64,000 nt of DNA. It comes from Apoderus coryli. Its lineage: Eukaryota > Arthropoda > Insecta > Coleoptera > Attelabidae. The notes under the pieces were generated by a model, which ran no database searches, was not told where the DNA came from, and saw nothing but the letters and a program-made list of their open reading frames with translations. Location of the stretch: contig OU452202.1 of assembly GCA_911728435.2 (NCBI GenBank), positions 5,559,135 through 5,623,134 on the forward strand, read 5' to 3'. Positions 1-64,000 of this stretch are shown here, piece by piece (positions within the stretch are counted from its first letter, which is position 1; each line of letters opens with the position of its first letter). The translations under genes were made by a program, and so were the position numbers.

Positions 1-437
1 CAGGCAGTTTTTGCTAAAAAAAAGGGATCATGGGCATCACAAATTATCAAATTCTCGAGCCGTTCAATGACAAAAGTTAGCCCATTTTCATCTTAGTGGC
101 TTCGTCAATAAACAGGAATGACACGAAAGACCACTACATTCATAGAAAATAATCGCGCTGGGTGCGGATTCTTCGATAAGTATAATCGGCCCTTATATTT
201 TTGAGAACTAATCTGGGAACGCAATAATTGCATTGAATTCTGATCATTATGTCGTTACTCGGTGTTCCTCCGGGAAAGACCGCGATAAGTATAAAGCGGA
301 AAGCTAGGAAAATTTGGGGAGTATAGTAACGCATTGTATGTACCTGACGAATAAAGACGTATTATTATTATTATAATCTTCACGGGGTCAGATGATCGGA
401 AGTAGCCAACTTGCTTATTTTACATGGAACATCCTAT
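1..437 (+). repeat. Possible 3' end of a plus-strand LINE
   Basis: Sequence to about 375 ends in AATAAAGACG followed by (ATT)n, the same tail style as the better preserved LINEs of the window. No convincing coding remnant was seen upstream. The rest (376-437) is unremarkable intron. Confidence 0.3.
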
Positions 438-945
438 ATATAATAATAATAATAATGTCTTTATTGCAAATTAAAAAATTTACAACAGGCGAAGTTGAGG
501 TATTATGCCTCCTAGCTTAACCTACTTTAATTATAAAGCTTATATTACCTTACTGTAATAAAAAAAAAAAGAAAGAAGAAAATCAACGCAATACACGTTG
601 CTAACGGTTCCATATCATAGACTATAGAGTGTGTTCTATAAAATTAAGATGAAATACAATACATAAGAGAACAATTAGTATTGAGAGTGAAGAATAAGTT
701 CTCGAACATTTACCTTAAATTCAAGTCCTTTCAGAATTTTATAATTATTTGGTAACTTATTGTATAGTTCCGCGACATTATAGGAAAACGAGCATTTATG
801 GATTCTACATTAAATTCTAGATGTAACTTAACGGTCCTATAGCTAAGTTCAACCGTTTTTTATTTATTTAAAGATTTATGGCAAAATTCGTATAAAGAAA
901 TGTCAATTTTTGCCGTATCTGCAACATATTTCTAATTTCTTCATA
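438..945 (-). mobile_element. LINE 3' fragment (LINE-B-like, minus strand)
   Basis: The minus strand ends in a stem-loop (pairing 464-470 with 479-485), TAAAG and an ATT-repeat tail at 440-456. Upstream, about 690-800, the minus strand reads FSYNVAELYNKLPNNYKILK, the C-terminal block of jockey/CR1-type reverse transcriptase ORFs. The copy is heavily 5' truncated and inactive. Confidence 0.65.
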
Positions 946-1543
946 CAGGGTGGCCGAAAAATATTGAAAATTAAGCTAAAAACCAATTGAAACTTAATTT
1001 TTTTGGAATGGTATTTCGCAATCAAAATAAATGCGACTTTGTAATAGGTTGTCTATTTCAAAAATTTGTAATTGCAAATCATTCACCCAACATTGATTGA
1101 TTTGTTATGAAGACCTTTCTGAATACATTGATTCATGTGGATTATCTATTGACCATAATATGAGTCAGTTATGTGTATTTTAATAATAATAACTCTTTAT
1201 TGTCTAACAGGTGACAACCCAATTACAAGACAAACTGCTATGAATATAATATTTTATAGTAAATACAAATAATAATAAATTTACAAAAGTAATAAACTGA
1301 AGGTGACAGTAGCAAAAATACAATACAAACATATAGGATCGTAAGGATATATTTCACTGAGCAAGTACATGGAATCTATTGAATCATTTCCCTCAGAACA
1401 TCAAATCACGCTTAAATCTTTACTCCACTATTAAAAAAGAAAAGTCCTTAAAATATAGGATAACCATTCATTTACACTTATATCAATACTTGTCCGTCCT
1501 TTTGTTATCCACTTGTGGTAATTAATTTCATTTGTTAAAAATA
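946..1543 (-). mobile_element. TACAGGGTG-ended remnant and second LINE 3' end
   Basis: A lone terminal sequence TACAGGGTGG lies near 946 with no partner found. At 1182-1217 the minus strand has the LINE 3' arrangement: TTGTC loop GACAA, TAAAG, then TTATT repeats. Its body to about 1540 has no clear coding motif. Confidence 0.45.
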
Positions 1544-2610
1544 TACAGGGTGAGTCCGGTTATTGTAGCAGACCTTTAACAACTCATAGAATATAATTTT
1601 TTAATATGACCATCCCATATAGACATATATCCGTGGAAGCTTTGTTTCTGAGATACAGGGTGTCAAAGTTTCTGGATTTTTTCGGATTTTGTAAGTTTTT
1701 TCCAACAGTTTTGGAATAATGGATTACAATTTAATACACTCTTCACACGTCAAAAACTAGCCGCCTCTGCTTTCTATTAATTAATAATTTAGAATATCTA
1801 TTTAATTTATAAATGTTTTTCGAGAACTGTACTGATTTGGAGAGAAAAGAAATTTATTATTTGTTTATAGGTATTTTACAAAAAGAGACTTTTGATATTT
1901 AGGGTTAATTAAAAGTAGAGACTACATTTTATTTTTTAAATGCAAAGAAAAAATTAGGAATAGAATATTAATTAGTTAATTGGAAATAAAAAAAAAAATA
2001 AAAACAAAATCAATGGTCTAAATTACATACAGTAGTTAAAATTATACTTAATAGATGGATATAAGCCATCAATCAAAATTGAAAGATCCAATGACCGTCG
2101 CAATAGTAACATTAAACAAAGAACACAAATGGGAGACAGAATTAAACGAATGACACATAAAATACACAGGACATTGGAATTCGGTACATGTAACTGAAAA
2201 ACACTACCTCGCCTGGCCTCGAGACGAGGAACCCGAAACTGCAGAGCAGACAGCAACGCATGTAACTTTCTACGATCAGAAAGAGCAACAAAATTGAAAC
2301 GGTTAATAACATACCACTAGTACCTTCTAACAGGATAGAACCCATCCCCCGAAAAGCCAGATACTTTGTGAAACGTCTCTGAACTGATTCAAGTCTATTG
2401 ACGTGACAGTTGTACAACGGACTACATACCACAGACGCAAACTGTAATCTAGTGCGCACAAACGATTCTACAACCGATAAGTTATTAAATTCTCTGCAAT
2501 ATCGCAACACAAACCCCAAAACGGCGTTATATATGTTTGTATAAGATTTGTATCTCAAAAAATTATATTCTATACGTTGTTACTATTACAAAAACCTAAC
2601 TCACACTGTA
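1544..2610. mobile_element. TIR DNA element (TACAGGGTGAG ends) carrying a nested LINE fragment
   Basis: Left end TACAGGGTGAGTCCGG and right end CTAACTCACACTGTA form diverged inverted termini of about 55 bp, including a shared AGAATATAATTTTTT block. No transposase was seen. The interior is AT-rich plus a minus-strand LINE remnant (2000-2560). Confidence 0.6.
2000..2560 (-). pseudogene. LINE reverse transcriptase C-terminal remnant
   Basis: The minus strand reads FVRTRLQFASVVCSPLYNCH and VNRLESVQRRFTKYLAF, matching the post-RT C-terminal block of LINE-A and LINE-C (FVRSKLEYC, VESVQRKFLKYLSF). A second frame reads LQFRVPRLEARRGSV, matching INFNVPRLDAR in LINE-C, so a frameshift lies between. 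It lacks a recognisable 3' tail and sits inside the TIR element. Confidence 0.65.
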
Positions 2611-2768
2611 TAATAAATTGAAATATATCCCTTACTTTATGATAAAGATAGCCCCACATAGTTCGCTATCAAGATATGAAAATTAGCGGTCCAAGACCCC
2701 TAAAATATTTTTAAAAGTTACCAACCTATTGAAGCGTTAACTGTAGCAATTAGAAAAATATATATTAC

Positions 2769-3062
2769 CTGCAGCACTAAGCCCCCTCGAACCAGACCAC
2801 TTTTCATACTTCTCATCTAGCGATCTTATCCGTTCATCTAGACTGGGGCTGGGTGGTGTTGCCCCATCACTATCACTGGAATTCGAACCTAAACTAGGTG
2901 GGCGTGGTGGTGGCGACGCTGGAGGTGGAACATGTTGCAAAGTAGGGCTAGGTGGTCGAGGTTGAGAGGACACTCTAGGGCTTGTTGATGCTGCTGGTGG
3001 AGGACTAGCTAATACGTTGGCTGTTTCCTTCTGTCCTTTGATACCGGCGATTGATATACTGC
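2769..3062 (-). CDS. spen: spen coding exon: Pro-rich region ending in conserved DERIRSLDEKYEKW block
   Basis: This is a 294-bp exon after an 8.6-kb intron; acceptor AATTTGTAG, with two bases completing a Gly codon. It encodes SISIAGIKGQKETANVLASP, a strongly Pro/Ser-rich tract (PPPASPPPRPPS) and DERIRSLDEKYEKWSGS, a charged helical block that I recognise as conserved in Spen. It ends GCTGCAG|GTAATA with one base of the next codon. The remainder of the protein, including the SPOC domain, lies left of the window. A mariner is inserted only about 50 bp from the acceptor side. Confidence 0.9.
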
Positions 3063-3110
3063 CTACAAATTATTTCGTATTCAATTATCTCTTGAATATA
3101 CATACATTTA

Positions 3111-4360
3111 TACGAGGCACGTTTTTTTAGTAAGTACCGTTTTGCATGCGCGCTGGTTACCTACATCTCTTGTCTACGCACTGACGCCATTACAGTCTGA
3201 TTCCTCATTGTATACGTTGTTTACTGAGTGTTTAAGATGCCTCCGACAATCGTGAGTCCCGCCGATTGTGAAGTACGGGCTGTTATACTATTTCTTAGTG
3301 CTAAAGGCGTAAAACCGATCGATATTCATCGTGAGATCTGTGAAGTTTACGGACAAAACATTATGAGTGATGGAATGGTAAGGAAATGGGTGAGCATTTA
3401 AAGATGGCCGCACAAATGTACATGATGAAGAACGGAGTGGGCGTCCTTCGGTCGTTAATGAAGATTTGGTGGAGAAAGTGGAGGAAAAGGTGAGAGAAAA
3501 CAGACGCTTTACAATTTCATCAATGTGCGACTGCTTTCCTCAATATTCTCGTAGTGTTTTGTATCGCATTGTGACCGAGAACTTGAATTACCGGAAATTG
3601 TGTTCACGTTGGGTTCCAAAAATGTTGACGGATTTGCACAAAACCCAACGTTTAGGCAGTGCATTGACTTTCCTTGAGCGGTACCACAATGAAGGTGAAG
3701 ATTTTTTAGACCAAATTGTTACTGGTGGCGAAACATGGGTGGCCTACGTCACACCAGAATCGAAACAACAATCCATGGAACATTCACCATCACCCAAAAG
3801 AGTGAAGTTTAAACAAACAATTTCTGCCCGGAAAATCATGTGCACAGTTTTTTGGGACAGAAAAGGAGTATTGCTAGTGGAGTTTCTGCCTCGTAATGAG
3901 ACAATCAATGCAGCGTCTTATTGTGAGACATTGAACAATCTGCGTCGTGCAATCCAGAACAAAAGACGTGGCAAGTTGAGTAAGGGTATCGTTTTGCTGC
4001 ATGACAATGCAATCGGACCAAAGATCTCATCAAATCTTTTAAATGGGAAACTCTAGATCATCCTCCATACAGCCCTGATCTGGCGCCCAGCGACTACCAT
4101 TTGTTCCTGCACTTGAAGAAACACCTGGGTGGTCAGCGTCTTCAAGACGATAAGTGGTTAACAAGTCAGGCGGCAGAATTTTATGAGGAGGGTATTCAAA
4201 AACTGGTGCCACGTTATGACAAGTGCCTCAATATTCACGGAAATTATGTAGAAAAGTAGATTAAGGTACAGGCTTTCATGTAAAAATAAAATTATTGCGA
4301 TATCTTTGCACGTCTTTTTTTAATTCCAAAACGGTACTTACTTAAAAAACATGCCTCGTA
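3111..4360 (+). mobile_element. mariner element 1 (full length with TIRs)
   Basis: Left TIR TACGAGGCACGTTTTTTTAG and right TIR CTTAAAAAACATGCCTCGTA are inverted repeats bounded by TA, about 1.25 kb apart, the usual size of mariner. The element carries a degenerate transposase (3238-4258). A second copy of the same family lies in opposite orientation at 43760-44950. It sits about 50 bp upstream in plus coordinates of the spen exon ending at 3062. Confidence 0.9.
3238..4258 (+). pseudogene. mariner (DD34D-type) transposase, inactive
   Basis: The start MPPTIVSPADCEV is followed by the mariner helix-turn-helix region, then a small deletion near 3390 that throws the frame into a stop. The frame recovers at 3466 and reads through TISSMCDCFPQYSRS, TAARK-like and HDNA blocks to YSPDLAPSDYHLF in a shifted frame, so a second frameshift lies near 4010, just after HDNA. 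The first catalytic Asp (ETWV block) is changed to Gly at 3727-3729, while the opposite copy has Asp there. Two frameshifts and loss of a catalytic residue make it inactive. Confidence 0.88.
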
Positions 4361-5060
4361 TATTGAGCCAAAAATTTTTTTACATCAATAATTGTTAGAA
4401 TGGAAAGTCCTAATTCAATACATAATTATTAAATTTAGAACCAAAGTAGGTACCTAAATAGCTTGGAAAACCCACCCTAATAAGAGATGGTAAACAGACC
4501 CTTGTTATTGCAGGTATTTATAGCAACGACTATGGTACTCTGACGAACTCATAATAAGAGCGAAACGAATTCGTCAGTATCTGTCGACCCATGCCTCGGT
4601 CTGGTTCTACTGAAAACTAAAACCAGTCATTTTGTCCGCTATGCCACGAAATTATTTTTCAATATTATAAATAATGTTTTTTTTTTCAATATCCCTTTTT
4701 GCATATTTTGAATAAAGTAGATACATATTTATGCGCATATTTATTTCATATTTTTGTGCATATTTGACCCTGTTTAATTATAACAAATGCCAGGTTGTCC
4801 CTAAAAAACACAGCAATACTGAAGAGTCAGTTCCAAGGAATGACATAACTAACAATTACAGGAGCTATGAAAATATCACTAAAAAGTTCATTCCTCGATT
4901 TGTATCTGACGCTGGCAAGGCTAAAAGTACTTGCGATATCAAACCAATGTAGTATGTACAAATAATTTTCTGTACAATAATAAACACACTCTTCACATAT
5001 CCTCAGTCCTCTGTTCCATCTTATACGACTTAACACCTTCGCACATTTTTCTGGAGCATG
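4361..5060. repeat. Hammerhead-bearing repeat fragment and flanking intron
   Basis: About 4510-4660 matches 35140-35330: the ribozyme and a downstream block with TTTGTCCGCTATGCC in place of TTAGTCCGCTTTGCC. Nothing recognisable was seen in 4361-4500 or 4700-5060. Confidence 0.6.
4532..4592 (+). ncRNA. Degenerate hammerhead ribozyme copy
   Basis: It is near-identical to the intact motif at 35156-35216. Core CUGACGA at 4540-4546, GAAA at 4562-4565, stem III and the GUC cleavage triplet ending at 4575 are kept. The closing pair of stem II is broken (ACUC opposite GAGC, an A-C mismatch at the core), which in known hammerheads would reduce or abolish cleavage. Confidence 0.75.
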
Positions 5061-6284
5061 TTATAATAATAATATCTTTATTCAGTAAACCAAAAAAAAA
5101 ATACAATTAGTACTTAATGTTACTGAAAAGGCAGAAGTGCAACTGACGCATAAGTTCAGTTGTTTTAAAAACTTCTCCTACACACTCACATTCGCTCCAC
5201 ATACATCTTTTTTTTTATTTACTATTATATTGTAATAGGTGTATACAATGATAACATGATACTACTATTCATTTCTGATTTATACTAAACAATCCGATCA
5301 TTCTCAATTCCAACCATAAGGAGATAGTTTGTTAAATACCTTTTGAAGTTCACTATAGAGGCTGATTTAAGGTGCTCAGGTAATTCATTGTATGATTTTG
5401 CAATATTAAATGTGAAAGATCTCTCATAAATGCCAGTTCTATGAACAGGAGGCGTGAGACGACCCTTACCTCTCAAATTTAAGTTGTGTACAGCTGTTCT
5501 GAAACTTATTTTTTTGTACAGGTAAGGTGGTTTTTCTGTGCTAATAATAGTGTGATATAAATGACACTGATGCAGGAATCTCCTCTGCTTCATATCCAGC
5601 CACTGAACGTCCCTAAGCTTATGGCTAATAGGACAACCCCTTTTTATACCAAATATGCACCTCAAACAGCATTTTTGATTTTTTTGTATTCGTTGTGCAG
5701 CATATGAAGTCAGACATGGCCCGTAGACAACATCACAATGATTAAAGTGTGATAATACTAATGATTCGCAAAGTCTAATTTTTAATTTTTTGTTCAAGAG
5801 CTGTTTGGCGTTATACAGAATCTTCAGATTACACATTGCTTTTTTGATACATTCAGAAACGTGATATTCAAATCTAAGACAAGTATCAATGTGTAATCCC
5901 AAACTCCTAGCTGTAATTTTTAGCGGAAGCAGTTGATTACCTATGCCAATTCTCACACCTAACTTCGACCTTCGTACATCCACAGGCCTGCCAAACAGCA
6001 TTGCACATTTATCAGGATTTAATTTTAAAGAATGTTCATCAGATATTCGATTCAAATTATCCAAATCCCTGTTAATAATGTTGCAGCTGTTCTGCAAATC
6101 ACTTGGCCTGAAGGAATAGAGGAGAGTCGTGTCATCGGCATATGTTCTTATTGAGCACTCGTTTATGAAATTAGAGAACTGTGATGTATACAGACTATAT
6201 AAAACTGGTCCCAGAATTGTACCTTGCGGTACTCCTCTTAACATAAATAATTCGTCTGAAATCTCTGAGAAAGCCCAACATATT
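5061..6284 (-). mobile_element. LINE-B, 3' half (split element)
   Basis: This is the 3' half of a minus-strand non-LTR retrotransposon whose 5' parts continue at 9411-9810 and 11453-11645. Its 3' end has an 8-bp stem-loop (5081-5088 with 5120-5127), TAAAG and an ATT-repeat tail at 5061-5076. The coding part is described separately. Related fragments lie at 25532-25890 and 55374-55930. Confidence 0.85.
5285..6284 (-). pseudogene. LINE-B reverse transcriptase, C-terminal half
   Basis: The open frame covers about 330 residues. It begins in frame upstream of the first Met with AFSEISDELF, then reads RGVPQGTILGPVLYSLYTSQ and TYADDTTLL, with the catalytic YADD box intact. LNPDKCAMLF, HFNHCDVVYGPCL and a conserved C-terminal block (RTAVHNLNLRGKGRLTPPVH) follow to the stop at 5285. 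The N-terminal RT blocks are separated by the LINE-A insertion, so this piece cannot work alone, yet it has no stop codon, which suggests a fairly recent disruption. The family is jockey/CR1-like; exact clade not determined. Confidence 0.88.
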
Positions 6285-9200
6285 TTATAATAATAATAAT
6301 AATAATAATAATAATGCTTTATTGCTCAACAGTATTACCATTTACAGAGCAACAATATCTTAAATAATCATAATGTGCATACACATACATAATCAAACAT
6401 TTGCGTCACAATCATTGAAAAATACATAGCCAACTGAATATAATAGCGCCTTAATAAAGGTAAATAAAAACACTTTTATGCTTAAAAATAATAATAAAAA
6501 TAATCAATTAAATCAAATTCACACTCACAATGCATGCCTTCTCAAGATTGGTACAGCAGCCGAAACCATACTACCAAGTGAATCATGATTGATATCAGAA
6601 ACACTAGATATGCGGTTAAATACATCACACATATTAAATACAGGAGATCTACATTGAATATTAGTTCTAGCTCTAATGTTATAAAAAAGCAAGTTATTTC
6701 TGGCATTTTCACGTGGCACCCAAAAATTAACCCGCTCAAGGAGACTACTACAACAGATTTTGTTATTTAATAATTTGAATAAAAATACAATTAGTGCTAG
6801 GCCCCGTCGCAAATCCAAACTGGAAACGTTAAAACGAGTGGTCAACAACGAATAATTTACACCTTGGTCAGGATAAGTTCCATCCTCCCGAAAACACAAA
6901 AACTTCAAAAATCTTCGTTGGACTCTCTCAATAAGTAATTTATAAGATATATAGTAGGGACACCATACAACTGAACAATATTCCAATTTCGAGCGAACAT
7001 AGGCATAGTATAAAATCATCAAAATATTTAAGTCAGCAAAGGGTTTGGAGCATCTAACAACAAAGCCATAGATTCTTAGAGCATCGCTTACATTTGAACG
7101 AATATGGTCATTAAAAGAAAATTTAGAATCAAACAATACTCCTAAGTCATTCGTAGAATCATAACGTGTAACCGATATGTCATCAATACAATAATCATAA
7201 TGCAGAGGCGTTTTCTTCCGCGTATATGTAACTACCTTACATTTGTCGGGGTTCAAATACAAACGGTTCGCAACACACCAAAGTCTTATGGCATCCAGAC
7301 AAAGCTGTAAACTTTCACAGTCCTCAGCACTGTTTACAGACTTAAAAATCTTAAGATCGTCGGCAAAAAAGAGACCCGAACATGTCAACTCCAGAGCCAA
7401 ATCGTTGATAAAAATTAAAAATAAAAGAGGACCTAAATTGGACCCCTGTGGTACTCCCGAGACAGCCTTATAACAATGTGAGTCGAAACCATACAATGAT
7501 ACATATTGATATCTTTCAGACAAATACGAGGAAAAAAGTGATACTAAACTCGGTCCAAAACCAAAACCCTCCAACTTCTTCAGCAACACAACATGACTTA
7601 TTCGATCAAACGCCTTGGCAAAGTCCGTGTAAACTGCATCCACCTGACCACATCTATCCAACTCATCACAAACAAACTGCGAAAATACAGCCAAATTTGT
7701 GACAGTCGACCGCTGCGGCATAAAGCCATGTTGCATGTGCGTTATTTGATTTCTCACTTGAGGAAAAATGCGATTATATATAACAATTTCAAACAGCTTT
7801 GAAAAATTAGATAATATTGAAATTGGTCTATAATTCGATACCGAGTTTCGATCACCACTCTTAAAGACAGGACATACTTTGGCCTTCCTCCATTTAGTAG
7901 GGAATACTTCTGATTTGAGAATAAGATTATAAAGCATACATAGTGGTCGCGCCAAAGCATAAGCACAATCTTTTACCAAAAATGATGGAATAGCATCTGG
8001 TCCTGCTGTAAACTTGTTTTTAAGCTTTCGAGAAGCCAAAATAATATCTTCCTCAGTGATATTACCAATAAATATCTGGGACGCAAAATCGATTCGAGGC
8101 AGTAGCAAATCTATCATGTCTTCATCATGACTCACAAACACACTCTCAAAATACTGAGCAAAACTGTTGACAATCGCCCGCTGATCACTTAGATCATTAT
8201 CACCACACTTCATGACCCCTGGTATACGAGTAGCTTTACTACGAGTGCCCACAAATGACCAAAACTTACTTGGGTCTGATTTTATGTTCTGCTCGACCTT
8301 TCTGATATGAGTAACATAAGCAGCTTTTATTTGTTGTTTGATCATACATCTCAGTCTACTAAACTCAGCATAGTAATACTGCAAACCGGTACGCTTGAAA
8401 GCTTTATGAAATTTAGCCTTACATTTTATATTTGTGATAATTTCGGAGCTATACCAATGAGGATACTGACGCCTGAACGTTTTACAAAGAGGCACACTGT
8501 CCTCGATAACATTGTACAATCTATTATAAAATACATCAACAGCGTCGTCCGTATTGCTAAAGTTATTCAAAAACTGCCAGTCAAATTCAAGTAAATCATT
8601 ATATAATTTTGGATAATCAGCTCTTTTAAAATTGTACAGTTTTCTATTAACGTTTGTTAAAAATGGTTTTTCATTAAATTTCAAATCATCGAGCTGTATA
8701 TATAGTGCAGGGTGATATAAAATGTCTTCTCTTATCAACGGCTGACTATCCCTATTAATATTACAACAAACATTTGACAATACTAAATCTAGTAATCTAC
8801 CCATTTCATTCAAGATTCTATTAAACTGAGAACAGTTCATTACATTTAGAAAACCATTAATAACGTTTGTCTCCCGATCATTATTGTCTAATAAAGAGTA
8901 ATTGGTAACATTAAAGTCTCCGACAATTAAGAATTTATTTGCATGCAAATCCTGCAGCTGCTCAAGAGACTCAAAGAATGATTCAAATGATTCAAACGCT
9001 ACCGATGGTGGAATATAAACTACTAATATATACAAACAAACATTAGGCCAAGTACATTTACAACATAGTAAATCAATATTTGGAAATGATTCATCAATAT
9101 CGGTTGTATCAACAACCTGCACCCTAACTGAGTTTCTAACTGCCAAAATTACACCACCCCCATCAACCTTATTAACTAAATCAAATTTTCTATCTTTGCG

Positions 9201-9410
9201 AAAAACACAATAATAATCCGGAAAAATTTCACCACTCGACACGCCTGAATTAAGGAAAGTTTCAGTTAATGCCACAAAATCATACTCACATTCACTAACA
9301 GTCGCAAAAAAATCATGAGTCTTTGTACGAAGCCCTCTAACATTTTGATAATAACACGTGAGAGTCTCTATTCGATCGGTACTGCTGAGCCCGTCTAGTT
9401 TAAATTATTA
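6285..9410 (-). mobile_element. LINE-A, nearly complete non-LTR retrotransposon inserted in LINE-B
   Basis: The 3' end has an ATT-repeat tail (6285-6315), TAAA and a 6-bp stem-loop (6322-6327 with 6347-6352). The body carries one long endonuclease/RT frame open to about 9402. The 5' end is truncated at the start of the endonuclease. LINE-B coding sequence resumes on both sides, so LINE-A landed in LINE-B. Relatives share the same 3' stem-loop at 17809-17840 and 34329-34360. Confidence 0.92.
6525..9275 (-). CDS. LINE-A ORF2: AP-endonuclease plus reverse transcriptase
   Basis: This is an uninterrupted frame of 916 residues from the first Met; the frame is open further upstream to about 9402 and there reads TCYYQNVRGLRTKTHDF, the true endonuclease N-terminus. 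The endonuclease continues with VALTETFL, VVYIPPS and FLIVGDFN. The RT has KLKNKFTAGPDAIPSF, CPVFKSGDRNSVSNYRPISI, YTDFAKAFDRISH, GVPQGSNLGPLLFLIFINDL and a catalytic FFADD box. A Cys-poor C-terminal domain (VRSKLEYCSVVW, VQRRFLKFLCF) ends the protein. The role is target-primed reverse transcription of its own RNA. The lack of stops marks a young copy; the missing 5' end means it probably cannot mobilise itself. The clade (jockey, CR1 or I-like) is unresolved. Confidence 0.93.
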   Translation of the reverse strand: MALTETFLNSGVSSGEIFPDYYCVFRKDRKFDLVNKVDGGGVILAVRNSVRVQVVDTTDIDESFPNIDLLCCKCTWPNVCLYILVVYIPPSVAFESFESFFESLEQLQDLHANKFLIVGDFNVTNYSLLDNNDRETNVINGFLNVMNCSQFNRILNEMGRLLDLVLSNVCCNINRDSQPLIREDILYHPALYIQLDDLKFNEKPFLTNVNRKLYNFKRADYPKLYNDLLEFDWQFLNNFSNTDDAVDVFYNRLYNVIEDSVPLCKTFRRQYPHWYSSEIITNIKCKAKFHKAFKRTGLQYYYAEFSRLRCMIKQQIKAAYVTHIRKVEQNIKSDPSKFWSFVGTRSKATRIPGVMKCGDNDLSDQRAIVNSFAQYFESVFVSHDEDMIDLLLPRIDFASQIFIGNITEEDIILASRKLKNKFTAGPDAIPSFLVKDCAYALARPLCMLYNLILKSEVFPTKWRKAKVCPVFKSGDRNSVSNYRPISILSNFSKLFEIVIYNRIFPQVRNQITHMQHGFMPQRSTVTNLAVFSQFVCDELDRCGQVDAVYTDFAKAFDRISHVVLLKKLEGFGFGPSLVSLFSSYLSERYQYVSLYGFDSHCYKAVSGVPQGSNLGPLLFLIFINDLALELTCSGLFFADDLKIFKSVNSAEDCESLQLCLDAIRLWCVANRLYLNPDKCKVVTYTRKKTPLHYDYCIDDISVTRYDSTNDLGVLFDSKFSFNDHIRSNVSDALRIYGFVVRCSKPFADLNILMILYYAYVRSKLEYCSVVWCPYYISYKLLIERVQRRFLKFLCFREDGTYPDQGVNYSLLTTRFNVSSLDLRRGLALIVFLFKLLNNKICCSSLLERVNFWVPRENARNNLLFYNIRARTNIQCRSPVFNMCDVFNRISSVSDINHDSLGSMVSAAVPILRRHAL

Positions 9411-9810
9411 TTACTTACTACAACTCTAGGAGTCCCACATTTTAAAACACATGCAAGTGTATCATGATGTAGGGTGTCAAAAGCCTTTGTGTAATCTAAC
9501 AGACCATTGCAGTGCAATTATTTTTATCAATTTCCCTGAATATATCATCAGTGATATCAAGCAATGCAGTCGCACAACTATAACCCCTCCTAAATCCCGA
9601 CTGTGATTCTGGCAAAATATTATACCTGGTTAAATGTTCTATAAGTTGTTCCCTAATAATTTTGTTCTATAATCTTTGATGAGACCGGCAATATACTCAC
9701 TGGCCGCAAATGCTTGAAATCTGTCGGAGTTGAAATTTTAGGAATCGGTATCACCCACGCGACTTTCCAAATTTTTGGAAATACCGAATTTATTATACGG
9801 AAGTTTACTA
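9411..9810 (-). pseudogene. LINE-B reverse transcriptase, middle part
   Basis: The minus strand reads RIINSVFPKIWKVAWVIPIP and KHLRPVSILPVSSKIIE, then in another frame DYTKAFDTLHHDTLACVLK. These are successive RT blocks that lie between the fragments at 11453-11645 and 5285-6284. A frameshift separates the two readings. Confidence 0.82.
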
Positions 9811-11452
9811 TACAGGGTGGTCCAACTTTTACCTGCATAAATTTCAGAATCGATAGATAATCGACAAATAATGTGAGTTTGGTTAATAAACTATGTACGA
9901 AAAATTCTTCGTTACAAAGTTACAGGGTGTTGAAATGTAAGACAAAAATTCGAATTTTATTAATATCTTTATAACCAATTGAGATATTTAAATGAAATTT
10001 GGTACGTGTAGAGAGCTAATCTAGCTTAATTTTGCCATGTAGTAATATTATTTTTATTTCCACCAGTGGCGTGCGTACGGCTACCGATTGCGATATTTTG
10101 AATGAAAAAACAGATACGTCACTGGTTTTTCTCAAAATAAAAATTATATCCGCAATCCTTATTCAATTTAAAAGAAAAAAGTACTCTTGGCTTTTTTTCG
10201 TTTGACGCAACATTTTCGAGAAAAAAAATAAAAATCGTCTAAATCAAATTCTTAGGTCACTTCATAAAGATGGTAGAAAGGCTTACCATTTTAGGCCTGT
10301 GCAAGATTTGTTGCCTGAGGACTATGTTAAAACCCGTAACTGCATTGCAATTGGTTATTGAATAAAGTTCAAGTAGATGGAGATTTCCTGCAAAAGGTTT
10401 GCTGGACTGATGAAGCTTCATTTACAAGTACTGGTATAACGAATTACCACAACTTTCATATTTGGTCACAACACAATCCATACGAAGTGCGAGCGAGAAA
10501 GTTTCAACACCATTTCAGTGTGAACGTGTGACTAGGAGTAATATCCAATAATCTCCTCGGACCATTCTTTTTACCAGCTAGGGTCTTAGCACAATTGTTT
10601 TTAGACATTGTACAGAATAATGTAAATGATTTAATGGATGACGTGCCACTTCATTTACGTGCGAGTGGATGGTTTCAAATGGATGGAGCACCAGCACATT
10701 TCGGGCGGAATGTCTCTGGAGAAGTCGAAAATAATCATGAGGGACCTATATCTTGGACCCAAGGTTGCCTGACCTGACTCCACTTGATTTCTTTATTGGG
10801 GGCTACCTAAAAGAAAAAGTGTATAGGGTGCCGGTCAGAAACCGCGAAGAATTAGTCTTAAAAATTCAAGAAGCAGCAATTAAGAGCATCAGCAGAAGAT
10901 GTCAATTATGTATTGACAATGACGGTAGTCATTTTGGATAGTTTCTGTAAAAAAAACTGTAAAATCTGTTAAAACGTGTAATGAGATGTTATTTTTATGT
11001 TGGTTTTCAATACATTTGATTTAGACGATTTTTATTTTTTTACTCGAAAATGTTGCGTCAAACGAAAAAAAGCTAAGAGTACTTTTTTCTTTTAAATTGA
11101 ATAAAGATTGCAGATATAATTTTTATTTTGAGAAAAACCAGTGGCGTATCTGTTTTTTCATTTAAAATATCGCAATCGGTAGCCGTACACACGCCACTGG
11201 TGGAAATAAAAATAATATTATTACATGGCAAAATTCAGCTAGATTAGCTCTCTACACGTACCAAATTTCATTTAAATATCTCAATTGGTTATAAAGATAT
11301 TAATAAAACTCGATTTTTTTTCTTAAATTTCAACACCCTGTAACTTTGTAACGAAGAATTTTTCGTACATAGTTTATTAACCAAATTCACATTATTTGTC
11401 GATTATCTATCGATTCTGAAATTTATGCAGGTAAAAGTTGGACCACCCTGTA
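9811..11452. mobile_element. Tc1/mariner-superfamily element with long TIRs, inserted in LINE-B
   Basis: Terminal inverted repeats of roughly 230-250 bp begin TACAGGGTGGTCCAACTTTT and are bounded by TA. The arms contain internal blocks starting CCAGTGGCG. LINE-B coding sequence resumes exactly at both ends (11453 and 9810), proving insertion after LINE-B. It encodes a degenerate transposase at 10290-10941. Confidence 0.92.
10290..10941 (+). pseudogene. DDE transposase (Tc1/mariner superfamily), degenerate
   Basis: In spliced frames the plus strand reads VCWTDEASFT (first catalytic Asp), LGPFFLPARVL, GWFQMDGAPAHFGRNV (second Asp) and LPDLTPLDFFIGGYLKEKVY (third acidic residue), a transposase type common in insect genomes. 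The N-terminal DNA-binding part is missing and at least three frame breaks occur (about 10360, 10530 and 10760). Confidence 0.8.
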
Positions 11453-11645
11453 TATTTTAAGATAAATGGACAACAAAAATAAGAAAGTTTATATGTATGC
11501 CATCAACCCCAACAGCCTTAGACTTTATTTGACATAGAGCTTTGGAAATTTCGATTTCAGTAACTTCTTGAAACACGAGTGTAGAATTTACAGAATTTTT
11601 AACACCAGAGTAGTAATTATATTCAATTAAATTAAAATGCATATT
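11453..11645 (-). pseudogene. LINE-B reverse transcriptase, N-terminal RT fragment
   Basis: The minus strand reads FQEVTEIEISKALCQIKSKA followed by VGVDGIHINFL, the first RT block (usually SKAxGxDGI). It continues across the Tc1/mariner insertion into RIINSVFPKIWK at 9800. It ends about 30 bp from the spen exon at 11675. Confidence 0.82.
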
Positions 11646-11674
11646 ATGACGATTGAAAAAATCTTAAAATTTAC

Positions 11675-11928
11675 CTTTATGCGTTATTTGTGAAGCAAAT
11701 TTGGGTAATGGCAGTGTTAGAGGTCCCTCTCGATCTCTTGGAACTCGTCTAGGCTCACTTGGTGGAAAATTATCCGGCTTCTCGTCGCAAAGTGGGGTAC
11801 CCGGCCGCGAACCACCAACACTTTCACTCCCTGAATGTTCCATATGATGCGGTGCACCACGAGAACCACTTTCACTACTAGTGGTTTTCCGCCGTTTACA
11901 GCCTACACCATGCGACGAGTAATTACTT
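11675..11928 (-). CDS. spen: spen coding exon: basic/Ser-rich region
   Basis: This is a 254-bp exon reached through a short 108-bp intron; acceptor GTTTATAG. The first base completes Arg, then SNYSSHGVGCKRRKTTSSES follows with a bipartite-like basic cluster, an acidic/Pro segment (GTPLCDEKPDNFPPSEPRRV) and LTLPLPKFASQITHK. The donor is AAAG|GTAAATTT with one base of a Gly codon left. The closing LPLPKFA motif is typical of this part of insect Spen as I recall it. A LINE-B fragment abuts the exon on its downstream side. Confidence 0.88.
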
Positions 11929-12036
11929 CTATAAACAAATATCGAATAAAAGTTTGTTGGCATTTGCTCGTTAGCTTCTAAATTTTAGAAACAGGAATAA
12001 GAGCAAGAAATACGTGATTAAAATGATCAAACTCAC

Positions 12037-12434
12037 CTATCATGTACGACATCTTTATATTTTCCGGAATCTACTGAAGGTCTTCTTGAATGATGCCTTA
12101 AATTAGCATCAGACATTCGTCGTACTTCCATAACTTTTCGATGGTCTCTGTTGGCTTCTATTATAACATCACTAGTAATTCCTGAATCTAACAGATCCAA
12201 TTTTAAACGTTTCTTTGGACTAATTAGTTCGTCCCCGGAACTTGGACATTCTTCTAACTGCTCTAACAAATGAACACGTTCCTTTTGTAAATTTCTAATA
12301 TCTGGAGGGGCGAACGGGACTGCATCTGCAGTTTGGATCACACGAACCACTTCTATTGGCTCCAAACGGGATGGGCTATCGTGGGCGTATACATATTCAT
12401 GATCGTAGGTGTCTTCATGGGATGCCGCGGAGCC
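12037..12434 (-). CDS. spen: spen coding exon: conserved charged/coiled region with basic KKRLKLD motif
   Basis: This is a 398-bp exon, phase 0, after acceptor TTCAACTAG. It reads GSAASHEDTYDHEYVYAHDS, then RNLQKERVHLLEQLEECPSS, a short amphipathic helix, followed by GDELISPKKRLKLDLLDSG, in which PKKRLKL resembles a monopartite nuclear localisation signal. It ends with RRPSVDSGKYKDVVHD and a split Arg codon at donor GTGAGTTT. I recognise the LLEQLEECPSSGDE to PKKRLKLD run as a conserved Spen block outside the RRMs. The next intron is only 108 bp. Confidence 0.9.
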
Positions 12435-12958
12435 CTAGTTGAAAATCATGGCACATTATATTTCTACTGTGTATGTATCATTAAATAATAGAAGATATAA
12501 TTTAATTCCAGCCATTAAAGTCCCCAAATGGCCCAAGGGGATTACTTCAGGTTCAGCGGATTTTTAAAATATCAGTGAAAATTTCACACCTCTACTTTTC
12601 AACCAATAAGATGTCTTAATTTTGACTTATTACCATAGCAACCAAAAAAATTACCGGAAATTTTTTGATTTTTGACAGAACCGTTTACAAACCAATAACA
12701 AATTGTCAAGAAAATATGTCAAAAACAGCAATACCTTGACAAATTAATGTAATGTAATGGCAGGTTGGATTTATAATTTTATGCCAAATTTTGGTGTGAA
12801 ATTTTCTTACCGAATACCACACGAGCATAAATTATTCCTGGCAATTTTCAGAAATAATTTAACCTCTTCAGGTATTACTAGTGTAAATCCTTTAAGATAG
12901 TATAATCAGTAGAAGAGTATAAATTGTTATAAGGTAAAGAAATAAAATCAGTATTTAC
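12435..12958 (-). other. spen intron, nothing recognised
   Basis: This 524-bp intron lies between the exons at 12434 and 12959. It is AT-rich, and no repeat family or coding remnant was seen. Confidence 0.6.
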
Positions 12959-13175
12959 CTGACTGTATTCATCATAACTTCGAAAATGCCTCTCAGGATA
13001 CTCTGCTTGATCATAATCGTAAAATCGAGGAGCACGAGATCTATTCCCCGCTCCTCGCGGCGTCATGGATCCTGGTGTTCCCGGTGATGGTATCGCTGAT
13101 GACGTCACTTGACTAGCGGCTGCACTCGACCTACTACTATATGATGATGTTCGTGGCCTTGTTGGAGTATCATAC
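12959..13175 (-). CDS. spen: spen coding exon: Ser/Pro/Thr-rich region after RRM4
   Basis: This is a 217-bp exon. The acceptor TTTTCAG is followed by a G completing Arg, then YDTPTRPRTSSYSSRSSAAA, a Thr/Pro/Gly stretch (IPSPGTPGSMTPRGAG) and FYDYDQAEYPERHFRSYDEY. It ends on a complete Gln codon before GTAAATAC. No domain is visible. The tyrosine/acidic closing motif followed by an exon on codon phase 0 matches the next exon. It lies directly downstream of RRM4 in the transcript and is the start of the long disordered region of Spen. Confidence 0.88.
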
Positions 13176-14870
13176 CTGAAAAGAACAATGATGAAATGTA
13201 AACTTTTCTATAATGCCTTATTCGAACTTAAGTTAAGGCCAAATATTTCTAGTAATTATATAATAATAAATGTATTTATGGACGGACGATATTCAGTACA
13301 GTTATGTTGGACACAACATTATGTTCAGGTATCCAGACAGTATAGCATTTAATTTGCGTACACCAATAAGAGCACTCGAAATTTGGTAATGCGTGTAATT
13401 ATTGTCGACACTGGGAAAGCACAACAATCTTAGGGTTCGCAACAGAAATTCCTAAGTTGGAATAATTCATACTCGTTAGCGAGTGACGCTGATGATGACT
13501 GCGGTTGTCAGTCATTATGGGAAAATCCTTATTTTAATTTAATTATTAAATCTCTTTGCATTAGTGATTAAAAAAATGCTTTAATAGTGCCAACACCAAG
13601 AATTGGTCTTGCGCGCTTTCACCAGGTATTTAGTTTTTAGTTTTCACAGCTGTTGGTAGAACTTCGGATATGAAGGCTTCATTTGTACATAATTACCTCT
13701 AACGGTTGTAATACATTTATCAAAAACCCTTAACGTCAATTGATTTACAGATTATTATCTGAATAATCAAGAGTTCAAGCCCGTTTTTGCTCACATTGTC
13801 GAAACATTTTGATTAGTTTATCTCGAGCTAGATTTAATATGGATTTCTTTTAACTAAAAAGATGTTTCAGATGATCTTAAATCTCCTGGATTATGCAAGA
13901 TACCTATGATGGCTAAATAATTGGTCCGTTTTTCTTCGGAGACCATCAAGGGTGCACAATAACGATGAATTCACAACGTTGTCAACGCTTCAAAACTTTT
14001 TCGAACCTACTCTTACAGAATTTGAAAGATATACACTTGGTACCAACAGGACAGAGCCCCCTGCCACACTTCCAATATGTCTTTGTCCAAGGTTCGGGAG
14101 CTTTTTCCAGAAAAATTGATTTGTCGCAGCGGAGACATTCAGTGTGATTATGATTTATGGGAATATTCGGCAAGAAATCGAAGCCACAACTTACACTTGC
14201 CGGCGGGTCATAGCAAATTTTGTGTCGGCTTCAGGAGTGATACGACATGACATGATTTAGAAAATGTAATCTTCAAGACATGAATTCCAAGAATTTTTGT
14301 AACTTCTAGTAATAAATTTGTTATAAATAATCAGCTGGATTTTTTTTATTTCAAAAAAATTAAGAACTTTTTAGACCACCCTGTATGATCAAAAAATTGA
14401 AAAGATAATGAATAAAGATGTTAGAAATTCTAAAATATTTAACACAAATTTGAAGCAATTTATGCCAGGAGGACTGTCAAATTGATATCTAATAATTTTA
14501 GATTCTTTTCTTGTGGTGTTTTTGTAGAGGGTGTTGCAATCGACCGAAAACCCTTATTAAACGTTAAATTTTGGTATATAGTCATATGAATCCTTTAAAG
14601 CTTATTTACCAAGACACAAGGTGCCTTTAAATATTTTTTCAAATTTGTTCATAAGCTTTTTAAATAATTACACAGTATGAACTACAAAAAAAAAACGAAC
14701 TTTTAATTTTCCTAAATCATAAAAAAGCGTTAAATGTTGCAGCATTAGAAAGTTACATGTTTCTTCTTTCGAACGCAGCTAAGTTCATGTTAATCGGTTG
14801 ATAGGTTACAAAATTACGCACGTTTTAATGACAGTAGTTTTTGTGGTTATGTCGTAAAAACATAATGGAA
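13176..14870 (-). other. spen intron part, no gene recognised
   Basis: The only marked feature is a lone CACCCTGTA terminus near 14379-14387 with no partner found. Short open frames around 13965-14173 show no family resemblance and look fortuitous. Confidence 0.5.
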
Positions 14871-15050
14871 ATATTACATTTTGTTTTAAAGTTTGCTGAG
14901 ACTCACTAATGGTTTAAAAAAAGTTTATGGTGATAACTGTATGACTCGTTCTCAAGTTTGCAAGTGGTTTACATGATTTAAAAATGGCCGTGACGATTTA
15001 AATGACGATCCAAGACCAGTAAGAGCAGAGGCATCAAGTTACCTACATCG
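14871..15050 (+). pseudogene. mariner transposase N-terminal remnant
   Basis: The plus strand reads LKKVYGDNCMTRSQVCKWFT then FKNGRDDLNDDPRPVRAE, the helix-turn-helix region of mariner transposases, with an internal stop. The rest of the element is gone. Confidence 0.65.
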
Positions 15051-15372
15051 ATAGCGATTATTATACTAACTGAGCAATGTCAATTTTCACGTTTTTGCAC
15101 ATACCAGTTTGAAAATCCTACACGCACCGGAAAATCTCTAGGTTCTAATGATTGAACATTGGTGAATTTGTAAGGATGCAACACTTGTTCTTTTAAAACT
15201 GTTCATACAATATTAGAATTATCCATGGCCTAGAATTCGAGTACTTAAAGATATTCACTCAGAAATATTATATAATATCGCGCCTTCCAAACGTACAGTT
15301 ATTTACGGACAAATCATGTGTCAAATTTACACTAACTATGTTTCAGTTTAACCCCGCTCACGCAAAGTTGCA

Positions 15373-15404
15373 CTGAAGAAGCTGACAGGATGATCAGCAA
15401 ACGT
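15373..15404 (+). ncRNA. Hammerhead-like stem-loop (degenerate)
   Basis: CUGAAGA at 15373-15379, one A, stem GCUGA/UCAGC (15381-15385 with 15394-15398), then AAACG in place of GAAACG. It belongs to the recurrent motif family described in the findings. Confidence 0.5.
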
Positions 15405-15499
15405 TAGCTAGTGAATATTTGACGCAGGATTGTTCCAAAGGATAAGTTTAGTTGCCTGTGGAAGTTTTTTGTCTAAACTACATGATTTTTTTGTATAAA

Positions 15500-17860
15500 T
15501 AAAATTCACAATTTGTTCAGTTTCGTTTCAATGGTTGATTCCAATTTATCATTCTTTCGACCATCCCCGTAACAATTCCTCAATTCTGGCACGTTTATTG
15601 ATAAAATTTCGGAAATTGTAATAAAGCCGAAACCATTTTCTCTGAATTCCAATTTCACTCCTTATAATTTCAAGAAAGCGGATTACCCAAGCTTGTATAG
15701 CGCACTTCTTTTGGAGGATTGGTCTGAGGTCGGCGATGGTGGCGATGACATTGACGTTGTGGTAGACAAAATGTATGAAATTATCTATAAAATCATTGAT
15801 AGGCATGTCCCTCGAGTTCGGAATTTCAAGCGCAAGTTCCCGGTCTGGTTTACATCCACAATAATTAGAAATATAAAGGAGAAAGAACTGCAGTTAAGAA
15901 AATACAGAAGAACTGGTGATCCGAACTGTTTGGAAAAATTTCAAAGACTTCGAAGAGCCGTGAAAAGTGAGATTGATGTTGCCTATTCAGAATATCTGGA
16001 ACGCGTGCAGGGTGGCTTAATGAGGGATCCTGCTTGTTTCTGGTCATTTTTTCATGCAAAAAATAATACCACAAGAATACCTAGCGTCATGTCATTCAAT
16101 GATGAGCAATACAGCGAGCCACAGGCTATAGTGCAGTGCTTTGCTGAGTTTTTTAATAGCGTATTTCAGAAGCCCAGTGAATCTGATGTCAGTACTGTGA
16201 ATAATTTCTCTTATTCCACGATTTCTGTGTCGAATATTACTGAAACTGAAATAATTGATTCTTGTAAAAAATTGAAAAACAAGTTTACGGCCGGACCTGA
16301 TGGGTTGCCATCGTTTCGGTGGCGAGAGGCAAGAGTTGTGCCTGTTTATAAAGCAGGCGACAGATCGCTCATTAATAACTATCGACCGATTTCTATATTA
16401 TCCAATTTCTCTAAATTATTTAAAGCTGTGCTGTATAACAGAATATGTAATTCCGTACATGGGCAAGTTTCCCTTAATCAGCATGGGTTTTTCCCCGGGA
16501 GGTCCACTGCCACTAACCTTGCAATTTTTACTCAGCAAGTGAACGAGGTTGTTGATGGTGGTGGGCAATTTGATGTGTTGTATACAGACTTTGCTAAAGC
16601 ATTTGACCGTTTGGATCACCGAATACTTGTTCAAAAGCTCGATCGATTCGGATTTGATGATGGTTTGAAGTCGTTAATTACTTCATATCTTCAGAACAGA
16701 CTTCAATATGTATATTATAACGGCTATACGTCAGAGAGGTATTGGGCTTCCTCAGGCGTTCCGCAGGGATCCAATTTGGGTCCACTGCTTTTTTCTATTT
16801 TTATAAATGATCTAAATGATTGTCTGTGTGTAAAACGGCTTTTTTTGCCGACGATCTTAAGTTGTTCGCCCCTATTACTTCTCATGTAGACTGTCTTCGG
16901 TTGCAGGACGATCTGAGAGCTGTGGAACACTGGTGTAACGTTAATAATCTATCGCTCAACGAGAATAAATGCAAATGTATGACATTCACTAGAAGGAAGA
17001 ATATTATAAGTTTTCGCTACACGGTTGGTGGGACCGCACTAGCTAGGTGTCTGACTGCTGCTGACCTGGGCGTGCTTTTCGACTCTAGTCTGTCATTTGT
17101 GCCTCATGTGGCTGCTAGGACTGGTGAAGCTGTGAGATCCTACGGTTTTATCGTGAGAAGCTGTAGGAGTTTTCATAGCATTGATGCGTTGAAAGTTTTG
17201 TATAACTCTTTTGTGCGTTCGAAGCTCGAATATTGCTCCCTGATTTGGTACCCGATCTATCAGATTCATGTGCGGAATGTTGAGAGTGTCCAAAGAAAGT
17301 TTTTGAAATACCTTTCATTTAAGGCAGACGGTATTTATCCTGACAGAGGGATTCAATATACGTTGTTGCTGAACAAGTTCAATTTCAAGAGTTTGGAGTT
17401 CAGAAGAATGTTTTTTTCTCTAAAATTTTTGTATGATCTTTTACATAATAGAATCGACTGTTCTGAACTCCTGGCTCAAATAAATTTTAACGTGCCCAGA
17501 CTTGACGCCCGCAATCCTTTAACTTTCTACTCTCAGCGCCCTTGCACTAACCTCTATACAAAATCGCCCGTATATGTCATGTGTAATAATTTTAATTTGA
17601 TTTGCGCTGACTGTAACATTTTTAATTGTTCAAGGGAAGCACTTAGGAGGGCTGCTCTGACTGTTTGTGCGTCGTAGTTTCTCTTTTTGTTCTTGTTAAT
17701 TGTTTAATTAGTGTAGATCAATCATGTTTTACTATTAATGGATTGCTTATTGTGTTATGTATAATATTTTGTTTTTTTTTTTGTGGAATTACCTATTGTA
17801 TTATAATTTTGCTCTGTTAAGGGAGAAATCTGTTGAGCAATAAAGGCTATTATTATTATA
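15500..17860 (+). mobile_element. LINE-C (same family as LINE-A), plus strand, 5' truncated
   Basis: It begins within the endonuclease-RT linker (PYNFKKADYPSLY parallels YNFKRADYPKLY of LINE-A) and ends with stem-loop 17809-17814/17835-17840, TAAAG and ATT repeats to about 17858. It is inserted in the spen intron about 100 bp from the RRM3/4 exon donor, opposite to the gene. Confidence 0.9.
15693..17677 (+). pseudogene. LINE-C reverse transcriptase with frameshift and RT deletion
   Basis: The first frame (15693-16889) reads through KLKNKFTAGPDGLPSF, VVPVYKAGDRSLINNYRPIS, YTDFAKAFDRLDH and GVPQGSNLGPLLFSIFINDL. A frameshift at about 16815-16825 is followed by the second frame, with FFADDLKLF and the C-terminal domain (VRSKLEYCSLIW, VPRLDARNPLTF) to 17677. 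About 28 residues between PSF and RWREARV are missing relative to LINE-A, a clean in-frame deletion in the RT at about 16313. Both defects would inactivate it. Confidence 0.9.
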
Positions 17861-17954
17861 CTATTTTTGTAACAATGCACTTCCTGTTTACAATCAGTAA
17901 CAGTGCCTATGATTAAGGCTAAACTATAAATACTCAAAACTAAAATATCCTTAC

Positions 17955-18619
17955 CTAGAAAATCTTGTAGTTATTCCACCACCTTCAAAACTTCTACCCT
18001 TTTCCTCAAAAAACGTTCTATCCGTAGCACTTGCACCATGTTTTTCCGATCTTTCAAAAAAACACTCTTGACACTCACGACTAGCAAAATCCACCTGTAA
18101 CTTAGTATTTTTCATAACAAATCCACGCATTTTAAGAACAGCCTGTTGCGCATGTAACACTTGTTCGTAAAACACTAACGCCTGTCCCCTATCACGATCT
18201 AAAAGACATTTACTCACTACACCGAACGGTTCGAATTGCATTTTCAGGTACTTTTCCGTTACATGTTCATTTATACCGTCTATCCATACGCAATTGTATG
18301 GCATTGATTTACCAAAACCTAATTTTATACGATTATTGCCTAAATGTTCGCCATCTAATTTGCGTATGGCTTTCACTACGCTCACAATGTCCGCATATTG
18401 GCAGAAAGCGTACGAACTCACAGCCCCCTGTTTTTTAATATCGATTTCGATGATTTCCCCGAACTGATCGAAGTGTTTCCTGAGATCTGAAGCGGTGACG
18501 TCCTTCTCCAAATTGCCAATGAACAAAGTCCGTGTGGCTTTTGGATGATATTCATCAATTTCCGCTTCGTACGGTCGTAAATCACCATCATCGGCGTCAC
18601 AGACCGCGTATGGCGCCAC
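17955..18619 (-). CDS. spen: spen coding exon: RRM3 and RRM4
   Basis: This is the largest exon in the window, 665 bp, in phase after the RRM2 exon. It starts VAPYAVCDADDGDLRPYEAE. RRM3 follows, with RNP2 LFIGNL and RNP1 SSYAFCQY, ending RIKLGFGKSMP. RRM4 is immediately adjacent, with RNP2 CVWIDGI, RNP1 RGQALVFYE, and ending KLQVDFASRECQECFFE. The tight RRM3-RRM4 tandem is the signature of Spen/SHARP, where these domains provide the main structured-RNA contact surface (family knowledge). The aromatic residues of both RNP1 motifs are intact. A short Gly-rich tail precedes the donor TCTAG|GTAAGG, leaving two bases of an Arg codon. Confidence 0.97.
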
Positions 18620-18743
18620 CTACAGAAAAATAAACAACTATTAGTTATTTGATAAAAACAAATTTGATTGTTAGACATAACTATACTACTTAATATTGCA
18701 CCTAGTCAGCAACATACTGTTGTTATATTATGTTATTCGGTAT

Positions 18744-20305
18744 ATACAGGGTGTTTCTATATTCGACCGACAACGCTCTACCACAGAAAGCTCTCGATAT
18801 ATACCCTTAAAGGGCTTAGTTGTCTAGTTACAGAGTTTCAAAAAAGTCATATTTTGACATAACCAATTTCTTTAAAAAATTAACCAGTGGCATGCTATAG
18901 GGGTTAGTATCACTTTTTATCCCCTTATTTTTTACGCCACTGGAATAAATACATTTTTTTATTTTTTTTTAATTACCTGTTAGTTTTTGCTTAAACATGT
19001 AATAATTTTTATGGGTCTAAAGTGAACAGTTTTGGCTCTAAACAAAAGTCTGCAAGTAATCATAAGTGTTCGCAACAAATGGTTCTTTGCACAGTTACAT
19101 GACGCGTAGGCGTGATCATCTGGTTCTCCCCAGACCTAACCATGAATCATATAAAAAGTCACCTCAATACTCCGGTATTTATTTTTTTAACATGCTGCCG
19201 TGCCGCTTGAGGGAATCTCAATCGGAGAAAATATTTAAACGCAAATTGAAAGATTTTTTAATATCAGGGACATTCTACACGCTGCAGGAATTTACCGAGT
19301 CATGTGTTCGCCTGTAATATCTATGTAATTTTTTAAATCTGTTTATTTATTTATTTATTGTTTTTTTAATTTATTGAATATTTTTTAGATGTATGTGTTG
19401 CTTTTGTCTGTATTTTTTGTTCATTTGTATATGTCTTTTGCCTTTTGACTTGCCAATTGTACAATATTTGTATTTGCGATGGCTGAATAAAGAATTTGAA
19501 TAATCATAAATAATCTTTATTAACCAAAAATAATGTTAAATTACATGGGTGTTCCTACTTTCAATTGTGTGTATTTTATTAATACGCACCCTTTAATTGC
19601 AGACATTTGTTTAGAGACAAATTCCTGCAAAACTTTAGAAGTTATTACTTTTTTAAACAAAAATAAACAGGGAATAAAACAAAAATTAAAAAATATATTT
19701 ATTCCAGTGGCGTAAAAAGTGTCACTAACCCCTATAGCATGCCACTGGTTAAATTATTAAAAATATTGCCTATGTCAAAATATTACTTTATTAAAGAACA
19801 TATCGGTCACGAAATTTTAAAAAATATTTAAAGGCGTTTTATAATTATGGCAAATTATCGAAATTTATGAAAGTATCTCAGGCACTTGCAGACTTTAGTT
19901 TAGAGGCAAATTCCTGCAAAACTGTTCATTTTAGACTCATAAAAAGTCATTACTTTTCTAAGCAAAGATGAACAGGAAATTAAAAAAAAATTAAAAAGAT
20001 ATATTTATTCCAGTGGCGTAAACAATAGGGGGATAAAAAGTATCACCAACCATAGCATGCCACTGGTTATTTTTTTAAAAATATTCTTTATGTAATATTA
20101 TACTTTTTTAAGGTACAGTCAAGAAATTTTAAAAAAATATTTAAATACGTTTTTGAATTATGGCGAATTTTCGATTTTAAATTTGAACCTTTGACACCCT
20201 GTAATTAGACAATTACTTAAAAGCCCTTTAAGGGTATATGTCCCTATATCAAAATGCATGAATTAGCGAGACCTTTCTTTGGTAGAGCGAGAAACACCCT
20301 GTAAA
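18744..20305. mobile_element. Foldback DNA element with TACAGGGTGTTTC ends
   Basis: The arms share TACAGGGTGTTTCT, then further in ATACCCTTAAAGGGCTT and GTAATTAGACAAT-type blocks, in inverted order (18744-18870 and 20190-20305). Inside are three alternately oriented modules bounded by CCAGTGGC and GCCACTGG (about 18890, 19700 and 20005). No transposase was found. Confidence 0.75.
19050..19505 (+). pseudogene. LINE 3' fragment (RT C-terminus)
   Basis: The plus strand reads HSYMTRRRDHLVLPRPNHES and KSPQYSGIYFFNMLPCRLRE, then KIFKRKLKDFL, the C-terminal block of a jockey-like LINE, followed by a 3' UTR ending GCTGAATAAAGAATTTG. It is nested in the foldback element. Confidence 0.75.
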
Positions 20306-21258
20306 CACTGTGTCCAAGTTAAGAATGGGATAGCATTGGAATCTTGGAAATGGTAGGAGTTACAATGTCGGTTAAATTAGAGAAAAGTTGTATAATTTAA
20401 ACACTTTTTAAATGGTGTTTTCAAAAGTAAACTATCCATTTTCGAAAATTTTTGTAAAAACGTTATTTTGCGATTTTAGTTTTTATTTATTTCTGACATT
20501 ATTTTTACAGATATAAAAAAAATAAAATCACGTGTTACTTTTTGAAGAGAATTTACAAATTTTCACTACGACGTTTCGTTTTTGAAAAACCGTCATCAAC
20601 TTCTATTTTATTAAATACGGCCCTGGATTTTTTATTGTTAAATTTAAAGCCATTTTCAATTGCAAAATAGGTGGTATATCACACGTAATAGTTTAAACAA
20701 GATTTCAGTGTTTTTAGCTGTTATTTAAAATTATTCAAGAAAAATCGCCATAGTTTGGCACTTATTTTACGTAAAACATTCATCTGAGAGACTCTGCATT
20801 CCGTCAGTTAAGTGCAAAACTATGGCGATTTTTTATTGAATAATTTTAAATAACAGCTAAAAACACTGAAAACTTGGTTAAACCATTACATGTAAGATAC
20901 CACCTATTTTCGAATTGAAAATGGCTTTAAATTTAACAATAAAAAATCCAGGGCCGTATTAAAAAAAAAGTTGAAAATTTGGAAACGCTATCTTATTCTC
21001 CTCAAACCAAACAATGAGAAAGTGCTCTTCATTTTTTTATATATCTGTAAAAATATTGTCAGAAATAAAAAATAAAAACTAAAATCGCAAAAAATCGTTT
21101 TTTCAAAAATTCTCGAAAACGGCTAAAGTTAGTTTAATTTTGAAAACAGCATTTAAAAGATTTTTAAACTGTATAACTTTTCTCTAATTTAACGACATTG
21201 TAACTCCTACCATTTCCAAGATTCCAATGCTATCCCATTCTTATCTTGGACACAGTGT
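20306..21258. mobile_element. Large foldback (inverted arms ~430 bp each)
   Basis: Left end CACTGTGTCCAAG and right end CTTGGACACAGTG head long inverted arms (20306-20750 and 20800-21258). Shared internal blocks include AATCCAGGGCCGTATT and TGAAATAATTTTAAATAACAGC-type segments. No coding capacity. It lies directly next to the previous foldback. Expected to form a long hairpin if transcribed. Confidence 0.8.
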
Positions 21259-21384
21259 ATACAAAAAAGTATTAGTCTTACAAAATATCGGGCGTTTTTC
21301 AACCCACAAAGACTGAGAATTAAAAAAAAAACACATGGATTATGAACATATATTTGTTATTGTAAAGTATTCGTTTACTAAAAG

Positions 21385-22080
21385 CAGGGTTGATAAAAAT
21401 CATGATTTTTAAAAATAAATAAAAAATCGACGAAGGTCTAGTAGACAGACTAAAAAATCATTGGGAAACCTGCAAAAGTAAAACTAATGATATCTGCACC
21501 AGCAGTGGTCTTGATCTTGAAACTGTTAATGGTGATTGTTAGTCACAGCTTGGAACTAGCCAGAGTGAAGATAGTTGGCAAAGACACAAAGAAGTGTAAG
21601 TGGACGTGAAAATAGTGGAAGTAGCGGTCGTTTGGAGTCTTTCGTTGTGCGAACTGGACAAGATGAATTGGAACAGACAAATAGTCAAAGTCGTTTACGC
21701 AACAAATTTCAGTTTTAGAGCTATAGAAAATAAGGAGGTTTGAAAAGCCATAGAAATGCTGGTTACCTTCCGCCATCTAGGTATCAGTTATCATCAAAGC
21801 TTTTGAATGAAATATTTGAAGCAGAAAAATCTAAGTGTTTTAACAAATTATCTGGACAATCTGTTTGCATGTCCTTAGATGGATGGTTCAATATACATAA
21901 TGACCGCATAATTTGTGTAGTTTTGACAGCAAAAGATGGAAACAGTGTTCTTTTAGAAGGCATAGATACATCTGGTCATCCCCATACAGCTGACTATCTT
22001 ACCGAATTGGCTAAAACTCAAAATGAATATAACTTTAAAGTTACCCGTATTGATGAAGAATAGTCGAGCTCGCGCACGAA
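21385..22080 (+). pseudogene. hAT transposase remnant
   Basis: Near 21385 a hAT-style terminus CAGGGTTGATAAAAATCATG occurs. At 21740-22063 the plus strand reads PPSRYQLSSKLLNEIFEAEK, then VCMSLDGWFNIHNDRIICVV and DTSGHPHTADYLTELA, the conserved catalytic-core start of hAT transposases (SLDGW block). It then stops. The rest of the transposase is missing. Confidence 0.78.
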
Positions 22081-22387
22081 ATTTGAAAAATACTGCTGTG
22101 TGGCTAAATGACAATTAACTTAAATAAAAGCCCAAAAAGTAGTCCAGTAGTAGAACCTTCATGTTCAATGGGAAGACCCCGCTGGGTACCCTCTATTCAC
22201 AGTTAACGTATGTACGTTTCACTACGAAACACTGCGCACCGTAAGAAAATCGTAAGTTAGTACGAATATTATTTGAACAGCGTATTTCAAATGTCCATTA
22301 GTTAAATATAAAATTAAGAGACAGATTTGCCAACGTAAATCATAATTCTTTCATTAAAATTAGCAAACAGCAAAAAGATGATCCTAC

Positions 22388-22736
22388 CTCGATCTTACAT
22401 CCGAAAAACAACTTATCATAACTAACTTCCAACGCCTTTTCCACATCCTCTGGCTTTTTAAAACACACTATGGCATGCCTGTCAGTGCTCTGGCCCACCA
22501 CTTTCACCCACGTCACTTTGCCGTGTTTTTTGTACTCATGAAATAATCCGTCTTTTAATGAGGTGTCTGAAGAACGTAACGGCAAATTTTTTACACATAT
22601 GGCCAACGGTCGTCTATCGTCCGGCGTGTGATTGGATGATGACGTTTGACGTCGCGATTTCGGTGAGCCTGTAGTTGAACTGGTGTCCCGTGACGTTGAC
22701 GAGCTGGATGAAGATGAACTGCTGCGGGACCTCGAC
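22388..22736 (-). CDS. spen: spen coding exon: Ser-rich tract and RRM2
   Basis: This is a 349-bp exon with acceptor TTGATCTAG and donor GAG|GTAGGAT. It opens with SRSRSSSSSSSSTSRDTSS, then carries a complete RRM. The RNP2 strand is AICVKNLP, the middle is LFHEYKKHGKVTWVKVVGQ, the RNP1 strand is RHAIVCFKKP, and the domain closes with KLFFGCKIEV. The match to the second RRM of arthropod Spen is very strong by eye, and the Ser run preceding it is also typical. The exon ends on a codon boundary, matching the phase-0 start of the RRM3 exon. Confidence 0.95.
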
Positions 22737-23052
22737 CTAGATCAAGAAATAATAAAATCATTAGTTTTATTATATCAAAATATCAGCTATGAACAAGTGA
22801 TCAACCTTAGTAGGCAATTCTCTCGGGTCAATATACATATAATTAATTCTTGTGTCTTTTTTGTACAGTACCCACTTACCAATTGTGGAAAAAGACACGA
22901 TATTTTCTTGAGAAATTAATTACATGTTTCCATTCGTTACAGACAGTCTCTATTGAAAAAGTTGTTTAATTAAATTGTAGCTATATAAAGACAGATGAGA
23001 ACTTATCAATGTATTAAATGAATAGATATCAACATTCAATTTATAGATATTT
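22737..23052 (-). other. spen intron part, nothing recognised
   Basis: Short AT-rich stretch between the RRM2 exon and the next inverted element. The open frame at 22683-22919 is exon antisense plus intron. Confidence 0.5.
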
Positions 23053-23300
23053 GTGGAGTTATTATTATTTATTTCCATAAAATATTAATTTATCGCTCCT
23101 CTCCAATATAAAATATTTCTTTAAATTAAAATTGTATAAGATTGTGTCTTGAAATAGCTCGATTAGACAATCGTTAAAATGACTTGTGTACGTGAAACGA
23201 TAATATATTTTATTAATAATAATTATTATTTTTTCACTGACGAAATAAAAGTCTAATCTCCACATAAATAAATTTAATAGAAATTTATAATCAGCATCCA

Positions 23301-23336
23301 AATATGTTTCGGAACTGACACCAGTTCCATCATCAG
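23301..23336 (-). ncRNA. Hammerhead-like motif
   Basis: On the minus strand: CUGAUGA (23336-23330), one U, stem GGAACU/AGUUCC (6 bp), GAAAC (23310-23306). It has one extra base between core and stem compared with a canonical hammerhead. Confidence 0.6.
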
Positions 23337-23582
23337 TTCCAAAAAAATTTCTATTGAGGTCATTTTTATGAAAATTTTTTTGTTGTTGTTTGAATTAATA
23401 AAACATTAAATAAAATCAAAAACTAACATTATTATGCTATCTTATGTTTCTTTTTTTATATCATAATGGTTAGTCGATTTTTTTATTAAACTAATTTATT
23501 ATTATCTAATTAATAATTATCTATTTTATTTTTAGAAAATAATAAATTAGTTTCATAAAAATATGGATTAGCCATCATGATA

Positions 23583-24308
23583 TACAGGGTGTCCCGAAAT
23601 TAACTTAAAACAATTTAAGGGGACATTCTACAAGCGTAAATAAGTTTTTTTTTTTTCATATGTTATTAGTTTGTCATATACAGGGTGTTATTTGTAAATT
23701 CCTGATGTGTTTTTAGTAAAATTTCCGAAACGCGTCTCGATATGAAAATGACATTTGGCACACTTAGGTATCTTTGTAGGAAAGGAAGAAGTTATTCTCT
23801 CAACCCTTAATACGCATTTCCACCCTGTTTCTTGTATTATCGTAGCAGTAAATAATATTGGAGACGTTGCATAGGAATTTTCAAAGTCATTTATCTTCAA
23901 AACGGCTTCTTCTAGCGTTATGAAACAAGCGAACATTTTTTATGTACAACGGTCTCAAATTTATTATTGTTTTTAGAAAAAGTAAAAAAAGCGCTCAAAA
24001 AAAAAGTTGGGCCAAAAATTATTCTGACTCCCCACAGCCTAAACCACGCCTGACATTTTCCTAACAATCAGATATCACATTTTTTAATAATTCTACAAAG
24101 ATACGTAAGTGTGGCAAATTTAATTTTGATATCAAGACGCGTTTCGGAAATATTACTAAAAACACATCGTCAGGAATTTACAAATAACACCCTGTATATG
24201 AAAAACTAAGCATTTTTCGACATATGTTCATATGAAAAAAAAAATTCTTATTTTAGCTTGTAGAATGTCCCCATAAATTATTGTAAGTTAATTTCGGGAC
24301 ACCCTGTA
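23583..24308. mobile_element. Nested foldback DNA elements with TACAGGGTG ends
   Basis: The outer ends TACAGGGTGTCCCGAAATTA / TAATTTCGGGACACCCTGTA are near-perfect inverted repeats. An inner inverted pair begins TACAGGGTGTTATTTGTAAA (about 23680) and ends near 24198, with arms containing CGAAACGCGTCT. There is no coding capacity. This is either a compound element or one inserted in another of the same family. Confidence 0.8.
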
Positions 24309-24626
24309 TAAAAAGAAACATAAGATAACAAAATAATGTTAGTATTTTATTAATTCAAACAAGAACCAAAAATTTTCCATAAAAATAGCATCAATAGAAA
24401 ATTCTCTGGAACATTAAATTTGTATTTGTAAAATTGGTGTACACCAAACTATTCGTCCATGCAAAAATGCGATGTTGGTAAGAGAAGAAATATATCTGAA
24501 GAAGGCGAATGTGCCGAAAAATCTCCCTTTTAAAACAGAACTTTTATCCCAAGAAAATTGTAACAAGGTTCAAGAAAAAAATACAAGTTTAAAATTAAGT
24601 AAATTTGTAAGTTTCTCTTTTTGCCA

Positions 24627-24655
24627 CTGATGATGGAAGTTGTTCCGAAACATGT
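24627..24655 (+). ncRNA. Hammerhead-like motif
   Basis: CUGAUGA (24627-24633), U, stem GGAA/UUCC (24635-24638 with 24643-24646), GAAAC. It is the mirror partner of the motif at 23301-23336. Confidence 0.6.
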
Positions 24656-24990
24656 TTGTATGCTGATTATAAATTTCTATTAAATTTATTTTGGTGGAGA
24701 TTCGACTATTATTTCGTCATTGAAAATATACAACTCCACTTAAGAATGGATTATTTTTTCAAATTAATAATTCTTTTTTATTTTTAAAGTTTATCTTCTT
24801 CGGGATGTAGGTTCATTCATAATAATATAAATTACTTTAGGAAATAAAAATATTTAAAGTCATTTATTTTAACACGTTCGTGTTTGTATATTGTAATGAT
24901 TCTTAAATAATGTTTGAGTCTATTCTTTATGTATACACAATGTTTTTTTTATTCTCAAATGTAATTAGTGAACTTGTGTCAAAATGAAAC

Positions 24991-25024
24991 CTGAAGAAGT
25001 CGCAAATAATGCGACGAAACGTCG
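24991..25024 (+). ncRNA. Hammerhead-like motif
   Basis: CUGAAGA (24991-24997), A, stem GUCGCA/UGCGAC (24999-25004 with 25010-25015, 6 perfect pairs), GAAACGUCG. Confidence 0.6.
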
Positions 25025-25074
25025 TAATGTAAGCTTTTTACGTAGAAATAAAAATGAGATATTTTTATTTCATA

Positions 25075-26275
25075 GGCCCGGTTGTACAAACGATGGTTCA
25101 CCATTAGTTCCCGTGAACTGCTGGTCACTATGAGTTCACTCTTGAACTCAGTTCAGTGTCTCGAGCGTTGTACCAATGCAAGTTTACTTGAACCAGCATT
25201 TAACTAGTCTATAAAATGAGGAGAAGAAAAAAATGACAATCTAACCTATAAAATAATATATATATATTTTTTAGATATATTTATGTTGTTTTCAGTTTTT
25301 TTTAAATTTGTATTTTCGTAGTCTTAGAATATTAAATATAAACAAATTTATAATATATAATTATGGAAAATAATGTAAGAGCAACTAATTTCTCTGCTAG
25401 AGAGGATATTATTTTAATAAATTTAGTGATCTGGAATTGGTGGACGGTGACACAAAAAGTCACAGCAACTAGGGTACTCCTGTGCATCCTCCATGGGGTG
25501 AACTGAAACTCTACGTTATCGAACAACCTAATTCTGAGAAAAAGGCGGCAACTTTCAGGACGCATGTCCATGTACATAATTTAAACATAAGAAGAAAGCA
25601 TATCATTGATATACCACCCCATAGAACAGCTTTATTTCAAGGGTCGTTTTCATATACCATAATTGCAGAGTATAACAAATTGCCTCAGTATTTTACGTCT
25701 CTCTCAATATCCAGGTTTAAATTAAAAGTATCTAAAATGTATTTGATGAGCAGTGTCGTCTGTTGAATTGTTAAGTCTATTAAATTTCCCATAGTCCTAT
25801 CGTTATTACTCCTTTTTCTTCTTATTTATTTTATTTCACTTAGTCTGATAGGGTGATGTGTTTAATGTATATGTCTGTAGTAGATGATATTCTTTCAGAT
25901 ATCAAATCCACAATAAACATTACGACTCGTTAATTCCAAACTTTGAAATTATTTGGCCTATTTTTGTATGTGGGGCTCGACGATGAGCAACATTATTTAC
26001 TAATTCTAATAAGAAATCTTCATCATCTGTAATGTCTTCCCACACATCCATTTTTGTAGGAAATTAAATTTTGAAAAAACAAATAGCATAAATAAAACAT
26101 CAAAACATTCAGGAGTGAGGTTAAAAAAACGTTGAACTCAGCTTGAACGACCAAATTCGGGCGTTCAAGTTCACCGAGAGTTCACCATCAAAACCAACAA
26201 TGTACAACGCATTTTCTCGGCTGAAGCGAAGATCAAGGTGAACTTCGGGTGAACGCTCATTGTACAATCGGGCCC
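25075..26275. mobile_element. PIF/Harbinger-like element with GGGCCCG termini
   Basis: Left end GGCCCGGTTGTACAA and right end TTGTACAATCGGGCCC are inverted. At 25363 the plus strand reads MENNVRATNFSAREDIILIN, resembling the Myb/SANT-like N-terminus found with Harbinger elements, soon frameshifted. The interior also contains a LINE-B-type fragment. No DDE transposase remains. The classification is by terminal sequence and is tentative. Confidence 0.55.
25532..25890 (+). pseudogene. LINE-B family C-terminal fragment
   Basis: The plus strand reads VHNLNIRRKHIIDIPPHRTA, then FQGSFSYTIIAEYNKLPQYF, the same block as VHNLNLRGKGRLTPPVHRTG in LINE-B, followed by a stop and 3' UTR. It is nested in the Harbinger-like element. 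Confidence 0.75.
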
Positions 26276-26591
26276 TAAAGTTATTTGTATTATTATGTAC
26301 GAACCTACATCCCCAAGAAGATAAACTTTAAAAATATATATGAAAAAGGTTCAAAAATACGGAAATACAGTGATAATAATAATTCAATTCGACAGGTACA
26401 ATAATGGAATAATGTGTCAAAGTTAATTTGAAATATATAAATTTAACGATTTTACCGGGGCTATCCATTCCCAGGCCTCTTTACATTAAAAAAGGGCATC
26501 GAATGCAGCATTTTTGATACATTTCTCCCTCGTATATAAGACGTATAATAAATCATGCCTGCCAAAGGATACCGACAGTAATAAAAATAAC

Positions 26592-26895
26592 TACAGTGAC
26601 TGGAAAAAGAGTTTGCAAATAAATATATGAATGAAACAAATTATTTTTGGCAACGTGTTATTTTCTCAGATTAATCTAAATATAATCGGATGGACATCAT
26701 ATGGCATGGCGAAGACTTAATGTGGAATTTAAACAAGAAAATTTGTGTCCGACAGTAAAACACGGTGGCAGAATATTGTAACCATGATTTGTTCAATAGT
26801 TCTTCGTAGATTAATAAAATGAAAAAAGATCTATCAAATTAGATAATAATTTTTAATAAAACTTCAAGTGGATGCAACTTTTTGCAGTCACTGTA
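26592..26895 (+). mobile_element. Internally deleted Tc1-like element
   Basis: Termini TACAGTGACTGGAAAAAG and CTTTTTGCAGTCACTGTA are inverted and bounded by TA. Inside (26700-26775) the plus strand reads RRLNVEFKQENLCPTVKHGG, the Tc1 transposase block preceding GGSVMVWG. At about 304 bp this is a deletion derivative, MITE-like. Confidence 0.8.
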
Positions 26896-27702
26896 TACAG
26901 TGACACTGTATAGGACACGAGAGGAACCCGTCAAGATTTGTATGAGCAAAGCCAGCGTCTTCTTAAATATTTATCATCAGTTAAGGTCTGAAAATAATGA
27001 AGTGACGAATACAGATATTATAAAAATTTTACGTTCCATAGAAAATGTCACTGACTAAGTGAGTAAAATTTGTTGTTAGTTTATAATATCAGAAGCATAT
27101 TATTAAAAATGTATCTACTTATATGCATAACAAGTATTAACAATAGTATTAATTAATATAAAGGTATATTCCTTGCTGTTCGAACACGGACTAGGTACGT
27201 GTGCATCTATGTCTAAACTTCTAAAAACAATAAACAGTCTCTTTGTTGCCGTATTGGAGCGGTCAGGAAAAATACAGTATACTTTTATACAAATGAACAT
27301 ACAGTTGTTAATACATAAAGGATTTTTAAAATATCGTAGGACATGTATTGTTATGAAAAGTTAACAGGGTGCGCCTATGGACGGCTACGGTCGGTATTGA
27401 CATTATAAAGGGATATTGAGTTGTGTTTTTTTATATCATTTTAAATTAAAATTAGAAAGACTTTTCTATTTGAGACATTTCTATTAGGTAAATAGGTGTC
27501 TGTTTTTTAAAATATGTACCACATATTTTTCAATTTCAATCCATGTTTATTGTGTATATGGGCATCGAGCTGCATGGGCCGCCGATCGAAGTTCCGGGGC
27601 TACACAGGGACGCCGGGATTGTGTGTTAAATGTTAATAAATCGCAATGTTTAAATCAATATGTAGTTATTTTTGCACGAAAGTAAATTTAAATTAATTTT
27701 AC
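26896..27702 (-). other. spen intron part, no gene recognised
   Basis: AT-rich, with a short GC-rich patch at 27565-27620 (CATGGGCCGCCGATCGAAGT) of unknown nature. No coding remnant. Confidence 0.5.
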
Positions 27703-27876
27703 CTGGAAGGAGATCGGCTACTAACGCTTCCCTCCGGAGACACAGATCGAGATCCCGATCTCGATTTCGTCTTCTTTCGGCCGCCTTGATCAGAATTTCT
27801 CCTTTCCGAGCAACCATCGGACGAAGTTGTGTTATACCCTGTTTCCGACTGACTACCGGCATTCGTAGAGTTATAT
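27703..27876 (-). CDS. spen: spen coding exon: Ser/Arg-rich linker
   Basis: This is a 174-bp exon between acceptor GTTGTTCTAG and donor GTAAAATT. Its first base completes an Arg codon carried from the previous exon. It encodes YNSTNAGSQSETGYNTTSSD, then an RS-like basic tract (RKKTKSRSGSRSVSPEGSVS) that ends in the Arg codon split with the RRM2 exon. RS-type tracts next to RRMs are typical of Spen and SR-related proteins and probably are phosphorylated and localised to the nucleus (family inference). The phase matches on both sides. Confidence 0.88.
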
Positions 27877-27966
27877 CTAGAACAACAATAAATATATTTT
27901 ATATTCCAAACTTTTTGTCATAATAATTATTGTTGTAATTCGCTCGACAATGATCCAATTTCAATT

Positions 27967-28610
27967 TGATAATAATAACAATATAGAAACACTAACAATA
28001 AATAAATACAACCTATTAAATTAGACAATTTTACAATTCAAAAAGAAAAGAAAAAACAAACGGTATATGAGCAGAACAAAATTAAATAAATATAAGATTC
28101 CCAACATAATATTAAACGAAAACTCCAGTAGACAATTCCAATGGAAGGGCACCACAAATCTACCTCAAATCATTGGAACCAAATATCCTGTTCAGCTGCT
28201 GTTAGAAACGATTTGCTAGAGCCGGAACTCTAGCTATAAAAGAACTGAGCGTAATTTGTCCTATGAAAAGGATCGTAAAATATGGACGGCCATATATTTA
28301 GCCAAAAGTTCAGGGCAATGAACATGGTAGTTTAATAAGGTTCCTCTTGTCTCTAAGAGCCTCCATAGTAGTGAGATGTAAATAGGCTAGTACAGATCTC
28401 TAATCAAAAACAGCATTCACCCCAGGATAGGAGGATGTCCGAGCTTATAAAAAATATAACGTAAACGCATGTTTTGTATTTTTTCTAAACTGTGAATATG
28501 GCAGCGATAAGAAGGGTTCCACAATGCGGACACGTACTCCAGATGTGGTCTAACCAGAGAGGAATACAAACACTTAAACGAATTCATGTCGCTGAAGTCG
28601 GCAGTACTTC
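27967..28610 (-). pseudogene. LINE-D 3' fragment (RT C-terminus), minus strand
   Basis: The minus strand reads FKCLYSSLVRPHLEYVSALW and NPSYRCHIHSLEKIQNMRLR, the post-RT block of a different LINE family from A and B. The 3' end is near 27967 with a short ATT-type tail. It is joined head to head with a plus-strand LINE-A family fragment at about 28640. Confidence 0.72.
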
Positions 28611-28639
28611 GCCTTAGAAATCACAACATTCTAAACGTT

Positions 28640-29066
28640 GGATGACCGCGGTCAGGTCGACGTTGTATACACGGATTTTTGCAAGGCGTTTGATAGAATT
28701 GATCATACAATCCTTATACAAAAGCTTCCGCATTTTCGCTTTAGCCCTGATGCCGTCTGTCTTCTGCAATCTTATATTACTGATTGATAGAGTTCAGTTT
28801 GTGTCATACAATGGATATACATCGACATATTATACAGCTCTATCTGGAGTACCTCAGGGTTCAAATCTGGGACCTCTATTACTTTTATTATTCATTAATG
28901 ATTTGGGAGAATTATTGAATTGTAGTAAACTGATTTATGCAGATGACTTAAAGATTTTTACAACGATAAGTACGCCGGAGGATTGTATTTCGCTACAAGG
29001 CAGTCTTCAATTGGTGAATGCTTGGTGTGAACAAAACAGATACACGTATCGTTGGAAAGTCTAAAG
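28640..29066 (+). pseudogene. LINE-A family RT fragment
   Basis: The plus strand reads VYTDFCKAFDRIDHTILIQK (in one frame), then in another VSYNGYTSTYYTALSGVPQG and YADDLKIFTTISTPEDCISL. Frameshifts occur within the first 120 bp. It ends abruptly without a 3' UTR. Confidence 0.78.
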
Positions 29067-29482
29067 TACTAAATAAAAATCATATGGAAAAAATTCGAGT
29101 AGCGCCATCTATGTGTCATCCTACAGCCGTTTTAAATGGACTAATATTTCATTTTTGATTATTGATTTAATTAGTAGATAATATTAATTTGGTGTTATGT
29201 TTTTGCTGCTGTTTATTGTATTTATTTGTTCAACTTAGTTCCATTAAACTTATTGTTATTTTTCATAGCTATGTACTTTGATTTAAAAAAAAGTGACAAT
29301 GGATACAAATATCTGCAGAAATTAATTAAGAAAAGAAAAATATAATTTTAGCTCGTTGATTTTAAGTTATTCTTCGAACTTAATCGCCTAAAAAAAGGGA
29401 AAATAAATTTATAAAACGGCATATCCAAGTTTGAAGATTTTTAAGTCTTCGAATATAAAACATCCTTAAATCAAGATATTAC
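29067..29482 (-). other. spen intron part, nothing recognised
   Basis: AT-rich stretch between the LINE fragment and the exon starting at 29483. No repeat family or coding remnant seen. Confidence 0.5.
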
Positions 29483-29701
29483 CTCGTTGAATCGGCGTAC
29501 GGCCACGTATTATTGAGCGTTCTCGTATGTCGCTCCATAAGACTGTTGTAAGGTCCATTGCGAAAAGATCTATCACGATTTCGCCCGCGACCAGCAGCGT
29601 CGTGGTATCCTGTCCGACGAATATATTCGCCATCATTAGCAACCCTATTACTGGTACGTTCGTAAAATCGTTCCGGAAATGGCCCATGTTCATCAGATGA
29701 T
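29483..29701 (-). CDS. spen: spen coding exon: Arg/Gly/Tyr-rich linker between RRM1 and RRM2
   Basis: This is a 219-bp exon. The acceptor ATTTACAG is followed by one base that completes the Gly codon from the RRM1 exon. The frame then reads SSDEHGPFPERFYERTSNRV and a charged, Arg-, Asn- and Tyr-rich stretch with AGRGRNRDRSFRNGPYN near the middle, ending WPYADSTR with two bases left over before GTAATATC. No folded domain is visible. In Spen proteins this region is a disordered basic linker. A longer reading in another frame crosses the acceptor but does not fit the phases on either side, so I chose the frame that joins both neighbours. Confidence 0.85.
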
Positions 29702-29856
29702 CTGTAAATAAATATTTGTCATGTAAGAATATGTAATTCAACAGTTTATCTGGCCGTATGGCAAATTGTTTGCTTAATAAAGTGACCTTTAAATTTTATA
29801 GGGAATCAGAAAAAAAATATGGTTATTCCATTTAAAAAAACGAAGTAAATGCTTAC

Positions 29857-30309
29857 TTAGTAGTACATCAATATAGAACTTTCCCGATAATACCGAACCC
29901 CTAAGTTTCCGAAACATACTTTTTGCAGTTCCCGAGAACTTAAAATAGGCCACTCAGTATGAATCACCTTGTACAATAGGTATTGCAATTTTGGCATATA
30001 AAAATTAGTTAACATTTCACGATATCGAACACCATTCATGGTTAATACTTGACCAACTGCCCGCTCAAAAGGCACACCAAACAGTGACTCTTGTTATTTC
30101 ACAAAAATCACCATCCAATTGTCGTTGTTCCAAAATCCAATCAACAAACGCTCTTCGTTGCCCATGGTTTGCCGGCTTTTAGCTCTTGAGTCCATTGAAC
30201 TTTGTAGGCATAAAGTTTCAAATTTTTTGAATTCGTTGGGCTTAACAAACCCAGTTTGCTCAAATTTAAAAAATATATAATAAAATGTTGGAAAACTTTT
30301 CGTTAGCAA
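29857..30309 (-). pseudogene. Tc1/mariner-superfamily transposase fragment, minus strand
   Basis: The minus strand reads VGQVLTMNGVRYREMLTNFY, a block typical of insect mariner-like transposases just before the second catalytic Asp. Upstream SSMDSRAKSRQTMGNEERLL and WMVIFVK fit the same gene in a shifted frame. No catalytic residue is preserved. Confidence 0.5.
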
Positions 30310-31539
30310 ACTGTATTTTATTAATGCTGTGTACTAAGGACCAGTTTTGTCCTAAAATTTTCAAACTCCAATTTCTCGAAAACCTTTAAGTCTTTCGAGA
30401 AAAACAAGTATACCTTTTTTATGTAGAAAACTTTATTTTATCACATTTTTGACACAAATGGAATAAAAGTCACAAGAAAAAAAAAGTTAGGTTATAATTA
30501 AGGCAAGGGTCCCCCCGATTACCCGCCTATGGTCAGCCTTTTTTATTCAATTTCATGTCAGTTTACGACATTTAACTAGGTGAATAAATATGCTACATTT
30601 GATCAATTCATCTTAACTCGTTTCGAAAATATCGTCCTTAGGCAGTCATCCTTAACACCCTGTATCTTTGTAAATAAGGACTTTTCGAAAAATTACAATT
30701 TAGGTTTTTTTCATGATTAGACATCCCCAATTCGCTCACAAATTTTGACCACCTATTTTAGAAACACCTTGTATATAGTTTTGATATAAGATAACCTACA
30801 AAATGCACCAAAAAAATATTTATTTACATAGGCGTTCATAAATAGTAGAAAAAGGGTTAAAAAAAATTGACTGCCAAAGTGATATACCTATTTAGCCTTT
30901 TAAAGTAGGTGAAAATTGGTCTTAAAAATACACGACAAAATATTTATGTACCATAGGCGTCCGTGAAAAAAAAATAGCGGCTTTGAGGGCAACAGTTTTT
31001 TATTTAATGTTTGCATAAATAAAATTTCATTACAATTATTGTCATTATGATGAATAACTATATGGAGGTGTAAATAGTTGTCAGTTCAACTGGCGCCAAA
31101 TCTAAGACATTTACATATTATTTATGTTACAATTCTATAAGTAGTAGGTTGACTAATGTTTTTTTATATCTCAAATCTAATCTACAATAATTAACGCATT
31201 AATAAATAAAAAAAACCTTGTATTGGATAATTTCATTTACATAATTTATTTATTTTTTTAATTTTCAAATAATTGTTTACGTCGTAAAAATACAACTTTT
31301 TTCTTGCAAGCTCTCTTGTCATCATTTAAATAATCAATAATAAATGCACAATAAGGAGTTTAAGATTATGCCGGTTGGCCTAATTACAAGTCTCCAACTC
31401 GGATATTTCGCCGATTGTATAATCATGGGGACATTTTTCAACCAAAGAATCATCCCCCATACAAGGTCGCAAGAATCTTAAATGGCACATATTCTCTTTA
31501 CAAACATGCTAAAAAATTTCCTATTCTGTTTTGAAATTA
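30310..31539 (-). other. spen intron part, no gene recognised
   Basis: It contains lone ACACCCTGTA-type ends (about 30655 and 30770) and two similar short units with AATATTTATTTACATAGGCG (30816) and AATATTTATGTACCATAGGC (30940). No coding remnant. Confidence 0.45.
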
Positions 31540-31790
31540 ATGTGAAATTGCAGATATTGGAGTGAATCGAATCCTTTCCAACATCCAGAAAAGTTAGTAT
31601 CTTGGGAAAACGTACTGTCGGTCAATTTGTCCTAGATCGTAACTTGACGGGAGAATCTTAGTTGAATTTGCTTGTTGCAGATCCCAGAGAACGAGATGTT
31701 TTTTCAACAGGATGGTGCTAAGCCGCATATTTGGGATACCTTAACTCACCGGCTCTTCGTGTTGAGTTCAGGGATACAATAATAGTATAT
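31540..31790 (+). pseudogene. Tc1/mariner-superfamily transposase fragment
   Basis: The plus strand reads VGQFVLDRNLTGES (stop) LNLLV, then IPENEMFFQQDGAKPHIWDT. FQQDGAKPH is the second catalytic Asp block. It is truncated on both sides by other repeats. Confidence 0.7.
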
Positions 31791-31794
31791 ATTG

Positions 31795-32535
31795 TGTACA
31801 TTGAGATTAATGTAGATACACAACTCATATACCAAAATTTAGCTGAATTGGTTGAAGCGTTTAGGCACTATCGTGGAAGACAGACAGACAAACTTCCATC
31901 TGGAAATGGCTTTAGTCGTGCGTGCTTGTTATGCGATTTTTAAATGGCAAGATTCGTATGCTATGCTTAATGCAATTAAACGCTGGCAACTATGTTTATA
32001 TGAAGGGCGACAGCCGGCCGTCAGATGGTTGCATCTCGTCCTATATTGAGTATATGCCGGAGTCCCAGCGTTGCCCATTGATACTGAATTATAGATGAAA
32101 ACATGTATGATAATAGGCGCCATTGGTGTGACAGAGCACTGGCGAGGGTGTCAAATGCCATGCACAGCGAAGAGAGGGGCCAAAATAAATAATGTATTAC
32201 AAGAATAAAAAAGAGGGAAATATATGTACATTATGGATATAGGAATAATGATTAATTCATTCATTTATATATATGTTCAAATCCTAATCGGGATTTGACT
32301 GCCAAACATGTTTCGGAATATCATTCCATCTTCAGTGGCTGAATATACATAGTTACGGAATTTATATAATGATTAAAGTCGAACTGGGCATGGAAATTTA
32401 AACAGCCATACAGACTGCAATGGAACTCACCAACTGGAAATTGCTTTAGTCGTCTTAGGGGACTTAGATCTGTCTTTATCTCAATTGTTTACCGCGTTCA
32501 CAATACTTTCCCTGGGCCGGGAAAGTCAAATATAA
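31795..32535 (+). repeat. Partial copies of the tRNA-headed/ACAGAC-tailed repeat family
   Basis: 31810-31925 holds CAAAATTTAGCTGAATTGGT, GTTTAGGCACTATCGTGGAA and CAGACAGACA followed by CCATCTGGAAATGG. 32425-32530 holds a second stretch (GGAAATTGCTTTAGTCGTC, ACAATACTTTCCCTGGG). Both match parts of 39700-40550 and 42427-42920. Other segments show nothing. Confidence 0.6.
32306..32335 (-). ncRNA. Hammerhead-like motif
   Basis: Minus strand: CUGAAGA, U, stem GGAAU/AUUCC (5 bp), GAAAC. No inverted partner was seen nearby. Confidence 0.55.
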
Positions 32536-33623
32536 CAGGAAAACCTTTATCGATATGTTCGTTCAGCCACTGTCAAGGAACTACGTGACACAACAATTGT
32601 CAGCTATTTTCTACTAGGTATATATAAATAGATATAAGGCATAATAGTTTTATTATGTGTATATTAACAAATACAATAATATACCTACCTAGTCTGAACA
32701 ATAAAAATCCCAATAAATCATAATTTATCCTATATTTGATGACGTAGGTATACAGACATACCTACTAATTTTATATTTTGATTTGTTGGAGCTAATATTT
32801 TATCCGTATACATAATTTATTTTATTAAGCGAGTGGGGTTCTCCTTGTGTGCCCCCGCATTATTCAATGCTAATTTATGGCTTGTGTAAGCTGTTTACTT
32901 TTCGTTCTTTTATTTTTATTTTTTTTTTTGTTATTGTTGAAAAGGTTACTACACATTACGACCTAATAATTTATGTATATAAGTAGGAAACATGTGCATT
33001 TTAAGTAAATGTAGGTATCTATAGGTACCTACTTGCATTTGTAATAATTAAAATTGCATGTGTATGTATACATTTCGTATGTTGTTGGAACACATTTTTG
33101 TAATAACAAGATGTGGTGACATCTAGTGTTTGAGCAGGCAATATGCACGGGTAAAACATAGTTCTCCATTATTATTGCCACCACCAGATAAGCCCGAATT
33201 CCCTAGCAGGAGGCTTTATTTTTTAAGAACTGCGTGTTACATAATGTAACAAGACTAACTATATCAATGTATCACACTTTTTCACAAATGCTCCATAAAT
33301 AATAAACAAATTTAGATAGTCTTCGTTAGTATAATTTATACGCCTCGCCATGAATATTATACTACTAATTAGTATCTACAAGAATTGTCATCATTGTGGA
33401 TTATTTTTGTGACAAGTGCCAAATTTATTTGCTTTCTAAAGACATCATGGTCAACTAAAATCAATTAAATTTCAAAGTTCTATCACTATTGTAATAGAAT
33501 AATGGAAAATTGTCAATATTTTGAAAACTATAAATTTTTGGAATAGACATCCTGTCATAAACTTGCCCTTATTGGTGATGCAAAAAAAATAAACGTCATT
33601 TTTGACAAATAAAACCAAAATTT
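32536..33623 (-). other. spen intron part, no gene recognised
   Basis: AT-rich with scattered TAGGTA microrepeats. No coding or repeat family recognised. Confidence 0.45.
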
Positions 33624-34455
33624 ATTTTTCTGCCGACACTATGAGAAAATTGAATTTTACTGCTTCCATAGGGACGAGAAAGTATGCATTTTTAAGGCTA
33701 GCGCTACAAAACACTCAATAATGGCTAGACAAGAAAATTATTTTTAACTATTTGTAATAGATGGCGGCACAATAATAAAAGCTATTAACAATGATGACAG
33801 ACCAATGTGACAGTGGTTGTCAAAAATCGAGCGCGTCGTAAAATAGTCAATTTGATTCATCATTTATATAATAATCATGGAACATCTGATTGATCGTAGT
33901 GATGAGGAAATTGAGTATTGTACCCCGCCTGAAATTCTCGAGAAAGCGAACGAAGTTTCGATGAATTTGCTGCCGGAAAAATCAATCACCAAATATGAAC
34001 TTCAGTATAAACTGTTTATGGATTGGTGTAGTGCTAAAAACGTTAAAAAGTATAGTGAAAACGTGATTTTGACGTATTTATCGGATCTTTCACAAAAATA
34101 CCAATCTTCAACACTGTGGTCAATTCATTCCATGTTAAAATATACGCTATTAGTTAAAAATAACGTAAACATTAGAAATTTGTTAAATCATTAGTAACAT
34201 TACAAGAGAGCAGTTGGATAATTGTTCTTTTATCGTTATTTAGTACCTACTGATTTGTTATTTGTTTGAAATTTGTAATTTCTATTAATTGTTAGAGTTT
34301 TGTATATTTTTGTATATAATATGCTATATTGCTCTGTAAAGGGATTATTCTGTTGGGCAATAAATTCTATTATTATTATTATTTAGTACGTTTAATGTTT
34401 TTGTTTCTTTTTTTTTTGTATTACCCACAATTGTACGGTGCCGGCAGAAAAATAA
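33624..34455 (+). mobile_element. Element with short TIRs, tyrosine-recombinase-like ORF and LINE-A tail insertion
   Basis: TTATTTTTCTGCCGACAC (left) and GTGCCGGCAGAAAAATAA (right) are inverted ends. Inside is a 105-residue ORF, then at 34197-34383 a LINE-A family 3' end (stem-loop 34329-34334/34355-34360 and ATT tail) that cuts the ORF short. Confidence 0.55.
33877..34194 (+). pseudogene. SAM-like/core-binding domain of a tyrosine-recombinase-like protein, truncated
   Basis: This is a 105-residue frame starting MEHLIDRSDEEIEYCTPPEI. The segment KYELQYKLFMDWCSAKNVKK, then ENVILTYLSDLSQKYQSSTL and WSIHSMLKYTLLVKNNVNI, resembles the helical core-binding domain of phage-integrase-like recombinases found in insect multicopy genes (Crypton-like). 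The catalytic domain is absent: the frame ends where LINE-A 3' sequence begins, so it was disrupted by that insertion. Family assignment is from memory of the pattern and is moderate. Confidence 0.5.
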
Positions 34456-34471
34456 TGTGTAAACCATGGCG

Positions 34472-34568
34472 GTAAAGTGATTTTTTCAGGCTTCAAGAAG
34501 TGTCCGGGCTCGCTAAAGCTCGCCCGTACATTTCTTCTTTCAGCCTGAAAAAATGACACTTTACCGCC
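34472..34568. repeat. Short inverted repeat (hairpin) with GC-rich loop
   Basis: The arms CGGTAAAGTG...TTTTTTCAGGCT and AGCCTGAAAAAA...CACTTTACCG lie about 60 bp apart, around the smaller hairpin GGGCTCGCTAAAGCTCGCCC. No coding capacity. Confidence 0.7.
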
Positions 34569-34760
34569 TAGGAATACAATATACTATTAAAGTTCGAGTA
34601 ATTTTGTGAACACCTAAATTTCAAAAAAAAAAAACTTTTATGAATAACTGTTGTAATAATCCATTTCAGAGAGGAGTAAATATTTATTGAAGGAAATAAA
34701 ACTGTGTCTACTCCACAAAATGTTATTTATACATATTCAAACCTGAACAATACTGTCAGA

Positions 34761-34791
34761 CATGTTTCGAGATTTGATATCTCATCATCAG
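34761..34791 (-). ncRNA. Hammerhead-like motif
   Basis: Minus strand: CUGAUGA (34791-34785), U, stem GAGAU/AUCUC, GAAAC (34768-34764), then AUG. Confidence 0.6.
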
Positions 34792-35155
34792 TGACAATAA
34801 CGTACAAAAGTCCTCATAAGAAGGTTAAACCAGATTCAAACATCCATACATCAACTTTGTGAAAAAATTTGAGGTAAAAATTACATAAAAATGGAAACTA
34901 ATTATACACTAAACATTACAATGTGAGTTGCTCCAAATCAAATCTCGAAACATGTCTGACGGTGTTGTTCAGGTTTGAACATTTATAAATAATAAATGAA
35001 AAATAATTTAATGGCAAAGCGGACTAAAGTGCATGGTATAGGATATGCATTACTATGTACAATGTACATGTAGATGATACGTGTTTACATGTGTCTACTG
35101 TTGTGTATCTTATTGTGCTTAAATGCAGGCTGATATTTGTAGATGGGCAACGACT

Positions 35156-35216
35156 ATGGTACTCTGACGAGCTCATAACAAGAGCGAAACGAATTCGTCA
35201 GTATCTGTCGACCCAT
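35156..35216 (+). ncRNA. Canonical type I hammerhead ribozyme
   Basis: All conserved elements are present in order. Stem I 5' strand AUGG-UACU (35156-35163); core CUGACGA (35164-35170); stem II GCUC/GAGC (35171-35174 with 35182-35185) with loop AUAACAA; GAAA (35186-35189), of which the last A pairs with U 35198; stem III CG/CG with AAUU loop; cleavage triplet GUC ending at 35199; stem I 3' strand AGUA (35200-35203), internal loop UCUGUCGAC from 35204, then CCAU to 35216. Predicted self-cleavage falls between 35199 and 35200. The stem I internal loop and loop II could form the tertiary contact that speeds natural hammerheads. Short stem III type I ribozymes are known from Penelope-like elements and retrozymes. 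Confidence 0.88.
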
Positions 35217-35412
35217 GCCTCGGTCTGGTTCTATTGAATTAGACTGGGGCCGTGCTAAATTAAACAAAATTCCTCGTGTAGGTAAAACCAGCACTTTAGT
35301 CCGCTTTGCCATTAAATTATTTTTGATTTATTATATTTACGGACATGAAATCCTTTTAATTTATAAATAATATTTTGTGGAGTAGACGCAGTTTTATTTC
35401 CTTCAATAAATG

Positions 35413-36141
35413 TTATGAATAATTTTCAGTTTCATTAGGGCCATGTTTTGGACCATATTTTTAACACAAATTATTTTTTATCTCAAAACCGATAGAGCTG
35501 TCATATTCTCTAGAAATAAGTAAGACACGAAAGAGTTTTTGAACTGAACGGACAATTTAAATTTTTGGTCGAAAGAGGTCAGCGGCGTTACACAAAAAAG
35601 TTCGGGGAGAATAACATGCATTGAAAAACACCAGAAAAATTCCAAAATTTTAACACCATGTAACTCTCTTCGTATTATGCAACCTCATATTACAAGCTAC
35701 CCAAGTAACAATTATTATTTTACGATTGTATTTTTCAACTACATAAATATTATGTATTATCTAAAGTACTTTACCTTTGAGAATATAGCAACAACACTAC
35801 TTAAAGTACCATCTCAGCGTACTCTAACTCATATTTAATAACAGCATTGCATGATGCAGAGAGTTTCAACGTTAAAAAATCTTGAAATAATTACCCTGCC
35901 ATTCACAGAAAAAACAAAACACGAGTAATGATAGTCGTTTTCGACATGTGTAATAAATATTCACACACAGAACACAGTTTCTCTGCAATTATGGCTGAGT
36001 GAGCAAAAAAAATGTTAGTAACAACTTCGCATTCTTAGAACAGAAATTAAAATATGTCCGAGGTGTTTTTTTTTTCAAAGTCCTCATTTACTTAGTATAT
36101 TATGGTGATATTTTGAAATATCGCACAGTGGAACAATCATA
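35413..36141 (-). other. spen intron part, no gene recognised
   Basis: AT-rich; a short open frame at 35055-35237 just to the left is the hammerhead region read through. Nothing recognised here. Confidence 0.45.
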
Positions 36142-36603
36142 TACAGGGTGTTTCAAAAAAGGTCATTTTATAAAAAAAGTTCCCATAAACATACGTCTGC
36201 AAATGCATTGTTTTGAAAATACGATGTGTTACTTTTTTTTGTAAAAAACGGTGTTTTTAATAATAATAGAGAGCTTATATGTCCCTAACTCGAACAAAAT
36301 TATTAAGGCCAGTGGCATTAGAGGGACAACTTAATAAAAATTATTGACAAAAAAATGTACGCCACTGACTGTAATTTAATTTCGATATTGTTTTGAGATA
36401 AAGCAATTGAAACTTCAACTTTTGTATTTTTTTCATAATATGTTGCTTCGTTTACCAGATAAAAATTTAAAACATTTTTCAACATAATAAAGGGTTTTCC
36501 AATAAGAGGTGTTATTTTGAATAGCCCGCTATTTCGGTAGATGTCACTTTTGGAACTGTAATTTTTTGACATTTGACACGTAGAAACTACGCCATTAATA
36601 AAA

Positions 36604-37285
36604 ATGGAACTATACACGCTTCAACAACGCACTGAAATTATCAAAATTCACTATAAAAATGGTGAAAATTTGGCAGAGACGGTTCGTAAAACTCGAACAT
36701 TTTTTGGTCGTCGTGAAGCACCTCTTGTCGGACCGCAATACAGAAATTGGTGGAAAAATTCGAGCTGTGGGGACAAGTTAGTGATGTGAAGAATAAAACC
36801 CGTGCACGTCGCTCAAGAACAGCCGAGAATATTGCTGCTGTAGCCGAAAGTGTTGAAGAAAACCCAGGTTTGTTTGATTTCTTATGGCCGAAATTGGATG
36901 GTTTTGATCTGGACAACGTTTACTTTGAACAAGACGGTACGTGTCACACAAGCAACGATTTTTTAAGGAAAAGTTTCCGGACCGTGTTATCTCTCGAAGA
37001 GGTGATCACAATTGGCCACCGAGATCTTGCGATTTAACACCTTACAACTTCTTCCTTTGGGGCCACGTGAAAGAGAAGGTCTACGCCAACAGCCCAGCGT
37101 CGATTCAAGACCTCATAGATGGAATTCGTGAGGCTATAGGGCAGCCACTTTGCGATTTGATTATGGAAAATTTCATGAAAAGGATATGGTCCTATAGGCG
37201 TGGTCGTGGTGGTCATTTGGCTGATGTTATTTGGCATTTTCCTTTGAATATCAAAATAACTTTAAATTTTTACGACCTCTATTAT
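36604..37285 (+). pseudogene. Tc1/mariner-superfamily transposase, frameshifted and deleted
   Basis: MELYTLQQRTEIIKIHYKNG starts the DNA-binding domain. A frameshift near 36735 leads to VEKFELWGQVSDVKNKTRAR and ENIAAVAESVEENPG, after which a large central segment including the first catalytic Asp is missing. DNVYFEQDGTCHTSN (second Asp) follows, then in another frame WPPRSCDLTPYNFFLWGHVK (third position) and the C-terminus. It cannot be active. Confidence 0.8.
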
Positions 37286-37288
37286 TGT

Positions 37289-37652
37289 TATAGTGAGAAA
37301 ATAATGGGTTTTAGGTCTTTTGTAAAAGAAACTAATGTATTTTAAGCCAACGTTTCGACAATCTTTATTGTAATCCTCAGGGCACAAATCATTATCGTCG
37401 TCTAATCTGGATACCATCCAGATTAGACGACTAGTGATATTGTATTGTTGTTATGCTTTTATGTTATTTTATTTATACATAAGTATACATGTGTTCTGTT
37501 TGTGCCTGTCTCGTTTATATCAAAAATTCTTACCGACAAAAAGAAACAATGATTTGTGCCCTGAGGATGACAATAAAGATTGTCGAAACGTTGGCTTCAA
37601 ATACATTCGTTTCTTTTACAAAAGACCTAAAACCCATTATTTTCTCACTATA
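37289..37652. mobile_element. Near-perfect inverted repeat (106-bp arms) with hammerhead-like motif in each arm
   Basis: Arms 37289-37394 and 37548-37652 match almost base for base. Each contains CUGAGGA-stem-GAAACG, and the loop holds a second perfect 16-bp hairpin (37397-37412 with 37416-37431). It is inserted into the 3' part of the mariner-like element. Confidence 0.85.
37561..37593 (+). ncRNA. Hammerhead-like motif
   Basis: CUGAGGA (37561-37567), U, stem GACAAU/AUUGUC (37569-37574 with 37579-37584), GAAACGUUGG. A mirror copy with one base-pair lost lies on the minus strand at 37349-37380. Confidence 0.62.
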
Positions 37653-38090
37653 TCAAAATAACACCTCTTATTGGAAAACCCTTTATTTGAGAATAATTCA
37701 ACTACAAATCAGTGACTTTGATGTTATTTGACTGCGGCAATCATTTTGAATCTGTCGAATTTGTTGAAGTCCTTTAACATGAATACAAATGCCGAGATGA
37801 ACGACATGCACTTCATTTCTGGACTCGCATATGGCAATGCATTAGAAGCTATAGGCGGCTGTACAATGAAAAATTTCCTCATCGAAGGCTTCTGATAAAA
37901 AAATTTTGGAAAGCATTCATCGACGCCTTCATGAAATGGGCACACTAAAACGAAGTGGAGGAACAGGAAGGCCAAAGACAGCAAGAACGATAGAGCTGGA
38001 AGAGGATGTCCTGAACGTGGTTGATGAAAATCCAGGTACTTCTACTCGAAAATTTGCTGAGGTTTTCAATGTTCAGATAATCCTATACAT

Positions 38091-38461
38091 ATAGTATTGT
38101 TAAATGCATAAATGAACTGCCAAGCGAATTGAGAGGATTGCCTAAATCTAAATCGAGCTTTAAGAAATTTTATAAAAAGAGATTAATTTGTGATTTGTGT
38201 TCATATTTTCTGTGTGTATTCTAAGGGTATACATTTTAACAATAGTTAGGTACGTGTTTTTTGTTTTTTTTTTTTATTTAATATTGTTTGAATTATAGTT
38301 GATTAAGATTAGTTAAGACAAATGTTATTGTATTTTCTGTTTGTTGTTTCTTTTTTCATGCTAATGTACTATTAGATTTTTATGCGTCAGCTGAACAGAG
38401 AGTGGCATCTGACACTGAACTGCAACTGGCCCTTAATAAAGTCTGTTATTATCATTATTAG
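38091..38461 (+). pseudogene. LINE 3' fragment
   Basis: The plus strand reads SIVKCINELPSELRGLPKSK and SSFKKFYKKRLICDL, the extreme C-terminus of a jockey-like LINE, then a 3' UTR ending CCCTTAATAAAGTCTG and an ATT-type tail. Confidence 0.68.
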
Positions 38462-38464
38462 TAA

Positions 38465-39080
38465 ATATCTCCTTACGGATTTCTTTGAAATTTGGCAGCG
38501 TTGTTGCTACAAATAGGGAGGTTATATAGTCCTAACTAGATCAAAATTATTAAGTCCAGACGCGTTAGGGGGGCACCTTAATAAAAATCAGTGAAAAAAA
38601 AAATGTACGTCACTGACTGTAATTTAATTTTAATATTGTTGTTTAATATTGTTAAGATAGAGCAAATAAAACTACAACTTTTTTATCTCTTGTATTTTTT
38701 TCATATGTTGCTTCGTTTACGAGATAAAAATGATGAGATGACCGATATGCACTTCATTTGTGGACTCGCTGATGTCAATGCATTAAAAGCTAGGCGGTTG
38801 TACACTGAATAATCCTCAGCGTATGGCTCCTGAGCATGGTTGAGTATGGCTCGAAAGCATTCACAAACTCCTTCATGAAATAGGCACACTAAAACGAAGT
38901 GGAGGAACAGGAAGGCCAAAGGCAGCAAGAACGGTAGAGATGGAAGAGGATGTGCTGAACATGGTTGAAGAAACTCCAGGTACTTCCTCGAAAAAGTGCT
39001 GAAGTTTTGAATGTAAGTAATAGTACTGTTTGGCGCATTCTTATGTTATTTTATACCATCTTTACTTTTATGAAAAAGTA
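38465..39080 (+). pseudogene. DUF4817-type transposon copy 2, partial
   Basis: 5' UTR block as at 36255-36475, then DEMTDMHFICGLADVNALKA, TLKRSGGTGRPKAARTVEME, EDVLNMVEETPGTSSKK and NSTVWRILMLF. Several frameshifts; the catalytic part is missing. Confidence 0.62.
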
Positions 39081-39700
39081 GCACACTGTCGCGAAAAACG
39101 CAACTTTCTATCTAGAAATTTAACGGATATACCCCGCAAAGTACCCAACATGGGTACATACATGATTCTGTATGTAATCAACTCTGAGATATAAAGTCGA
39201 TTAAAAAAAATATTTTTTTTTCAATTCGCCCCTGTATCTTGACCGAGATACCTACACCACTATAACAACAAATTGTGGACATCCCGTACAACAAGTGAAT
39301 AGGAGATAAGGTTTTATTGTTGAAGAATCCAATTTGCATATTACATAATGTATTGTATATACATGCACCTGTTCCAAAAGTTCATTTCAACTAGCTGGTG
39401 ATGTAACCACCTATAAATAATATTATTAAAAGTTATTAGGTATAACAAAGAGGAAAAAATTTACAACAACAATAACCTTTCGTTTAGCAAATAGTGTTGT
39501 ACACGATAACAACTCAATATTTGTATTGGGCAAATGAAAATATAAAATATTTAATTATTGTTGAAAACATAAAAACAAAGTAAATAAAATGATCATAATT
39601 ATCCAATAGGTATATCATTAAGTTTTTCTAAAATATATATTTTATTTACATAATTTTTATACAAAAGAATTCTCTTGCAATAGAAAAAATCGGTTGTGTC
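39081..39700 (-). other. spen intron part, nothing recognised
   Basis: AT-rich, no recognisable element. Confidence 0.45.
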
Positions 39701-40551
39701 GTCCCTTATAATAATCAATCAATCAATAATAATCAAAAATATATGACCTGCGTAACGAAACAGAATATATATTATTATTTTAATTGTATTATTTTCATTA
39801 TTTACAATAAACTAACGTAACACACTACTTTATTCAAAAATTAGAAAAAAAAAATATGGCCAGAGCTGGGATTCGAACCCAGAACCTTTCGCATGCGAGG
39901 CGCACGCTCTGTCAACGACGCCAAAAAGCTTTTATCAAATTACTTTATTATATTCTAATAAGAGTTATAGGTTTCAACTACCTAACTGGTGAAATATTAA
40001 ACGCAATTTTCTCGAGAATTATGTTCGCAAATATCCAAAGTAACCTATCGCTAAGCAGATAAAATGATGTATCACTCGACCCCTATTGCTATTTGAAAAT
40101 TTGGCGCTATCACCTAGAGCGATTTCTACCAAAAACTAATGGGTTCTTCCTAGGACTCCCCCAAACTCATACATCAAAATTTAGCTTAATTGGTTAAAGC
40201 GTTTAGGCGCTATCGTGGAAGAATACATACAGACACACAGCCATATCACAGTTAAAATAATAGACAGTTACTGCACCTCGTGTCGGCACGTCTGATGTAT
40301 GTGGGATCAAAGCAAATCGCCGCGCTTATATTTATAGTATCTTATAGTATATATAAATATAGTATAGCGGGCCAGAAATGAGCTGGGAATGCGACGAGGT
40401 GATGCCGTTTTCAGCGTCTATTGACGCTTTTTGTCTATAGTTAATATTCGACTTCCATCGGGAAATGGTCTTAATCGTCACAGGGACCTTCAAAATGGTT
40501 ATATCCGTCTTTAATTCGGTTGCGTCGCCCCAAGGCTTTCCCGACAAGATA
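39700..40551 (-). repeat. tRNA-headed repeat, copy 1
   Basis: Consensus blocks: ATATATGACCTGCGTAACGA, then a minus-strand tRNA-like head at 39858-39922 (T arm CTGGGTTCGAATCCCAG, Ala-CGC-like anticodon loop), CTACCTAACTGGTGAAA, TTTAGGCGCTATCGTGGAAG, CAGACACACAGCC, and ATATCCGTCTTTAATTC to CTTTCCCGACAAGATA. It ends at the mariner insertion point. Confidence 0.65.
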
Positions 40552-40635
40552 TACGAGGTGCTGCTATTAAATAACGAGACTGCTTATGAAAAAGATTTTG
40601 ATTGTAGAAATTATTCTACAATCGAATGCTCCCCT

Positions 40636-41620
40636 TCAATGTATTCCCCTCTCCTCGCCACACATTCGTTTTTTCCATTGGTCAAAGCAATGCTGGAAGT
40701 CTTCTTTTGTCAGTGCATTTAGGAGCTCCGCCAATTTTCGCTTCACATCTTCCATTGACTCCAACCGCGTTCGTTTTAAGGCAGACTTGATCTTCGGAAA
40801 CAAGAAAAAATCACAAGGTGCTAAATCAGGCAAGAACGGCACGTGTTCGAGCACTGGAGTGCCTCTAGCGGCTAAATAACGCTTCACAGACAGCGCGATA
40901 TGGGCAGTCGCGTTGTCCTGGTGCAAAATCCACGACTTTTTTTTTCACAACTCCGGCCGTTTCTTACCAACTCGCCCTCGCAATGTTGCCAGAACGGTCA
41001 AATAATAAGTTTGGTTTACAGTATAACCTTCTGAAACCCATTCAATCATGACCATGCCGTTGATGTCGAAAAAAACGATTACCATGGCCTTAAATTTTGG
41101 TTTCAACATCATACTGGAATATCCAAGTTGCATCGCAAGTGATTACGTTTTCCGTCAATTCAGGCTCTTCATCTAACCTCTCAAGAAAATCTGAGCAGAT
41201 CTGTTGATGGAAGAGCTTTTGTGCGGGGGTCAAATTTTTTGGGACCATCTTCGCACATACTTTCTTCATGTTCAATTCGTCATGTAAAATTTTTCTGCCG
41301 TTTCTTTATCGGCGTTTACAATCTCAGCCATCATCCGATTGCTCATACGACAATCTAGGCGCACAATTTCATTGATTTTAGTCACTGTTTGCGGAGTTGA
41401 AACAGACACAGGTCGACTTGGACGTTGGTCATCTTCGATGTTCTCTGGACCTTCAGAAAACCTTTTATGCCATACGGAAACACGTGCACGAGATAGGGAA
41501 TTCTCACCGTAGACCTCTTTCAACAATTTATAGCACTCCGTCGGAGTTTTTTAATATAACGAGAAATTTCACATTGATTCGTTGATCATTTTCGTCACAC
41601 ATTGCTATTGGCGCAAGGAA
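40636..41620 (-). pseudogene. mariner transposase (SETMAR-like family), frameshifted
   Basis: Reading right to left: LKEVYGENSLSRARVSVWHK and FSEGPENIEDDQRPSRPVSV (HTH), KMVPKNLTPAQKLFHQQICS, ENVITCDATWIFQYDVETK (first Asp; GDETW usual), KAMVIVFFDINGMVMIEWV, HQDNATAHIALSVKRYLAAR (second Asp) and PFLPDLAPCDFFLFPKIKSA (third Asp). Frame changes occur near 41272, 41110 and 40935. Inactive, but the domain order is complete. Confidence 0.87.
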
Positions 41621-41707
41621 AACCGCGTTCGTTTTTAACTTCTATAGAAAAAAAACTACTACAGCGACAAGAACGTGTTGTCGTAGCGGCGTAGCAGACA
41701 CTACACG

Positions 41708-42331
41708 TAGGGATACGAACGATACTTTGATACTAGTACAGTATCGATACTTTGGTTCCGATACCAAGTACTTTTGGCATCGATACTTTTTGTTCGATAC
41801 TTAAACAGTATCGATACTTACACGCCTTAAATCATAGTATCGATACCAACATACCTAAACGCTCTAACACTGTGTTCTCAAGAGTGGTGCCATAGAAGAA
41901 GACATATTTGATAATTGTGGCCTATAGTTTAGAAAACTAGATAGAAAGAGTTAAAAGGATGAACGTAAAATTGATAAATGAAATTATTGTTTTATGTATA
42001 AATTTTAATTATCATGACGCCTCAGCAATGTTTAAATTAATTTTTTGCTGCAACTGCAACCTCCAAAATTAAAAACAGCAATGATAATATAGTATATATT
42101 TTATTTCTAATATTTTATTTGTAACATTATAAACCTACTTCGACTTAAAAAATCGCGTTAATTTTTATTTTAAATACTTATAAGTAGGTACTTTTTTTTT
42201 ATGAGTATCGAGTATCGATACTTTGAAGTATCGATGCTTTTCCTTCGATACCAAGTACCGTATCGATACCGAAATGCGATACTTTACTTGGTATCGGGTA
42301 TCGATAATTTTGAAGCGATACCGTATCCCTA
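41708..42331. mobile_element. Non-autonomous hAT element rich in GTATCGATAC
   Basis: Ends TAGGGATAC and GTATCCCTA, flanked by an 8-bp duplication ACTACACG (41700-41707) against ACTACAAG (42332-42339), as expected for hAT. Both subterminal regions are packed with GTATCGATAC / TATCGATAC repeats. There is no transposase. Confidence 0.88.
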
Positions 42332-42426
42332 ACTACAAGTTAAACAACACTTCGTTCGTTTCCCTCCCTCACCTCTAGGACGCCTTCTGCGCGCGCAGTT
42401 TCGTTATTTATTAGCCAGACCTCGTA

Positions 42427-42920
42427 ATATAATCAAAAATATATGCCCTGCGTAACGAAACAGAATTTTAATAATAATTATTATTATTATTGTATTATTT
42501 CCAATAAACTAACGTAACAAACTAACTACTTTATTTAAAAATTAGAAAAACAAATATTGCCAGAGCTGGGGTTCGAATCCAGAACGCATTTATTTCGAGA
42601 ATTATGGGGGCAAATATCAAAAATTATCAAATTTGGCGGTTGTGTCCACCCCTATCACAGGGCTAGATAGATTTCAACCAAAAACTAATGGGTTCATCCT
42701 AGGACTGCTCCAAACTCATATACCAAAATGTAGCTCAATTGGTTGAAGCGTTTAGGCGCTATCGTGGAAGAATGCAGACAGACACACAGCCAGACCGACT
42801 TCCATCTGGAAATGGTCTAAATCGAGTCAGGGAACTTGAAAATGGTTATATCCGTCTTTATATCAAATTTTTTTAGCGCGTTGACAATACTTTCCCTAGG
42901 TATAGGTCTGGAAACTAAAA
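42427..42920 (-). repeat. tRNA-headed repeat, continuation/copy 2
   Basis: It resumes with TATAATCAAAAATATATGCC and CTGCGTAACGAAACAGAA, then GCCAGAGCTGGGGTTCGAAT (42549 on, partial tRNA-like head), CGGTTGTGTCC, AACTAATGGGTTCATCCTAG, TTGGTTGAAGCGTTTAGGCG and CAGACAGACACACAGCC, to ATATCCGTCTTTATATC. Confidence 0.65.
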
Positions 42921-43759
42921 AAATAACAGCCAAAGAACATCGGGTGACAACATTCCAGGCATACATTTTAAATTTGCCATCTCCGGTTTTCATGTGTGAC
43001 AGACAATATTCTAAATAAAATTAGCCTATTAAAATGTACCTCTTATACAAGTAGCCTCGTATTACACCTGCTATGTAGATGTCTGCTTTAATTATTGCGG
43101 ACAAGAATAATATTATGTATTAATAACTAGAAGGTACGTAAATATGTTCAGTTGAAACGCGAAAAGAAATTATGTGTCTTTGACACAATGACAAATTTCT
43201 CTTTGTTTATAGAATATTATGGTGTAGGATGGAAGCATTGCATGCAGCTGTTGCACATATTAAAAACAGAGTCAAATGACATACATTGTCTCTTATTGTT
43301 TCAATTGTTGCTAATTTAGAAATTAACTAAACTGCGTTATTATCGATTCAAAGAGAATGCGCGAATATAACGGTTTCAATTATGTATTTATTTACTGATT
43401 GATTAAATGAGTTGAAAAATGGAACATTATACAAAATACGAGAGTAATTAACGAGATAAATTATTGTTGTAGCTTAAAAACTGTTTATTCAATCAGTTTT
43501 GGATACTTCTCAAGATAATCCCCATCAACTGTTATGCATTTGCCTCATCGTAGAATTTCGTTGGTTGCAGATTGCATCTGAATTTTGACTTTATCGTTAG
43601 AGCCGAATTTTTTGCCACGTTGCGTCTCATTAAGCAGGGTTGATAAATATCATGATTAAAAAAAAAATCAAAAATCGATAATTTTTTTAAAATTTTTACT
43701 AGCGCAGTAAGAGTTTGCGGCTTTGTCGAAACTTGTAATAACTGGCAGAAAACATGCTA
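42921..43759 (-). other. spen intron part; lone hAT-like terminus
   Basis: CAGGGTTGATAAATATCATG at 43636 matches the hAT-style end at 21385. Otherwise nothing recognised. Confidence 0.4.
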
Positions 43760-44950
43760 TACGAGGCTACTACTTTTCTACATAATTTCCATGAATATTG
43801 AGGCACTTGTCATAACGTGGCACCAGTTTTTGAATACCCTCCTCATAAAATTCTGCCGCCTGACTTGTTAACCACTTATCGTCTTGAAGACGCTGACCAC
43901 CCAGGTGTTTCTTCAAGTGCAGAAACAAATGGTAGTCGCTGGGCGCCAGATCAGGGCTGTATGGAGGATGATCTAGAGTTTCCCATTTAAAAGATTTGAT
44001 GAGATCTTTGGTCCGATTAGCCACATGTGGACGGGCATTGTCATGCAGCAAAACGATACCCTTACTCAACTTGCCATGTCTTTTGTTCTGGATTGCACGA
44101 CGCAGATTGTTCAATGTCTCACAATAAGACGCTGCATTGATTGTCTCATTACGAGGCAGAAACTCCACTAGCAATACTCCTTTTCTGTCCCAAAAAACTG
44201 TGCACATGATTTTCCGGGCAGAAATTGTTTGCTTAAACTTCTCTCTTTTGGGTGATGATGAATTCTGGTGTGACGTAGGCCACCCATGTTTCGTCACAAG
44301 TAACAAATTGGTCTAAAAAATCTTCACCTTCATTGTGGTACCGCTCAAGGAAAGTCAATGCACTGCCTAAACGTTGGGTTTTGTGCAAATCCGTCAACAT
44401 TTTTGGAAACCAACGTGAACACAATTTCCGGTAATTCAAGTTCTCGGTCACAATGCGATACAAAACACTACGAGAATATTGAGGACAGCAGTCGCACATT
44501 GATGAAATTGTAAAGCGTCTGTTTTCTCTCACCTTTTCCTCCACTTTCTGCACCAAATCTTCATTAACGACCGAAGGACGCCCACTCCTTTCTTCATCAT
44601 GCTCAGTTGTGCGGCCAACTTTAAATGCTCTCACCCATTTCCTTAACATTCCATCACTCATAATGTTTTGTCCGTAAACTTCACAGATCTCACGATGAAT
44701 ATCGATCGGTTTTACGCCTTTAGCACTAAGAAATCGTATAACAGCCCGTATTCACAATCGGCGGGACTCACGATTGTCAGAGGCATCTTAAACACTCAGT
44801 GAACAACGTATACAATGAGGAATCAGACTGTAATGGCGTCAGTGCGTAGAAAAGAGATGTAGGTAACCAGCGCACATGCGCGGAACGTCGACCGTAGCGC
44901 TGCGGCGGCGGAATTGCAAAACGGTACTTACTAAAAAAACGTGCCTCGTA
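43760..44950 (-). mobile_element. mariner element 2 (same family as element 1, opposite orientation)
   Basis: It begins TACGAGGC at 43760 and ends GTGCCTCGTA at 44950. Compared with element 1 it lacks about 90 bp between TACGAGGC and the transposase stop, removing most of the 3' TIR. Confidence 0.87.
43770..44790 (-). pseudogene. mariner transposase, one frameshift, catalytic triad intact
   Basis: Reading leftward: MSDGMLRKWVRAFKVGRTTE, HDEERSGRPSVVNEDL, FVTCDETWVAYVTPEF (first Asp), a frameshift near 44260, then KFKQTISARKIMCTVFWDRK, IVLLHDNARPHVANRTKDL (second Asp) and YSPDLAPSDYHLFLHLKKHL (third Asp), ending HGNYVEK. Only one obvious frame break, so it is younger or better preserved than element 1. 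Confidence 0.88.
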
Positions 44951-45172
44951 TAATTTGAAAGCAAATTTGATTGTATTTCATAATATTTGATAATGTACAA
45001 TGTGTGCCATTTGAGAAAATTGACTTATGCCTATTTTTAGTAGTAGAGCATACTACAGTAATTTGCGATCACCCTGTAACCTGCTGGGTCAATCTATCAA
45101 GATAGTTGATATTCTAAAGACGTTATTGAACTACTTTCCAAAATTCAAAATTGATAGGGAATCCAAAAATAT

Positions 45173-45834
45173 ATAGGGTGTTCCATTTGAAATACGAAAT
45201 TTGGTATCAACTTCCGGTATAACCGGAAGTCCTGCAAATATGATAATATTGATTGATGATAGATTGGGTTGACCTGAGTAATCACTTAAATTTTCAATAC
45301 AATGGTATGGATATTTTATGTTTGTTTTAAATTTTTCAAACCCAAGAATTTTAAGAGCAATTTAATGTTCATTTGTACCTACAGGGTAAAGGGTGACTCA
45401 TTTTCAGGAGTTGAATACTCTTTATCCCCCGCCAAAAACTTTTTTGTGGAACGGCTCCTATTTTTAATAATAAGAATTTGGTATTTCCCATTCAATTTAG
45501 AAACCTTTTTGTCTCTTGCTCTTTTTGTCGAAAAATGCTCGTTTTTCTACAAAAATAATTTTTCTAAGTGCAAAGTATTTTCTTTTTTTCACAAGGCTTC
45601 ACAAGCTAAGAAAACAAAATGTTATTATTACAGCTTAAAATGTCTAAAAATAATTGTTCAATTTACTGATTTCCAAAATTTAAAAAACGAAACAAAATTA
45701 GAACTTTGACACCCTGTATCTCGGACCCAAATCGGTTTTGGACATAATATGTTTATAAGAACTTTTTCATTTTTTTGAGATGCCCTATATCACTTCTGTA
45801 AATGCGTCCCACATATTATGAAACACCCTGGATA
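45173..45834. mobile_element. TIR element remnant with AGGGTGTTCCAT ends
   Basis: Left TATAGGGTGTTCCATTTGAA and right CATATTATGAAACACCCTGG are inverted; internal GACACCCTGTATCTCGG resembles the other elements of this type. Open frames inside show no family resemblance. Confidence 0.5.
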
Positions 45835-46184
45835 AACAGGGGTTGCTTATTTATTTATTTATTTTTGTATAAAAAAGACGCACCCTATTTTTCGAAAAAA
45901 AATCTCATCCTCAATTTTTTTATTATGTTATATTACGTAGTAGGTATTAACAAAAAATCAATAAAAGAGACGGTCAGTATAATAATGACATTCACATTTA
46001 GTTTCCAAAAGGGAGCTTTCATAATCAAGGTCGTAGGTTAAATACACATTATACACAAAAATTTATTATAGATATAGGGGTGGTTCATATTAGATAGGTA
46101 GGTAGTTTCAAAAACAGTGGGTCCGCCCGGACCCTCTATTGCGACCAGAGGGTCTTCCTTCATATTAAGGAGTAACTAATTTAT
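45835..46184 (-). other. spen intron part, nothing recognised
   Basis: AT-rich; no repeat recognised. Confidence 0.4.
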
Positions 46185-46690
46185 ATATTTATTTATTTGC
46201 AACAACTTTAGGTCATATGACCCAGTTATAAAGTGTGCTTAGAAGAAAAATATTAATAACAACAACATACAATATTACTTACCAACAAAAAAAAACAAAG
46301 AACAAAACTTAAAACTAAATATATATATGGAAAAACTAAACAAAAACAAGAAAAAAAAATCGAAAAAATACACTTTCTAATAATCGAATTATCCTGAAAT
46401 TAATTGAGAGATAATTGATTTCCTAAATTTTCTTAAACTGTCATAAAAAATGTCACAGCAATTTTGCACCTCATTATAATTTCTTGATATCATCGAAATT
46501 GGTGTTCTGTTTCGAGACCAAAAGTTAAATTATTTTTAACTTTCTCAACTGTTAATAAACTTAATCTATTTAAACTTGGTATTCGGTGTTTCAATCTTTT
46601 AGATAAGGTCCTTATTTTCAATGCTCTCGGAGTTCACGTTAAACCTATACGTGACAATATCCTAATATAATCCCACCACCTTGGACAAAT
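46185..46690 (-). pseudogene. LINE 3' fragment, minus strand
   Basis: The minus strand reads IRTLSKRLKHRIPSLNRLSL and LTVEKVKNNLTFG, consistent with a LINE C-terminus, then a 3' UTR with the palindrome GGGTCATATGACC and AAATAAATAAATAT tail near 46190. It ends about 30 bp from the spen donor at 46721. Confidence 0.5.
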
Positions 46691-46721
46691 GTTTGCACTA
46701 TTAATAATCGTTAATGCTTAC

Positions 46722-47048
46722 CCATGGCCGTTAGGAAATCTGGTCGCTCCGGGTGAGGTAGCATACGGGGAGGACGAGTTTTGCGGCGATGCCCCGGGGG
46801 CACCGCTACCACCTTGGGGAGCTCCTGAGGCACCAGTGGCACTAGTTGCACCAGGAGCAGCGGACGGAATGGCGGCTGGTTCATAGTACTCTGTATTCAG
46901 AGTCCTGTCGTCGATTTTCAATTCGGCATTATGAGCCTTGGACGCACTTTTGATGTCCATGAACGCCACCGTGCACGCCATCGTGACCTCACCCGTCTTC
47001 TCCTCGGTGACCCTTGGCAGTAGTTTAACGCTTTGCACCCGCCCATAC
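46722..47048 (-). CDS. spen: spen coding exon: most of RRM1 plus Ala/Gly/Ser/Pro linker
   Basis: This is the most upstream spen exon found. It begins after a TTTTTTGCAG acceptor with one base completing a split Arg codon, then reads YGRVQSVKLLPR, the beta1-alpha1 to beta2 turn of Spen RRM1. It continues through TMACTVAFMDIKSASKAHNA (RNP1-like strand and second helix) to the end of the RRM at about residue 50. After that comes a low-complexity Ala, Gly, Ser and Pro linker, which is unusually GC-rich for this window. It ends ATGG before a GTAAGC donor, leaving two bases of a Gly codon. The RNP2 half of the domain (the HLWVGNLP-type strand) must sit in an exon further right that I did not find. 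A LINE remnant ends only about 30 bp past the donor. Confidence 0.93.
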
Positions 47049-50000
47049 CTGCAAAAAATAATTAATTTAAATTAAAAGATGCATATTAAATCATAAAATT
47101 ATTATAAAAAAAAAGTAATATTAAAAATTGTCGCAATACAGGACACACTGTACTTAAATGGTTTTAGTGAACTGCACCAATGTTCTTATTTATGATTTTC
47201 TACTTTATGCAATTAATTATTATTGTACCAAACTTCTTTTTCTTTTCGACTTGGGTTAACCATAAGTTTTCATTTTTCAACAAAATAACCTTAAAAATTC
47301 AGTAAATCTTTTTATTGGATATAGACTTATAGAGTTCGAAATAAAAAATCAGTCTGGCCATGAGCTTCATTTATATAGGTAATGATTTTTTTACCGGAAA
47401 GTGTATAATAGGTAACTAGTTGTCATAAAAATACACAAAGATCTTTGTCGCAACAAAAAAGGTTGAAATTATTTAAAAAAAATGTAATTGTGTACCTTCA
47501 GTAGGTGACAGAAGTTCAAACTACTAAGCAGTTACCCGTTTTTAGCTGAAAATAATCATATATGCAACTACATTCTTGTAAAAGTATACCTTACCATAAA
47601 GTACAATAGGTAAATTAACATTTTCGTTTCTCTACAGTTCGAATCACTTTTTTCAAAAACAAATCTATACTTAAAATACCTACCTCGAATTTGAGAATAG
47701 TAAAGCAAATATTTTTTAACGTTTGTATTACATAATATATAGGTAGATATATATTAGAAAAGCAAAAGCCAATATGTTTTAATTCTAATTATTATTTAAG
47801 AAATAAGTCACCTTTGAGAAAAAAATTATTACTTATATAACTTTCAAATATACACGCAATGTTCTAATGTGTTAGAATTTTTGCTCAATTATGCAGTAGA
47901 GTTTTAAAAATTGTATCCCTTATTAAAATCTTGATTCTCAAGAAAAATATCCAGAAATTAGTTAATGGAATTAGGTTGTTTTTTATTTTATTTTTTGTGT
48001 ATATTTGGCTTCAGAAAATAACCTATTAGCATCGTAAATATAATAAATATACTGTACTATTAGCCACAGATTTTTAGAAACGCTTAGAATTTGTTTTTAG
48101 ATGCAAAAACAAAATATTTGCCTACTAGAAGCTATTATAAATCATATAATTTCAAATATACTTCAAGGATAAAAGAAAAAGGGTCAATTGGTATCTATAT
48201 ACCTAACAGCCGCAATTAAACTTGTAATTCTAATTGTATTGAATATTAGAACCAATGAATGAAAATTTGGGCACTGGTTTTTCTTTCACAAGAGTTTGGT
48301 TTTTAATTATAAACGAAAAATAGGTGTATTGGCTTAAAATCTAATTTTTAATATAATTTTTCTGTCATCAAGAAAGGGAATAGTTATTTTGTATCATACA
48401 AGTATAATATTGTACTAAATTTTAGTAATAAGAAAGAAAACCATTAACACAAATAATATCGTACATTAAAAGTGGAGCTGCGCAAGCAGCCCGCCTCACA
48501 TTCAATACTTTTGCTATTTTAGAAAGGAAGGTCCGAACCAGTCATACTCATTAAACAGAGAACAAAAATAAATGACGTGTTCGTGTTCGAATAACTTACA
48601 GTCAGGAATATCAAATTGGCAGTGCCCCAATAATGGAAGCGGGTAGGGGCAAAAGTAGAAAGGGAAGTTCATGCGCACGGTGAAATTTTATAAAAGCCAC
48701 CCATCCCATGGCTTTGATATTATTTCGCTGAGGTCAACTGACAACAGAGGATTGTTCTCTACGTTCGCCATCGAAGCTGCGCTATTATAACTACACCATC
48801 TTTTGTTCTTTATAAGAACACTGACCATATTTTTACATTTCAGGAATAAGTGTAGTGTTTTACATCGGCATATTGTGCTTTAACCAAACCTATGAGGATT
48901 ATAAATATATTGTTTGAACATAAATATAAGGAATATTTTGAACTACACTAGAAATAAATTAGGGTGTGGTTAGCACCATGTTACTTGCATCTTTCACTTA
49001 CGATATCTCAAAACCAAAAACTGTGCGTGTTACTATACGCTTTTTAAATGAATAATAATGGAAAAACTATAAAATTAAACTTTTTTACAAAATTTTGTGT
49101 TGTGTTATGTGTTTTAAAAAAGGATTTATATTTGGAATACTATATTAAAACAAAAAAGTAAGTAGTGTTTACCACAGCGCGCGACATATAATTATTTATA
49201 TTACCTAGGTATCTACTAACACTAAAGAAAATATTTGCAATTGATAAAAAAAAAACTCGTTCAAATAAATGCCTATAATACCCAATTTAGATTGCGCATG
49301 AAAAAAGTCTAGAAAAAATCTTTCAAGCTAGATTGATTTTTGAGCTGAGCTGGCAGCGGCCATTATTCGGTCGCCAGTATTGCCACATTTGCTCACATTT
49401 TTATTATTTGTGACCTATTTTATTTATTTCTACAACTACATTAATGTCATAAACTGAAAATCTTCTTAGTTTTAAATAAAAACTTTTCTTAATATACGTT
49501 GTGATCAATTTTTGAAATGACATTAACATTTTAAACCGTAAAATAAATTTGTTGAAACAAATTACGGCAACTGTGCGAATACGTGTTACCAAGCAAGCAG
49601 GCCTCCCCTCTTGCCCCACCGTTTATCTATCCCTGCCACACCACCCGCACAACAGCCAATGATGCGGTGTTGCCGTGTCAGTGTCCCTGCTGCTTTCCAA
49701 TTCCAATAATATCAGTGGATAAACCAGTAAAGCAACAGTATACAGTAGTAGCTCATACAATTCTTTAATCTGTATAAAATGTGGGAAGGCGGACAGTTCG
49801 AATGGTTCATGATACACAGTGGCACAATGAAAATTAATACATGTTCTACTTAAAATTATTCCTAAACGAAAATATTTTTTGTAATAAAACTTTTTATTAA
49901 TTTAGTTGAGTTGTTGAAAAGGAGGATGATATTAAATTTGAAAATATCCAACGTTCTTTGTTTAAATTAGTTTATTTTAATTAGTGATAGTAAAGGGTTT

Positions 50001-50149
50001 TTTAATAGAAGAAGTCATGCTTTACCATTATCTGAATGTTAGAAAAAATAGAAAGATGCGGATTTCGTAATACCCTGCTATTTTCTGTTAAGAAGGAATA
50101 AAACACAAGTCAATGCCTACAAAATATATTCAAAAATCAATTTCGCATT
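47049..50149 (-). other. Long upstream spen intron, no exon recognised
   Basis: Expected upstream exon (HLWVGNLP-type RNP2) was searched for by eye and not found. Two relatively GC-rich patches stand out: 48480-48790 (with TATAAAAG at 48689 on the plus strand) and 49330-49760. No coding capacity supported. Confidence 0.5.
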
Positions 50150-50563
50150 GAACCAGACATGTTTCGAGTGTGTAAACTCTTATCGTCAGAGTATTTTTTA
50201 AAAACACACACTCGTGATCTAACTATACATTCTTACATTTATAATAAATTCCAAAAGCCACACAACAAAAAAAGTTGTTGCAAATTCATTAATTTATATA
50301 AAAACAAAATGTACCTATACTAAATTATTATATTGAAAGTTTTTGGTGAATTACTTACTTTTTATGCATATGTTTATAATTTAATATACAATTTATGTGT
50401 TTTATATAAAAATCTCATCCACAGAATGAACTTGAAAATTGAGTAGGTAGTTAGGCTTGAAATTTAGTATAAATGTAATAATGTATAATTAGATCACGAG
50501 TGTGTGTTTTTAAAAAATGCTACTGACGATAAAAGTTTTAAACTCTCGGAAAATCTCTGGTTC
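50150..50563. repeat. Inverted repeat with hammerhead-like motifs
   Basis: Arms 50150-50243 and 50468-50563 share AGACATGTTTCGAG-type, AAAAACACACACTCGTGATC and TATACATT blocks inverted. The left arm carries CUGACGA on the minus strand with stem GAGU/ACUC and GAAAC; the right arm is decayed. Confidence 0.65.
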
Positions 50564-51199
50564 AATGTCAAAATAAAGCAATTGACGGCTTTATATAGAA
50601 TAGAAACATATTTAACTTCTAGGATGTAGGATGTCAATATCTAATTTCCATTTTAACTAATGGTTTTTCTCTTTTTATTAATATTTTTCACCCTAAATTA
50701 ATAATATACTATATTCTGCAGATTATATTAAATTTAAACCCATTCAACAAGAAAATCAACATAAATTATATAATAGATTCCCGCATAGGAAAAACTTGTG
50801 CTATTAAAACTTAAATAGCTGTTCCACTATAGTGCCCACCATTTTCAAATCATTTTAGCCGCATTTGGCGCATCAACATAAGCAGAATTATTCCAAAAAT
50901 TACTTAAGATCAGCGATACCTAGTACAATAATTAATCAAGTACATTTGTAAGTACTTAAATATTTTCCTTAATTTAAGTAAAAGCAAAACTAGAATGTCC
51001 GTACAACTATACATAAAGTAGCAGAATAGGTACATACACATACTATTTGAAAAAACATAATTTCGAGTAGAAAATACCTACATTCACTAACAAATGTTAC
51101 CACATTCAGGAAAGAATTAAAACAGTATTAGATACATAAATTTAATAATAAAATCCATATGATATGTTTTTCGAATTAATAAACAAATTTAAAAGGAAA
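50564..51199 (-). other. Intron, nothing recognised
   Basis: AT-rich, scattered TAGGTA microrepeats. Confidence 0.4.
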
Positions 51200-51980
51200 A
51201 CACAGGATTTATAAGCTCAGGTTACCTCTATCCCGAGAGTAAATTCGGGGGCAGTTGCTATAACTCAACTCCGCCATTCGGCAAGGTAACTCTAGAGTTA
51301 ATCAGTTGTCATGCGTAAAATGCTGAAATTGTGATAAAATACCACAGTTACTTATATTGTTGAAAATGTTAAATTATAGGTATAGGTAAATATAGTAACA
51401 GTTTAATATATTACTTATAATCTAATTTGAAAGTAAATTCAGTGTGTTGGATTATTTTAAATTAAAATTAATAAGTATTATTATTGTAAAATATGTATTA
51501 ATAGTAAATTTTCAAATATTTTTTTAGAGACATGAAGTGGGAGATAATATATTTGAAATATTTAATGACTTTCTAACAAATGATGAAGTTATTATTCGAA
51601 TAGTTGAGGCATCTCGAGAGCATAGGGATTTTAATGTTCTTCCATTTTTCCCGTAACTGCTTCCCTGTTCGTGTTACAACTGCATCCGTTTTGTTGTTTT
51701 CCAAAACACGAACTTTATTTTTCTACATAAATATGCAGTCAAAATATTTTACAAAGAAATTCACTCATACAAGTTTCGACGACAAAACGAATACGCTAAA
51801 AATTTCCTCTATCGTTTCCCTGTGGTCTTCGAGTTTTGTCTCGAGGTTTAAACCTCGGGATAACTCGAGATATGTAACACGACTTTATAAAACTAATAAT
51901 GCTAAAATTGATAGCGAAACGCATAACATAACCGTTTATATTATGAACTTACAAGAACACGACACAGTCAATTCGTGAGG
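51200..51980 (+). repeat. Possible decayed DNA transposon
   Basis: GGTTACCTCTATCCCGAGAG near 51220 and CTCGGGATAACTCGAGATAT near 51853 are loosely inverted. The plus strand at 51550-51650 reads FEIFNDFLTNDEVIIRIVEA then SREHRDFNVL, vaguely like a Harbinger transposase start. Low confidence. Confidence 0.25.
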
Positions 51981-54400
51981 AGGAGTAAGAAACTAATATT
52001 TTTGAAAATCAAACTCCACTCTATATCGATTTATTTGTGAAGTTCAGACCTCGATATTAACATAAATTTGTGAATTAAATTTTATTTTTTATTTAAAATT
52101 ATGCCGAAAGCTGCCGTTGTATGCAGAAAATACAATCATTTTACTATTAAATTCTATTGTATATAAACACAATGTCACTGACCTCACGTATAAGTTGTGA
52201 CCTATAAGCAAAATTTCTAATTTTACAATTTTTATTATTCTACTAATATAGCAGTTATATGTGAATTATTTACACGAAACTAATATTTAGTTTTGCAAAG
52301 GTCAAATTATTAAAACTAACACAACACCCTGGAATAATAGTTTTTTTTTTTTTGGGTGAGTTATTTTTTTTATCAAAATTCCCAGCCGCCTTTGTGTAAT
52401 TTCCTTAATTATTTTGCGAACACTGAATATGCTCCTGAATTCAAGGTGCATTAGTTTGCAATTATGGAACTTCGTTTTCCAACAAACTGTTCTTGTATTT
52501 TAAATTACTTATTATTGATTTGATCTCGATAAATAAAAAAAAATTCCAGAAATATGGTTGCAGAGCTTTCGTCAAAAATCTAAGAGTTCAGTATTATTTA
52601 ATTCCAGACCTAGTAGCTAGATGACGTAGCAACATTTTAATGCGGTGTTCAAGGAAATTCATCATCATTTATATATGTAGAAGGGTTCTATTCGACGTTT
52701 TACGAGTATTTTATCAATAAAAATATATTAACATGTTTCGGGATGCCCGATTTCATCATCAGTAATACGTATTGTGAGTAGTTAAGCGAAGTCAACTGCA
52801 GCTCAAAGCCCTTAGGTAATATTAATTAAAACATTGATTGTGTAGAAAAACTGTTGAAAAATATATAAAAATTATCAATTCGAACTTGAGAATTAAAGTT
52901 AAGCTATGCTTATTCCTAAAAAACCTAAAATTGAACTTCTTATAATGGTATGAAGAATTCATAAGTGGACAGGTGAGTCTTAGCGATCCTAAGGTAGGTG
53001 CACTAAAAACGGCAGTCACCTTGGAAGATCAAGAAAGATTCAACATATCACGAGTTTGAATCATCATTGGGGATTTCAAAGACGTCAATTTAAACCATTC
53101 GAAATATAATAATAAAGTGATTGCAAGATATCAATTATTTCATGTGAGCCTTATATGCAAAACTGAAAAGAAAATCCTCGTATTTTGTTTGTCAACTGTC
53201 ACACGTTTTGATAATCTGAACCCATCTTATGTATTAATACTCTACTGTTTTGACAAATTTAACATTAAATTGGGCGTTTAATGTCGAAGAAAGCTTTAAA
53301 AACATTCACAACGCATGCTTTGTGTCTATATCAGAAAAGTCGAACGTTGAGCATACTTTTCTGAAATTCTACATGAATAAAATATTTTTAGAACCAGTGT
53401 TTTTATTTTTTTAACTTCAGTTGAAAAATTCTATAATTATTTTTACTACGAATTCTTTAAAAGTTTCAAGGTTTATTTGTCTAGCTATTACTACCTAGTT
53501 ATTCTAAATTCACATTTTCAACCGTATAAAATTATTTATTTTACCTATTAACGTTGATATATTTTAAAATGTATGGAAATTAATATCTCGTTTTTTATTA
53601 CTAATTCTGGTAAAATTATGAGAAAGTCTTAATGACCTACAATTTAATAAACTATTACCATCGAATATTAACTATAGACAAGAAGGTCCAGTAGACGTTG
53701 AAAACAGCATGGACTCGTCGCATTCCCAGCTACATTTCTGGCGAATTGCTTTGTAGACATGAACATCAGACGTACCGACACGATGAGAACCAACTGTATA
53801 ATATTTTAACTGTGGTATTGCTCTATTTATGTCAATTACAAATATTATAAACTCCATAAACCGCAGTTTTTCAGGTTGATAAATGGTCGCATCTTGTCTT
53901 GTTATTTGTTATCAACGTTTCAACGAAACGAGAGGTCGGCATCTTCAGGAGCACTTCAGTACTGACTGAGATTGCGGCGACTACCTACTAATCCGAGTTA
54001 GTCAGTAGAAACCTTACATAAATTATTTAAAAAAATCGTTTTGCTAATTTTGAAAATTTATTGCTAAATATAGATACGAGGGTTGCTATTTATGTATTGA
54101 TACTAGAAAGAACAAACGAAAATTATACTGTTCGATAAACATTTTATTAAAATACTTACTTAAAAAAAAATCGGTACAGTAATAATAGATAAGCAAATAC
54201 CTCATATTTTGATTGTTTTATTTAAAATTGATATTTTAACTCTCATCTCTGTTTTGAGAATTTGCGGTAGCTAAAATTCTTTATTAAAAATATTGATAAA
54301 ACAAGAAGAAAACGAAATATTTCTTATACACATGTTGCAAATTGATTATACAACTTTAATTAAAGAAATAATCGATTTGATGCAGTGGAGTGTAATCTAA
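51981..54400 (-). other. Intron; one hammerhead-like motif at ~52733
   Basis: 52732-52767 on the minus strand has CUGAUGA, GAAAUC, GGG/CCC and GAAACAUG, a weakly paired member of the motif family. Near 53900-53945 a similar but unpaired CTGAAGATGCCGACC...GAAACG string occurs. Otherwise nothing recognised. Confidence 0.4.
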
Positions 54401-54520
54401 TTACAATGAAACAATTTCGTCGTCTCCACTAATAATTTTAAAAATCTTTATTCAAAGGGACATGTTTCGGAAAGATTTTTAAAATTGGAGAGACGAAATT
54501 GTTTCATTGTAATTATACAA
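54401..54520. repeat. Tight inverted repeat around ACATGTTTCGG
   Basis: Arms 54401-54450 (TTACAATGAAACAATTTCGT on) and 54472-54520 are inverted; the centre holds GGGACATGTTTCGG, the GAAACATGT half of the hammerhead-like family. Confidence 0.7.
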
Positions 54521-55373
54521 CTTTAATTTTAATGGTAGAGATTATCAATTATTCAAAAAGTGGAGTGGAAAGTTATAAATTAAAACAATCCAAGAAAACC
54601 AACTCCACTATAATTTGTTCAAAACAGTTGAGATGAATTTTTTGGATTTTATAATTTTAATTTATTTATCTAGAATTATTCATTTCATATGTAACAATAA
54701 TAAAATTAAAAAAAAAAGTACAAAGCGGTGGGATTGTGCCAATTCAGCATTCTGACACCAATGTTATATTATGTCCTCTAAGGTTGTCATTAAATTATTA
54801 ATTTCATACTTCTCATATGATTTACTTTCGAACCACTGAGGATAAGATTATAAAACCTTGAAATCATCAACGAGACATCGATGGTTGTTTTGACAATTGT
54901 TAAACACAATTTAGTGGAGTTGGCTTGTTTTATTCAACTAAAAAAGGTGTTAAATTTCGGTAACCTTCATAATATCAACTATGAAAGTCTAAAATGAAGG
55001 AATAATTTTGTTTACGGATTGCACTGCTATTTATTCAAATTAATTGGTATTTTGTTTAATAAATGAGACATTCTTTATATTACAATGATATTTAAAAATA
55101 ATTAAATACGTGCTTTTATTAGAATGTAAATTACAACATTAATAAGTATATATTTTTTTGTAAATGATACATGGATTTTCCAATGTCAAATGATTTTAAT
55201 ATTTTTCTTCCTGAATAACTTGTATCGACAACCATTAGTCAACAAAATTAATTTAACAAGTTGTTATACGTAATAGGTAGATACCGTCACAAGGTACGAT
55301 AATAATTATTATTTAAAAAAAACCGTATAAATACGAGGTTTGTATGAAACAAATTTCTTGAGCAGCAGTAAAA
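54521..55373 (-). other. Intron, nothing recognised
   Basis: AT-rich. GTGGAGTT-type blocks (54541, 54600, 54912) recur that also flank the hammerhead-like elements. Confidence 0.4.
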
Positions 55374-55930
55374 TTGTTAAACTTTTACCCCTTTCAAATA
55401 ATACTCAAAAAAATACAAGGGCGGAGTGAAAAGTTTATGTTTAAAATTAATTCTGATTTGCAAACTGTTGGAGATGTCGAGGTGGCTAACCTTGATATTA
55501 ACAGCAAAAAATCTTGTGTTTTAATGTTTGGGAGACAAAGAGACTATGATAACTCTATAGAGTTCAGATTAAAGTACAAAATTATTTAAAGTAACAGTCC
55601 TGTCTTGAGTCAGTTTGACTTTTGTGACGTAGTATATGGTCCTTGTGTGGATAACGTTGTGTAGGATAGAAAGAGTTCAAAAGTAATGCCTCCGATTCAT
55701 ATACGGTATTAAAAGGTATGAACGAGTTTCGTATAAACTTCGCGACAGCAACTGGCTAAATATGGCTAACAGAAGACTATTGCATTCTATGTTAGCTTGT
55801 TTCATAGTGGTGTTGTCTATAGCCGGACTCCGTATCTACTAAATAAAGTTAAGGTCAGGACTGATGGTCATACTTTGAATCTTAGGTTTAAGGGACTCAT
55901 TAAGCCCCAGTCACATTGAACAACATTATA
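55374..55930 (+). pseudogene. LINE-B family RT C-terminal fragment, decayed
   Basis: The plus strand reads DINSKKSCVLMFGRQRD (LINE-B: LNPDKCAMLFGRPVD), SQFDFCDVVYGPC (LINE-B: SHFNHCDVVYGPC) and HTLNLRFKGLIKP, with several stops between. Confidence 0.7.
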
Positions 55931-57699
55931 TATGAGCGTTTTTTACCTTTAGCATTTATTCAGTTTATAATAAAATAACACGACCTCCGAGATCGAGACC
56001 ATGATGGTCTCGGTCTCTCTCGCGTAGATTTAAATCAAAATTAATTAGTTAAAATATGCATGATCACACTACTTTGCATAGCACAACGCATATCTTCATG
56101 TTTGTTGGAGAATTTAACGTTTTTCACCACCATAAATTCGTATAAATAATAAATACACTGTATTTTTAATTGTACGGTTTAATATCAATAGATTATTATT
56201 ACAAATTTTCATGTACAGGTTTTACATAGTACCTAGTATTAATATAACAGTCATGTGGGATTTAGTCAGAGTTCAATTTTCATTGTTTTTCAATATTATC
56301 ACCGATGCACTTAAATTTTACATAAGTTTTTAACACACTTATTATAGATTAGTAAAAAAGCAAACCCAGTAATATTGATGACGATGTCGTCCAGATTTTG
56401 GACAATTATAAAGTCATACAAAAACAAATACGTTAAAATTTATAAAAATACTTTGTTCGGGAGTTTCCCGAACAATGTTGGCGCTGAAAACTTTTCAAAT
56501 AATCCTCATAAAACGTTTCTAGTTAATGATATACTTCTACTACTTCTAACACTTAAGTATACCGAATTTGCAATTAAAACTGGAATACCTACTCGGTTAT
56601 ACCTACAGAAAGCATCTAGTTTTTAATTAATATTATGTAAGTTCGGAACAAATTACATTGGCTTAGAAGCTTTAGAAATACACAAACATGGAATATAGGC
56701 AGGTAATTTAATTATTTCTTCTTACGTAGCTTTTGATATGATTAAGGTTCTAGTTGAGTTTTTTTTTTAATCAAAACGATGCGTCCAATTAAGAATTATA
56801 AATATTAATACGTCTTACATTTTACATAAAAGTCAGGTAAGGAATTAGAACAATTGAAAATAATACAATTATAATAATAATTATTATTAAAACTCTGTTT
56901 CGTTACGCAGGTCATATATTTTTGATTATATTACAACTTGTCGGGAAAGTTTTGGGGTGTTTAGAGATATTTGCAAACATATTACATTACATTATTAGGT
57001 ATTATTAAATGAATGAAATTTAACAGGCGCGCAATTATCATTGGATACAATGCAAATTTGATGCAGATTTTTTTGTAAGCATTGTACTCGGCATTGTAGA
57101 AGTACCTAGATATATACAAAAATTTCTAAAAACAGCCTGAGGAACCTCATCACAAAATATTAATGTACTTCCTTATATATACACCTGTATATAATTTCAG
57201 TAATATTATGACTAATAAAAAATAAAATGATTGTAGGTAATATACTATTCAAATTTAATGGGCAATAATACCATATTATTTTGATATTTTTGTTCATAAT
57301 TTACATATTTTCGCATGTATAATATAATGTAATGAGTATACGTACAATATGTTTAAGCATTATCGTTATCGAAGTTGTTATTTGACCTTTAGATCAACGT
57401 CAATAACGTCTAGAGCAGATTTTTTCAAACATGACAACAACGCAAAAATACCTATAAGTATTATTAATAACTATATATACACGTATTTGAACGGTTTATG
57501 GATGAATACCTATTATTTATTTATACTTACCTATATACAATAAAAATATTAAAAACGTCCAGAAAAACTTTACTAAATAAATAAAAATTTCATTGATTTT
57601 TAGAGATACTCGATAAATATGTTTAATTTTGCTGAAGTTCCAAACATTATTCATATTTATATTTTACGAAGTAACTTAAGAGAAGTAATATTAATTAAT
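55931..57699 (-). other. Intron; minus fragment of the tRNA-headed repeat at 56885-56985
   Basis: 56885-56960 carries CTCTGTTTCGTTACGCAGGT and ACTTGTCGGGAAAGTTTTGG, the reverse of blocks at 42427 and 57710. The remainder is AT-rich without recognisable content; open frames at 56375 and 57349 show no resemblance. Confidence 0.45.
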
Positions 57700-58140
57700 A
57701 TAAGAAAAACTTTCCCGACAAGATATAATCTAAAATACCTATATGCCCTGGGTAACGAAACAATCTGGAAATGGTCCCATAGTGCGTCCATACATAATAA
57801 TAGTAATAAACTAAGATAACAAACTACTTTATTTCAAAATTATAAATAAAAAAAAAATTCACGAAGAGCTGGAATTTGAACTCAGAACTTTCCGCATGCA
57901 AAGCGCACACTCTACCACTGAGCTACACTAATGCGAATTATCTCGATCTTACCAACTACCTAACTGGGGAAATTTTAAACGCAATCTTCTCGAGAACTAC
58001 TGAAAGTAAATTAAAAGTAAACTGTTGCTGTAAAGAGCATAAAACTCGACCCCTACGGCCATTTAAGAATTTGGCGGTTGTGTGCCCCCTTATCAGATGG
58101 TTAAAGCGATTTTAACCAAAAACAAACAAAATGTTGGTTG
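57700..58140 (-). repeat. tRNA-headed repeat, copy 3 (Ala-TGC-like head)
   Basis: ACTTTCCCGACAAGATATAA and ATATGCCCTGGGTAACGAAA, then on the minus strand at 57863-57933 a tRNA-like head: A box TAGCTCAGTGGTAGAGTG, anticodon loop TTTGCAT and B box AGTTCAAATTCC. The acceptor stem does not pair, so it is a SINE-type head and not a functional tRNA. Confidence 0.7.
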
Positions 58141-58264
58141 AAATGCTTTCTGGTCGCCTAAAAATTACTTTTTAGTCAGTAGTTTACTTTGTCTAGGTCT
58201 ATACGTTTTACCTTTATTAAAAATTATGTTTTAGATTTTAAATGCCTTTTCAAGGGATTTCAAT

Positions 58265-58600
58265 TATATACAGGGGTCGTATAGTGACACTAATTGCAAT
58301 GGGACATTCTGAAAGACAGGTTGCTGCAATTGTTGGGGGTCAACCAAAGAGATGTATCGAGAACCTATCTATTTAGAACTCGGGAATCTGGAAAATCCAT
58401 CCAGCCCGTAGAACCCTGAAACCCGACCATTACATCATCAGACAGCAATTTCAAGAGGCACATTAAATTCAACTGACTTGCCAAACCATTAGAAGACGAC
58501 TTCATGAGGACAATCTAACGAGCCATAGAGTTTTGAAGCTTACCAATGATAACAAGGTTGAATTCGTGCCATGAACACCGAAACCGGGGTTTGGATCAGA
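58265..58600 (+). pseudogene. Tc1-like transposase N-terminal fragment
   Basis: The plus strand reads RGRIVTLIAMGHSERQVAAI and, shifted, NQRDVSRTYLFRTRESGKSI, then TIRRRLHEDNLTSHRVLK: the paired HTH region of Tc1-type transposases. No catalytic domain. Confidence 0.72.
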
Positions 58601-60216
58601 TTAGTTTTGGCAAAATAATCTTTGCTAAACTTGTTTACTGGTTTATTTAGATAAATATTAATTAGAATTATAGGCTAACGTTTTAGAAAATTTGAGGTGA
58701 TGGAATATATAAATGTTGATGAGTGTAATACTCGAGGCAGTTGCTAGACATAAAATAAACAATTAGTAGCTTGAAAACATCGCGAAACTTTTGCAGGTGT
58801 ATGCAATTTATATCATTATTTTTGTAAATATAAGTTACGTTTATTATTTAATTGTACCTTACTCATACACAATTTACTATTGTGCCTACAAAGCAAATAT
58901 TAAATAAATATATTTATCTTTACTTATTGTTATTACATTGTTATACATTAAATTCCAAACATTATAGTACAACGTATTTGTAGGCAAAAGCACGTAGTAG
59001 TCGGTAAGTATTAAATAACATCGACATTTTTTTCATAAAAAATGACTACAGCATAAAATTATAAAATACCAACATCCGAAGCAAAACAACAAAAGTAACT
59101 TTCCAACTGACTAAATTTGAACAATGCATGAAATGTAAAAAAAGCAGATCCATTCTATAATATTATTTTACTAGGCATTCTCTGAACAAAGGAACAAACA
59201 AACCAGAATCATAAACAATATAAAATAGGTGTATGTTTTATTTCCTAGATTTATTTTTTTTATATTGTGTTGCACTTAAACAAAAAAGTATGGGTCTCTC
59301 TTCTCACTATCACTACTTATATTAACCAACCAGTAATGCCAATTTTCGAGGGCAGAGTCAGTGTTGTTGATGGCAAAAAATTTTTAGTAGTAGAAAATGG
59401 TGTGTAATTGTAATAAACGTAATAGATTTTTGTTTAAAAAGTAATAGAAATGTAACAAATAGAAATACATTATAGGTTTGTTTTCACAAGCGTCAGAATC
59501 AGTCAGGATTCTGCGCAAACCGCACGTCAACAACGTTATGCTCAGAATCTTATATTAATAATATCCAGAGATAGTCTGATAATATCGTAAACCGTCATGG
59601 ATATTTCCCTAGAAAAGAAAGAAAGATACCTATATGAGAAGAGACAAGCCAAACATTTGGATCACAGTTCTAACCGTATTACCTAAACTGTGTTTAGATG
59701 TAGGATCTAGGGCGCATGACATAAATACAAACGATGATGTTTTATTTTATTGGTATCGAAATTTTTATTAAAATGTCGATAATGACTAAGATTTGTTATG
59801 CAGCTCTGTCACAAACCTAAAAAATAAAACGACAGTTTTTTTGGTGTTTTGCGCTTCTCTATTAGCTATGCTCGTCAAAGATTAAACCACTACAGAGCAT
59901 ATTTTTTTAGGCTGTGGCTCTAATGTTAACCGTAAATTATATAACTAATAATTTTTACTTATTAATAAGTAAGTATGTGTTACTTACTTATCCATAATTA
60001 AAACACAATATATTAATAAATAAACGCAATAAATATAATATCACTAAAACACGTAATTCCAATTTACTCGCCATGGGTAATTCCCCGAATATAGGTGTAA
60101 TGTGAAATGATGTAATGTAAAGATTATGAAATTAACTAGATGCGACCATTGCAATATGTTCCTGCCGACCATATTATATAGGAAGCCATATTGAACCTAA
60201 CTGAGATGATATTTAG
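58601..60216 (-). other. Intron, nothing recognised
   Basis: AT-rich, no repeat family recognised. Confidence 0.4.
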
Positions 60217-61127
60217 TAGGAAAAAATCAATGATTTTTATATAAAAATCAAAAAAATCATGATTTATTTGATTTTTTTAAAATTTATGTTATTAAAATGT
60301 GATGCTTTGTTCAAAATGATGATTTTTTATTGATCAGCACTTAATTTATTATTTCTGGCTTTATGATTACTATAATTTGTCTAAACAAAACTAGGAATAG
60401 AAAAGGCAAATTAGTATTTTTATATAATTTGAAGAAATAGTCCATACTCTCAGTGGAGTGCTAAGTTAATACAAAGCCAACAAATATCGTCACCTCCACA
60501 AATCTTTTATTTGAAAAAATCAATTAAAAACATACATGTTTCGAGGATTTAGATCCTCATCATCAGTATCAATCCAGTGTACCTATATATTTTAGAGGTA
60601 TTCAATATAAAAACATCACAATTAAAAGGCAAACATTAAAACAGATACACACAAAACGCCACATATTTAAAATGAGATTCAAAATGAAAAAAAAAATATG
60701 TGGCGTTTTGTGTGTATCTGTTTTAATGTTTGACTTTTAATTATGATGTTTTTATATTGAATACCTCTAAAATATATACACTGGATTGACACTGATGATG
60801 ATGATCTAAATCCTCGAAACACGTATGTTTTTAATTGATTTTTACAAATAAAAGATTTGTGGAGGTGACGATATTTGTTTGCTTTGTATTTATTTTTATA
60901 TAAGTTCTTGAACGAAAATAATTTGTTTTGCATTGTTTTTTTTTAACTGTTTTGAGCGTTTTGTCTATTTCTTAGGTTTAATAGGTAAATATTATAAAAT
61001 ACAAATAATATTATAATAATAAGACAGCTTATGTGAATTAAAAGCGGAAGATTTAGCAAATTTATGGTTTGATTTTAAATATGATATTTATTTAAAAAAA
61101 CAGTTGATTTAAATCAGCTCAACCGTG
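60217..61127. mobile_element. Possible hAT-like shell containing a giant hairpin
   Basis: Left region has ATCAAAAAAATCATGATTTA (60249) and right end TTGATTTAAATCAGCTCAAC (61103), resembling the CAGGGTTGATAAAAATCA ends elsewhere. Between them is the inverted repeat 60468-60891. Confidence 0.35.
60468..60891. repeat. Near-perfect 200-bp inverted repeat with hammerhead-like motif in each arm
   Basis: Arms 60468-60669 and 60693-60891 are complementary almost throughout, separated by about 24 bp. The left arm holds, on the minus strand (60566-60538), CUGAUGA, U, stem GAGGAU/AUCCUC, GAAAC; the right arm holds the mirror (60792 on), with one mismatch in its stem. Confidence 0.88.
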
Positions 61128-64000
61128 TCCTAAATATAGAATAGTCGAACATAAGGTTATAGATAAAACAACATTATCTATGTATGATAAGGAGAATTGA
61201 TCGTACTGCGTTATCTGGACATGGTAATAATAGGTACGATGCATTCTTTTTGATTTTAAAAATAATAAAATTTTAGGACAGCAGGCCAATTAGAAGAAAC
61301 GCGGATTTAAAGGAATGATTGATATAGAAAAACACAAAAGTAGTGTTAATTTGATTTAAAATGTTATTTAAAAAATTCGTTTAAAATCCAAATTATGACA
61401 ATTTCTTCTATCATAAATTTAATAAATATGAAGAGGCATCTACCTTACACAGTTTTACAAGAAGTTGATTTTTATTTTTCTTTATTATATTTTTATATCT
61501 ACCGGTAACCCCTTATTTTTAAATTTCAATACTGTAAATTTCTTTGCCGTTTATTTTATATTGAAAATTGAACTACCTACCTATTCAGGGGTGTTTTCCG
61601 AATACAAAAATCAATGTTTTTTGAAATGGTAGTGGGCAATTTGTATGTTTTTAAAGATCAATTTTTTGATTGTAAAGAAGAATCTTAATAATACTAGGTA
61701 TTCGTAAAATACATCTAATTGGCCTCGAATTTTGAGAAACTTGTATTGCTCATTTTGTTCAAGATGAAAGATAGCAAACATTAGTTCGGGTTTGGTTTTT
61801 CTTCTATTTTCCTTAGATTTTTTTCATTAGTTTCACTAGAAATTAAATTTTATTTGTACCTAATACTTATTTATATGAATTGAAGGCTAGGGTAGACAAC
61901 CTTATGTTAAGTACATTATTATTTGTGCATAGGTAGGTCTGTTAAACTATAACGTCTATATACTATACTTCTCAATATCAGAAAAATTACCAACTATGCA
62001 CCTACTTTGTTTACTTTGGCTAAATAGCTTAATCAAGGGTCATACTGTGTTAACATTTATTTACTCTAAGTACCTACCTACCTAGCAACTAAAATACTTG
62101 ATGTAGTTATTTTGTACTGGGTAGGTACTTAAAATTTTTAGTTTCAAGTAGATTTACTTATTATTTCAACTACCTACTTTCTTAAAGGAGTCTAAAGTCT
62201 AACAAACAAAAAAGAAACTTCGCTATCTCAAGTCATCCGTCCGCATTTGCCTTTAACAATATGGCTAGGTAGGTATTACCTCTCCACAAATAAAAAATTA
62301 ACTGCGGGAGAACGAGGACGGTGATGTTTCAGCTTCAGTTTCAGAGAAAAACAACTCTATCTTCTGCGCTGGTGTAAGCACATGCACGTCGAGGCATTTT
62401 TTGATGTAATTCACCTCGCTTTTATACGTAACAGCGCACCTAGGTAGGTATTTCAATGCATTCAGTAAATGGTTATGTAGGTATCTAACTCTAGTCCATT
62501 ATAAAGTAAAATGAATAATACGTATTAAAACTTGCACCATAATAAATAAAATAAATACCGCTGGATTCCTGTTATTTTGCTTCATGCTAGTTCTGCGCAT
62601 AAATTTACTTTTGAAATTATACCAGTTTCTTGACTTCTTTTTTATTTTATTTATTCTTTTACACGCCCCGTAACTGAACAGATCCACAAGTTTTTATTGG
62701 TCCACTGTTTTTATCTTTATAACCGCTTGAGGCCAAATCAATTCGAGATGGGTACGGGAACCGAGTGTATACAAAAAACATACACAACACAATACCATCA
62801 TCCTCTCATTCTAGCACATTTGGTCTGAATAAAAACAAAACTTGTTTTTTATAAGTAGTACTCGTATTATAGATATTGAATGTTTTCACGAAGTTAATAG
62901 AGATCTACCAAATAAATTTTCATGTATACCTACGTATAACAAACTTAAATCCATTACCTACATCCTAGCCACACTATATTAAGTATCAGAGTAATACCTA
63001 TACAAAATTCAATTGAAAAATGTGATTACCAATAGGTAGGCCTACTAATTAAGCACAATTCTTTATATCTTTTGAATAAGAATGGAAAATGCTTCTATAT
63101 TATAGTCCCTAATATCTCACTACCTTAAAAAAATGTATTCAAATGCAGATTTTTAAATAATAATGAAAAGTTTTTCGTTTCTCTTAAATAAAAATATTGA
63201 GAATAGGTACCTACACAATTGTTGTACAGGTTAAAAAATCTACTCAGAATCTTAAAATATATATTTTCCAAAAAAAAAAAAATGAACATACCTACCTAAT
63301 TGCTGCAGCAAATTTACGTTATTACAATTTATAAATAATTAGATAATAATAAATTTTATTGATTCTGTCTTAAGTAACTGTTACACATACCTAGGTAGGT
63401 AATAGTGACATGTAGGTCCTACCTAGTACAATGTAATAATTTCTATTTTATTAAATAAAATACAATTAAAAAAATACTGTTTATAAAACCCCTGCAAATA
63501 TTATTACGTAGATAAAAACCTGTCTTGACAACAAATAAAATGATCTAGGCATATTGGAAAGACCAAAATAGTACTATACCCGATACTATACCTAGCTAAC
63601 TAAACTAAATAAAATAATAAATAGGTGCCTATTATAGGTATATCTATTTAAGTAAATGTTGAACGACCTGCCTCCATCAAATTTCAAAAATCCCTTAACT
63701 TAATCTACTCCACTGTAAGAGAAATCTACAAAATTTCAATAGCGAGTCAAGCTTCCTTAGTCCATTAATACAGGAAGGTCACGGTACAAAGAATATACAT
63801 AATATAGACATATTTTTGAATAATTAATATTATTTTGAGTAGAGTTAACCTTTGAACATTCCTTCAAATTTGTTATCTACATCGATTTTGAAGTAAAATC
63901 TAATTGTTTCAATTATAAAAAAAAATCAATAAATACCTACATCTTGTCCTAATTAACTGAATCCGAACTTTACCTCAATAAGTAGAGAAATAGATTGTAA
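61128..64000 (-). other. Intron, nothing recognised; TAGGTA-rich
   Basis: AT-rich with many copies of TAGGTA/TACCTA, singly or in short tandem. A GC-richer patch occurs at 62300-62420. No exon, gene or repeat family supported. Confidence 0.45.

Follow-up and report, generated by a model that had tools for sequence, protein, structure and literature searches.

The closest described systems are the GIY-YIG Penelope-like elements (PLEs) and the metazoan non-LTR retrozymes. In PLEs of Adineta, according to the available text, inverted pLTRs lie mostly head-to-head, one of them optionally bears a 31-bp tail, and the TSDs are 8 to 10 bp; for head-to-head copies the authors favor self-priming on an antisense template, not priming on two strands (PMC3846280). 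The accessible part of a study on an Anolis PLE protein describes cutting and extension of both strands, with two adjacent internal starts that bound the tail (PMC11167929). PLEs have been proposed as the helpers of animal retrozymes because both have hammerheads and tandem copies and because they occur together (PMC7229834 and PMC7761336, as far as their available text goes). The portion available of a 2020 review likewise puts PLEs forward as likely candidates, but finds in the metazoan retrozyme repeats no conserved motif that would reveal the helper (PMC7761336). A literature search that covered mostly titles and the beginnings of abstracts returned no report of the insertion anatomy described below for retrozymes. 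Here we describe a hammerhead ribozyme in a 64,000-nucleotide stretch of the Apoderus coryli genome (the window) together with its family, whose roughly two thousand copies within a single genome preserve a record of integration. It is in this record that the value of the observation lies.

A type I hammerhead ribozyme in the window

A preliminary description of the window reported a complete hammerhead ribozyme at positions 35156-35216. All of the ribozyme elements were found there, namely CUGACGA from 35164, GAAA and GUC, a GCUC/GAGC stem II with the loop AUAACAA, a 3-bp stem III (ACG/CGU) closed by the loop AAUU, and a UACU/AGUA stem I. The assignment to the plus strand and the predicted cut at 35199/35200 also hold up as predictions. 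The distal part of stem I, given as AUGG/CCAU, can pair as described, but an extension by GG/UC scores better (-8.7 versus -5.3 kcal/mol). With a CUGANGA/GAAA/UH core, three stems, and an open stem I, the motif has the makeup of a type I hammerhead. A strict descriptor (CUGANGA, stem II of at least 4 bp, stem III of at least 3 bp, and stem I of at least 4 bp) matched both strands of the window at this single place and gave no match in 200 dinucleotide shuffles.

The lack of a covariance-model hit above threshold had been named beforehand as grounds for rejecting the motif, and formally this was the outcome, since the Rfam models gave no hammerhead match at gathering. In E-value mode the motif was assigned to RF02275 (Hammerhead_HH9) with 20.1 bits and an E value of 0.049, the gathering score being 52, and both ribozyme copies of a sister locus received the same RF02275 score. 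We give this sub-threshold score less weight because the genome contains 2001 exact copies of an 18-nt ribozyme core and none of its reverse (see below). Judged from the sequence, the hammerhead at 35156-35216 is confirmed as real and complete. The fold of lowest energy differs from the hammerhead and has CUGACGA paired to UCGUCAG (-13.9 versus -8.7 kcal/mol, taking secondary-structure energy alone). The complementarity of CUGACGA to UCGUCAG at the cut site (35164-35202, and also in the unit of the reference locus L021) would provide a competing inactive fold, and such a fold could protect circles from being cut. The 102 ribozyme copies compared were too alike for covariation, with the commonest changes, at positions 6 and 49, forming no proven pair; conservation of the ribozyme is biased upon this sampling, as seed copies were picked by an exact 18-mer within it.

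The motif had also been placed inside an intron of spen. Two Pfam RRM exons on the minus strand (17954-18619 and 22343-22741) lie at lower coordinates than the motif. The high side offers an ORF at 46718-47071 (minus strand) that is spen-like by eye and has no Pfam match at 0.001 (only RRM_5 at an E value of 0.28). Because the high-side exon was recognized by eye only, the location in a spen intron is graded as likely rather than proven.

Several other features were noted in the window. A tRNA-like sequence at 57865-57929 (minus strand; 32.4 bits versus a gathering score of 29) was its sole gathering match and may be a pseudogene or the head of a SINE. An element of about 1.65 kb at approximately 9810-11453 has long terminal inverted repeats (ends near ACAGGGTGGTCCAACTTTTACCTGCATAAAT) with transposase-like remnants inside, all by eye. 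Mariner-like transposase ORFs at 3466-4056 (plus) and 43770-44751 (minus) are very similar and lie on opposite strands, the similarity and the family being judged by eye, and ORFs for LINE-like reverse transcriptases lie at 6525-9275 (minus) and 15693-17677 (plus), with a length of 916 amino acids in one of them (family by eye). The whole window had no match to phages.

Two nested insertions at the locus

A repeat search of the window returned three long pairs of inverted arms. The element limits first proposed around the ribozyme, 34677-35412, proved wrong: the locus consists of two nested insertions, each with its own TSD, and these separate TSDs rule out a single element of that extent. The inner insertion is a retrozyme at 34995-35358 (plus strand), whose arms were mapped to the unit described below (U454-495 and U199-523). 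Its inverted arm runs on the minus strand from 34995 to about 35031 and its main arm on the plus strand from about 35030 to 35358. It is flanked by an exact 14-bp TSD, ATTTATAAATAATA, with the left copy at 34981-34994 and the right copy at 35359-35372. The outer insertion, which the retrozyme interrupts, is a head-to-head PLE pLTR pair at 34648-35412, tailed at its left end and untailed at its right, with both arms reading outward and a 10-bp TSD, TTATGAATAA, repeated in the flanks (34638-34647 and 35413-35422). A motif scan found a minimal PLE-type hammerhead, CTGATGA..CGAAACATGTC, on the minus strand at 34759-34791.

The window retrozyme copy contains one hammerhead and is without about U1-198, and for that reason would be unable to form a unit circle alone. 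Having a single ribozyme and an incomplete unit, it is probably a dead passenger. A decayed second copy lies at 4523-4669 (plus strand; U309-400 and U445-496), where the ribozyme stretch has 97% identity and a single changed base in stem II.

A high-copy family with a 525-bp unit

The genome of the species itself (428,062,225 bases, 428 Mb) was searched for further copies. The exact 18-nt core, GAGCGAAACGAATTCGTC, occurs 1019 + 982 = 2001 times on the two strands, and its reversed control 0 times. When up to 3 mismatches were allowed, the 61-nt ribozyme gave 1004 + 1006 copies (control, 0). A similarity search in which 40 of 1340 candidates were scored listed 41 matches, comprising the window copy, 39 matches of 98% across some 191 bp, and a short one. 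The loci analyzed below were 20 from this similarity list, 49 from the first 100 listed core positions, and two window stretches. They total 71 loci and, when joined across gaps of up to 30 nt, 81 clusters, some of them duplicates.

The retrozyme unit (U) measures 525 bp; in the reference locus L021 two laps of it are 99.5% identical over 372 bp. Its GC content is 38.7%, and its longest listed overlapping ORF is 70 amino acids, so that no RT or GIY-YIG ORF was found among the listed ORFs of the unit, none of which exceeds that length. The family thus has the tandem unit in many copies, the type I hammerhead, and the lack of a long ORF that are expected of a metazoan retrozyme. Folded as a circle, the unit reaches -164 kcal/mol, whereas 20 mononucleotide shuffles average -116 kcal/mol. 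The seam between U525 and U1 is crossed in 21 of 78 clusters (L040, L041, and L077 dropped). At C1:14789573-14795269, seven minus cores are followed by five plus cores, all at exactly 525-bp steps. The ends of this array, fetched separately, carry a common 12-bp flank repeat, and the whole array of about 6 kb is therefore probably one insertion event. Two arrays from the core listing each hold one period, with ten steps of 525 in one and two of 515 in the other. The core had 0 matches in viral contigs. We regard the family as young, high in copy number, and new among metazoan retrozymes.

Insertion anatomy

Arm orientation was scored in the 81 clusters. Minus-then-plus (head-to-head) arrangements numbered 44, as in PLE-type integration, with 23 clusters plus only, 14 minus only, and 0 plus-then-minus (tail-to-tail). 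The outer ends are mostly 3' ends and fall at two sites about 30 nt apart: among 125 outer 3' ends, 52 lie in U480-504, 3 in U505-514, 52 in U515-525, and 18 elsewhere. Ends were accordingly classed as untailed (N, U480-503) or tailed (T, U512-525). Both ends could be classed in 31 of the 44 head-to-head clusters, giving 29 N+T, 2 N+N, and 0 T+T, and the remaining 13 have at least one end outside both classes. After L039, L040, and L041, which are one duplicated locus, were counted once, 27 of 29 inserts were N+T, 2 N+N, and 0 T+T (Fisher P = 3.3e-6). L077, which has a left flank in common with L076, was not among the classed inserts. At least 27 discordant pairs arise in 5e-6 of random pairings. 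A tail of about 30 nt on one of the two ends, the PLE-type arrangement, is thus seen in 27 of the 29 classed inserts, with 13 of the 44 clusters unclassed. A prespecified prediction for five newly fetched inserts gave strictly N+T in four of them; the fifth had a T end and an end at U470, just beyond the N class. The flank repeats of these five were 11, 10, 12, 12, and 12 nt, all within 10 to 12 bp. In the first sample a flank repeat of at least 12 bp was present at 21 of 81 clusters, versus 0.08% of shuffled flank pairs, and the TSDs of the family are about 9 to 14 bp, that is, longer than 4 bp.

Three retrozyme inserts (L009, L019, and L057) are split by about 0.75 to 1.3 kb of foreign sequence and were excluded from the count. 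L019 and L057 appear to be N+T by their ends, with flank repeats of 14 and 13 nt enclosing the whole, and L009 by its ends alone; all three may represent nested insertion or captured sequence.

The inverted repeats that bound the window copy might suggest a DNA transposon, a foldback element, or a satellite with a chance hammerhead, a reading to which we give almost no credence. The 5' ends and the 5'-5' joins differ by locus, the lengths of the arms and TSDs vary, and single-arm copies with TSDs exist, which led us to reject a foldback DNA transposon, and the 0 matches of the strict descriptor in 200 shuffles argue against chance origin of the hammerhead.

A second reading is that LINE (non-LTR) machinery moves the retrozyme and that the head-to-head copies are products of ordinary twin priming. 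TSDs of 9 to 14 bp and inverted 5' segments are compatible with this as well, LINE-like RT ORFs are present in the window (family by eye), and at 34 of the 44 5'-5' joins the overlap measures -4 to 8 nt. Twin priming, however, leaves the outer end of the inverted arm at scattered internal positions. Instead of such scatter, 36 of the 44 left ends in head-to-head clusters fall within U482-525, and the majority of inverted arms share their two end sites with the main arms, in complementary pairs. Nor was a poly(A) tail seen by eye at the insert ends. We consider LINE transfer improbable, and the sampled integration record fits PLEs better than LINEs.

Most one-orientation clusters (31 of 37) have no adjoining flank repeat, and 20 of these have none of at least 9 nt within 2.5 kb. 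A nearby repeat of at least 9 nt was found for the other six, although matches of 9 to 10 nt within 2.5 kb also arise with reversed or shuffled flanks. L021, L015, and L035 (repeats of 12 to 13 nt) and L065 and L030 (9 nt) all end at T, whereas the 9-mer repeat of the sixth, L048, is part of the element. That five of the six end at T is a hint that the tailed site is the first start, and the order of the two starts, tailed first, is proposed on that basis.

PLEs in the same genome

The same anatomy was observed in the PLE copies of this genome. GIY-YIG matches numbered 150 listed of 1260 candidates, and among these 150, all 18 neighboring pairs less than 5 kb apart were head-to-head. Scanning 313 kb for motifs turned up 41 hammerhead-like places; many of these are PLE-like and six are retrozyme variants. 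A scan for the PLE 3' motif returned six head-to-head pLTR pairs, of which five were N+T and the sixth (L048) ends at the locus border. A further head-to-head pair in the window, missed by that scan, lies at 60428-60890 and is tailed on the left and untailed on the right (by eye), with a 13-bp TSD. The head-to-head PLE insertion at 23237-24749 (limits approximate) is untailed on the left and tailed on the right, and its 12-nt repeat overlaps the element. PLE flank repeats are 8 to 13 nt, counted as raw matches without a shuffled control. Retrozymes were located in or by PLE targets in three cases. The two candidates for hybrid inserts of PLE and retrozyme arms that were inspected by eye (L030 and L074) look like retrozymes inserted beside or in PLE pieces. 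A different PLE was noted at L078:600-720, with the minimal hammerhead CTGAGGATGCTAAC..GCGAAACGCGCGTC and, about 70 nt past it, what looks by eye like coding sequence of another element.

The tails of the PLEs repeat GUGGAG...CUCCAC, with the untailed end between the two motifs and the tailed end beyond them, a layout that is not independent of the search, of which the first motif and CUCC formed part. In the retrozyme, UUUAGUCCG/CGGACAUGAA is arranged in the same way. A predicted hairpin, UUUAGUCCG/CGGAC-A-UGAA, spans 35295-35349 (plus strand), with the untailed RT start in its predicted loop and the tailed start just 3' of it. Its statistics are weak (folding z of -2.17 for the window copy and, in L021, -1.06 for one stretch and -0.25 for another). 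The GUCCG/CGGAC stem keeps five standard pairs in 58 of 69 copies, breaks at least one pair in 7, and is gapped in 4; one copy is compensatory.

Form of the template

Not one of 157 segments starts or ends in U355-367, around the ribozyme cut. Seeds chosen to contain the core favor spanning of the cut, a bias to which inverted arms and neighbors were not subject. As no segment ends at the cut, it is unlikely that linear units with free cut ends served as templates, and circular or uncut multimeric templates fit the segment ends as sequenced. Uncut multimers too could template laps. Whether both arms come from one RNA was judged from their similarity. Some young inserts have identical arms (in L028, 0 of 314 positions differ); in 57 arm comparisons, no other arm was nearer than the sibling in 18, and the sibling was nearer than the median in 43. 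With the sibling closest or tied in only 18 of 57, the arms are often unlike, and one shared RNA per insertion is thus not established.

A third reading holds that the templates are uncleaved tandem transcripts and not circles, the hammerhead merely trimming RNA ends or being dispensable. Tandem genomic copies that could be transcribed exist, and the accessible text of PMC11167929 reports that PAc hammerhead mutants still insert and that uncleaved RNA is the main substrate in vitro. The two arrays that each keep one period, as laps on one circle would, speak against uncleaved templates, an argument limited by the fact that a uniform source array would look alike. Circles are moreover abundant for published animal retrozymes, according to the text available (PMC7229834). 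We think this reading rather unlikely, with a better claim than LINE transfer.

Discussion

Taken together, the sequences make it quite probable that PLE machinery, priming on both target strands, copies the retrozyme from RNA that is circular or multimeric. Multimeric or read-through transcripts would be cut into units by the hammerhead, and the units would be closed into circles. A reverse transcriptase/endonuclease, presumably PLE encoded, would cut both strands of an AT-rich target and prime on both. One primer would start at the tailed site, about U515-525, and the other at the untailed site, approximately U480-503, some 30 nt upstream in the predicted hairpin loop. Each cDNA would then extend 5'-ward, at times through several laps, and the pair would be joined 5' to 5' into a head-to-head insert with TSDs of about 9 to 14 bp.

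A broader proposal, to which we lean with some reserve, is that animal retrozymes are circular-RNA parasites of the Penelope machinery, the circle mimicking the PLE start hairpin, and that two subunits prime the two target strands at fixed sites, tailed first, and then roll round the circle. If this is true, rolling round the circle makes arrays like the one of about 6 kb on C1 in one event. The record suggests that a single insertion can produce a satellite-like array through laps on RNA that is circular or multimeric. It also points to a helper and a start site that can be tested directly, and it provides a simple genomic test for other species.

The cave-cricket satellite pDo500 is a roughly 500-bp insect repeat with a hammerhead; it is a satellite, and is likened to the present unit by length and hammerhead only. 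With the metazoan non-LTR retrozymes, as described in the available text of PMC7229834, the family has in common a type I hammerhead of the canonical kind, an arrangement in tandem, TSDs exceeding 4 bp, a low GC content, and a unit that is well paired when folded as a circle. The retrozyme RNAs given there are about 170 to 400 nt (150 to >1000 nt in the discussion), compared with the 525-bp unit here, and head-to-head inserts with paired tailed and untailed ends, present here, are not described for metazoan retrozymes in that text. These inserts are instead like those of the GIY-YIG PLEs, for which the accessible text of PMC3846280 and PMC11167929 describes head-to-head insertions, a tail of about 30 nt on one side, a short TSD, two adjacent RT starts, extension of both strands, and a hammerhead. 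Unlike PLEs, the retrozyme unit has no listed ORF over 70 amino acids, carries the full canonical hammerhead in place of the minimal PLE form, and has no sequence match at an E value of 0.01 to L078, the one PLE stretch compared. The link to Penelope elements and retrozymes that was suggested when the motif was first noticed holds up, and the insertion record, as read from these copies, supports the PLE-helper proposal with independent features.
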